A stretch of 64,000 bases of DNA, taken from assembly GCF_026151205.1 (NCBI RefSeq), contig NC_087076.1:14183675-14247674 (forward strand), in the 5' to 3' direction. The notes below the pieces were generated by a model, which worked only from the letters and a program-made list of their open reading frames with translations, was not told the DNA's origin and searched no databases. Below are positions 1 to 64,000 of this stretch, piece by piece (the first letter of the stretch is position 1; each line of letters opens with the position of its first letter). The DNA is from Bolinopsis microptera. Taxonomy: Eukaryota > Ctenophora > Tentaculata > Lobata > Bolinopsidae. A program made the translations under genes and the position numbers.

Positions 1-1
1 G

Positions 2-961
2 GAGTTGAAAATGTACGAAGAGTTGCAAACCATACGAAGACAGGAATTCGAAATGTTACAGCTGCCAAAAAGTGGGTATACCTCTCCTAAATCCACGTCA
101 GAAGCTGACGAACCTATTACTCCTAGCCCTAGTTCCACTAAAAGTAGGGTTAATCTCACTGGTAGTCTGCAAACGTTTAAAAACCAAGCTGCTGTTCTAG
201 AGGAAAAAATAGATGAGCAGAGGGGAGAGATCGCCGAAAAGGATAGGACTATTAAGAGATTGACAAACAAGATCAATGAGCATGGAGAACCACAAGAAAT
301 TATACGTGCTCTCAATCTGGAGTTAAAAGAAACCAAAGATCAATGCTCCAAATTAAAGGGAGAACTGAAAGAAGGTCGTAAAGCAGAGGAATATTTGTTG
401 ACTGATTTAGAGAGACATAAACAGCAGCTGAATGAGCTTCAGGAATGTCAAAAGAGCTCAATAGATTCTTTGTCCAGCATGGAAATTGAAGTTAGGGAGA
501 CAAAGGAAAAACTGGTAATAATGAAAAACGAATGCTTGAAAGGCGAATGTGCTCATGCAATTATTTTGGAAAACGTTCGAAAAGAAAAGACCGAAAAGCT
601 GGAATCTATAAAAATGGAAGTTAGCACGAAAGAGCAAGAAAGAAATGCCTTGAAAGAAAACTTATCGATCTTAGAGAGGAAGCTAGTTAAGTGCTCAAAT
701 GCAGCAAAAAGAGTGAAAATAATGAATGAGATATCTCAGCTTCATTCTGATGGAATGGAGCTTGAAATGAAGATGGACATTATCAGATCTGTGCAGTTAA
801 ACTTTTCTCTTAAATTGATTGATGTAGATTGCTTAGGATGTCAACATTTAGAGGGTGAAAATCAAAGGATTAGAGGGCAGAGAGCCGAGTTTCAGAAAAA
901 TTTGATGACTGTCAAAATTCAGTTAGCTGAGGCGGAAGCAGAACTCAAGGAATATTCATAG
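2..961 (+). CDS. Coiled-coil protein, 3' portion (5' end outside window)
   Basis: The reading frame is open from base 2 to a TAG at 959-961, about 319 residues. The first ATG is at 11, but codons upstream of it are open and in frame, so the gene probably enters from the left. The product is very rich in Glu, Lys and Leu, with long heptad-like stretches typical of a rod-like coiled coil, and a Ser/Thr/Pro-rich linker near residues 22-50. No catalytic motif or membrane segment is visible. It resembles many cytoskeletal or ciliary coiled-coil proteins, but composition alone cannot decide the family, so I give no name. Its neighbour, the NDR kinase, is on the opposite strand, tail to tail, about 1.1 kb away. 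Confidence 0.6.
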   Translation, partial: ELKMYEELQTIRRQEFEMLQLPKSGYTSPKSTSEADEPITPSPSSTKSRVNLTGSLQTFKNQAAVLEEKIDEQRGEIAEKDRTIKRLTNKINEHGEPQEIIRALNLELKETKDQCSKLKGELKEGRKAEEYLLTDLERHKQQLNELQECQKSSIDSLSSMEIEVRETKEKLVIMKNECLKGECAHAIILENVRKEKTEKLESIKMEVSTKEQERNALKENLSILERKLVKCSNAAKRVKIMNEISQLHSDGMELEMKMDIIRSVQLNFSLKLIDVDCLGCQHLEGENQRIRGQRAEFQKNLMTVKIQLAEAEAELKEYS

Positions 962-2105
962 CATAGAACTTGAAGCTGCAAGGATAATATTCGTATGCTC
1001 ATTTTTGGTATATTTGTAATGTACATATTTAATTACATTTTTTGGGACAACAAATACCCGAACCGTTTTTTAGCTCTATACTGATATGAATATACTTATT
1101 ATTATTAAAGCAAGCTTCTAGTTTCGGGATAGCATGTAGCAGGCAACGCCCGATACGAATGCTTCTACAGACCTACACAAGTGCAAGTAAGTAGGTAAAT
1201 ATTTCATGCTAGGCATGTGGCACCCATTACGGTAACCATCCATTGAAGTGTTTGCTTTTCGCCGTGAGGTGAAGGAGAATTGACGAAAGTCGTACAATCA
1301 TCAACACTGGTCTTATGAATTATAAAGGAAATGTTATTCCAAGCTGGAATGCAAACATAAATCTTAAAGATCGACCAGGTCTTAGCTCAAACTATTTCTG
1401 ACCTCAAGTGTAAATTTGATTCAGACCAAATAAAATGTAAAATACCGACCAGTGCAAAATAATAAATGCGCGCGCCGTTCCCAGTCACATGACCAAAGAA
1501 AACGCTGAACACAACCTAACTGATACACAATAATGTTTTGCTGAGTTCGCGCTCAAAGTTCGGTTTCAAGCGTGACAAATTGGATTTGTTTGGCGCTATT
1601 AGGAGTACAAGTACTCACTACGAAAGTGAACCAAAAACACGTGCTTTGTAAATATCAATTCATCAAACATCGAAATCTTAAATACATTATAATCGGACTC
1701 AAGTCATCAATTGTGCTATGAGCTCAGTTTTAAAATACCAGCCTCTGAAAACTTGCGCAAAATCGTTCTAAAACGAAATAGTACCGTGAAGTTCATCTTG
1801 TTAGAAAACATTTACAATTTAAATGAAAGTGGAGCGTTTTGACAAATCCAGCGGATGAAATATCACTTTAGTCAAACAGTATCATGCTCAAACCCACTTT
1901 ATGTAAACAGTTTTTATCATTATCATACTATCAATTTACAATCTGCAGAATTTTAGCCTAATTAGAAATTCCTATTCAAATAGTATTAACAGTCAACAGT
2001 ATTTCTGAAAATACAGCGGTAATAGTACAGTTTCTCCAACTCAAACATCCAGCAAATTTCTTCAAAAGCCTCAGAAAGATTAAACGTAGCAACGTTTAAA
2101 TAAGT
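962..2105. other. Intergenic region between convergent genes
   Basis: No coding signal is seen on either strand. It should hold the 3' UTR of the coiled-coil gene from the left and of the NDR kinase from the right. No repeat unit was recognised. Confidence 0.5.
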
Positions 2106-7098
<4,993 letters not shown>

Positions 7099-7381
7099 AT
7101 CCTCTAATACCCGCTCCTCCTCAAGATATCACATTCCTATTCATTAATGTAGTGTGTTAGCTAATTTACATGTAAGTGTAAGAGAGATTTACATTTTACA
7201 GTGAAATTGGATACGGATACGATTTTAAGATATACTAATAACTAATATCTATATTGCAACATGACGGGGAATTATAAGTAAGCCAAAAGAAAATTAAGTA
7301 AATTCAAATCGATTGAATTTATAATTTAAGTAAATTATTGTGGTCAAGAATCTAACGAAGACATCATAGCAATTCAAAATT

Positions 7382-9448
7382 TCAAAGGTTATCCATATCG
7401 AGAATACCGTTGAAAAGTACATGGATCTTTCTTTGAACATTCTGAAGGGTGGAATTAAAAACTGCATTCCATTCAGGTGCTTCTCTCACTTTCAACTGTT
7501 TTCTCATAAGTCTTAAGAGCTCCTTAACAAGACTGATGTTTCCATACTTAATCAGGTCGGTGATATATTCATCAACCTTATCAGCATCAACTTGAAACGG
7601 CTCAGGACTTTCGCACCAGTTTTTAATGATATTTTTCACGTCTGCAGGGTTCTTGTGACCAAGAAACTCAGGGACAGGGCATTGGAAGGTTTTGCAGACT
7701 GGAACATTCTTCTGCTTCACAGATTTTTTACTCACATTCGTAGTGTTTGATATTACAGGGCTGGCTTCTTTGAGTTTGCTCATTTGCACACCAACTCCAC
7801 GGAGATCCTCAGGATTCAAAGTCATGCTGTTAACAAGAGACATAACTTTGGAGTGAATAACCTTCCCACTATTTGTAGCGTTTGCTATATTGACAGACTT
7901 ACTAACATTGTCACATATTCCATGCCCCATATATTTAATTGGTTCGACCGCAGCATTTTCAGACCTTTCTTTCATTTTCAAAGTAACCAAAGAGCCGACA
8001 ACGTTTTCATTCTTCATCCGTTTTTCTAATTCGTCACACAAATTAAGCAAAAATGTTTCAAATTGTTTGATTGTTTCTAGTCTTATTCCGTAGTTTATCT
8101 CAACTGAAATACTTTTTCTTTCATGCTTCAAAACAAGATCCCTAGAATCTCTTCCTCTACAGTAATTGTATACCGTTTCACCAGTTTTTGGACCCAGCAG
8201 CTCAGACAACTCTGACTTTGTCTTGGTCAAGAGGTCCCCACAAAGTTTGTAAGACTTTGATTCCAACTTGTGGAATGTTGAGCTTCCGATACCCGGGAGA
8301 TCTTGAAGAGGCTGTGATTTAATATAATCTAAAACAGAGCTCTCAGAATAACATAAGTATTGTCCGTTTGGTTTCCCTGCCCTGGTAGCCATTCTGGCGA
8401 CTAATTTATTTGGACCAATACCTGCAGATACAGTACAACTAATAGCTGAATGTATTTCAGTTCGCAATTCTTGAACCCAGCCTTTTATTGCAGCTTCATC
8501 AGTAACATCAACAAGCTCTACAATATCTACAAATGCTTCATCGCAACTAACAACTTCAACATAAGGTGTCTTTTCAACAAGAATTCGGTATAGCTCATTG
8601 CTAGCTTTGTGATAAGCATCAAATTCGTAGGGAACTGCAATTATATTGGGACAAAGCTTAAGAGCTTTTCCAAGGAACATCCCATTTTTGACACCAAATT
8701 CTCTTGCTTCATAACTGCAACTGGATATCTCTGCATATGAATCTGAATTTTCATTAGGCTTAGCATGGGTAACACAGACAGGTTTTCCCCTTAAATGAAG
8801 CCTTGTTCGAAGTGAGATTGAAACAAAGAAACAATCAATATCAATGTGCAGTATAACTGAAGAAGTCTGCGATTTATTTATGGGAATATATGAGGGATGG
8901 TATTGGTTTTGAAGCTTGGAAACTTTTTGTCTTAATTCAGAAACCGATGTTGACAAATGATGAAGGCGAGAGTTGCTGTAAAACTCGCCAACAAAGTCAT
9001 GACTGGTGGTTTCTGGTATGATTTTTGATGCATTCTTAATAGGATATACTTCAACTCTTGATGTCATCATGTCTCTGATATTTTCAGAAGTTCTATACAA
9101 TATATACTTAGCTTCGGATAACCTTGATTGAGCAGCATCACAATCAACTATCCATTGAGGAGTCACAATCATATCATTTTTCCACAGCTTTACTTTAAAA
9201 TCGGGCAGATTAGAAGCAATTATGTGAGTCACATGCGTTTTGCTGAAAAACATTGTCACACTACCACCATTTCGTAACACTATCTCTTTCAGGACAGATG
9301 ATGGGGGATTGGTGAAGCCTGTTATGTAAATTGAAACACCTTTAAATATATTGGAAATCCTTCCAGTGTCAAGCAAAAATTTTTGATTTGAGTTCTGATC
9401 ACCCTCTTTCTGCTTCTTCAAGTCCATATAGTCATTGAAGCTTCCCAT
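7382..9448 (-). CDS. REV1: REV1 DNA repair deoxycytidyl transferase (Y-family polymerase)
   Basis: Translesion polymerase and scaffold for polymerase zeta and other Y-family enzymes, acting in the nucleus. The single open frame from ATG 9448 gives 688 residues. In order: BRCT domain about 34-118 (THIIASNLP, WIVDCD); the conserved FYSNSRLHHLS segment at 157-167; Y-family core with metal ligands in HIDIDCFF (D203) and SCDEAFVD (D303, E304); little finger; and a C-terminal domain about 600-688 resembling the REV7/polymerase-binding REV1 CT domain. Human REV1 is about 1250 residues; here the linker between BRCT and core is very short, and I see no clear ubiquitin-binding LPxxI motif. A possible acceptor (AG at 9480-9481) upstream of the ATG suggests an additional 5' exon. 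It lies head-to-tail with the NDR gene, 283 bases apart, same strand. Confidence 0.93.
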   Translation of the reverse strand: MGSFNDYMDLKKQKEGDQNSNQKFLLDTGRISNIFKGVSIYITGFTNPPSSVLKEIVLRNGGSVTMFFSKTHVTHIIASNLPDFKVKLWKNDMIVTPQWIVDCDAAQSRLSEAKYILYRTSENIRDMMTSRVEVYPIKNASKIIPETTSHDFVGEFYSNSRLHHLSTSVSELRQKVSKLQNQYHPSYIPINKSQTSSVILHIDIDCFFVSISLRTRLHLRGKPVCVTHAKPNENSDSYAEISSCSYEAREFGVKNGMFLGKALKLCPNIIAVPYEFDAYHKASNELYRILVEKTPYVEVVSCDEAFVDIVELVDVTDEAAIKGWVQELRTEIHSAISCTVSAGIGPNKLVARMATRAGKPNGQYLCYSESSVLDYIKSQPLQDLPGIGSSTFHKLESKSYKLCGDLLTKTKSELSELLGPKTGETVYNYCRGRDSRDLVLKHERKSISVEINYGIRLETIKQFETFLLNLCDELEKRMKNENVVGSLVTLKMKERSENAAVEPIKYMGHGICDNVSKSVNIANATNSGKVIHSKVMSLVNSMTLNPEDLRGVGVQMSKLKEASPVISNTTNVSKKSVKQKNVPVCKTFQCPVPEFLGHKNPADVKNIIKNWCESPEPFQVDADKVDEYITDLIKYGNISLVKELLRLMRKQLKVREAPEWNAVFNSTLQNVQRKIHVLFNGILDMDNL

Positions 9449-9496
9449 AATATTGCTGTGCTGGTAAGCGAATTTGAACCTAAAGCAGAATTTCAA

Positions 9497-10032
9497 TTAA
9501 TGGGAAATACAAAACTATATTAGCTTTAAAATGATACATCACAAGATCTCTCAATAAAGTTGAATCCAGAATGCTTCAATCAAAAATGTAAAAGCAGACT
9601 GTTCAATTAACCATCTGCATATTGAATCTTCATACGGAACCACTTTAGATGCAGTGATCTGAGGAATGATTTTGTGGGTCAAATTAATCCCTTTACGAAG
9701 CAGTCAAGCTATCCTCTGATCAAAATTAATGATAAGCAACTATAGGGATGAACCTAATAAAACTTCCCAGTGGAAAAAAGGGGGACCCCCAACCCATGTA
9801 GCTGAGACACCCCACAGCAAGTAGACCAAAGTGGCTCATGCTTGTGGGTTGGAATACAGATTTATAAAACGCTTCTTTGCCACACAAGGATGAAACCAAA
9901 GATAATCGTTATGTTTCTCTTTATTACTGACATAACTGGCTCCCTCAATTCTTACTAAAACTTCATTAGAAACATTCCAAAAAAAAGCAATCATTTGTAA
10001 TACTTTTAGAAATCATATCTTTCTTAAATCCT
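9497..10032. other. REV1 upstream region
   Basis: Expected to hold the REV1 promoter and any 5' exon; no core element was recognised. From 9773 it contains the left arm of a dispersed inverted repeat. Confidence 0.4.
9773..9847 (+). repeat. Left arm of an inverted repeat (partner 11879-11957)
   Basis: A 75-base segment with a GGGGGACCC core, a CCATGTAGCTGAGACACC core and a CAAGTAGACCAAAG core. It matches the reverse complement of 11879-11957 with a handful of differences. The arms enclose about 2 kb holding a dead LINE. They could be termini of a decayed element or two copies of a dispersed repeat. Confidence 0.75.
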
Positions 10033-10660
10033 TCTAATTTAATTTTAAAGCCTAAAACTGTCACAGAGTTCGTGACGTCCGGATGGAGTTTGTTCCAATA
10101 TGGAATAACTCGCTCCGGGAGAAAAGACTTCCGGATATTCTTGATTTTAGTTACACTTCTACTACATCTGTTGCTTGAAACAAGATTAAGACCGATTAAG
10201 ACCTTCTATGAGTTCCCCATGCGACATATTCGCCGCTCTGCCAGTGTCGTCACGGCTGTAAGGAAGAGTACCCACCTCATCAATCAGACGGGTAAACCGC
10301 CTCTGGACGCTCTCCAGAACAGTCCCCCAACTTCCATGAGCCGCGGGTGGATTCCACAATTATAAACAATACTCAAAATGAGGTCTTATTAAAGCTTTAT
10401 ATAAAGCAATCATAACAACTTTTTCTCTAATAAATAAATTCCTTACAATCCAACAAATCATACGATTTGCCTTAGAGATACACGCTTTGATCTGTTCGTT
10501 CCAAAGCAGGGGGCTATGGTAATAACCCCCAAATCTTTTACCTGTGCAGATACTTCAAGTTCTATACCATTAACCTTATAATTTAAAATAGGATTGTAGT
10601 TTAAATCAATATGCACTACTTTGGTCGTGATTAATGTGATTAATCATAATTGTTTTATAA
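10033..10660 (-). pseudogene. Decayed LINE reverse-transcriptase remnant
   Basis: On the minus strand, broken frames spell typical RT thumb and C-terminal LINE text: WNEQIKACISKANRMICW, then ALYKALIRPHFEYC, then after in-frame stops VLESVQRRFTRLIDEV, and finally FLPERVIPYWNKLHPDV. The pieces are in the order of the CR1/L2/Rex-like LINE C-terminus. Stops and frame changes separate them, so it is not functional. Confidence 0.8.
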
Positions 10661-11878
10661 TCGTATAGTTTAATTCCCCCCCAGATCATTTATTGAAAAT
10701 AAGGAAAACAAAATTTTAAATATTCAATATCAAAAGGCTCGCGCTATATCTTCACCAAAACACGAAAGCACATCTAATTTGATACGCACGAAATAGTTTT
10801 ATAATTTAGTTTTGCACGCGAAGTTGACGTATATTTGGAACAAATATTTTACGAGTTTCACCTGTTAAGTAAAATTTAGGTTTAAAATTTTACTAAGGCG
10901 CCCATTGAGTTTTTTAGCAACACTCATGTGTCATGGTTTAGCCTGTCATTCCATCACAACTTCAATGTTATAAACTCTATTTGCCTTAGGTCCCCAGCTA
11001 AGCGTTGAGTTTCTATTGTACGGATAAAAGGTATCGCCCAAACGCCCTTCTATCCCTAATTTAATTTGGGCTTTTATATAACGTTAAACGAAAATCATAG
11101 ATCAGCATGGGCAAGTTTGGTTATAAAATATGTTGCACATGCACCCATTTATTTCGTGTAATTCAAAATTTTAATTCGATTACTATATTGTATATATACT
11201 GGGTGCCAAAGGATGAACTGCGCATCGAATAATATTTTTCGCCATATCATGCCACGGAATTGTGTATTGTAGGTTAACAATTAAATTGATGGATGTTACT
11301 CGTCTAAATTTCTGCTAATCTGCGCTTGCCGCTTTCTTCTTGAAAGGCAAGTGTTACGAAGTTAACAATTGACAAAGATTAAGTTACAACATACAAACAA
11401 AATGTTCGAATAAAAAGGGTTGTCATCAAGTAATTAAACAAATAGTTTAAATGTTTAATATATTGATATTTTTTTAATTGTAACCTTTTATTGATCGCTC
11501 ACTCTATTTGACAATTGACATCTACGATTAAACGATTGTGAGTTATGACGGACTTAACTGTATGGGTCAACTACTGAAACTGTATTGTATACTATCTTAA
11601 TCATTATATACAATTTTACGGACGAAATGATCCCAGGGGGGACTCCCAACACACCGCTTCGGCGGGTAGTTGATGCACTGATCACATGATGATGATGATG
11701 ATGATGAAAATCTTAAAATAACTGGCTGCAATGAGCATTTTATTAACAATAAATAGTAAAGATCAAAACTTCAATTTCCAAAAGACTAATAATTTTAAAT
11801 ACCTACCTAACAAAATTACACCCCATTAAAACGTTATAAAACATCAGTAATTTAGTACAAAACTAAAGAAAACTGATC
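10661..11878. other. Noncoding AT-rich spacer
   Basis: No gene seen. A short ATG trinucleotide run at about 11687-11706 follows a GC-richer patch (11628-11660) and looks like the microsatellite tail of an old LINE. Otherwise featureless. Confidence 0.4.
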
Positions 11879-11957
11879 ACAAGCAAGAGCCACTGCACTT
11901 TGGTCAACTTGCTGTGAGGTGTCTCAGCTACATGGGTTGAGGGTCCCCCCTTTAAAA
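11879..11957 (-). repeat. Right arm of an inverted repeat (partner 9773-9847)
   Basis: Inverted, diverged copy of the 9773-9847 segment, containing GGTGTCTCAGCTACATGGGT. See the left arm entry. Confidence 0.75.
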
Positions 11958-12659
11958 AAATTATACTGGACATGATCAGATGACGAATTATCTTAAGCAG
12001 CAGTTAGTCACTTTATACCTCCACTTAGAACTTGATTAGTCATGAACAATAGAATCATCAAAAACCAATACAACAAAACATCTTGATCAATAAATGCCTG
12101 GCAGCACCAGCAACCAGACATCGGCCGTGTACCTTTTTCGACTCAACAGAGTCCCTGATGGACTTTTGTTTAATTTTTAAAATAATTGGACCAACCTTTC
12201 TTTCTCGAAATGTATCCTACAGTACTTCATTATAATATTAAGATAAAGCAAATGTGAAGATATTACTACGAAATAGATTTATACCAAATTGTTCATGATA
12301 TTAATTAACCATGTTGATGGTTTTAGATTTTGTATGTTGTAAGTATTTTAATGTGAAGCGTTTACTCCTCCCCTCAGCAAGACAGTTAGATTAATGATAA
12401 TAATTTTCAAATGACGTAGTATATTATATAACAGTTAATAATTAATATATGGATAAAAATATTCAATGTTGTACTAGAGCGTATTCTAGACCAGGGGTCC
12501 ACAGGGGTCCGGAAAAGCCGTACTTGGGTCTTTATCCTTGTCACTAGTCTTAATTGGATTCAGTTTACACAAAACATGAACATTTACAACTTAGACGTAC
12601 ACATTGACAGCTTAAAAAGTATAAAATAATACGTGAGTGTGCGGCTTGGGCCGCGCCGC
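11958..12659. other. Noncoding region upstream of the AlkB-SGNH LINE
   Basis: No coding signal. A GGGGTCC-rich segment at about 12486-12545 recurs, diverged and in the same orientation, at about 18545-18605, on the far side of the LINE. An in-frame TAA at 12627-12629 precedes the LINE's first ORF. Confidence 0.4.
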
Positions 12660-14273
12660 ATGCAACACCTGCTAACCAATGAACATGGTTTGAAAGACCA
12701 TCAAAACCGAGTCAAAAACATAGAAGACCATTGTAAAGGAGAACTAAGTGAAGATGTAAGTGGTGTCAAAAAGGCTATTAAAGACCTTCAGAAACAAATC
12801 ACAGATCTTTCCACCAAAGGTCTTGTCTCATCTACTGCTCCCAAGCTTGACACTGAGAAATTGATACATGATATCATAGACCAGCTTGATGAACATACTC
12901 GGCAGGAACCGCATATTTCTCTTGAACTGAAGGGAATCAAGCAGTCTCTAGACCAACTATCTTCCCAACAGACGACAATTCCTCATGATCAGCCATCATC
13001 TGGTTCTGCATTAAATGATAAGCACCTTCTATCAAAGACCACCTTTAAACATGAGGAAAAACCTGTGGTAGACACCGTGGAAGAATTCATCGACAGTGAT
13101 GCTGAATCAGACCTTCTCCAATACTGCGAATCTCTTCAGTTCAGTCAGGAGAATGGGCATTCAGTATGTTCTTTTGGAGAGAAGTACAAGTATAGCGGAT
13201 CCAGAGATGAGAATAAGAAAACCGTGGAGATCCCTGATAAAATTGCTGCACTTGTCCTGAAAATCAATGAGGAGTTCTGTGCAGAAGGAAACCCTGTAAT
13301 GAATAGCGTGTTGATCAACCGCTATGAAGAAGGCGAGGGTTATCTGCCTGAACATTCAGACAATGAACCGGTGATACATCCAGAGTCTAGCATATTGACT
13401 CTTTCCATTGGAGGTGAATGCAAAGTCCTCTTTACTGAAATGAACAACCCAGTTCACACGCACAAGTGTACTCCAAGATCAGTTTACAGGATGACCAGAA
13501 GGAGTCAGGCTCACTACAAGCACTCTATCCAGAAGGGGTCAGTCACTGGTGCAGTACGATATAGTTTCACCTTCAGATCAATAGATGGAAAGAATCGTGC
13601 CAGTACTTGTATCTTCTCTGATTCAAATGGAGCAGGTATGAAATTTGGAGAGGATCACAAAAGGAGCTTTGGTAAGTGGCTGCCTGGTCGGAATGTTTGG
13701 ACTCCTACAATAGATGACATTAACCCATATCTTGCATGTGGATACAAGAACATTGTTATTATGTGTGGTATAAATGATGTTAGAAGACCATCTGTTAAAT
13801 CTCAGCGTGAAATTTTTGCTATATTTAGTCATCTAGAATTCAAGATTGAGCAAATTCAAGAGGCCAATCCAACTGCCCAAGTATTTCTTTGTCCTCTTTT
13901 ACCAACTCGAAATGCTGATTTAAATAGGAAAGTTCTTTACTTTATAGAACTTATTCGTCGTGAGCTACTCCCCAAAAACTTTGGTGTCCAGTTCGTTGAT
14001 GGCTTTGATGACTTCCTTGACAATAACACTGGCTTACTTTGCCTAACCTTGTCCAGGGAGTTTGACAGATATGGCCGAACGGATTACCTGCACCTTAATT
14101 GGAAGGGAGTGGCCAAACTTGCTACTTTAATCCGTAATACTGTCCTTGTTAGGATGCATGGAGGGACTGATAGGAGGAAGAGGGGGAGGAGGGACGGTAA
14201 GGTTGGTTCAACACTTTATTCTCATGCCGCCGGAGGACAGCCTCATGTTGAAGGCTATCAGCCTCCAGCATGA
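12660..14273 (+). CDS. LINE ORF1: coiled coil, AlkB-like 2OG-Fe(II) dioxygenase and SGNH esterase domains
   Basis: 537 residues from ATG 12660. Residues ~1-120 are charged and helix-prone, as in LINE ORF1 coiled coils. Residues ~165-310 form an AlkB-type dioxygenase: the substrate/cofactor loop LINRYEEGEGY, iron ligands H232-x-D234 (EHSDNE) and H288 (YKHSI), and the 2-oxoglutarate arginines R300 and R306 in RYSFTFR. Residues ~315-500 form an SGNH/GDSL hydrolase: nucleophile S322 in FSDSNGAG, N372 in CGINDV, and D475-x-x-H478 in DYLHLNWKG. AlkB enzymes oxidatively remove alkyl groups from nucleic acids; esterase domains occur in CR1-type ORF1 proteins. All catalytic residues of both enzymes are present, which argues for selection. 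The role in transposition is unknown; repair or demethylation of the element's RNA or cDNA is an inference. The stop overlaps the next start (ATGA). Confidence 0.88.
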   Translation: MQHLLTNEHGLKDHQNRVKNIEDHCKGELSEDVSGVKKAIKDLQKQITDLSTKGLVSSTAPKLDTEKLIHDIIDQLDEHTRQEPHISLELKGIKQSLDQLSSQQTTIPHDQPSSGSALNDKHLLSKTTFKHEEKPVVDTVEEFIDSDAESDLLQYCESLQFSQENGHSVCSFGEKYKYSGSRDENKKTVEIPDKIAALVLKINEEFCAEGNPVMNSVLINRYEEGEGYLPEHSDNEPVIHPESSILTLSIGGECKVLFTEMNNPVHTHKCTPRSVYRMTRRSQAHYKHSIQKGSVTGAVRYSFTFRSIDGKNRASTCIFSDSNGAGMKFGEDHKRSFGKWLPGRNVWTPTIDDINPYLACGYKNIVIMCGINDVRRPSVKSQREIFAIFSHLEFKIEQIQEANPTAQVFLCPLLPTRNADLNRKVLYFIELIRRELLPKNFGVQFVDGFDDFLDNNTGLLCLTLSREFDRYGRTDYLHLNWKGVAKLATLIRNTVLVRMHGGTDRRKRGRRDGKVGSTLYSHAAGGQPHVEGYQPPA

Positions 14274-14596
14274 ATGTTCTTAAAAAAGAGGTCTGTGCCC
14301 ACTGTCTAAAAAGTATTTACTTAGGTCAATCTATAATTGAATGCTACCACTGTAATTGTCCCATTCACTCTAGATGTTTTAACACCAGTGACAAACAAAA
14401 TAAAAAAGTTGACTTGTACTGCAATAATTGTATCCACCTAGCAGTAAACCGTTATAACCCATTTAAGCTTCTGAATGATGACAATGATGACAACACTGAT
14501 GCAGATGATGTAATACGTAAAATCTCTGAGGTACTTGAAAGCTGTGACTCATATTCTGTAAAAGACATAAACCGCACCTTTGCTAACAAACTTTGA
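14270..14596 (+). CDS. LINE ORF2 N-terminal part: PHD-type zinc finger (frame broken at 3' end)
   Basis: ATG at 14270 overlaps the ORF1 stop as ATGA, the arrangement of termination-reinitiation. The 108 residues contain a C4HC3 pattern: CAHC, then ECYHC, PIHSRC and LYCNNC, i.e. a PHD-like finger, followed by an acidic linker. The frame stops at TGA 14594-14596 just where the endonuclease begins in another frame. In related elements this finger is continuous with the endonuclease, so this is the N-terminus of ORF2 separated by a frameshift. Confidence 0.8.
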   Translation: MNVLKKEVCAHCLKSIYLGQSIIECYHCNCPIHSRCFNTSDKQNKKVDLYCNNCIHLAVNRYNPFKLLNDDNDDNTDADDVIRKISEVLESCDSYSVKDINRTFANKL

Positions 14597-17500
14597 CTCG
14601 CTGGCAATTGAAATAGCTAGGTTTACTAACAAATTCTCTGTAATTGGTCTTGCTGAAACGAATGTAGGCCCTGAAATGAAAAACTTGTACGAACTCACAG
14701 GCTATGAGAGCTTCTATCAAGATACCTTCGACTGGAAAGTAAAAGGCTCAGGAGTAGCTCTATATGTCCTGAACTCCTTCAATGCTGTCAAAAATAACAA
14801 CCTTTCACAAGTAACAGAAAATCTAGAAACCCTCTTTGTAACTATAGGTAGTCTAGGAAATTCTACTTCTATAGGAGTAATATACCGCCCTCCAAGTGGC
14901 AATGCTGAGCAAGCTCTCCAAGAACTGTCGTCAATACTTGATAAAGCACCAAAACATACACACATTGCAGGTGATTTTAACATTAATCTCCATGATAGTA
15001 ACCACAGTAGCATTATTGCACAGTATGAAGATGTCCTATTTAGTAGAGGCTTCTTTCCATTGATATCATTAGCAACTCATGAAAAGCCTGGATGTAATGC
15101 CTCGTGCATCGACAACATCATTACAAATGACCTAGACTCTGTTACTGCCTCTGGAGTCATAACTGATCACATATCTCATCACCTCCCTATATTTACAATA
15201 TTTGACTGGGAAATTAGCAAGACCAAAAATATTCATAAGCACACTCAATATTATGACTATTGTAAATCAAACACTGATAAATTTGCTGAAGTCTTGGGTA
15301 ACAAACTAGACAATGAACCAATTATAGATTTTACTAACTTTCATGATATCTTTAAAAACAGCATTGACGAAACCTGCAAACTAGCTGTACCCAAAACCAC
15401 TAAGCGCACTATCCAGAACAACCCATGGATTACTGGCGGGATTATAGCCTCAGTAAACCACTGCCATGGGCTGTATGATGACTGGGCGAAAGTCAGGAAA
15501 GTTAAGTGTAAACAAGGCGAAACTGACACAAAAGGGGGCACATGCCTGTGTTCTATCTGCTGTAATAAAAGAAACCGTTATGATGACTACAAAGAATATA
15601 GAAAGGCTCTAAAAAAGGTTCGTAAAAAAGCTGTATCTGAATATTATTCTGACAAGTTTCTTGAAACTCAGGGAAATTCCAAGAAAACCTGGGAACTGAT
15701 AAATAAAATTCGTGGCAAACAGAAACGTGATATCAGACCTATATTTACCATAGACAATGAAAAGATAACTGATCGCAGAGTTATAGCTAATGAATTCAAT
15801 AAGTATTTTGTATCCCTAGCATCTAACCTTAATGCAGCCTACACAGAACTAGGAGAGATACAAATAAATCAGCTTCCAAGTTTCTGTGACTTCTTACCTA
15901 AATCGAATACAGCTAATATATATCTACATGACTGCTCACCTGAGGAGGTGGCTAAGATCATATCGGAACTTAAGAATGGCAAGGCTAGCGACATACCAGT
16001 ACATATAGTAAAGGCAGTATCAGGCAAAATTAGCCCACTACTATCGGTATTGTACAACGAATGTATGCAACAGGGATTTTTTCCAGACGACCTAAAAGTA
16101 GGTAAAATAAGTCCAATATATAAGAAAGAAAATGCTGAGCTTCTTGAAAATTACAGGCCTATCTCAACCTTAGCGATATTCGGTAAAATACTTGAAAAAA
16201 TCATATTCTCCAGGCTTTACAGTTTCTTTCAGTCGCAAGGATTATTATATGAAAATCAATATGGCTTTAGAAAAAATCACTCGACAAGCCATGCACTCAA
16301 CTTCTCTGTCGACTACATTGAAAAATCTTTAAGAGATAAAAATCACGTACTAGGCATCTTCATTGATTTAAGTAAAGCTTTTGACACAATCTGTCATGAT
16401 AAACTGCTTAAAAAACTGAATGATTATGGAATTCGAGGGACTGCAAATAAATTGATAGCCAGTTACCTTTCTAATAGACAGCAATATGTTTCAGTACTTG
16501 GAGAAGAATCCGAAAAACTGTCTGTAATATTTGGTGTTCCTCAGGGGTCAGTATTAGGTCCCTTGCTTTTCATTATCTACATCAATGAAATATACAGAGT
16601 ATCAGACCTAGGTAAGTTTATACTTTTTGCCGATGACACCAACATATTTGTTGTAGATAAATGTATAAAAACACTTTACTGCAAAGCTAATAAAATTCTT
16701 AAACTTGTTCATCAGTATATGAAGAGTAACTTGCTGCATATCAACATAAAGAAATGTTGTTATATCCACTTTAAGCCGAACTGTAGAAATGAACCAGATT
16801 CAAACACCAATGAATTAGAACTGACACTAAATAATATAGTAATTAAAAAGGTGGAGGAAACTAAGTTTCTTGGAGTCATTATTGACCAAAAACTGAACTG
16901 GGATGCTCACTTAAGAGCGTTAAACCGTAAATTGAAATGTGAGATAGGTAGACTATGTGGAATTAGACGCTGTGTACCTAAAAAACTATATAAGGACCTG
17001 TACCACACCCTTTTTGAATCACACCTATGTTATGGAATATCTGTTTGGGGAGGTGTATCAAATAATAAACTAGAAGCCATATTTAAAACACAAAAGAAAT
17101 GCATAAGAATTCTCTTTGGTGATAATGATGCATACTTCAATAAGTTCAAAACATGTGCCAGAGTAAGGCCTATCACTAGGGATAAGACCGGTAAAGTTAT
17201 CAAGCAGATGTTAGGCAAAGATTTCTTTGAACTAGAACACAGTAAACCAATCTGTAACGAGTATAACTTCCTGACTGTCCACAATCTTCATAAGTTGCAC
17301 TGTTTACTGGAAATGTTTAAAATTAATAAGTTCCAATCACCAGTCTCAATGTTCTCTTTATTCAACAGGTCACCAAGACGAGACAACTACTTCATCCCAC
17401 CCACTCCATCCTCACTATTCATCTATCAATCAACTAGTATTTGGAATCACTGCCGTAAGTCAACAAGTGAAATAGACTTCTCCACTCCCATCAGTATATT

Positions 17501-17603
17501 CAAGAATAATCTTAAGAAATCTTTGTTAGAACTACAATCTAAATATGACCGACAACTTTGGTGCAGTTACAACTTTGATGCAAATGAATTATCATTGAAA
17601 TAG
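14580..17603 (+). CDS. LINE ORF2: APE-type endonuclease and reverse transcriptase
   Basis: About 1007 residues, open from a TTG codon (no nearby ATG) to TAG at 17601-17603; it should be the continuation of the PHD-finger frame after a +1 shift. Endonuclease motifs: GLAETNV (metal-binding Glu), VIYRPPSG, AGDFNINL, CIDNII and the ITDHISHHLP His/Asp block. The expected N-terminal HLNxRSL strand is missing, which suggests a small deletion caused the shift. RT motifs: ENYRPIS, QYGFRKNHST, GIFIDLSKAFDT, GVPQGSVLGPLLF, LFADDTN and VIIDQKLNW, then a thumb/C-terminal domain. Together these nick target DNA and copy the element's RNA. No RNase H follows. Confidence 0.9.
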   Translation: MLTNFDSLAIEIARFTNKFSVIGLAETNVGPEMKNLYELTGYESFYQDTFDWKVKGSGVALYVLNSFNAVKNNNLSQVTENLETLFVTIGSLGNSTSIGVIYRPPSGNAEQALQELSSILDKAPKHTHIAGDFNINLHDSNHSSIIAQYEDVLFSRGFFPLISLATHEKPGCNASCIDNIITNDLDSVTASGVITDHISHHLPIFTIFDWEISKTKNIHKHTQYYDYCKSNTDKFAEVLGNKLDNEPIIDFTNFHDIFKNSIDETCKLAVPKTTKRTIQNNPWITGGIIASVNHCHGLYDDWAKVRKVKCKQGETDTKGGTCLCSICCNKRNRYDDYKEYRKALKKVRKKAVSEYYSDKFLETQGNSKKTWELINKIRGKQKRDIRPIFTIDNEKITDRRVIANEFNKYFVSLASNLNAAYTELGEIQINQLPSFCDFLPKSNTANIYLHDCSPEEVAKIISELKNGKASDIPVHIVKAVSGKISPLLSVLYNECMQQGFFPDDLKVGKISPIYKKENAELLENYRPISTLAIFGKILEKIIFSRLYSFFQSQGLLYENQYGFRKNHSTSHALNFSVDYIEKSLRDKNHVLGIFIDLSKAFDTICHDKLLKKLNDYGIRGTANKLIASYLSNRQQYVSVLGEESEKLSVIFGVPQGSVLGPLLFIIYINEIYRVSDLGKFILFADDTNIFVVDKCIKTLYCKANKILKLVHQYMKSNLLHINIKKCCYIHFKPNCRNEPDSNTNELELTLNNIVIKKVEETKFLGVIIDQKLNWDAHLRALNRKLKCEIGRLCGIRRCVPKKLYKDLYHTLFESHLCYGISVWGGVSNNKLEAIFKTQKKCIRILFGDNDAYFNKFKTCARVRPITRDKTGKVIKQMLGKDFFELEHSKPICNEYNFLTVHNLHKLHCLLEMFKINKFQSPVSMFSLFNRSPRRDNYFIPPTPSSLFIYQSTSIWNHCRKSTSEIDFSTPISIFKNNLKKSLLELQSKYDRQLWCSYNFDANELSLK

Positions 17604-20600
17604 GTTGATTTAGTAAACATAATCATATGAGTAAACCACGGTGTTATTGCAAAAAACCATGACAAGGGTATCAGACCTATATTAATCTAAGAGACGACAC
17701 AAAACGAATCATCATACAACAAATTTTAAAATCCTGCGGCACAGGATCCTGTTGTTTTCCTACTCTACCTCTCCCAAACCCCTCTCTCCTTCTCCTCTCT
17801 TCAGGTTTATTCTTCAATTTAAAAAAAAAATTAGATAGCAGATATATTTTCTTTTAAATGAAGTAATGGCATTATACATTGTTTGTTATCGTATGTATGT
17901 TGTGTATAGTGTTTGCTGACTGGGTATATGCTATATATTTTGGGGCTCACGACGTCTCGTCCCATGGGTGGAGTTGTAGGCTGAGTATGTGTTCAAATCT
18001 CCTTACTTCGTATGGTGAAACATTGAAAGGTTTGCCTTAGCCTTTGGGACGAGTGTTTGCCCACCGGGGATCCAAATATATGATTATCATGGACATTACT
18101 TTGACACATAAACTAATCAAACGACTTTAATGATTCCAGAAAATTTTACTAACTGCATTTAGCTAGTTTATAGTAAATACACACGATCGCAGAATAGAGG
18201 AGCACAATTGGGTTCCTTGTTCTGCGACTGTGTTTCCTCGGTGGGCCGACAGGTTTTTGTTGTGTAGTAGTGCTGGGGAAAAAAACGCTTTAACTATCAA
18301 TGAGAGTACAAATTTTTAATTCTTGACCTTAGTGCCACAGTTTCTGTGGTAAAAACAAATTTATAGTTAAACGTTATATATTGTAGAAGGGCATGATTTA
18401 CTCACATCACTAAGCATCTGGATGGATAATTAGCACACAAAGATAAACTGACCTTTAAACATGACCACCAGCTATACCACGTAACCATAGCTCCGAAATA
18501 AATAAATTGCTCTACATAGAAACATCTGGCCTGATCCTATCACATTGTGGTCCCCAGGGGTTCGGTAAAGCCCTTACAGGCAACTGGGTCCTTTTACCAG
18601 CCACAATAAAATTGATCATGCCAGTACTGTCATAAACTGTAACCAACCATTTAAAAATTAGATATCTTTTGCTAAATTTTAAATTTTAAGTCATAGAGCA
18701 ATCTTCTCAATTTTAAAATTTTTAAGAATTATATTTTACCCTAACTATGATGTGGTGGCATTTCATACTTAACTAAATTTCAACTTTGAAAGTAAATAGA
18801 TTATTAGTGACAACAAAATTATAGTTTAAGACATCCATTCTGCATTGTGTTTCCAATATTAGAATTTATGATATGTATTGATTGAATAATTGGTAATAAA
18901 TTTAACTTTTGTTTTATTAAAAACTTTTGTTTTATTAATTTATTTGGAGGACTTCGCCGATTCGACGCGCCGCGCGAACTAGCATTCTTGCTTTGCATCG
19001 TCAATCGTCGATCTTTGCTCTGCTTCGCAGAGCAACGATCTCGATGGGTTGACATCGTCAACCAAGAATTTATGCGCCCAGGGGCTGAAGTACGCTTGTT
19101 TATAAATTAATGAAATGTTGCATTGTAAATATTATTATATAATATTAAATAAATAGTAAATATTATTATATTATAAATAGTAAATATTATCACAATGCTG
19201 GCAAGCATTACCGTCGCCCTTATATTCACAATACTATTTACCCCCTATACTATTATATCCCCTTTATTGTTTTCCAGGCATTAAGACTTTTTCGAAAGTA
19301 GTTCAGCAGATACATTTAAGTTCAAAACATTCTAATTCAATGTTAAAGATGACAGGAATAAGAAATAGTTATATGGAGGTTTTTAAGAAATTTGCGCAAA
19401 ATACGCGCCAGCATGTTATACGAAATTAGGTAAAAAACCCAAAATCGCCATATTCAGGTGCCTTAAAAACCATGTTAAAATTGAGTTAGAGATCTGAAAC
19501 TTTGCAGGGCGTCTAGACCTTGTCCAAGTCGACAGTAAAAAAAATTTCATGTTTCAGGAGTATCGGGAAGTGGGTTTTCTGGAACCCCTGTTTTACAACA
19601 GATTGTCGTGAAGTATAGTATAGTGGTATAGACGCTTTTTGCAGTCAATTGTAGCCTACATTTAAGTGTCCGTAGATTCAAAAGTATAAAAGATACAGTC
19701 ATTTAGAACCACAGGTTTTAAAGATAATCGTTTATACTTTAGTTTACTTTATATTAAAAAATAATTTATCATCATCATCATCACTTGATGACGTCATCAA
19801 TTTAAGTGTTTTTAAAACTTGATTTTTGACAAAACAACAACTTTTCAAATCGATTTTACACCATTAAAGAGTAATTTTACTCAAAATCTGAGGACATTTT
19901 CATCTTAGATAATTGTTCAAGCATTCTAAAAATCTACCGGAAAAGTTTCCTACCTTACTCCTTCATAAAGATATTTGCTATTGAAGTTAGTGCTTTTTTG
20001 AAGAATAATTTTATAAAAACACAAAAGTTGTGAATTAGTATTCTCTGGTGTTGGGCCATCTGCATCCCTTGGGTTGTGGAGCTCAATTTTGCTTCTTAAA
20101 GGTGTAAATTGTGTTATAGGCTAGTTTTAAAGTTAAAAATCGAAAAGTTGCACACGTGGGGACACGCCCAAATTGATTTAAAATAGCTAAAATCACTAAA
20201 AATTTTGATTTTCACGATTTTTATCAACTTTGGAGTCCCGTTGTGATCCAAGTTCTTTTTGAAATCTTCTGAAACTTTGCATGCTTATCAAACTATATAT
20301 TAAATACCACTATGCAAAAATTTACGGTGATTCAATATTGTATGCGCACGCAACGTCCGCTCAAAGTTTGCACGTGCGAAAGGTGAGAATTTTGCTCATT
20401 CGTGATTTCGAATATATTCTGCTTTCCACGATATTTAAATGGCATTATATATGAATTTAATGCCAACTTGAATGAGTAAAAAGTGCCATATTCAGTCGGT
20501 TATCGACAGATATACCTAACTAAACACAAGGAAACGTTTTCAAAGGCAAAATTTCGAAATCGTCGAAATTACCTCCTTGTTAATGAAGTTTCGACTAGCT

Positions 20601-20639
20601 GTGTAAATTATCCTGACATTATAATCAAAAAGAGATGAT
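17604..20639. other. Noncoding region between two LINEs
   Basis: Begins with the probable 3' UTR of the preceding LINE. A GC-rich segment at 17940-18080 containing GACGTCTCGTCCC may be its end or another repeat. A diverged copy of the 12486-12545 segment lies at 18545-18605. No protein-coding frame or RNA gene was recognised; most of it is AT-rich. Confidence 0.4.
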
Positions 20640-20672
20640 ATTTGACCAAAACCCATAATCATGGGTAGAGTG
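20640..20672. repeat. Foldback/MITE element, left piece (split by LINE insertion)
   Basis: These 33 bases are the exact reverse complement of 25235-25267. With 24972-25267 they rebuild a 329-bp element made of two perfect 143-bp inverted arms around a 43-bp loop. The last seven bases, TAGAGTG (20666-20672), form the target duplication of the LINE. Confidence 0.85.
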
Positions 20673-20694
20673 TTTTTTTTTTTTTTTTTTTTTT
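20673..20694 (-). other. LINE poly(A) tail
   Basis: Uninterrupted run of 22 T on the plus strand, directly abutting the left target duplication. Confidence 0.9.
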
Positions 20695-20904
20695 GAGAGG
20701 CTGGGCCATGATAGCCCACGAGAGGATAGCATTGAGATGCTCTGCCTACCTCTGGGGTGTGGCAACCTTGGGGAAGGTTGCCGGTGAGATCAGAGTGATT
20801 GATGGAGGGTGGTGTAGGATGTTATATGAGTCAAAATGATACGCTTAAATGCCAGCTGGGTTTGGAAGAGTAAAACGAGACGAGACAGCATATGAGATAA
20901 TACT

Positions 20905-23900
20905 TTAAGTCACCCCGGTCTGATCCAGCTCTTCCGGCACAATTAAGCGTTTGGTGCGGTTTGTGAAATTGACAATTGTGGTGATGTGTTGGTTGTCGAA
21001 TATGTCATTGACAGAGAGGTAGTAGTCCTGGAAATATTGACCTCTAATTTGGGCAATAGCCGGACACTGTCCAAGGAAGTGTGAGACAGTTTCCTCTCCG
21101 TCCCCGCACATAGGACAAGCACTGGTGTTTGATTTGCAAATGGTGTGAAGGTGTTTATTTAGGCCGCAGTGACCCGTGATGAGGTGAACTGCAGTTCTGT
21201 AATCTTGTCTGTTGTTGCTGAGTGTAGTGTTGAGGTTTTTGATGATTTTGGCATGCTTGTGGCCGAGTGTCAGTTTGGTGTGTCTGGGACCGTCAGTTGA
21301 CCAAGTTTCATGATTCAGTCTGTTGACTTTGTTGTCGATTTGACGCTTGATGTAGGATTGTGGAATTGGACACCTCAAAGTGGATTCGCTGATAGTGCCA
21401 AGCTTGGCCAGCTCATCTGCTTTTTCGTTCCCCCACAATCCGATGTGTGCGGCAATCCATCGTATATCTAGCGTGTTGTTGGATCCGAGTGAATTAAGAG
21501 AGTCGTAACAGTCTCTTGTAGTTCTACTCCGCGTTGAAAGTGCAGAGAGAGCTTGAATAGATGATAGACTGTCAGACCATATGATGATGTGTGTGTTGGT
21601 ATATGTAGATAGATATTTGCAAGCTTCAATGATAGCGGTGAGCTCTGTTTGGTATACAGTGCAATAATCAGGGAGCTTGAATGATCTTTCTTCAAGGGTG
21701 GTGTTATTGTTGTCAGTTGTGATGATATAGCCAGCCCCGCATCCTGAGTCTGTGAGTGACCCGTCAGTGTAGCAGGTGATCGTTTCACTGGTAATGTTGT
21801 CGATGGTGTTTTGAAGTGAATTTCTATATTCAGTGGTATCGGCTCCAGGAGTTGTGACGGTGAAGTGCCGTCCCAGCATCATGGTTGGTGTAGTTAGGTC
21901 TCTCGTTGCTCTAGGTGGGATAATGAGGTCTGCCATGAATTGTTTGTTGATAGTGGTATGATTTTTGATAGTTCCCTTCCTGAAAGCGATAGTTTCAAGA
22001 GTGAGGCTGCCATAAGCTTGTAGCCTGGTTGCACCCTTTGCTGCTTCGCCTTGCAGGAACAGTATGATGTCAGAAGTGTCGGTGAGGTGATTCAATGCGA
22101 TAAAAGGTGTGCTTGGCATGGCACCAGACATCATTCTGAGTGCCAATGCCTGAACACGTTTGAGTTTCTTCGCGTTATAGTCCGTTTGAGTGGCCCTGAT
22201 CCATATACTACAGCAGTAGGATAGGATTGGACGGATGACAGCCGTGTACATCCATTTGCATGTTTTGGGGCTCATACCCCATGTGGGGCCGACAGCTCTT
22301 CGACATTGCATGAGGGATGCCGTGGCTTTTTTGGTGGTGTTGATGATATGTTCATTGAAGTTGAGTTTACTGTCCAAGGTCACTCCTAGAAATTTAGCAG
22401 ACTTGGAAAGACCTATAATGTTGTTGCCAACTGTTATAGGTCTTAGAGTCCACTTACTATTCCAGGTAAACATGACTATCTGAGTTTTAAGGGCGCTAAT
22501 AGATAGCTCTTTGGTTCTGCACCAATTTTCTATCGTTTTAATAGTTTTGCATGTTCGGTCCCAGATGATGTCTAAATCATCCCCTTCCGCTAGAGACAAC
22601 AGATCATCCGCAAAGGCTTGCAGGTAACCCGGGATGTCTTTTGCGGTAAAGGAAAGGAGATCGTCGACTACCAGGTTCCAGAGAAAAGGAGAGAGAATGC
22701 CTCCTTGGGGGCAACCTCGCCTGATCCGTACCCTTCTCGACTTATCCTTATGATTTAGTGTGATGAATCGATTGGTTACCATGTTGATGATCCATTGTGC
22801 TGTAGCCAAGTCCACTTTCGTGGCCTTGACTGCTTCAGAGATAGCCTTGAACGAGACATTGTCGAAGGCGCCCTCTATATCTAGAAAGACACCTAGGACA
22901 TATCCTTTCTTGGCTATTCTGCGCTCAATGGTGTGAGTAACTTTATGAAGTGCCGCTTCTGTGGAGCAGCCCTTCTTAAAGCCGAATTGTCGTTTGTTGA
23001 TATCATTAGCTATGTTGAGGTCATGTTGCATATGCCATAAGATCACTTTCTCCTGCAACTTTAACATCACAGGCGAAAGAGTGATCGTTCGAAATGACTT
23101 AGCTTTGTTGTAGTCAGTTTTTCCAGGCTTAGGGAGAAAGATTCCAAGAGAGTCCCTCCACAAAGTTGGGATGTGTTGCGTTTCATGGTTTTTTGTCATA
23201 ATGTTTTTTGTTATGTCTTTGATATGAGCCCAGGCTTTCTGGAATATGATAGGTTTAAGAGTGTCAGGTCCTGCAGCCTTCAAGGGATCGAAGGATAGGA
23301 GAGCCTTTTCGATTCTTTCAGGGCTGTAGATTTTGTCTAGTAAGTCTGTGGAGATGGGTAAGGGGCAGAGAGGCGGAACTGGCGGATCAGTGACACTCTC
23401 CCTGAAGTGGGTTTGTGTCATGACCTCCAGTGTCTCCTCTGCGTTTTTGGTGAGTTCGCCATTTGGTTTATAAACGGCTTCAAGTTTGTTATTGGTGTCA
23501 GTACAGGTTTTCAGAATCTTGTTCATCCTGCCAGATTCCTTAACCGATTCAGTGTCTGCGCAGAATTTCCGCCACGCATTGCGCTGGGAGTTCGACAGGA
23601 TCTTGTTGTATTGCTTATTGCTTTCTCTAAGAGCGAGCCATGAAGCATCAGTTTTGATTCGACGAGCTGTGATGAGTTTGCGTCTTATACCCCTCTGTGC
23701 TTCCTCAACTTCTCGAGTTAGCCAGGGTGGTTTTCGGACAGCGCTGGAGATGTAAGTAATGGGACATGCCTCCTCGAAGGCCGTTCGGAGAGCAGTATTA
23801 ATGGTGTTAACTTTGTGATCAATGTCGTGTGGTGTGTTAACGCATGTGTTGTGGAGATCATTGTTGTTGTAAAGAATCTCGTCAAATTTCGCCCAGTCAG

Positions 23901-24897
23901 TGTTCTTGACTAGGCGTATTTGTCTTGGTTCTTTTTTGGGACCAGAAGTAATGTCGAACATGATATATCTGTGATCGGAGTTTGAGTAAAGATCACTAAC
24001 GTGCCAGTTACTGATCAGTTCAGCCCCCTGTTGGTTGGTGATAGTGAGGTCAATGATGGAATTATGACCTCGTGAGTTAAGGAATGTTGGTGTTGAACCT
24101 TTGTTGGAGCAGGAGAGCCCTAGCGACGAGAGGAAATCAAGGAGTTCCTCCCCCCTTCTATTGCACAACCTGTTTCCCCAAAGGGTATGTTGGGAATTAG
24201 TGTCCGAGCCTATAATAAGCGGTATGTTGTTGTCAATAGCATATTTGGCTAGGGGTGTTGTTTCGTGTGATGGAGCTGGACCATTAATATCCATGTACGA
24301 AGCTGCCAGAATGACTTCTGATGAGCTAAGTTGAATTTTAATGGCTACTTGATCCGGGGTTGTGAATTGCGATAGTTCCCAGCTTTTTACAGCTAGGTTT
24401 TTGTGTATTACTATGGCGGCACGGGGTCTAATGTCCCCGGCTTTGTAGTAATACTCGGTTAGTTCTTTGCTAATAGGTGGGATAAGGTTTTTGTTATTGG
24501 TGTATGGTTCAGTCGCAAGTACAATAGGATTTTTCCTGCCGTGAGTGTTCACCAGCAGGGTTTTCCAAGCGTTGTACTTGCGTTTAAGGTTAATTTGTGT
24601 AACAGAGTAATATTCATAATGATTTTTACCTGTTATTTTCGTAGTTTTAGCGGTGGTTTTCCGGCGCTTTGCACCTCTCTGTGTCTTATTTCGTTGTTTG
24701 TTGGTGTTCTTGTTGTTGGTGTTTGGGTGGGTAGTGTTGGTTGGATTAGTATTGGTGTTGGGGGTAGTGAGGGTTGCATTAGTATTGGTGTTGGGGACAT
24801 GGCGTGCAGCATCTGCAGATACCCTCACCGGACGAGTACTAGGACTTTTTGGGTCGGGCACTGTGTCGGGGGGCCGGCCGAAGACGAATAGCAGCAA
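20905..24897 (-). CDS. LINE polyprotein: endonuclease, reverse transcriptase, RNase H, zinc-binding tail
   Basis: 1330 codons without a stop; an in-frame TAG lies just upstream at 24907-24909. The frame opens at TTG and the first Met is well inside the endonuclease (SYMDING), so start-codon use is unclear. The N-terminus is Asn/Thr/Pro-rich and low-complexity. Endonuclease: VLATEPY, GSDTNSQHTLWGN, IIDLTITN, NSDHRYI. RT: GVFLDIEGAFDNV, CPQGGILSP, AFADDLLS. RNase H: first Asp in CYTDGSLTDSG, Glu in QTELTAI, Asp in IWSDSLSS, and IAAHIGLWGNEKADELAK. The tail CPMCGDGEETVSHFLGQCP is a CCHC-type finger. It is closely similar in layout and wording to the truncated copy at 52561-53500. Confidence 0.9.
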   Translation of the reverse strand: MLLFVFGRPPDTVPDPKSPSTRPVRVSADAARHVPNTNTNATLTTPNTNTNPTNTTHPNTNNKNTNKQRNKTQRGAKRRKTTAKTTKITGKNHYEYYSVTQINLKRKYNAWKTLLVNTHGRKNPIVLATEPYTNNKNLIPPISKELTEYYYKAGDIRPRAAIVIHKNLAVKSWELSQFTTPDQVAIKIQLSSSEVILAASYMDINGPAPSHETTPLAKYAIDNNIPLIIGSDTNSQHTLWGNRLCNRRGEELLDFLSSLGLSCSNKGSTPTFLNSRGHNSIIDLTITNQQGAELISNWHVSDLYSNSDHRYIMFDITSGPKKEPRQIRLVKNTDWAKFDEILYNNNDLHNTCVNTPHDIDHKVNTINTALRTAFEEACPITYISSAVRKPPWLTREVEEAQRGIRRKLITARRIKTDASWLALRESNKQYNKILSNSQRNAWRKFCADTESVKESGRMNKILKTCTDTNNKLEAVYKPNGELTKNAEETLEVMTQTHFRESVTDPPVPPLCPLPISTDLLDKIYSPERIEKALLSFDPLKAAGPDTLKPIIFQKAWAHIKDITKNIMTKNHETQHIPTLWRDSLGIFLPKPGKTDYNKAKSFRTITLSPVMLKLQEKVILWHMQHDLNIANDINKRQFGFKKGCSTEAALHKVTHTIERRIAKKGYVLGVFLDIEGAFDNVSFKAISEAVKATKVDLATAQWIINMVTNRFITLNHKDKSRRVRIRRGCPQGGILSPFLWNLVVDDLLSFTAKDIPGYLQAFADDLLSLAEGDDLDIIWDRTCKTIKTIENWCRTKELSISALKTQIVMFTWNSKWTLRPITVGNNIIGLSKSAKFLGVTLDSKLNFNEHIINTTKKATASLMQCRRAVGPTWGMSPKTCKWMYTAVIRPILSYCCSIWIRATQTDYNAKKLKRVQALALRMMSGAMPSTPFIALNHLTDTSDIILFLQGEAAKGATRLQAYGSLTLETIAFRKGTIKNHTTINKQFMADLIIPPRATRDLTTPTMMLGRHFTVTTPGADTTEYRNSLQNTIDNITSETITCYTDGSLTDSGCGAGYIITTDNNNTTLEERSFKLPDYCTVYQTELTAIIEACKYLSTYTNTHIIIWSDSLSSIQALSALSTRSRTTRDCYDSLNSLGSNNTLDIRWIAAHIGLWGNEKADELAKLGTISESTLRCPIPQSYIKRQIDNKVNRLNHETWSTDGPRHTKLTLGHKHAKIIKNLNTTLSNNRQDYRTAVHLITGHCGLNKHLHTICKSNTSACPMCGDGEETVSHFLGQCPAIAQIRGQYFQDYYLSVNDIFDNQHITTIVNFTNRTKRLIVPEELDQTGVT

Positions 24898-24910
24898 CCA
24901 ACGTTTCTAG

Positions 24911-24957
24911 GAGAAAACTGTGTTTCTCTAAGAATGTCTCACCCGAGGGTGAGACAT
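24911..24957 (-). other. Two adjacent hairpins at the 5' end of the LINE
   Basis: An 11-bp perfect stem (24934-24944 with 24947-24957, ATGTCTCACCC arms) and a weaker GAGAAA/TTTCTC stem (24911-24928) lie at the element's 5' end, upstream of the main frame. A nine-codon mini-frame starting with ATG overlaps the first stem on the minus strand. They might be 5' UTR structures. Confidence 0.55.
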
Positions 24958-24971
24958 CCACCCATAGAGTG

Positions 24972-25267
24972 TACCGCTGCCAGTGTCTCTCTTTTCCAAA
25001 CAAAAGGAAATGATATTAATTTGAGGAACAGTCCGCTAATGCAAATTGATACCGAGAATGAAATCGGTCGCTCGCTTTTTCCATCCGATCACGGCTCACG
25101 AATTGTAATAAAGCTTATTGATTTGAAAAAGCGAGCGACCGATTTCATTCTCGGTATCAATTTGCATTAGCGGACTGTTCCTCAAATTAATATCATTTCC
25201 TTTTGTTTGGAAAAGAGAGACACTGGCAGCGGTACACTCTACCCATGATTATGGGTTTTGGTCAAAT
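24972..25267. repeat. Foldback/MITE element, right piece with 117-bp hairpin
   Basis: Segment 24965-25081 is the perfect reverse complement of 25125-25241, separated by 43 bases; the right arm continues to 25267 as the complement of 20640-20672. The perfect arms indicate a recent or gene-converted foldback element. Flanking bases are AT-rich and its own target duplication is not clear. Confidence 0.9.
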
Positions 25268-28200
25268 TATATAATATTATTATATAATATTATTATATAA
25301 TATTATTATAATTATTATTATTAAGAATTGACGATATATTATGATTTATTAATAAATTTTACAAATCTGGCTTTGGATTTAGGTAAAATTTTAATTTATT
25401 TTTAAAAACTACGGATAGTTTTTAATTTACTTTGTTGTATAACTATAAACAAAATAATCCTGTTTTCAAGAATGCGCGGCTTTGGCGGCCAGTTATTGAT
25501 TTATACATAAATTGAACCTTAAATAGAAATGTGGATATATATATATTAAAATTTAAAACTTTCAAAACGGAGGTTTAAATATTATTATATTATGATTGTA
25601 AAATAAAGGATAACATTTTAAATTTGTTTCACTAAAAAATTTGTTTTATTAGCTTGATTCAGCTGCACCAAGTTGGAGTGTATCACTGTATCGACAAAAA
25701 TTAAACGGGGAATTGTTTAGTTTAATTGTTAAATGTTTAAGTCACTTTCGAGGCACATCGACAAAAGCTTATTACGCTATTTTGCTTTTTCTTTTCACGG
25801 AGAAATAAGATAGTAGCATGTAATTTGAGCATGTTATTCTCTTTCAAAAGTATTCCAAGTGATTTTTATAAATATAATGCATATATTGAATCTGAAAAAA
25901 AATCTGAATTCGATTCATGAAGTTTAAAAGAAGTTACTGCAATGCGCGCAATTTGGGTAATGTGCTTTCGGTGCCTTTACATTATCACTCAATGTTTTAT
26001 TTTTACACGGAAGGTACTGGGTATAAGGATTTTGTGAACCTTTCTGTATTGGTCCATTTCTTAATCGTGCACTTTTGTTTCCTCTGAGGAGCCCAGTATG
26101 AAAAGTTTATATATGCTGTATCGTATAGTAATAATAATATAATGACTTTAATTGATAAAATTGCAAAAGTAAATTTATCCAGTCTTAACACATGTGTCTA
26201 AACTGCATTTTTTTACTTACTTACTTACTTACATATTATGTTAACTTTCAGTGAAATTTTTCCAGTGTGAAAACGCTCATTATACAGTTATTTTGTATTT
26301 GTTACGTGACTAATCACATGTTATATATATGTTTCAGTCTTCACGTTTTCGATCGGGAATCGTCTTTAAATTATTTTGGGGAATATTTTGACTTGATATA
26401 ACGACGTCGTCGTAATGTCACAAGTGACTGATCAACCACCTTATTTGATAGTGTTTTTAAAAAGAAAGTATTTATATTTTTAACTTGGGGTGTAAATATT
26501 TTTAGGGTTTTTATTTTATAATTTCAGATCTTTCATACTATATGTTACTAAAATGCTCATTGTAGCCTATAATATTTAGATTTTCATCATCATCACGTTG
26601 TAGGTCAATTTTGAAAATTAGTCTTAGATGTTTTCTGTGATTAATGTTGAGATGCTCCTATTTCACTGATTGTTTCTAACATTTTGCATCACTCAAGCTA
26701 CCAAGGCATCATAAGGCTTAATGTTACCTTGATCTTTGTGTGAAGAGGATCTTAATTCCTTATTTGTTGAATGCAGCGTTTCCCAGACCTCACCTTTTGT
26801 GTATATTCCCTCGCTTGCAAGTAGTGTTCCCAGAAATTAACAAAAAGTTGGCGCCTTACAAATCCTCGTTATCTTAGAATTTTAATTAAATGCAAGATTT
26901 TTTATGTTGTCACTATTTTTTGTCTCAAATAAACCCAGATAATACCTGCAAGCTTCACTCATTCTTTGACTAAATAATAACCATGTTTGCTATTTGATTA
27001 AAAGTTATTGATTATAAAATGTAATAATGTTCTACTTAAAAAAACAAAAATGTATTATCATGAACTTGCATATTTGAATAATTGATAACCATTAAGACTA
27101 AAATCTGTAACTATTTTTTTAAAAAGTCGTCCAACTTTAAGCAAATATTGGCCTTGATTCCAGTTACTTCATAAATAAATAGGATCTCTAGCTCACCGAA
27201 AATTGAGATATCAAGCACGTTAAGAAATCGATATAACACTTAATGCTATACTATAGACTATCGAAGTTAGAAAATTATATTATTGAAAGATCATTGATAA
27301 AAAAAGGGGTGGGGAAATCAATGTTTCCCACTCAAGAAGGTCATGATTTATCATCAACCAGAGTCCCACTCCCAAATCATAAATCAATATCCCAATGCAG
27401 TGTATAATGATTTAAGAATTAGACTTATAACGTCTAATTTGATCAAGATATCTATTTATAAGTTAGAACTTAGACCTATGGCTGCATGCTTTGGTTTTGG
27501 TATTTTTTTGGTAATTGCATTATACAGAATTTAATCATAAATTAGGCTCAAATTATACTAAGCCAATTATCGTGAATGTTATCCCATTTAGTGCTGATTA
27601 ATATCTTGTCAATTTATTGCTCAACAAAAAAGATAGAATTTGATTATGAACAGAATATATTAAAATCGAAAACATATTCCTTAAGTAGTAAAAAGAGGAT
27701 AATGATCGTGAGCCACAAAAAGTTTTTGATCAGAACATTTTATAAGTCGGTTTTAATTTATAACCTAGTTTTGTATACTATTTGGTTTTAAGAATTACGT
27801 TGTTGATTATATAGGATACCTGCCTAGCCTAGGTCGATCCAGATGAAGTCTGGAACGAGTTAAAGATACTCGTTCCAGATATAGGATACAGTGGCAATCA
27901 ATACACTTAGTGCTCCCTGTTTAGTTCAAATTATTCTATGTCAACTGAAACAGGATTAAAGATTTAAGCTTAATCGATTTACTTTAGAATCTAAATTTTT
28001 ATGTCTCTATTTACAGTTGCTTAATTTTAAATAAAGGGGACAAATTAAAGAGTGCACTTTGTAGACAAGTTGTTAGCATATTATGTTCACAATATTGTGT
28101 CTCCAGAAGGGGTCATTATTGAATTGTCTACTGCTATCTTCATTCAAAAATGTGTGTGAGCAAACTTACCTAGTTACTTGTCAGTAGCTTTACAGTATGT

Positions 28201-28597
28201 CCTTTGACTATTCCGAATAGCTAAAAAGTAGCTTTTAAATAGTGATCTGACTGACAATTTAACAAAAAGGTCAAAATAAGAAGTCTAGAAAATTGTTTGG
28301 CAGAAAGCTTTCATTTTAAAACTGAATTTGTTAACAAATGCACTGGGTTTTTGTTATCAGATTCATGGTTTTATTGCCAAGAATCTAGCACATGACTTGC
28401 TTTTTGGCCATCATTATAATATGCCCCAGTCATGTCAAATCTAATTCCTGGATGTTGCTAAATGTGTTATGCTAAACCGTTATAAAATGTAAAATCATTT
28501 GAATTATAAAGAACTTATTGCATATAATGGCCACTAACTTATGATTGAATTTTTTAGCTTTTTATAAATCCGCTATTCTGACAAAAGGACACGTAAT
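25268..28597. other. AT-rich region upstream of VGLL4-like gene
   Basis: Opens with TATAATATTAT repeats (about 25268-25320). No convincing coding frame. It should contain the VGLL4 promoter and possible 5' UTR exons; none was identified. A TTAC run lies at about 26213-26232, and an imperfect inverted pair with TCTGGAACGAGT and ACTCGTTCCAGA at about 27848-27881. Confidence 0.4.
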
Positions 28598-31231
28598 ATG
28601 AGCAGTTTCAACTCTTTGGAGCTATTGTCACAAGCAGCTTCCCTTGTCCAGATGTCAGAGGAGCACGGCAAAAACGGTGAGAATTTAATATTTTAATAGT
28701 TGTAAACTATATTTTTATTATTAGGTGATTGTTCATGCCCTCCGATTTCAGAATCATCGTTAACATAAACGTTAATATATACAAAATGACCGTTCAATGG
28801 TTTCTGAAAACAGTGAAGGACAAACTATTCAGCGGGCGATGATCTAATATCAAGTTGACTAGATATAAATTTAAGATGCACTTGTAACTCTACTTAACAT
28901 GATGTCACTAACTTATATTATCACACCGTCGACATGCGTTTTCCTTTTTTGTCACAAGAACATTCACGCCACTCTATATTTAGCCCATTTTCGTTCAGCT
29001 TCTACCGCTCACAGTATAATCCCACCATGTACTAACCAGCGCTGACATTTTTCAGGAATGAGCAAGTGTACAATCTGTGGGAACGCCAATAGAACATGCC
29101 TCTGCGACAGATTCAAAGGTATGTCCAAAATCCTTTGTGCTTGTTAATTGTTGACGGTTGTAATCCTGTGTTCAACTAATAGGAAAGTACGAGCTGGTGG
29201 TGTGAAATGTTTTGTTAAACAACAAGTGCAATGATATCAGGTGATATGCCAATTATACTGTAAAATACCAGTACTCTCAGCCAATATACTACAAACATCT
29301 TCAGGTTAGAACTCCAAATGTAACATCCCCTTCTTCAGGTCTCAGTAACCAGAACACCAAATGTATTCAGTCCCAAAACTCTGCTTTCTCTCGCAACATC
29401 ATCAAGCCAAATCCCATCAAGTACAACATGTGAGTTGTTCTTCTTGTGTTTTCTAGAGATTCCCTAACTTTGTAACCTTCACATGATATTATATATTGTG
29501 CTGTCTCTCTCTAGATGTTACCAGTACTTGATTTTGCGTTACATACTCCACAACACACTTAATATGTTAAAGACTGACACATTTACAAAGTGAGTGAACG
29601 ATAAGATGCTATATCGGATTATCGGGGTAGCAGCATTATGAGTGCTATCAGTATATATATATATATATATATCAGAGGACGACATGCAACATATTATACA
29701 CATTTGACATTATCATGTCCTGTTGGCAAGGCAGTGTCCGATTTCTCTTCTGCAAATTAGTGTACAGCTCAGGCAAGGAGCACTTTCGAGATATGAAATA
29801 CACGTGATACTTTCTCTTTTCTAATTACTTTACTACGAGATTTAGCTTAACGCAGTGCACGCGGGGGAGATGATATAGGGTATATTTCTTTATATATTTT
29901 ATCAAGGGTGGGGATACCCTAGAAGGTCTCTACTCGTGTTGCGCTACACACACCAACTGTATGTAAAATATGTTGAGAATTGCAGGGTGTGTTGTGTGGT
30001 ATTGCAAATATTTCAAATAAACTACCAGTTATTGGGAGAATTGTCAGAGAATTGCTGCGCCACAGAAACACACACATACCTTGTTCCTTGTAACATGTAA
30101 CTTTCTGCTATCTCGTGTTAATAATACATAGTACACACACTATCTCTATTCTACACACACTATCTCTATTCTACACACACTATCTCTATTCTACACACAC
30201 TATCTCTATTCTACACACACTATCTCTATTCTACACACACTATCTCTATTCTACACACACTGTCTCTATTCTACTCACACTATCTCTATTCTACACACAC
30301 TATCTCTATTCTACACACACTATCTCTATTCTACACACACTATCTCTATTCTACACACACTATCTCTATTCTACACACACTATCTCTATTCTACACACAC
30401 TATCTCTATTCTACACACACTATCTCTATTCTACACACACTATCTCACACATCCCCTTTTTCAGAACCAACAGAGGACCCTACACAAACACGCCCGGTCA
30501 GGATGTGGACGATCACTTCAGGAAATCTCTGGGTTAGTTTCATTGTTAGTTCCATTGTACTATATTTACAACTATTGTACAACTGGACTATTTACAACTG
30601 GATCAGTCAGTATATATGTTGCAATCAGTGGTCAGATGTAGAGCGATCATTACCAGTATCTACAAACCCGTGATTTCAGTAGCAGTAGGATAGGTTAAGT
30701 AGTTGGAGTATTAGTTTACGTAACAACCTTGTCACTGCATCGCACCGGACTGTAAGTCATGAGTGCTTCATACTAAATAATCTCATCGTCATCAAATATG
30801 ATACGATAAATTCATTAAGTAATGTGGGATCTTATTAACTTAAACATTAAGTATTACCGGGGCAGCGAACCATTACATTATAACACCGTGCACCACTGTG
30901 CTGCATTATTCTGCAGAACTGTCACTAGTCACATTGCTCACAGTGCAAGATCTGTTGACACCGTCGCTAGATTGGTTATGTGAGCTTTTACGGGATAATC
31001 CCTGATTAACATCGGCCCCGAGAAAATGAAATGAGATATTTGTAAGAAAGGTACTGGTGTGCGGGGTATCAGCTCATATAATATAGTGAAACACAGTGTG
31101 TTGGTATTGGTATTAATTACTGCAGATGGCTTGACTGAGTATGTTTGTGTGTAACGGCTGAAACGTTTAACCATTATCGCGCAATTATGTTAATATGCAA
31201 GGGTAATGCGGAAATACTTGAAGGACTCTCA

Positions 31232-31262
<31 letters not shown>

Positions 31263-31620
31263 GTCTCGGTGTATTAAAAGTGTTGTAAAATGGGTAAAAC
31301 TAAAAGCTAAAACTGTGGTGCCCGGAAAATGTATACTAAAAATAGCAACGCGTGTAATAAGTAATTTTAGCCTGGCATTATATTTTTCAATAAGTAATGA
31401 TCTATAGCTCTCTCTAGCGTCTCAGCCGTGTTAAAATATATCTCAAAAAAGAACATGAATTTAACACCGACGTTTCTCAGGCTCTAAATACGAAGCGCCC
31501 CAAAACAGCGACGGTTCCTACACAATCCAGCAACAGAGGAACGCCTCGGTAGAGGACCACTTCACTCGTAGTCTGGGTAAAGGATGGCAGGAGAAACTCC
31601 AGATGAAAAGTAAGAGCTAA
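28598..31620 (+). CDS. VGLL4: VGLL4/Tgi-like transcription cofactor with two Tondu domains, five exons
   Basis: Nuclear TEAD/Scalloped-binding cofactor that competes with Yorkie/YAP in the Hippo pathway. Exons 28598-28676, 29056-29118, 29339-29429, 30465-30532 and 31481-31620 have GT-AG borders and join in phase to 146 residues plus TAA. The N-terminal LELLSQAASLVQ matches the conserved VGLL4 N-terminal helix (LDVLSRAASLV in human). Two Tondu motifs lie near the C-terminus, VDDHFRKSLG and VEDHFTRSLG, each the short TEAD-binding helix; two copies is diagnostic of VGLL4/Tgi rather than VGLL1-3. Exon 2 encodes a Cys cluster, CTICGNANRTCLC, possibly metal-binding. The protein is about half the length of human VGLL4. 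Intron 3 contains a 20-bp minisatellite next to the exon 4 acceptor. Confidence 0.9.
30131..30446. repeat. 20-bp minisatellite in VGLL4 intron 3
   Basis: Fifteen copies of TATCTCTATTCTACACACAC with two single-base variants at 30262 and 30275. The pyrimidine-rich array ends about 18 bases before the exon 4 acceptor (AG at 30463-30464). It keeps a long open frame only because its unit and frame happen to lack stops. Confidence 0.95.
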
Positions 31621-35743
<4,123 letters not shown>

Positions 35744-36156
35744 TCACTAGAATAGGGTAGAGAGTGAGGGACCAGGCGTTGCTGGGGTAACAACTCATTA
35801 GAATGGGGTAGAGAGTGAGGTACTAGGGGTTGCTGGAGTAACAACTCACTAGAGTGGGGTAGAGAGTGAGGGACCAGGGGTTGCTGGGGTAACAACTCAC
35901 TAGAGTGGGGTAGAGAGTGAGGTACTAGGGGTTGCTGGGGTAACAACTCACTAGAGTGGGGTAGAGAGTGAGGGACCAGGGGTTGCTGGGGTAACAACTC
36001 ACTAGAGTGGGGTAGAGAGTGAGGGACCAGGGGTTGCTGGGGTAACAACTCACTAGAGTGGGGTAGAGAGTGAGGGACCAGGGATTGCTGGGGTAACAAC
36101 TCACTAGAGTGGGGTAGAGAGTGAGGGACCAGGGGTTGCTGGAGCAACAATCCACT
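35744..36156. repeat. 51-bp minisatellite, about eight copies
   Basis: Tandem 51-bp units containing GGGACCAGGGGTTGCTGGGG and CAACTCACTAGAGTGGGGTA. Because 51 is a multiple of three, two minus-strand frames stay open as 17-residue repeats. There is no start context, splice sites or conserved flank, so I treat it as noncoding. Confidence 0.9.
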
Positions 36157-37478
36157 TCAGTCGGAGACTGGGGTTGCTAGGACAGCAGCTACCGGAGATT
36201 CAATCCACGACGATCTCACCTTATCTCCATAAAATTTATCGAATTAATATTACAAGTACCCGTTACCGTGTTTACCTAAGTAATATTACCGCCGCAAGAC
36301 CCTGTTTAATCTGATCCGTCGGTTGTCTCGATACTTCCAGAAGCTTGCAAATCTAATCGATTTATTCTCTAAATAAACATTTGGTATTATCAAAATTAAA
36401 TGGGGTTTATGTGTTGTGCATGTGAAGCTGGTGAATTAATACTTAAATTCTGCACAGCTCTGGATGAGGTATCACTGAAGTAAACGTGTGTTGTAGCCAA
36501 CCAATTTGGTGTATCATCATTCATCAGCACTTAATTAATAAAGATGGGGAAGGGGGGACCACTATTATAGCCAGCTTATCGATAAAATATTCGATTGAAA
36601 AGGATGGAACTTATATAGTTTGATAATGAGAACATACTATTACTAAAGTAGGATAATCTCAGTTTTTAATGGTCCTTTAAGACTTCCTTTCAGTTTCACT
36701 CATTCAAGACGTGAAGTAAGTAAAATCTGGCGGATCACTTCTTTCGCCGTCTTACCACCCCCCCCCCCGGGGCCCCGCGTCTATGCATGTGAATTTTGTA
36801 TCGATGAACATAAAAGAATTAAGATCATAGCTATTTCGTGTACCAGACAGATTGTCATCACATTTCCTCTGACGCTCATGATTGGTGACACGGACATTTT
36901 AAAGTAAATCGTTTAGAAGAAAATAGATTACCCCACGCATCTTGTGGGAAAGTTGAACAGCTAATATGATGGATTTGTCTGGAAAGTCTAGAGTACCATT
37001 TACCTTTCCTAGAACTTTATTAAATATAAGCTCTCGCACACCGTTCTCCAGATAATTAGTTTGAAAATGGTGAAGTGGTACTTCCACTGCTGTGTTTGTA
37101 GATAAGTAGGCAGTTTCTGGATACTTTTTGAGCATTACGTATATCTACGAGTATGTCCTGATCGGTGTAAAAATAGAAAGCAAAAGATAGTAACCCGATA
37201 CGAATGCAAAACCTGCAAAACGACCAAAATCAGAATATTATTCTTGAGTTTCATGACGTCAAGTAGTCTGAGCGATACTGAAAGTTAATTATTTTTAGTA
37301 CTCCCAAGTTCAAGGAACTGCCCTGATCTTCTTTTCTCGTGAGAATTTCTCCAAATCTTGGGTTAAGTAGAGTAGGGCCCTTACCAAGTTTATCTGACCG
37401 ATCAGCCCTGAAGATGAATGGTGTAAAAATAGTATAATATACCTCTCTTTTCTCTAGAAGTTCTATTACTAATTATTA
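36157..37478. other. Noncoding region with a C-run
   Basis: A C12GGGG tract at about 36760-36773 stands out. A 78-codon minus-strand frame at 36899-37135 has protein-like composition but no recognisable family or splice context. Nothing else seen. Confidence 0.4.
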
Positions 37479-38398
37479 CCTTAGTGCAAGAAATATAGGC
37501 GGCAAGAAATTAAGGCGATTCTGACAAAATCGCCTTAATTTCTTGCCGCCTTAATATCTGACCACCGTAATTTCTAACCGCCTTAATTTTTTTTCTTGCG
37601 ATTTTTTCATAAGAAATTTTCGTGTGATTTTATTATTTTAAATTTACATGTCGATTTCGTTATTTGCTAGAATTCAATGAAATACATATTTAAAATAAAT
37701 TAACTTGAGTCTAAATACATTAATATATCAATTAATATTCTCGTCTTCTCCTTCTTCATCAGAGTCATATATCTCCAGCAGCTGCAATCCATAACCAAGA
37801 TAGTCGTCGTCATCTTGCTCCGTCGTGTCTGGAAATAGCTTCTTGATAATATCAGCTGATTCATCCTCCAAACGTTTGTCGAAGCTGTACTTTGTCAGTT
37901 CAAATTCGAATGTTCGTACAATTTTACATTTCATTTTTAAGCTTTAAATCGAGTTTTAATTTTAAAAAGAAATAATTTTTAATTTTAATGATGATATGTA
38001 GTATACATACATAAAAATTCCTTGCCGCGTACAGAATGTGCACTATCATTTTGTCAAATGCAATGAATATACCAATTGACTTGCAGTTTGCTGATGTAGT
38101 GGATGTCTACCTAATTTAAAATTATAAACTTAGACGACAGAACAGCAATCACTATAAATATAATGTGCATGCACCATTTAGTTTTTATGTGACCAATGTC
38201 CAATATATCGTATTTTTAAACAGATTTCTATGCTTTATAGACTGATAAAAGAATAAAATTGACACTATTTCGACCAAAACTATAACCAAATTTGCGATCA
38301 AAAATCGTATTTTTTCCGAAAAAAATATCGCCTTAATTTCTTGCCGCCTTAATTTCTAGCGCCTTATATTCTTGCCGCCTATATTTCTTGCACTAAGG
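37479..38398. mobile_element. 920-bp TIR DNA element (MITE-like) with TA flanks
   Basis: Both ends begin CCTTAGTGCAAGAAATATAG and continue to at least 30 matching bases, in inverted orientation, bordered by TA at 37477-37478 and 38399-38400. Inside the termini a GGCGGCAAGAAATTAAGGCG-like unit recurs in both orientations, including a tight palindrome at about 37499-37550. No transposase is present, so it is probably non-autonomous. TA flanks fit a Tc1/mariner-like target, but the terminal sequence does not let me assign a superfamily. Confidence 0.85.
37728..37934 (-). CDS. Short acidic ORF inside the TIR element, unknown
   Basis: 68 codons with ATG and stop, acidic at the C-terminus (YDSDEEGEDEN) and preceded by basic/aromatic residues (FEFELTKYSFDKR). 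No domain is recognised. It may be the remnant N-terminus of the element's former transposase or a passenger fragment. Coding status is doubtful. Confidence 0.3.
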   Translation of the reverse strand: MKCKIVRTFEFELTKYSFDKRLEDESADIIKKLFPDTTEQDDDDYLGYGLQLLEIYDSDEEGEDENIN

Positions 38399-38400
38399 TA

Positions 38401-41400
38401 CCCTCTGTCTCGGGCTGATCGGTACCTGATAATTCTACTTTGGGCAACTTCCAAGTAGCGAGTAATTCTGGAGTCACGTCAAAACTCAATCAGTAGCGCC
38501 CAGAAGTATGTAGTAACCCATGTCCCATAAGTAATATAATCAGTTTATCAGGTGGGGCTAGGCTACTGCAAGGGTAATTGAAACCATTATTGAATCATAA
38601 TTGTTGCTGTCTATCATCTATGACCAAGACGAGATGGGACTTTTGCCGTTAAATGTGTTGGTTTACTAACTAACTTACAAGTACCTTTAATGGAGATAAA
38701 TGTGCCACATTTCGGACACTCGAGTAGCAGTTCAACAGCAGGGAAAGTGACATTATGGGTAGTGTACTTTCAGTGGTTCTGATAAAGCTGATGTCAGTCA
38801 AATGTATCCATATAAATCTGCCATCTTATTGCAAAGTTATGTTACTTGCCCAGCTGTTGAACCTTTATCATATACCACGTGATTTGCAAACAATCACCAG
38901 ATTGTTTAATTATGTAAGCACCTGAATATGACACATTAGTGTCACAGGTGGCCGAGTTAATATTATGTTATCAAATAAAATAACCTAACAAATTCATTAC
39001 AATGTTCCTATTTTTGATTTCACCAGATATTAAATTTATAAAAGCTGATTTCAGTTCAGTTCTGGAGAATCAGGCGGTTCTCCTTTGAAGGGACCCTGTT
39101 CTAAGTGTACAGTATGTTTACATAGGGCCTGTCGTGAGATAGTAGATCAAATTAGTTCCACCGGTAGTACTCATTATTCTGTGGCCTCTATGTATCATCA
39201 CAACCCCTTTAAAGAAATAAGTCATCAGCATGTGAATATTTGCTAACAAATATCTGTAAACATCGTTTACAGCAATTGTTTTATGGAATTTATTTTATGA
39301 TAGCAAAAGCAGAACTAATTAGCTGCCGTATTTCAATCTGCCTACCGTGTACTGACAGTTGTGCCCCCTTAAGATCTTAGCTTATGAGAATATTGTTCGA
39401 AGTAGCCAAGTACTTTTGACATGATCTTAAAGTAAAGTGGTGAAGTACAGACCTACAGACCTACTTCTGCTGCGTGATGTTCACCCCCCATCGGGATCAC
39501 CTTAATGACAAATGTAGGTATGTATTAGCTCTTCTACCTCTAGCAATTGGACAGTAAACACGGCCTGCAGAATGCTGCAGATATTGTTAACTTTCCTTTT
39601 CGAAGAAATGGCGTACATGTCTCGTACGCCATCTTGTGCGCCTGATCAGCTGCAAGACTATTAATGCAATCTGTAAAAGCTTATTATAATAGCCATAGCT
39701 ATAATAGTTCAGGGAAAGGATCCGCCTTCTTCATAACGGATCCTTAACGGGATCCAGTTTTTAGTCTACAGTATCTTGTGAACTCTGTAAATAAGATCAA
39801 ATCCGTGCTCCCGCTAATGATTTTAATTACTCCCTACGAGCCATCTTTCTCAATATTCTGCAGAATACCCAGAATCTTATTTGAAATTTCATTAACTACT
39901 GAGTTATTGTTATAAAATCTGATCGATATAAAATTACGACCTGGCCGGGATCATTATAGTGTTAAGAGCGGTCATCAGTATCGGCAGGTAGCAGGAGATA
40001 TTGGTAAGGTTGGCGTCATAACACAGGCATATCAGATATGATCAGTTTAAAGGACCCGAGAGGATCTTACTTCCCATATACTTGTCTACACTGTCCTTCC
40101 GTAGAAGTGTGTTAGTTACTTAGTTTGACTGCAAATCTTTCGCTGGAACGAATGAAACTAATTCGTGAGGCACTGTACGTTCCCCAGAATTATCTACTAA
40201 TTTCAATATTATCGTGTGGGTTCTCCACGTGAGTGTAAGGAGTCCTAAGACACCTACTAGTACTGCTCTCTATGAGTTATGACTATATGTGTAAATATAG
40301 CATGGGTTTTAAAACTAGCGGGGTAATTTACGACAGGGAGGACCGTTTTGTGGTGGATTTTAAGGAGTTGGTGAGACGTTGGAGCAGGGTTTCACACGGT
40401 CGGGGGTTGGAAGACCAGAAGACGATATATTTGGACCAGGAAACTGGTCTGGACTAGCGGAAATGACGAGACGAGAACTTTCCAACACCTCCTGCCAAAT
40501 AGTGTCGAGACCGAGCAGAGTCCAGACCTTGAGGACACAACACACTGACAACTCTTATAACTGGTGTGAAAATAGAGAGATATCAACCTGTCAGTTGATC
40601 AAAATCTGTAAATGCCCCGTCAGAGTTAATTAAACTCTCATTAGTCAGCTGGTAGTGTTAATTAGGGGCCCAAGACAGGCACTATCCGGGGGGAGAGAGT
40701 GTGACTGAGTCCCAGTAATCTGAGGAATGTCCTCTCCCTCACTGGGAAGAGTCGTGTCGAGGTATGTTAAACCCACCTCGTATTAGATCCCGCATTTTCT
40801 CGGAGCACTTCATTCGTGAGATACCGCAGTTGTAGGGGAACTTAGGAATCTGGCAGATTGTAGGACTATTAATTTGCGGACTTTTTGTTGGTCCCTGGTG
40901 TTGGAGTAATGATGTGGAATGAGGAGAGTTGTTGGCCTGGAATCCTGCTCACGTAAATATGGTTTCACATGATCAGGAGGACAGATGTTATGTCGATGAC
41001 TAAACTTTGCGGTTATTTTAGTCCCCTTTATAAATAAACGGACTAAATACTTTCAAAAATGAGATCAATCATTCATGAATAGTTTGGATTAAATGTCATG
41101 CACTCATGGTTTGGTAAACGATTTTCTTTCGTGTGGTCGCGAAAGAGAAGATATGAACTTGAGTAATCTTTAAGAATGCAATAAGATTTTTTCCTGGACA
41201 AAGGCTGAAGTAGTCTGATACCTCCTGACGTTGCTCAAGTATTTGAGCTATTTAGAGCGATTTGGTAGTTATCTCCTGATTCCGGACTTCTCACGAGGCA
41301 CGAAACCGCTAGAGATATGCGGTAAACTGAGTTGAAGTGACAGCTGCCTCACGTTACGCTCACCGCACTAATTTTATAGCTTTCCAACGAAGACCGTCTA

Positions 41401-41524
41401 CTTTACCAGCCCCCTATCCCTTGTCCACCATGGGTCACACACCATCATCAAAGACTTGGACGGGTCGATGGTATTTGGATGGCTTTCACACTTTGACCCT
41501 GCATACCTGGATCTCGGTACCAAC
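38401..41524. other. Noncoding region
   Basis: No gene, RNA or repeat family recognised. Some overlapping short frames at 40270-40630 are mutual shadows with no family resemblance. Confidence 0.4.
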
Positions 41525-45329
<3,805 letters not shown>

Positions 45330-48300
45330 TTAATCTGATTCAATGTCCGAGTCAAACTCCCACACCTATAAGAGAGAGATAACGATTAAATAAGGCGTGG
45401 TTTCTCTTATTCATTTATCAGCCCTACCTGCACGTCAGCAGGAGTTCGAGAAGTAAGATAAACAAAAATAGAAAAACTTAAACGTATTAAAAATTATAGT
45501 AAAAACCAAATATCATATTTCATGTTATCTTTTCATGTTATCTTTCATGTTATGTAATCTACCCAGAAATTTGGGAGGAGCAAGCAATATATTGATACGT
45601 ACATCATCAAAGTTGGTATTCTCGAGCATGTCAGCCAGTCCTGATACTTTTTCTAGATAATTAGCGTCGTTGAAAGCCTCCATCAGGAACCCCATTTTAT
45701 TTTCACGGTATCTGGAGATTATCTGAAATTATATAAATTGTAACCCTCTCCACAACAACCCCTCCCACGCGTTTCTCCGTCCGTGATAACGTTCCATGTA
45801 GTACACTTATAGTAGACAACAGTGACCGGTATATCAGAAAAATAATAATAATACCAGGAAGAAAATTAATAAATATCACGGGGGAAGCTTTGTTCGTGAC
45901 GGCAACACTATTAAAGTAATTATCCGATAAAAGATAAGAGTTGATATATGTTCACCTCCATGCAGCAGGCGGTGCACTTGTCGAATGCGTGAGAGGCAGG
46001 CTGAACAGAAGAAAAGTGTGCCAGAAAACCCCTAATTTGGTGTGGCACTCTGCCCAAACAACTGTCTTGCTTCTCGTCGTTTAGATCTAGAGTCGCTGGA
46101 GCCTGTCCCTAATTTATCAGTATGTTAGTATATCCTAACAGTGCAATATCATTTGTCGCAAATCAGAATAATCAGAAACTATTTGGAAAACCCAAAAACT
46201 GTCTATGTTAGTATACAGTACACAAATTTGGCGCTCCCAATTTTAAAGTTTCAGGGCGAAAAAATTAGAATTATCGAATCTTTAATTCCATATTCTCCTG
46301 GTAACATTGTTATTTGGTAATGTTGACATTGAAATGAGACAAAAATGAATTTTATCCAACCTCGAGTGGATGCTGGAGAATAGAGACCATGAGTTCAACA
46401 GCCAGCGAGGCTGCCACGAAAGCGTTTCCGGGTCGGGTCACAGTGCACATCTGATCCAAGGTCCTGTCTTTAGTGGACTGAGGATAAATATTATAACACA
46501 TTATTATAGGTGTTTAAAATAGCAATTACATATGACTTTTGTTCTATTATTGTTTTTGTATGATTTTTTATATAATTACTGTTAAGAGTTTGCTATTATC
46601 GCCTTGATGCGACAAAGGGAAACACTAGCTCTTTTAAATAAAGCCTCTGTTTTTCTTTGTCGCAACAATGTAATAATAAGAAATTCTGAGCAGTAATCAT
46701 TACAAATGCGAATCATCAGTCATATTTCTATCCGGTAACTTCATTGTTTTTAAAGATTAATGTTAAAAATCTGAATATTAATAGAACAATTGCTCTGTGA
46801 TTTGTGAACTATTACAGCTCTCATCTCGTGGAATTACGCTGTCGTTAAAAAGTATCAGTCAAGTTGGGAGCCAGATATGGTGCTTTATTGATATTTGAAA
46901 TTCTGTGGAACATTACCTAGTAAGTACTTGATAAACCGAGCTTCAAGTTAATCTATCAGAAATTAAGGAACAAATAAAAACCATTAGAAAACAAAACAAA
47001 AGAAATTAAATCTATTCTTATCATTTTATGTTAACATCAGTAATGCTATTTTGTATGTTAAATATTTCCTCTCGAAGGTAGTTACCATAATTATAGGCTC
47101 CATTAGTAAACTAACCGAGCTTCAAGTTAGTTTAATCTATCAAAATTTAAGGAACAAGTAACATTTAAAAACTATTCGATTCGATTACAAATGAATCAGA
47201 TATGAAATATTCCCACGTTATCAAATACAGTTTACTGCTAACAAAAATGCATTTATGTCACTTCGTGTCCAATATCTCAATCCAGGACTTTGGGTTGAAC
47301 ATTCCAAAACTCAAGCAGTACAACATTTCCTCAGGAGTTGTTCTCCTGCTCGAGTTCAGTGTTGAACTTGCTAACAATGATAGTCATGGGTAGAGCCAAC
47401 ATGACAACACCTAGACAAAGAACCACCGAGCCCACCAACTTTCCCACAAGTGTCACCGGATACATGTCTCCAAACCCCACTGTTGTGATTGACACCAGCA
47501 CCCACCAGCAGGACATGGGGATGGAGGAGAACTGGGAACTGGGACCTGAACCATCGGGATCGTGATGACTTTCAACGTTTTCAAGGTAGTACATTATCGA
47601 GCCAAATGTGATGACGAAGAGAAACATAGCTATAAAGAGTATGACGAGTTCTTGTCGAGCTTTTCCCATTGCTCTCATGATTCCTACAAGACCCTGTGAG
47701 TGACGCAGAAACTTGAAAACTCTCACCACACGCACTAGCTTCAACGCACGGAGAATAGCGTAATTGCCATCATCTGCGTTTGATGTGAACGCCCATTGGA
47801 CCATCTCTATGTAAAACGGAAGCACAGATATTACGTCCAGTAAGTTCATGATACTTTTCCAGTAGTCGGTAAACTTTGGCCAGGTTACCATTCTTAGGAA
47901 TGAATCTACGGTGAACCAGAGGATTGTCATCGCATTCAGCGAAAGGAGGCATAAGTTGATTTTTGAGTCACTCACCTTTGATAAATCAAATTTGTCTTCA
48001 AGAGAATCCTCTGACTCCAAGAGAAACAATATTGTTCCCACAACGATCATTACAATGTCCGTCACGTGGTAAATAGATGCCAAACCCCTCTTTGGAGGGT
48101 TGACCAGAAATTTGTGGATCGCCATTTTCGTGGCCGCACAGCAAAGATTGGAACCGTCCTTTGTGATGCTCTCCTCAATCTCGATGACCGTGTCTTGTGG
48201 TTTATACAGACCGTAGAATACCTTTTCTGCCTCGTAAATCTCGAGGTCAATGAATGGCGGAGGGCATTCTACCCCAGTTTGATAAAACTGAAGGATTGAC

Positions 48301-51300
48301 TCAAAACACGACATGTGCCTGTCAAGGTAGAAAGCATCTAGTTGCTGAGAATACAGGGCTTGCCGCTCCTCCGGATTTGCGAGTAACGAGTCAGGGAACC
48401 GACTCAATGTTTCTTCTGTTGTTACATACTGTAAACCTGAGCAGTTTATGTATATGAGGTTACTATCCGGTGCTTTTCCGTCTATTGTGAGTAGATCCTG
48501 CTCTATCTTGTTCCTCAACAATTTCTCAGGTTTATCAAGCAATTCTGGAGACATATTATTAGATATAATTGCACTGGCTGGAGACATCTTTGAGACATTC
48601 ATACTGACTGGAGACATCCTAGAGACATGCATACTGGGTGGAGACATCCTGGAGACATTCCTACTGGCTGGAGACATCCTAGCGTAATTTATATCAGCTA
48701 TAGTCATAGACCGCTCAAAGTTTTTGAGAATGCTTTTTCTTTGTAAGGGAGATAAGCCATTCACTTTGGCATCGGCGTTGGGGCTTTGTAATGGACTATA
48801 CCGTCCCTTTTTCAATTTGTTAATGTAATCAGCCCTTCTTTCACTTTCCACAGGGGTAGCAGCACCTCTACTTTTCGAGCCAGCAGGACTAGAATGTAGC
48901 ATTGAGTTTAGATGCATTATTGATAATACTATGTCTAACCCAGAAAGAAAGTGTACCGAGGTTCAAAACGATGATCTTTGTGACAAAGAGCCAAGAGGAA
49001 ATTACTATGGTAAACTGAGCTTACTAATTTCCTTAAATATTGCTTTCCATCAATAATATCAATCGGGAAATATCGATAAATTGATAAATGCAGAAATAAA
49101 AGGAACATGGAAGAGCATGGACGTTTTAATAATCACTTTAAAGATAATTAATTAAATCTTGACTTGATTATTGGTTGAGTCCAGTGAACACAATCGCTTT
49201 GATTAGAAAGTTTGGAAATCAAATTAACTTTATTGACATACACGGAGATAATGAGAAGTCAATGGATAGATAAGAAGTATTTTATCTAGAAGATCGTAGT
49301 TCATTGCTTCTGAAGTAGCTATCAGTTCGCCGGTCAATGTTGGGTACAATACTCTTGTGATAAGTAGCAAGAACCAATTGCATTCTAGAAGACAAGGAAA
49401 TTTAATCCTTAAAATAAAAAGATATCAAGTAAATATACCAGTTACTTAAAACTATAGTATAATAGTTTTAAGTCACTGGTATATTTACTTGATATCTTTT
49501 TATTTTAAATATTTTAAAAACCAAGAAGAACATTTGGGCAGGTAGCCCTGGTCGGTACTCTCTCCGATAGAGCCTGCTTATCTATTGTACCGTGAAGCTT
49601 AATTTATAATTTCTACAGGGACAATGCCGGAACATGTTTAGTGTTAACTTATCTTAATCTACTTAATTAATTAACCCCCTCGTACCATACCCAACACCCC
49701 TCGTACCATACCCAACACCCCTCGTACCATACCCAACACCCCTCGTACCATACCGGTACCCAACACCCCTCGTAGTCATACCCCAGATCGTACATTCTTG
49801 AATAATGTAATAATCTTAATGCCCTATAAAATTATTATTGCTATAATTGATTTAAATACAAATTTGTTGTTTCCTCGAAATCTGTTGTCTCCTAGAAAAG
49901 TGAACATTATAGGACTGTAACAACCACTCAGTGAATTATAACTTACGTCTCCAGGAGCTACAACGTCATTACAAAAGTAGCACCCAAGCTGGGAGCCAGC
50001 TATAGTGCTAGCACCAATATGAGGGGCTTCCAGCACCTCGCACTCCCCCTTAACACCGTGCCTCATCACCAGGTAAGTATCGAACCCAAGTGCACTGTTT
50101 ATACAGATCTGGGGGAGAAAATACCGACTGAGTTTCATAACCAGTCGACAATTATAACGGGCGACAATTCCAAACTTAACATTGTGTAATATGCTGAAAT
50201 TTCATTTCTTATCATTATTATTCTTGTTTTCTGGAAAAGGTTTTTTCCCAAAAAACCTTGTGTTTGGAAGAGCAGATAAGAGTAGGGAGCCAGCGTGATT
50301 CCCGGGTATCAGTTAGCAAGAACACCACATCCACCGAGTCAATCAGCTCCTCTAACTCAGTTATACTCTCCTTCACCTTCTCCTCTTCTGACACAAGATC
50401 AACAGTTAATTGGGGGTATCGTCAGCCAGAGATAAATCATAACCCATTCCATCGGTTCTATCAGCTTAAAAGAGATTAAAGAGCTTATATTTTGAGACTA
50501 TTACCTAATTTGGTGACAGGATGACCGGGCATGGGGATTGACAAGGCAACCCCGCGGGACTCAGCGCTAGGGTTTATCTGTTTTATCCGCGCTGCAGCAG
50601 TCTCCGCTTTTGGTTTACCGCAATCATCAAAGTTGAAGAGGCTCTGCCTGACAGGGTTACTGTACGAGACCTTACCGTTATCTAGCATAGTTATATTCTT
50701 TACTCCCCAGCCCTGGAGATTAGAAAAGAAGAGGTTAGCAAAATTAGGGCATTTTATATGTTTTACAGTAAACATTTATAAAGAATTAATTTTTTTCTTG
50801 AGTAAATTTTATCGCATTAATGACTGTATCACATTACAAATCACAATTTAATTGTTGTTGTCGATCTGGGAGGTGTCGGCGGTTCTAATGACCATTTACA
50901 AAAATATAATAATAACATAATATAATTACATAAAAATTCTTAATTCTTGATACTAAATACCTGTAAGCTGCAAATTGTAGGACACGTACTTATAAATCAA
51001 CAAATTGTCTCCAAATATCACAAAAAACATAAGATCGGAAAAAAAGCAACGAAAAGTTGGCGAACATACCAGTAAGCACCGTGCCATTTGTATAGTAAAC
51101 ATTTATATAGAATTTATTTATTTTTGAATCAATTTTCCAGAATTAATGACTGTATCACATTACAAATCACAATTTAATTGTTGTTGTTGATCTGGGAGGT
51201 GCCGCGGCGGTTGTAATGACCATTTACAAAAATATAATAATAACATAATATAATTACATAAAAATCCTTAATTCTTGATACTAAATACCTGTAAGCTGCA

Positions 51301-54300
51301 AATTGTAGGACACGTACTTATAAATCAACAAATTTTCTCCAAATATCACAAAAAACATAAGATCGAAAAAAGAAGTAACGAAAAGTTGACGAACATACCA
51401 GTAAGCACCGTGCCACATTGCACCCGAGAGTGCCACTACCCAGCACCAGCACTTTCAGCTTCTGCAACACCTCCAGATTCAGCTCAGGGAGAAGTCTCCA
51501 GCGCATCAGTTTCAAGTTCAGATTAACTGATGATTCGGAGATCCTGCCGGAGGAAATTTTGATGGTGTTTTATATCAAATAAAAAAATCTCTGCTGAGAT
51601 CAGATGTTTTATTAGTGTTCCTTGTGTAAGAAGGTCTACTTGTGGTTCCACAATCTATCTTACTATTCTATCCTTGCCGAACTCTACCATTGCAATAATT
51701 ACTCCAGTTTAACTAAAGACGTTCAGCGTCATACGTTTTCATTGGCGGCACCAAGCCTTGTTAAACAAAGCAACTATGTATCTAATACTTGCCTGATGAA
51801 GTTAGGGGCATAATTGGTCATAATGTCATAATTTACCTATATTATAGTACATAGTATCTTTTCCCTGCATTTTCATACATAAAGTTTCCTTTGACTAACG
51901 AGTTTAGGAATGGGGAGGGGCGACATCAGAGTAATTTATCTAACGTATCGATAACTGCATTTAACTATCTAGGGACTTAAGTTTAAGAAATGTTGTGGAA
52001 CTTTTCAAACCCAGAGATTTGGAACAAGCGGCGAGTGATTACTATTATATATCTTAGTGAATTAAAAGTTAAACAATCCTGATTCAATTTTAATGGTTTT
52101 ATCCATCTTAAATATTATGGCAGAGTAGGGTTATTATTAAAAACAGCACTCCATGCTATCTATCTTGATGCGATCTTATTACAATATGCTGCTTACTAAC
52201 TGTGATATTATGGCAAATAATTCCATGAGTTCTAATCTTGCCTCATCGGTTAAGTGTCACGTAAACGAGGAGGAGCTATATGAAAATTATTTAAAATTAA
52301 CTTCTCGGACATAGCCGTTTGATGTCAGTCAATGAGCCGCGGTATGTTACTATATAATACATATCATGGTTATCTGTTTGTTAGCTAAGTTTCCAAAGTC
52401 ACTTAAATATGTATTGTATATTATTTGTCTTTCACGAAATATATTTGTTTGCAACACCAGGAGGCCTGGTCAGTGGTCACTTTAATCTTATTGAGTACAC
52501 TACTTTTGTACTTTATCTAAGACTGAGACATGTCTCATGTCCTGTTCCCTCATTTTTCTGAAAAATTTGGAGCAGGAGTGTACATTGTGGACAACGACAA
52601 CCCCACATGTGAGGAGTCATACCACCTAGGAATCAACTCAACCGTCTTCCAGGCCGAAACCTTTGCCGTAGGCACTGCGGCAAAAATATTACGGGAATCT
52701 GGGACCAAAACTAGGAAAATAATCATAAACTGCGATAGCCAGGCGACAATAATGGCAATGAGCAACATCAAAGTCAAATCTAAAAGCACCAGCACGGCTA
52801 TAAGTGAGCTTAACCAAATAGCAATGGACAATCAAGTCCTACTACGATGGATACCAGCTCACAAAGGCTACGATGGCAACGAAAAGGCAGACTCTCTTGC
52901 CAAAAAAGGCTCCGACAATCTGGACTCCGTTCAAGTGCAACTACCAATACCAAAAGTATTATGGAAGGGAGCACTGCGGAGTATAAGTCATCGGAAGATG
53001 AGGGAAAGATGGAGAACTTTACCCAACACTCACTTTAAACGAGTATGGGGACAAAAGTTCGCCAGATCAATCCCGAAACTTGGCAAAGAGAGCACAAGAA
53101 CAGCAACACAATTCCTCACGGGACATTGTGAATTAAACTATCACATCAATAAGTACAAGCCGACAACTGTCCCTAAAACCTGTCCACACTGTCTCATGGA
53201 AGAGGAGACAATGAACCACTTTATTGGTCAGTGCCCGAAATGGTCTTACCAGCGAGGAGGATACTTTGACTCCTTCTACCTCAGTGTGACAGATATAGTG
53301 GACAAGTTCTCATTACCAAGGATCATCGGCTTTATACAAGCAACAAAACGTTTTACCAAATGTGGAGAGGACAAGGCTTAACCTTGCTTTCTGCACAGAT
53401 TAACTTTACCGGGGTAAGCACAGGGCTTCAATGCTCTATCTTATAGTGGTTTTGATCTATTCCTTAGTAGTAAAGACCACTGCCCCCTACGAAGAAGAAG
53501 ATCTTATTACAATATGCTGCTTATTAACTGTGATATTATGGCAAATAATTCCATGAGTTCTAATCTTGCCTCATCGGTTAAGTGTCACGTAAACGAGGAG
53601 GAGCTATATGAAAATTATTTAAAATTAACTTCTCGGACATAGCCGTTTGATGTCAGTCAATGAGCCGCGGTATGTTACTATATAATACATATCATGGTTA
53701 TCTGTTTGTTAGCTAAGTTTCCAAAGTCACTTAAATATGTATTGTATATTATTTGTCTTTCACGAAATATATTTGTTTGCAACACCAGGAGGCCTGGTCA
53801 GTGGTCACTTTAATCTTATTGAGTACACTACTTTTGTACTTTATCTAAGACTGAGACATGTCTCATGTCCTGTTCCCTCATTTTTCTGTCCGAATCGCAC
53901 CTGATAGTCATTAACTCCCCCCCCCCCCCCTTCTTTATTATGTACAGCCACAGCTGTTTTCAAGAATCTGACCATTAGCCAATGTTTGGTGCTGTGCTCA
54001 GTAACTACTTTGTAGTCCTCTTTTTGATCAACGTTTTTTAAATTGAAAAAGTGAAACTGGAACTCATTGCTCCAGCCAGTTTGGAACACTTTTAAAAATC
54101 TGAACTAATCTTTTTCGCTTAATAATTACTAGCTACTCTTCGGAAGCTTAAGGTTCCGCGGATATGTGCTCCATGGTGTTTAACTAAAGGGTGCGCCTTA
54201 GCAATGACCTGTACGACTTCGCATGTAACCGTCCGCCGACCCGGCTGAGGGGCGAGCAACGTCTGACAAGCAATGACACATCCATTATGACCAGGTTTTA

Positions 54301-57300
54301 AATGTTATTATATGGGAAGGGGTGAAACGACTACCTTTCACTGCGACTAATGTATAATATGTAGGGGACTATTTCCCCCCTTTTTTATTTGGTCATCTCC
54401 AGTCTCCACACGCTTTAAATCAAACTACCTTTACAAGAATATTTAGCGATATTGAATGACTAAGACTAATCGACGATTATTGTTTCTTCAAAATTAGTCG
54501 TTGCATCGTTAATTGTATAATGTATATTCATATGATACACAGTATTATTTAAGAAAACTGAAAAGAGTTAATACTTAAGATTCTTACTTTGCAGGATCCA
54601 TAGAAGCGGATAGATCAACAAATTTAGAAGTTAGTTTTCCTTTCGTATTCCGTTCCCATCCGACAACTTTAGGCATCCCTGCAAATAATGACCAGGTGAA
54701 ATGTGATGCTACATTTTATTAACATTTTTCGACGATAAAATTCACAGGTGAGAAATATTTTTCTCTTAGCAGTTGTAAAGTTGTAACCATAGCAACGCTT
54801 CATTTAAATCAAATATCGGATTGATGATTAGAATCGTGATTTCTCAGCATAATCTGTGGCCAGAACCTCTGCAAAATTTGAAATGCTGCAAACTACTGAT
54901 TTGAACATTTCACACTCGGTTACCGTTAACGGAAATCATTTTTCTGTTTTACAGTTTATCTAATTGTACCTGTTGTTGTAATACCTGTGTTTGAGAGGGG
55001 CTCAAGTTCGACCTCCAGATACAGGGAGTGATCTACACTCTGCTGACCCGCTACCTTGTTTTCTCGTAGACATATCACTTTTACTACTTTCTTCTCTTTT
55101 CTGATGACAATTGTAGAGTTTATATACTACAGAGTGTAGGACTACTGTGATCTAACAAGAGCGTCATTGCGATCGTTCATGAAGTGAGATGTTGTCACGA
55201 ATTGATACGTTAGTTTTAACAATATTATATATAGAGGAAAAATCTATATTTATGTTTATTCGATCACAACAGATTTTTAAAAACTTGGGAGCATTCATTC
55301 AGATCATCGCTAAAGGGATGGTGGCTTCGAAATAATGGTACAGTAAAAACCCGATTTAGCTCACCTCAATTAAACGCAAACCCCGATTTACCGCTGTCAC
55401 TCCCCAAATGGAATGTTAACAATCAAAATCGGAATTACCCCATACCCCGATTTACCGCGGCGTTTTCCTTTCCATTGTAAATTTAAGTTAGTACTAATTA
55501 TGTAGTCAGCCCACAATAACTAGGTGTTAAGGAGGGGGTGGCCGCAAGTTATTGTTTGTTGAACCATATTGTTATGACATGGTACAATACACCCGCACCC
55601 GACAAACAATGGCTGTGGAAATGGCAGGCATATTGTTCACTTACAGATGGAAGGAGACCAGAGCTAATAAGTTGCGTAAAGGCCAGCCAGGGTGTTCACT
55701 GTCCGTACTAGGATCCTTTATCAGCACGTACTCCTGAAAATGTTAACTTTACTATATCTCTTCTCTGTCCACAACAATGTGTTTTATAAAATATCTGTGT
55801 TTTATAAATTATGTGTTTTATAAAATAATTTGTGATTAGATGGTAAGTTAATTGTAGTTCCTTGTAGACTATCAGCTAGCTCATCAGTTCCATACGATAT
55901 GTTTTCACTTGTTAACGTAGTAACAACTACTCAACAAGTAGTTTCTGAGAAAACAAGAGTTTGTCACGTGATAGCAGGAACCTTGTTGATTGGCCGATGG
56001 TAACGATCTTGGCCTGGCTTAGCTTCCGTGAAATTTATTTAGACAATAGCTGGCTTTGTTTATGTAAAGATGAGATGGTTTACCGTCATTGACATTATGC
56101 GAGCTTGACTGCAGAGTGTAGACCTACATAATTCGATCGAGAGAACAGGTGCTGACTTGGTTAATTAGGCATGTATCTGTTATTGCATGTTTAATTATTC
56201 TTTTGATTACGTGCAAGCACGGAAATACAACTTCAACAGATTGGTGTCACTCACGTTTTATTCGCTAACGTTTTCTTGCTGACAAATATGATTTGCTCTT
56301 GCCCCGTTCTATCAAAAATCACATTTTTCAATATAACATATTCACGGAATAAAATCTGCTACGGTTTAATAGCTTAATGATAAAACGTATTACCATGTTG
56401 GAGATAGCATTGTTTTTGTCTTGTATCACGTTTTGTTCTTTGTCTAAAAACGTTGCCCCTGAAAGATTGACACGTTTTAAAACGTTTTTTTATTATTGCC
56501 TTCGGACAATATTTGTCAATGTAGCTTCTTTCTTTCAACTTTTCCCAATTTTAAATACGAAATCGGTACTATCCCAATTCCCATGCCATGATAACTTAAT
56601 TGATAAGGCAGTGATAGATTTTGAAAGATACGTGAGACGGATTAATGTTCCTTGAGGCTCGAATCCCACAAGTAATCGTCAGAGTAAAGTATGCGCGCGT
56701 ATGTGGCATGCGTGAGCGCCATGGTCATCAGCATTTAAATGTGTAAACTAGCAATAAAATTTGCAAGAACACAGTCGCCCAGATCAAATTGCAGTCATCA
56801 ACTTAAGCTACTAACACTACAAATCTATCGATAAAGTTTATGTTTCGCATTACCTAGGTTAGCTGCTGAGCGGAACTTTTCCTTCTGTTCACTAGTAAAC
56901 TTAACTCCCAGTGTGCTCCTCTCCATTACAGCAGCTGGGGTAACAAACGCGGGAAAACAGAACCAATAGTTGTACCGGTATTTCTTGAGATCTGCGAAAC
57001 ACACGCAGTAGAACTGGTTTATTGTCACTGGCTTCTCTACCGCACTTCCATCTTTGAATGTTGACCAGATCTGGATGGAGTTTCCCGTTATAAACCAGCA
57101 AATAAGTAGGAGAGTCTATTGAATACAAGGTTAGGCATAAAAGAAAGCACGCTGAAGCTTGATTGGTATATCACTATATCATATGATGATATAAGAAGGA
57201 AGTTGATTTTGTGTTACCTTCTCTCCGGCTGACTTAAGTATTCCACCGAAATCCTTAGCTTTAAACTCTTCGACTGTATTGGTATTGAGTACGATTCCAG

Positions 57301-58124
57301 TGTACGCAGTTCCCCGGTCTACCGGCTTGTCAGTAAAACTGTCGTAAGATAGCGTCAGGTGAGCTGGCAATCCTGGTTTACAGTCTGAAAATAGTAAATA
57401 GTGAACAGTTAACCGATCAGATTGACTAGAGCCGTGCAGTCACATGAACAGATGAACTTTTATAATTTATAAATGAACATATTATTCTATTATTCTCTAA
57501 AATTTAAAATTGATTGAGGAACACCACCCTGAGGCAGTACTCGGCACTTGCATTTAAATTTGTAATTACAATCAATTGAAAGGTTACCTTAGTAAAAATG
57601 TAATAAACTATCAGTAAATTGAAATAGTTCTTATCTCTTACATTAGTTTATAACAGGGTCTGAAAGAATGCTCACAGATACATTATCAGGAAAATGGCAT
57701 GTAGCATTGTAAAAAGCTCTAAGGTAGTCATTATATTCCGTTCTCTATAAAAATTTTGTTGCTCGTCGCTATCAAGGTGTGATGTTCCAAATTATATAAT
57801 TGTCTAATAGTATAAAATTTGAACCATTCTGCTAAAGTGCTTGTGCAGTAAGCAAATGCTTGTTGACTGTAGACTTGAATGAATTTAAGAATTTGTCTTG
57901 TAGGCAATAAAAATCGTGACGTATTTTATATATTTGTTTATAATATTGACCGTTTTGTTATTTAAATCGATGAGCCAAAAAAACTTACCGTTAGTATAAA
58001 AAGCAGTGAGATCCAGAGGTCGTTCATCCAGTTTCAGCTCATCGAGTTTTTTAGCATTGAGTTGGGTCCAAAATGTGTGATCTATAGAACTTATGAGAGG
58101 AACATATTGAACTGGAGTTGACAT
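45330..58124 (-). CDS. ATG7: ATG7, E1-like activating enzyme of autophagy, about 15 exons
   Basis: Activates ATG12 and ATG8/LC3 for autophagosome growth. Exons in gene order: 57989-58124, 57218-57384, 56854-57070, 56394-56458 (tentative), 55645-55733, 54985-55100, 54588-54678, 51399-51543, 50505-50712, 50257-50387, 49947-50108, 46361-46477, 45956-46102, 45603-45722, 45330-45365. All junctions are GT-AG, phases agree, total 648 residues plus TAA (human 703). Visible: N-terminal domain ([22 protein letters not shown]), adenylation domain with ATP loop [30 protein letters not shown] and [15 protein letters not shown], zinc ligands CYFCND and CTAC, the catalytic Cys in [11 protein letters not shown], and an acidic C-terminal tail. 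The tentative exon 4 fits splice sites and phase but resembles ATG7 only weakly. Introns hold a Kv channel gene, a LINE with a 388-bp duplication, and a partial self-duplication. Confidence 0.93.
46478..47330. other. ATG7 intron 11, 3' portion
   Basis: AT-rich intron sequence downstream of the nested Kv gene. A segment with CCGAGCTTCAAGTTA occurs twice (about 46936 and 47115), a small local duplication. Confidence 0.45.
47331..48917 (-). CDS. Shaker-type voltage-gated potassium channel subunit, intronless, nested in ATG7 intron 11
   Basis: 528 residues from ATG 48917. An N-terminal tail with a 10-residue repeat (MSPxSxxVSR, residues ~81-120) precedes a T1 tetramerisation domain ([23 protein letters not shown], split here only in description: INCSGLQYV and SRFPDSLL). 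S1-S6 follow; S4 reads [16 protein letters not shown], the filter is TTVGFGD instead of the usual TTVGYGD, and S6 reads [12 protein letters not shown] where Shaker channels have PVP. It should sit in the plasma membrane as a tetramer subunit. The altered S6 hinge and reduced S4 charge recall modifier (silent) subunits, so it may act as a heteromeric partner; that is inference. It lies entirely in ATG7 intron 11 on the same strand. Kv1-like, but the subfamily is not certain. Confidence 0.9.
   Translation of the reverse strand: MHLNSMLHSSPAGSKSRGAATPVESERRADYINKLKKGRYSPLQSPNADAKVNGLSPLQRKSILKNFERSMTIADINYARMSPASRNVSRMSPPSMHVSRMSPVSMNVSKMSPASAIISNNMSPELLDKPEKLLRNKIEQDLLTIDGKAPDSNLIYINCSGLQYVTTEETLSRFPDSLLANPEERQALYSQQLDAFYLDRHMSCFESILQFYQTGVECPPPFIDLEIYEAEKVFYGLYKPQDTVIEIEESITKDGSNLCCAATKMAIHKFLVNPPKRGLASIYHVTDIVMIVVGTILFLLESEDSLEDKFDLSKVSDSKINLCLLSLNAMTILWFTVDSFLRMVTWPKFTDYWKSIMNLLDVISVLPFYIEMVQWAFTSNADDGNYAILRALKLVRVVRVFKFLRHSQGLVGIMRAMGKARQELVILFIAMFLFVITFGSIMYYLENVESHHDPDGSGPSSQFSSIPMSCWWVLVSITTVGFGDMYPVTLVGKLVGSVVLCLGVVMLALPMTIIVSKFNTELEQENNS
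48558..48680 (-). repeat. 30-bp coding tandem repeat in the Kv N-terminus
   Basis: Four 30-bp units encode decapeptides beginning MSP (residues 81-120). Each has a Ser-Pro site, a possible phosphorylation target. Confidence 0.8.
49409..49508. repeat. Near-perfect 47-bp inverted repeat (hairpin)
   Basis: Arms 49409-49455 and 49462-49508 are reverse complements with one difference, separated by six bases. Size suggests a mini foldback element. Confidence 0.9.
49680..49773. repeat. 21-bp minisatellite
   Basis: About 4.5 copies of a unit with CGTACCATACCCAACACCCC; the last copy has a GGTACC insertion. Confidence 0.9.
50765..51415. repeat. Tandem duplication of ATG7 intron 8 including the exon 8 3' end
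   Basis: Segment 50765-51086 is repeated at 51093-51415 with few differences, period about 329 bp. The left copy carries 17 bases of exon 8 (51070-51086) plus its GTATG donor; the functional exon end and donor are in the right copy (51399-51415). Confidence 0.9.
51544..52172. other. ATG7 intron 7, part
   Basis: AT-rich intron sequence before the duplicated target site; nothing recognised. Confidence 0.45.
52173..52560. repeat. Left copy of a 388-bp direct repeat flanking a LINE
   Basis: Identical to 53501-53888 except for one observed difference (C at 52196, T in the other copy). The repeat ends exactly at the LINE 5' border, CATTTTTCTG, and begins exactly at its 3' border. Confidence 0.95.
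52530..53381 (+). CDS. LINE-derived RNase H plus zinc-binding tail, with chimeric N-terminus
   Basis: 283 residues from ATG 52530 to TAA. Residues 1-10 or 11 ([10 protein letters not shown]) come from the flanking genomic repeat; LINE sequence starts at about KFGAGVYI. The RNase H fold follows with Glu in FQAETFA, Asp in INCDSQA, and [18 protein letters not shown]; the first catalytic Asp (normally in a TDGS motif) has been lost by truncation. The tail [19 protein letters not shown] plus [12 protein letters not shown] matches the same region of the full LINE at 20905-24897, so both belong to one family. Without the first Asp and RT the protein should be catalytically dead; whether it is expressed is unknown. 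Confidence 0.8.
   Translation: MSHVLFPHFSEKFGAGVYIVDNDNPTCEESYHLGINSTVFQAETFAVGTAAKILRESGTKTRKIIINCDSQATIMAMSNIKVKSKSTSTAISELNQIAMDNQVLLRWIPAHKGYDGNEKADSLAKKGSDNLDSVQVQLPIPKVLWKGALRSISHRKMRERWRTLPNTHFKRVWGQKFARSIPKLGKESTRTATQFLTGHCELNYHINKYKPTTVPKTCPHCLMEEETMNHFIGQCPKWSYQRGGYFDSFYLSVTDIVDKFSLPRIIGFIQATKRFTKCGEDKA
52561..53500 (+). mobile_element. 5'-truncated RNase H-type LINE (940 bp)
   Basis: Inserted in ATG7 intron 7, opposite to the gene. It retains the RNase H and finger regions, a short 3' UTR and a GAA-repeat tail (53491-53500), and is bounded on both sides by the 388-bp direct repeat. Confidence 0.9.
53501..53888. repeat. Right copy of the 388-bp direct repeat flanking the LINE
   Basis: See the left copy (52173-52560). 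The downstream single-copy sequence starts TCCGAATCGC. Confidence 0.95.
53889..54587. other. ATG7 intron 7, part
   Basis: Contains a C12 run at about 53920-53931. No gene recognised. Confidence 0.45.
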
Positions 58125-58747
58125 TACCTGTAGCTACAAATAGTAATAAACTTTATTTGGTGATAATTCAGTATAAATTTGAAATCATATTAATATTTTA
58201 CATAAAATTGTCCTCTAGCTCTACTTGTTACTTTAAGGCAGTACACGCTGAGGTTTATTTCTCAGTCACTGAGTGCCTAATTGAGATAATTCTTTAGCAT
58301 ATGACTATCATCACTCATTTGAGGTATATATTATCGAATTAAATTATAATAACAATGTCAATTTTTACCGAATGAACGTTAATTTTCGCAGTTTTTAGAT
58401 AACCCAATCAATTTTGCTAACGAGATAAACAAATCGCTTGAAAACTTCGTCATTTCAAATCCGTTTCGCGTTATCTTTGACAGTTTGTTATATTATCACT
58501 TAGTATTTGTAAAGTGATCTATTAACTACTCAACCTTCAGGGGACATATACCAAAAACTTTTATGCCGGGACCCGATATTTGACTCCATATTATTAAAAT
58601 ATGCATAAAAACAATAAGATTAAAAATTATTTTTGAAATCTATCAAACACGATAAAATTATTATAACAGTCACAATATTTGAACCCAAACACACTATCAA
58701 TTAACTATGAATCAACATAATATGCGTTTTCAAAGATCCAACCGTCT
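58125..58747. other. ATG7 upstream region
   Basis: Lies between the ATG7 start and the end of the zinc-finger cluster; likely contains the ATG7 promoter and perhaps a 5' UTR exon (an AG precedes the ATG region). No core motif recognised. Confidence 0.4.
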
Positions 58748-59885
58748 TCACTTCAATGTCGCAGACAGTAGAGCACAGGTTTTTTCTCCTGTGTGTGTCC
58801 GTTTGTGAGCAATAAGATTACTCAATTGATTTGATTTATAATCACACAAACTGCAAGAATAAGGTTTATCTCCGGTGTGTGTCCGTTTGTGAGCAGCAAG
58901 AGTGCTCGATCGATTCGATTTATAATCACACAAACTGCAAGAATAAGGTTTATCTTCGGTGTGTGTCCGTTTGTGACGAGCAAGATCGCTTGATCGACTC
59001 GATTTATAATCACACAAACTGCAAGAATAAGGTTTATCTCCGGTGTGTGTCCGTTCGTGAATAGCACAACTACCCGATTGGTTTGATTTATAATCACACA
59101 GACTGTAAGAATGAGGTTTAACTCCGGAGTCCGCTGTGTGTCCGTTTGTGACGAGCAAAATTGCTCGATTGAATTGATTTATAATCACAATAACTGCAAG
59201 AATAAGGTTTTTCTCCGGTGTGTGTTCGTTTGTGGGCAGCAAGACTGCTCAATTGATTTGATTTATAATCACAATAACTGCAAGAATAAGGTTTTTCTCC
59301 GGTGTGTGTTCGTTTGTGGGCAGCAAGATTGCTCGATCGATTCGATTTATAATCACACAGACTGCAAGAATAAGGTTTTTCTCCGGTGTGTGTTTGTGTC
59401 TGTTTTTTCAACTTATGTCCAGTCCCAGACGGAGTGGATTCTCCAATAGATAGAGTTTCAGCCTGAATACCACAATCAGATTCAGTAGGTATAGGAACAG
59501 AAGAAGAATTTCTTTTCGCAGGTCTTATGTTCGATGGTGTTAGAGCAAGATTACAGTTATCACACTGAAGTTCTTTACAGTCCAAAGGTTCAGCTTTAGC
59601 CAGGACATCACGGAAAATCGTGACATCCTCCATCTTTGCAACTTCACCTACTTGGTTGAGGTTTTCTGAACCAGTTTCAAACTGATTATACGGCACGGCT
59701 TCAGCTTTCAGTTTGTTATTTTCGTCGTTTTCTTCACATTTCAGATTGGTATTTTCGTCGTCTTCCTCACATTTACAAGTGCATACTGATGATGACCAGG
59801 TTGAAGTAGGGTTAACTGGTTGGGCGTCTATCATCTCCTCTTTGATATCAACCCCCTCAAACTTTTCTGTTTTTTCAAGTGACAT
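58748..59885 (-). pseudogene. C2H2 zinc-finger gene, copy A, frameshifted
   Basis: Starts [13 protein letters not shown] at 59885, as do the other two copies. An acidic, Cys-containing N-terminal half is followed by fingers of the type [21 protein letters not shown] with TGEKP linkers. Three fingers are in frame before an extra eight bases (59129-59136) shift the frame; four more follow in the other frame, the first of which has its leading Cys replaced (YSLCDYK). The final finger is also out of frame. It is either a pseudogene or a truncated three-finger protein. Compared with copy B, the last [17 protein letters not shown] finger is lost. Confidence 0.8.
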
Positions 59886-60319
59886 TCCTGATAGAAATTT
59901 TTGTATTTATGTTCTTTACCTCTTTAGCAAGCAGAATTAAAAATAACAGGATTATGTATTATAATTTGTAACTACTCAATCATCAAATTATTAAATAAAA
60001 TATAAAATTGAGCCATAAATTGTATTTAGCAATTAACCAAAAATAGAGTACACTGTAAAGTTTGCAATATCGTTCAAATAATTTGTTGAATAACTGACAA
60101 GATTTTGGAAGTTATCAAAATTCATTCCCGAGTAAATCTATCAAACATGCTATAATATAATATAATGTTTAAATGTATTAACTAGCGAAGTTATTTTCCT
60201 GAATTTCTTGGATTAAACTATTGTTCAGATGAGGTAATATATGCCTAGATCTTATGTAGTTCAACAAATCCTCCTTGGATTTAGACTTACAGTCACAGTA
60301 CTCGCAGACATACAGCCCA
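59886..60319. other. Spacer between zinc-finger copies A and B
   Basis: This spacer is closely similar to 61550-62036, so the duplication unit includes both gene and flank. Confidence 0.8.
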
Positions 60320-61549
60320 CTATGGTCTATGAATCAACATATGCCTTTTCAAAGATCCAGCCGTCTTCACTTTAATGTCGCAGACATTACAGCACAGTAC
60401 TAGTTTATCTTTGGTGTGTGTCCGCTTGTGAGCAGCAAGACTGCTCGATCGACTCGATTTATCACAAAAACTGCAAGAATAAGGTTTCTCTCCTGTGTGT
60501 GTCCGTTTGTGATTAGCAAGAGTGCTTAATCGACTCGCTTTATAATCACACAAACTGCAAGAATAAGGTTTCTCTCCGGTGTGTGTCCGTTTATGACGAG
60601 CGAGACTGCTCGATTGATTTGATTTATAATCACAAAAACTGCAAGAATAAGGTTTCTCCCCGGTGTGTGTCCGTTTGTGATCTGCAAGATTGCTCAATCG
60701 ATACGATTTATAATCACATAAACTGCAAGAATCAGGTTTATCTCTGGTGTGTGTCCGTTTATGAGCAGTAAGATTGCTCGATTGATTTGATTTATAATCA
60801 CACAAACTGCAAGAATAAGGTTTCTCCCCGGTGTGTGTCCGTTTATGATCCGCAAGATTGCTCAATCGATACGATTTATAATCACATAAACTGCAAGAAT
60901 AAGGTTTATCTCTGGTGTGTGTCCGTTTGTGAGCAGTAAGATTGCTCGATTGATTTGATTTATAATCACACAAACTGCAAGAATAAGGTTTCTCCCCGGT
61001 GTGTGTCCGTTTGTGATTAGCAAGAGTGCTCGATCGATTTGATTTGTAATCACACAGACTGCAAGTATAAAGTTTTTCTCCGGTGTGTCTTCGTTTCTGT
61101 TTTTTCAACTTATGTCCAGTCCCAGACGGAGTGGATTCTCCAATAAATAGAGTTTCAGCCTGAATACCACAATCAGACTCGGTAGGTATACGAACAGAAG
61201 AAGATTTTCTTTTCGCAGGTCTTACGTTCGATGGTGTTAGAGTAAGATTACAATTATCACACTGAAGTTCTTTATAGTCTAAAGGTTCAGCTTTAGCCAG
61301 GACATCACGGAAAATTCTGACATCCTCCATCTTTGCAACTTCACCTACTTGGTTGAGGTGTTCTGAACCAGTTTCAAACTGATTACACAGCACGGCTTCA
61401 GCTTTGAGATTTTTATTTTCGTCGTTTTCTTCACATTTACAAGAGCATGCTGATGATGACCAGGTTGAAGTAGGGTAAACTGGTTGCACGTCTGTCATCG
61501 CCTCTTTGATATCAACCCCCTCAAACTTTTCTGTTTTTTTAAGTGACAT
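60320..61549 (-). CDS. C2H2 zinc-finger protein, copy B, intact
   Basis: 409 residues, single exon. The N-terminal ~150 residues are acidic with a CxC pair and a CDNCNLTL patch, no KRAB or BTB domain. Nine C2H2 fingers follow from about residue 158, mostly joined by HTGEKPYSC-type linkers, the signature of sequence-specific DNA binding. Fingers 2-3 and 4-5 are nearly identical pairs, showing a recent two-finger duplication; finger 8 lacks one residue in its loop (CDKSSRS against CDYKSSRS). The last finger, [17 protein letters not shown], differs in type from the rest. Probable nuclear DNA-binding protein, target unknown. It is the only one of the three tandem copies with an unbroken frame. 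Confidence 0.85.
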
Positions 61550-62036
61550 TCCTGATAGACATTTTTGTATTAATGTTTTTTACATCTTTAGCAAGCAGAA
61601 TTAGAAATAACAGGATTATGTATTATAATTTGTAACTGCTCAATCATCAAATTATTAAATAAAATATAAAATTGAGCCACAAATTGTATTTAGCAATTAA
61701 CCAAAAATAGAGTACACTCTAAAGTTTGCAATATCGTTCAAATAATTTCTTGAATAACTGATAAGATTTTGGAATTTATCTAAATTCTTTCCCGAGTAAA
61801 TCTTTCAAACATGCCATAATATAATATAATGTATTAATGTATTAACTAGCGAAGTTATTTTCCTGAACTTCTTGGATTAAACTATTGTTCAGATGAGGTA
61901 ATATATGCCTAGATCTTATATGTAGTTCAACAAATCCTCATTGGATTTAGGACTTTAGGATTACAGTCACAGTACTCGCAGCCATACAGCCCACTATGAA
62001 TCAACATAATATGCATTTTCAAAGATCCAGCAGTCT
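61550..62036. other. Spacer between zinc-finger copies B and C
   Basis: Near-duplicate of the 59886-60319 spacer; no gene. Confidence 0.8.
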
Positions 62037-63138
62037 TCATTTTAATGTCACAGACAGTACAGCACAGTAAGGTTTATCTCCGGTGTGAGTCCGTTTGTGA
62101 GCAGTAAGATCGGTCGATCGACTCGATTTATAATCACATAAACTGCAAGAATAAGGTTTTTCTTCGGTGTGTGTCCGTTTGTGACGAGCGAGAGTGCTTG
62201 ATCGACTCGATTTATAATCACACAAACTACAAGAATAAGGTTTCTCTCCGGTGTGTGTCCGTTTGTGATGAGCAAGACTGCTCGATTGAGTTGATTTATA
62301 ATCACAAAAACTGCAAGAATAAGGTTTCTCTCCGGTGTGTGTCCGTTTGTGAGCAGTAAGATCGCTCGATCGACTCGCTTTATAATCACACAAACTGCAA
62401 GAATAAGGTTTTTCTCCGGTGTGTGTTCGTTTGTGAGCAGCGAGATTGCTCAGTTGATTTGATTTATAATCACACAGACTGCAAGAATAAGGTTTCTCTC
62501 CGGTGTGTGTCCGTTTGTGATTAGCAACAGTGCTCGAATGACCCGCTTTATAATCACACAAACTGCAAGAATAAAATTTTTCTCCGGTGTGTGTCCGTTT
62601 GTGACGAGCAAGATCGCTCGATCGATACGATTTATAATCACACAGACTGCAAGAATATGGTTTTTCTCCGGTGTGTGTTCGTTTCTGTTTTTTCAACTTA
62701 TGTTTAGTCCCAGACGGAGTGGTTTCTCCAATAGATAGAGTTTCAGCCTTAATACCACAATCAGACACCGTAGGTATAGGAACAGAAGAAGAATTTCTTT
62801 TCGCAGGTCTTACGTTCGATGGTGTTAGCGCAAGATCACAATTATCACACTGAAGTTCTTTATAGTCCAAAGGTTCAGCTTTAGCCAGGACATCACCGAA
62901 AATCCTGACATCCTCCATCTTTGCAACTTCACCTACTTGGTTGAGGTTTTCTGAACCAGTTTCAAACTGACTACATAGCACGGCTTCAGCTTTCAGTTTG
63001 TTTTTTTTCGTCGTTTTCTTCCAATTTACAAGTGCAGGCTGATGTTGGCCAGGTTGAAGTAGGGTAAACTGGTTGGGCGTCTGTCATCTCCTCTTTAATA
63101 TCAACCCCCTCGAACTTTTCTGTTTTTTCAAGTGACAT
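62037..63138 (-). pseudogene. C2H2 zinc-finger gene, copy C, frameshifted near its start
   Basis: Starts [13 protein letters not shown] at 63138. A run of eight T on the plus strand (63001-63008) has one base more than the aligned copy A segment (TTATTTT), shifting the frame after about 45 codons; the rest (62037-62981) is open and encodes seven good C2H2 fingers. The last finger is also out of frame compared with copy B. A homopolymer assembly error could explain the first shift; otherwise it is a pseudogene, or translation starts at the internal Met near 62981. Confidence 0.8.
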
Positions 63139-64000
63139 TCCTGATAGAAATTTTTGTATGAATGTTTGTTAAGTCTTCGACAAACAGAATTAAAAATAAC
63201 AAGATTATTATATAATTATATTATTATTTAAACTGTGGAGTTCCTAGCTGTTAGCGTTTTTACTTTATGGCGACAGTAGTGAAAAATAGGAGTGGCGTGC
63301 CACACCCTCTGCTCTGTAATCAATGAAATTTTGCGAAACGTTCAGAAATTCTAAGTTTGACCCATATCTATATTCTCTGAAATTTGTGTGAAATTCTGAC
63401 ACGAATTACGTAAGTTATTAATGGGTTGAGTGTGGGTAGTTACGTTTGGGCCACTCTGTATAATCAAATTGTATTTAGCAATAATAACCAAAAATTGAGT
63501 ACACTTTAAAGTTTGCAATATCGGTCAAATATTTTATTTTGGGATAACCGACAAGATTTTGCAAGTTATCGAAAATAAAATGAAGTAAAACTGCTCGTGC
63601 TGATTTAAATCAGGATTTTCTCCCTTTTTCATACAATTCATTGGTTGCGAGATTTTACAACATTGTCTAAGTTAGGTCTCGACTAAGACTCTCAGATAAT
63701 ACAAGTTATCATTCCACGTAAATAAAATAATGAGTTGATTTAGGGCCAAAGTCAAACCGCGATTTATTTACGAATTCATACTTGGGCCATCAATTAATAT
63801 GTTAATTAATAACATTGGCAAGATGAAAAATTCGTATTTTGACAATCTCTAGTGGTCCAAGATTTTCAAAATCGAATAAAGAATGTTCAAAGGCCTATCT
63901 CAAAACTCTGTCCCGAGTATCTCTTCTAGCATGCGATGGGGTGGCATGTGTCTCAATAGGATATTACAAAATATACATTAATTTCTAATATGTTTAAAAT
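63139..64000. other. Upstream flank of zinc-finger copy C
   Basis: Two pieces (about 63139-63230 and 63465-63560) match the spacers upstream of copies A and B. The ~235 bases between them are absent from those spacers. Beyond 63560 similarity ends; no gene recognised. Confidence 0.5.

Follow-up and report, generated by a model that had tools for sequence, protein, structure and literature searches.

LINEs of the CR1/L2 kind with an esterase (“type IV”) or PHD (“type III”) ORF1, such as zebrafish ZfL2-1, share with the element analysed here a coiled coil and an SGNH domain carrying the S/N/D/H set of residues (PMC3905857, PMC4120745) and, in addition, a PHD-like finger both at the N-terminus of ORF1 and close to the start of an ORF2 that encodes an APE-type endonuclease and a reverse transcriptase (RT). 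The ORF1p esterase of ZfL2-1 binds acidic phospholipids, and membrane targeting has been proposed for it (PMC3905857). A survey of ORF1s in the Jockey superfamily (PMC4120745) reports esterase ORF1s in two vertebrate subgroups only, and the term “AlkB” does not occur in it. The ctenophore ORF1 examined here differs from these proteins by the addition of an AlkB domain between the coiled coil and the esterase. It lies in a 64,000-nucleotide stretch of Bolinopsis microptera DNA (contig NC_087076.1; hereafter the window), and its features are collected in Table 1, where residue numbers are those of the 537-aa window frame.

Table 1. Features of the LINE copy, in positions of the window
Feature	Position	Strand	Basis
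LINE copy, 5′-truncated	12659..18938	+	Homology to other genome copies
ORF1 remainder (P0001), C-terminal 537 aa	12660..14273	+	Open frame
Coiled-coil region, residues about 1–104	12660..12971	+	Predicted structure
AlkB/2OG-Fe(II) dioxygenase domain, residues 131–309; H232, D234, E236, H288, R300, R306	13050..13586	+	Pfam, model, structure matches, alignment
SGNH esterase domain, residues 313–499; S322, N372, D475, H478	13596..14156	+	Pfam, model, structure matches, alignment
ORF2 start, overlaps ORF1 stop (ATGA); Cys-rich, PHD-like finger	14270..14593	+	Sequence; weak Pfam match; ORF1/ORF2 overlap in other copies
53-bp deletion junction in ORF2	14584..14585	+	Comparison with other copies
ORF2 with reverse transcriptase and APE-type endonuclease, the latter below Pfam cut-offs	14580..17603	+	Pfam, PDB
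3′ UTR: two copies of 16-base unit at end, no poly(A)	17604..18938	+	End comparison across copies

The element and its ORF1 protein

An earlier note on this DNA, made from the letters alone, took positions 12660–14273 as a single uninterrupted retrotransposon ORF. The plus-strand frame is indeed open for 537 aa and then reaches a stop, but 12660 is not its true start, and copies that reach further 5′ have 709–716 aa. When the window copy was compared with 19 other loci, the 5′ limit of homology fell at 12659–12661; since homology starts no earlier than this, the window copy is 5′-truncated, and the apparent start codon of its ORF1 is partly flanking sequence. The 3′ limit of homology lies at 18937–18945 in 11 of the 20 loci compared. 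The six copies for which both ends were found measure 6.92–6.94 kb (four copies), 5.7 kb (one) and 7.7 kb (one), and no convincing target-site duplication was seen at these six or at the window copy. Both frames are open at three of 20 loci, where the 709–716 aa ORF1 is followed by an ORF2 of 1133–1135 aa. In the window copy 53 bp are missing after about position 14584 and ORF2 is broken, so this copy is dead. The first ~40 bases of the 5′ UTR occur in two versions among otherwise similar copies (L025, L027 and L030 versus L021, L023, L034 and others).

The upstream frame is a LINE ORF1, as identified earlier, and the ORF2 that follows it encodes an endonuclease and an RT. Pfam gives PF00078 (RVT_1) at E = 5e-36, PF14529 at 2.2e-5, just below its cut-off, and PF03372 at 0.003, and LINE-1 ORF2p is matched in the PDB (E = 1e-21). 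No RNase H match was found by Pfam in ORF2 of the window element, and the PHD match at the start of ORF2 is weak (E = 0.015, below cut-off). An endonuclease and an RT in ORF2, a common 3′ end and variable 5′ truncation, all of them characters of an APE-type LINE, are present. A 3′ end in short tandem repeats rather than poly(A) is a trait of CR1/L2 elements, and it is seen here as the two 16-base units. We take the window element for a copy of a young, APE-type LINE that is probably CR1/L2-like.

Within ORF1, Pfam places 2OG-FeII_Oxy_2 (PF13532) at residues 172–306 (E = 7.8e-15; 56 bits, cut-off 31.2) and Lipase_GDSL_2 at residues 356–483 (E = 5.7e-6; 27.4 bits, below the cut-off of 32.9), so that the profile check suggested earlier recovers both families, the first above and the second below its cut-off. 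NCBIfam gives no match above any cut-off; the bacterial AlkB equivalog TIGR00568 scores 14.8 bits where 231 are required, which leaves the protein outside that model. The AlphaFold model of ORF1 is confident and gives AlkB-type and SGNH folds, both backed by structure matches, and the coiled coil claimed ahead of the AlkB domain corresponds to long helices at residues 8–52, 65–81 and 83–102, modelled at lower confidence. A coiled coil together with an SGNH domain that has its S, N, D and H, the combination that characterizes esterase-type (type IV) ORF1s, is thus found. SGNH block I reads SDSN in the window copy, and its first position is G in 261 of 265 aligned rows; the conserved G338 and G343 are candidates for the block II oxyanion glycine.

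Full-length relatives have a PHD-like finger at the ORF1 N-terminus, which scores below the Pfam cut-offs (23.4 versus 24 bits for PF00628 in P0003; 27.1 versus 30.6 for PHD_4 in P0155). The A1 profile matches the PHD chains of CXXC1, DIDO1 and BPTF at E values of 0.004–0.02, a level that unrelated coiled-coil matches also reach. Judged from sequence and model, it is near certain that the full-length ORF1p would consist of a PHD-like finger, a coiled coil, an ALKBH2/3-like dioxygenase and an SGNH esterase.

Four other frames in the window were noted. Another LINE frame (20905–24897, minus strand; 1,330 aa) encodes endonuclease, RT and RNase H, and an RNase H domain frame (52530–53381, plus strand) is probably a fragment of another retroelement. 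A 704-aa frame (7382–9496, minus strand) with BRCT, IMS polymerase and REV1 C-terminal domains looks like a REV1-like translesion polymerase, intronless in that stretch, and a voltage-gated potassium-channel-like frame (BTB_2 and Ion_trans) lies at 47331–48917 (minus strand).

Conservation, selection and copies of the fused domains

Residue conservation was followed in an alignment of 265 rows, made of the window protein and 264 clusters of the matches listed by three protein searches, two of which contributed their best 120 of 251 and best 120 of 154. The active sites read earlier as complete, H232, D234, H288 and R300/R306 for AlkB and S322, N372 and D475/H478 for SGNH, were confirmed and are conserved in this alignment. 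Among covered rows H232 and D234 are each kept in 263 of 263, H288 in 264 of 264, R300 in 264 of 265 and R306 in 265 of 265, and the corresponding values for the esterase are 265/265 (S322), 264/264 (N372), 255/258 (D475) and 259/259 (H478); all nine sites are kept in 252 of the 256 fully covering rows. Median column conservation is 51% (245 rows), and 24 of 316 well-filled columns are at least 99% conserved; eight of the nine catalytic residues lie in such columns, and D475 is at 98.8%.

The ratio of nonsynonymous to synonymous change (omega) was estimated per domain in two ways. By the NG86 method open copies gave 0.06–0.26 for AlkB and 0.05–0.20 for SGNH, where pairs with saturated dS are excluded and the 0.26 value rests on four changes; the earlier note had proposed this comparison as a check for neutral evolution of the AlkB segment, and the values are far below 1. 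Maximum-likelihood codon models of four partly overlapping sets (8, 4, 3 and 7 copies, in this order) gave omega values of 0.135, 0.234, 0.179 and 0.115 for AlkB, 0.087, 0.058, 0.110 and 0.065 for SGNH, 0.245, 0.624, 0.272 and 0.197 for the coil and 0.213, 0.322, 0.455 and 0.151 for the N-terminal part, and because some sets hold mosaic copies (below) these single-tree values are disturbed. AlkB omega is larger than SGNH omega in all four sets; AlkB is constrained, though less than the esterase. It is near certain that both enzyme domains are under purifying selection, and in architecture and selection taken together we have very high confidence.

Could the AlkB domain be mainly an RNA-binding or structural module, or a protein modifier, with catalysis secondary? 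In its favour, the demethylase activity is a prediction from sequence, and ALKBH relatives that act on other substrates exist. Nonetheless, 255 of the 256 rows with full coverage have every one of the five Fe/2OG residues, at a mean AlkB p-distance of 0.565 (245 rows), and we consider this reading quite improbable.

The genome (264.65 Mb, 232 contigs) was searched with the window protein, and 81 of 948 candidates were scored. Both domains are spanned (residue 130 or earlier to residue 480 or later) by 71 of the 81 matches, 75 have no internal stop, and their identities to the window protein fall into groups of about 92–100%, 74% (one match) and 44–52%. There is a negligible chance that the fusion is an artefact of gene modelling or assembly, or a host AlkB gene that happens to lie beside a LINE: such a reading would have to account for the matches without stops and for the recurrence of the fusion in proteins of Mnemiopsis leidyi and in many further contigs, and the host ALKBH2-like and ALKBH3-like genes are located elsewhere (below). 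The many copies, conservation and selection rule out a host gene or chance ORF.

Because the protein and genome queries contained AlkB, they cannot show absence of AlkB-free relatives. A search with ORF2, which is free of this bias (45 of 7,442 candidates scored), found the ORF2 start kept at 35 places, 27 of which are preceded on their own strand, at no more than 2.5 kb, by an AlkB–SGNH ORF1 match; the other eight are four shortened ORF2 frames and four frames of 1132–1150 aa, at C3:19432718, C1:9178628, C7:4626731 and C3:9734338, for which ORF1 candidates were only partly scored. Copies lacking AlkB had been named beforehand as evidence that would speak against the fusion; most of the copies scored retain the segment in both searches, and the point keeps its force for the four full-size ORF2 places that have no listed ORF1 match. 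Many GDSL frames of ~455–523 aa are without a counterpart among the PF13532 rows shown, and 13 of 25 GDSL rows lack one in a comparison with 14 AlkB rows. The one frame of this class without a listed AlkB row that was read (L065, 478 aa, G000:C2:13101900-13103400) has a divergent AlkB-like segment ahead of the GDSL domain in which HxDxE, H and R.....R can be seen by eye; PF13532 was not reported there at E 0.05, and PF03171 (0.002) is below its cut-off. Esterase LINEs without AlkB may thus occur in this genome.

Distances in AlkB and SGNH are correlated (r = 0.77 over 245 of 265 rows; none of 500 shuffles reached this value). Some pairs are mosaic: in a scan along the sequence L045 and L046 differ by about 1–6% towards either end but by about 25% in the middle, and L041 and L043 match at the N-terminus but not in SGNH. 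These patterns look as if parts of the AlkB–SGNH cassette had been exchanged between families. Simple vertical co-inheritance of the two domains mostly holds, by the distance correlation, but not wholly, given the mosaic pairs. L025 and L027 are also mosaic, with cassette parts that diverge sharply differently from their flanks.

Among the matches listed, the named organisms are B. microptera, M. leidyi and two bacterial MAG bins. The latter, P0207 and P0214, are AlkB–SGNH ORF1 relatives on 2–3 kb contigs in Moritella sp. and Saccharospirillaceae MAGs and are probably misbinned eukaryotic DNA. A viral origin of the AlkB domain was considered: viral structures match it well (a Picornavirales sp. 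protein, 29% identity over 150 columns), but no whole-ORF1 relative is encoded at 104 pattern matches in viral contigs. In bacterial and archaeal genomes 2 of 55 pattern matches gave weak similarity (28% at query residues 461–586), both in Bacteroidales MAGs.

Further AlkB-bearing frames in the genome

A family search with PF13532, in which 150 of 587 candidates were scored, found at least 151 matches in the genome, in frames of many sizes and with every row shown above the cut-off. The window family is absent among the rows shown, so these counts are lower bounds. Ten of the places were examined. Sequence matches identify three of them as host genes, namely ALKBH2 (L051, E = 3.6e-60), ALKBH3 (L052, 1.2e-39) and an ALKBH3-like gene (L053, 2.6e-27). 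In five others, L054, L056, L057, L058 and L059, AlkB is followed by GDSL-like sequence, which is below the Pfam cut-off in the first four and is recognized by eye from a GDSN motif in L059. In L060 an AlkB domain nearest ALKBH3 (8e-15) is followed by a long stretch, and no GDSL match was found in the part read after AlkB. Downstream DNA was read at L054, L056 and L060, the last with a gap of ~0.7 kb between pieces, and all three places have endonuclease frames (PF03372 at 1.5e-6, PF03372 at 7e-5, which is below cut-off, and PF14529 at 7.4e-8, respectively).

The reversed order also occurs. When the rows of a search for the GDSL family, which scored 150 of 424 candidates, were compared with the PF13532 rows shown, GDSL lay 0.7–1.3 kb upstream of AlkB in at least eight frames and 91 bases downstream in at least four. 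In L064 (G000:C10:13247300-13249600), the one of these eight that was read, a GDSL domain at 59–227 (1e-8, above cut-off) is joined through a Pro/Ala-rich linker to AlkB at 565–697 (4e-22), and the AlkB and linker of L055 put it in this class too. Some reversed-order frames are 2,200–3,400 aa long. A tree of 37 AlkB domains separates the AlkB–SGNH elements and L055 from the host enzymes and L060 (support 99/97); it includes three host sequences and no viral rows and has long branches, so that L060 and L055 are possibly misplaced.

AlkB is thus shown not to be unique to the window LINE; further LINE families of this genome carry it. The reversed domain order and the ALKBH3-like second type raise a wider reading: ctenophore LINEs may have acquired ALKBH2/3-like demethylases repeatedly, in at least three layouts (AlkB–SGNH, SGNH–linker–AlkB and AlkB–coiled coil, the reversed one being a putative LINE), as a standard particle part that was swapped between families by recombination and would erase RT-blocking methylation, possibly a host-imposed defence. 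We offer it tentatively, as something that could be so but is rather less probable than not.

Possible role of the dioxygenase and comparison with known systems

ALKBH2 and ALKBH3 are the nearest relatives of the AlkB domain by profile and fold, and the sequence profile ranks them first among solved structures (best 60 of 142). E236 is invariant (263 of 263 rows) and by its spacing matches D135 in the E. coli enzyme, which lies close to N6 of the m1A base and whose replacement D135I confers m6A activity (PMC7968990); in a review (PMC11431407) no passage on substrate residues was found. Invariant catalytic residues do not by themselves identify a substrate, and the acidic residue at +4 gives no more than a clue, but with the ALKBH2/3 profile it would make m1A and m3C the expected substrates over m6A. 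An AlkB domain that instead erases m6A in RNA or 6mA in DNA, and so counters epitranscriptomic or chromatin silencing by the host, is in our view unlikely: ALKBH5 is not among the best 60 of 142 solved structures, ALKBH2/3 are the closest by profile, and E236 is invariant at what, by spacing, is the position where D135I gave the E. coli enzyme m6A activity (PMC7968990), which lowers m6A as a first choice. ALKBH2 relatives could also act on DNA. The window family finds its best sequence match in ALKBH2, ALKBH2–DNA structures are among the best fold matches, and a PHD-like finger would suit a chromatin-bound step; still, action on m1A/m3C in DNA at the integration site or in new cDNA, rather than in RNA, seems to us decidedly unlikely as the main role.

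Our preferred reading, which we hold with confidence about evenly divided, is that the AlkB domain of ORF1p is an ALKBH2/3-like eraser of m1A and m3C on element RNA or cDNA, activity and substrate both being predicted. In the mechanism that we consider the most likely of several, an ORF1p oligomer would coat the element RNA, and the esterase, in a role assumed to be as in ZfL2-1, and the PHD-like finger would assist in bringing the particle to membranes or chromatin. Acting in cis, the AlkB domain would use Fe(II) and 2-oxoglutarate to demethylate the RNA template or the nascent single-stranded cDNA, and its targets would be methyl groups on the Watson–Crick face (m1A, m3C), whether host marks or damage. 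Modified bases of this sort obstruct reverse transcription, and treatment with AlkB lifts the obstacle (PMC7968990), so that clearing them would promote the making of full-length copies; a template-coating ORF1p would be a natural site for a demethylase.

AlkB is a bench tool that clears methyl groups for RT read-through, and the same enzyme appears here as a built-in part of a LINE's packaging protein. Should the domain prove active, the element would, within the literature searched, be the first known LINE to bring its own eraser of methylation on nucleic acids; one could then test whether methylated bases in the template RNA restrict retrotransposition in animals, and the accessory enzymes of ORF1 would gain a readable logic. 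The observations also point to a mobilome rich in AlkB within an early-branching phylum of animals.

The nearest precedent is an AlkB (2-ODD) ORF in a Ty3/gypsy element of the orchid Phalaenopsis (PMC9289625), likewise a retrotransposon-encoded AlkB-family dioxygenase. It is an LTR element of ~25 kbp with a separate extra ORF of ALKBH5-like m6A activity and is described as recent, whereas the ctenophore AlkB is fused within a LINE ORF1, ALKBH2/3-like and sequence-diverse. Plant RNA viruses (Flexiviridae and others) are, like this LINE, RNA-based replicators with an AlkB of their own, for which repair of the RNA genome has been proposed (PMC544882); “retro” and “transpos” do not occur in that paper. 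The viral domain is part of a replicase fusion, whereas here it belongs to a packaging protein. To our knowledge, the plant-virus AlkB proteins are without RT or esterase. Cellular ALKBH2 and ALKBH3 are alike in fold, in the HxD...H...R.....R set and in the acidic +4 residue, but are about 18–21% identical in structural alignments and are stand-alone enzymes. The earlier note knew of no described LINE with both domains, and no LINE with AlkB appeared among the papers listed, for the broader queries the best-ranked ones, in searches of the open-access literature, beyond which lie Repbase Reports, bioRxiv and most subscription journals, and a prior Repbase entry is possible. As far as searched, then, the esterase/PHD-type LINE ORF1 is known, and the conserved ALKBH2/3-like dioxygenase added to it is new.
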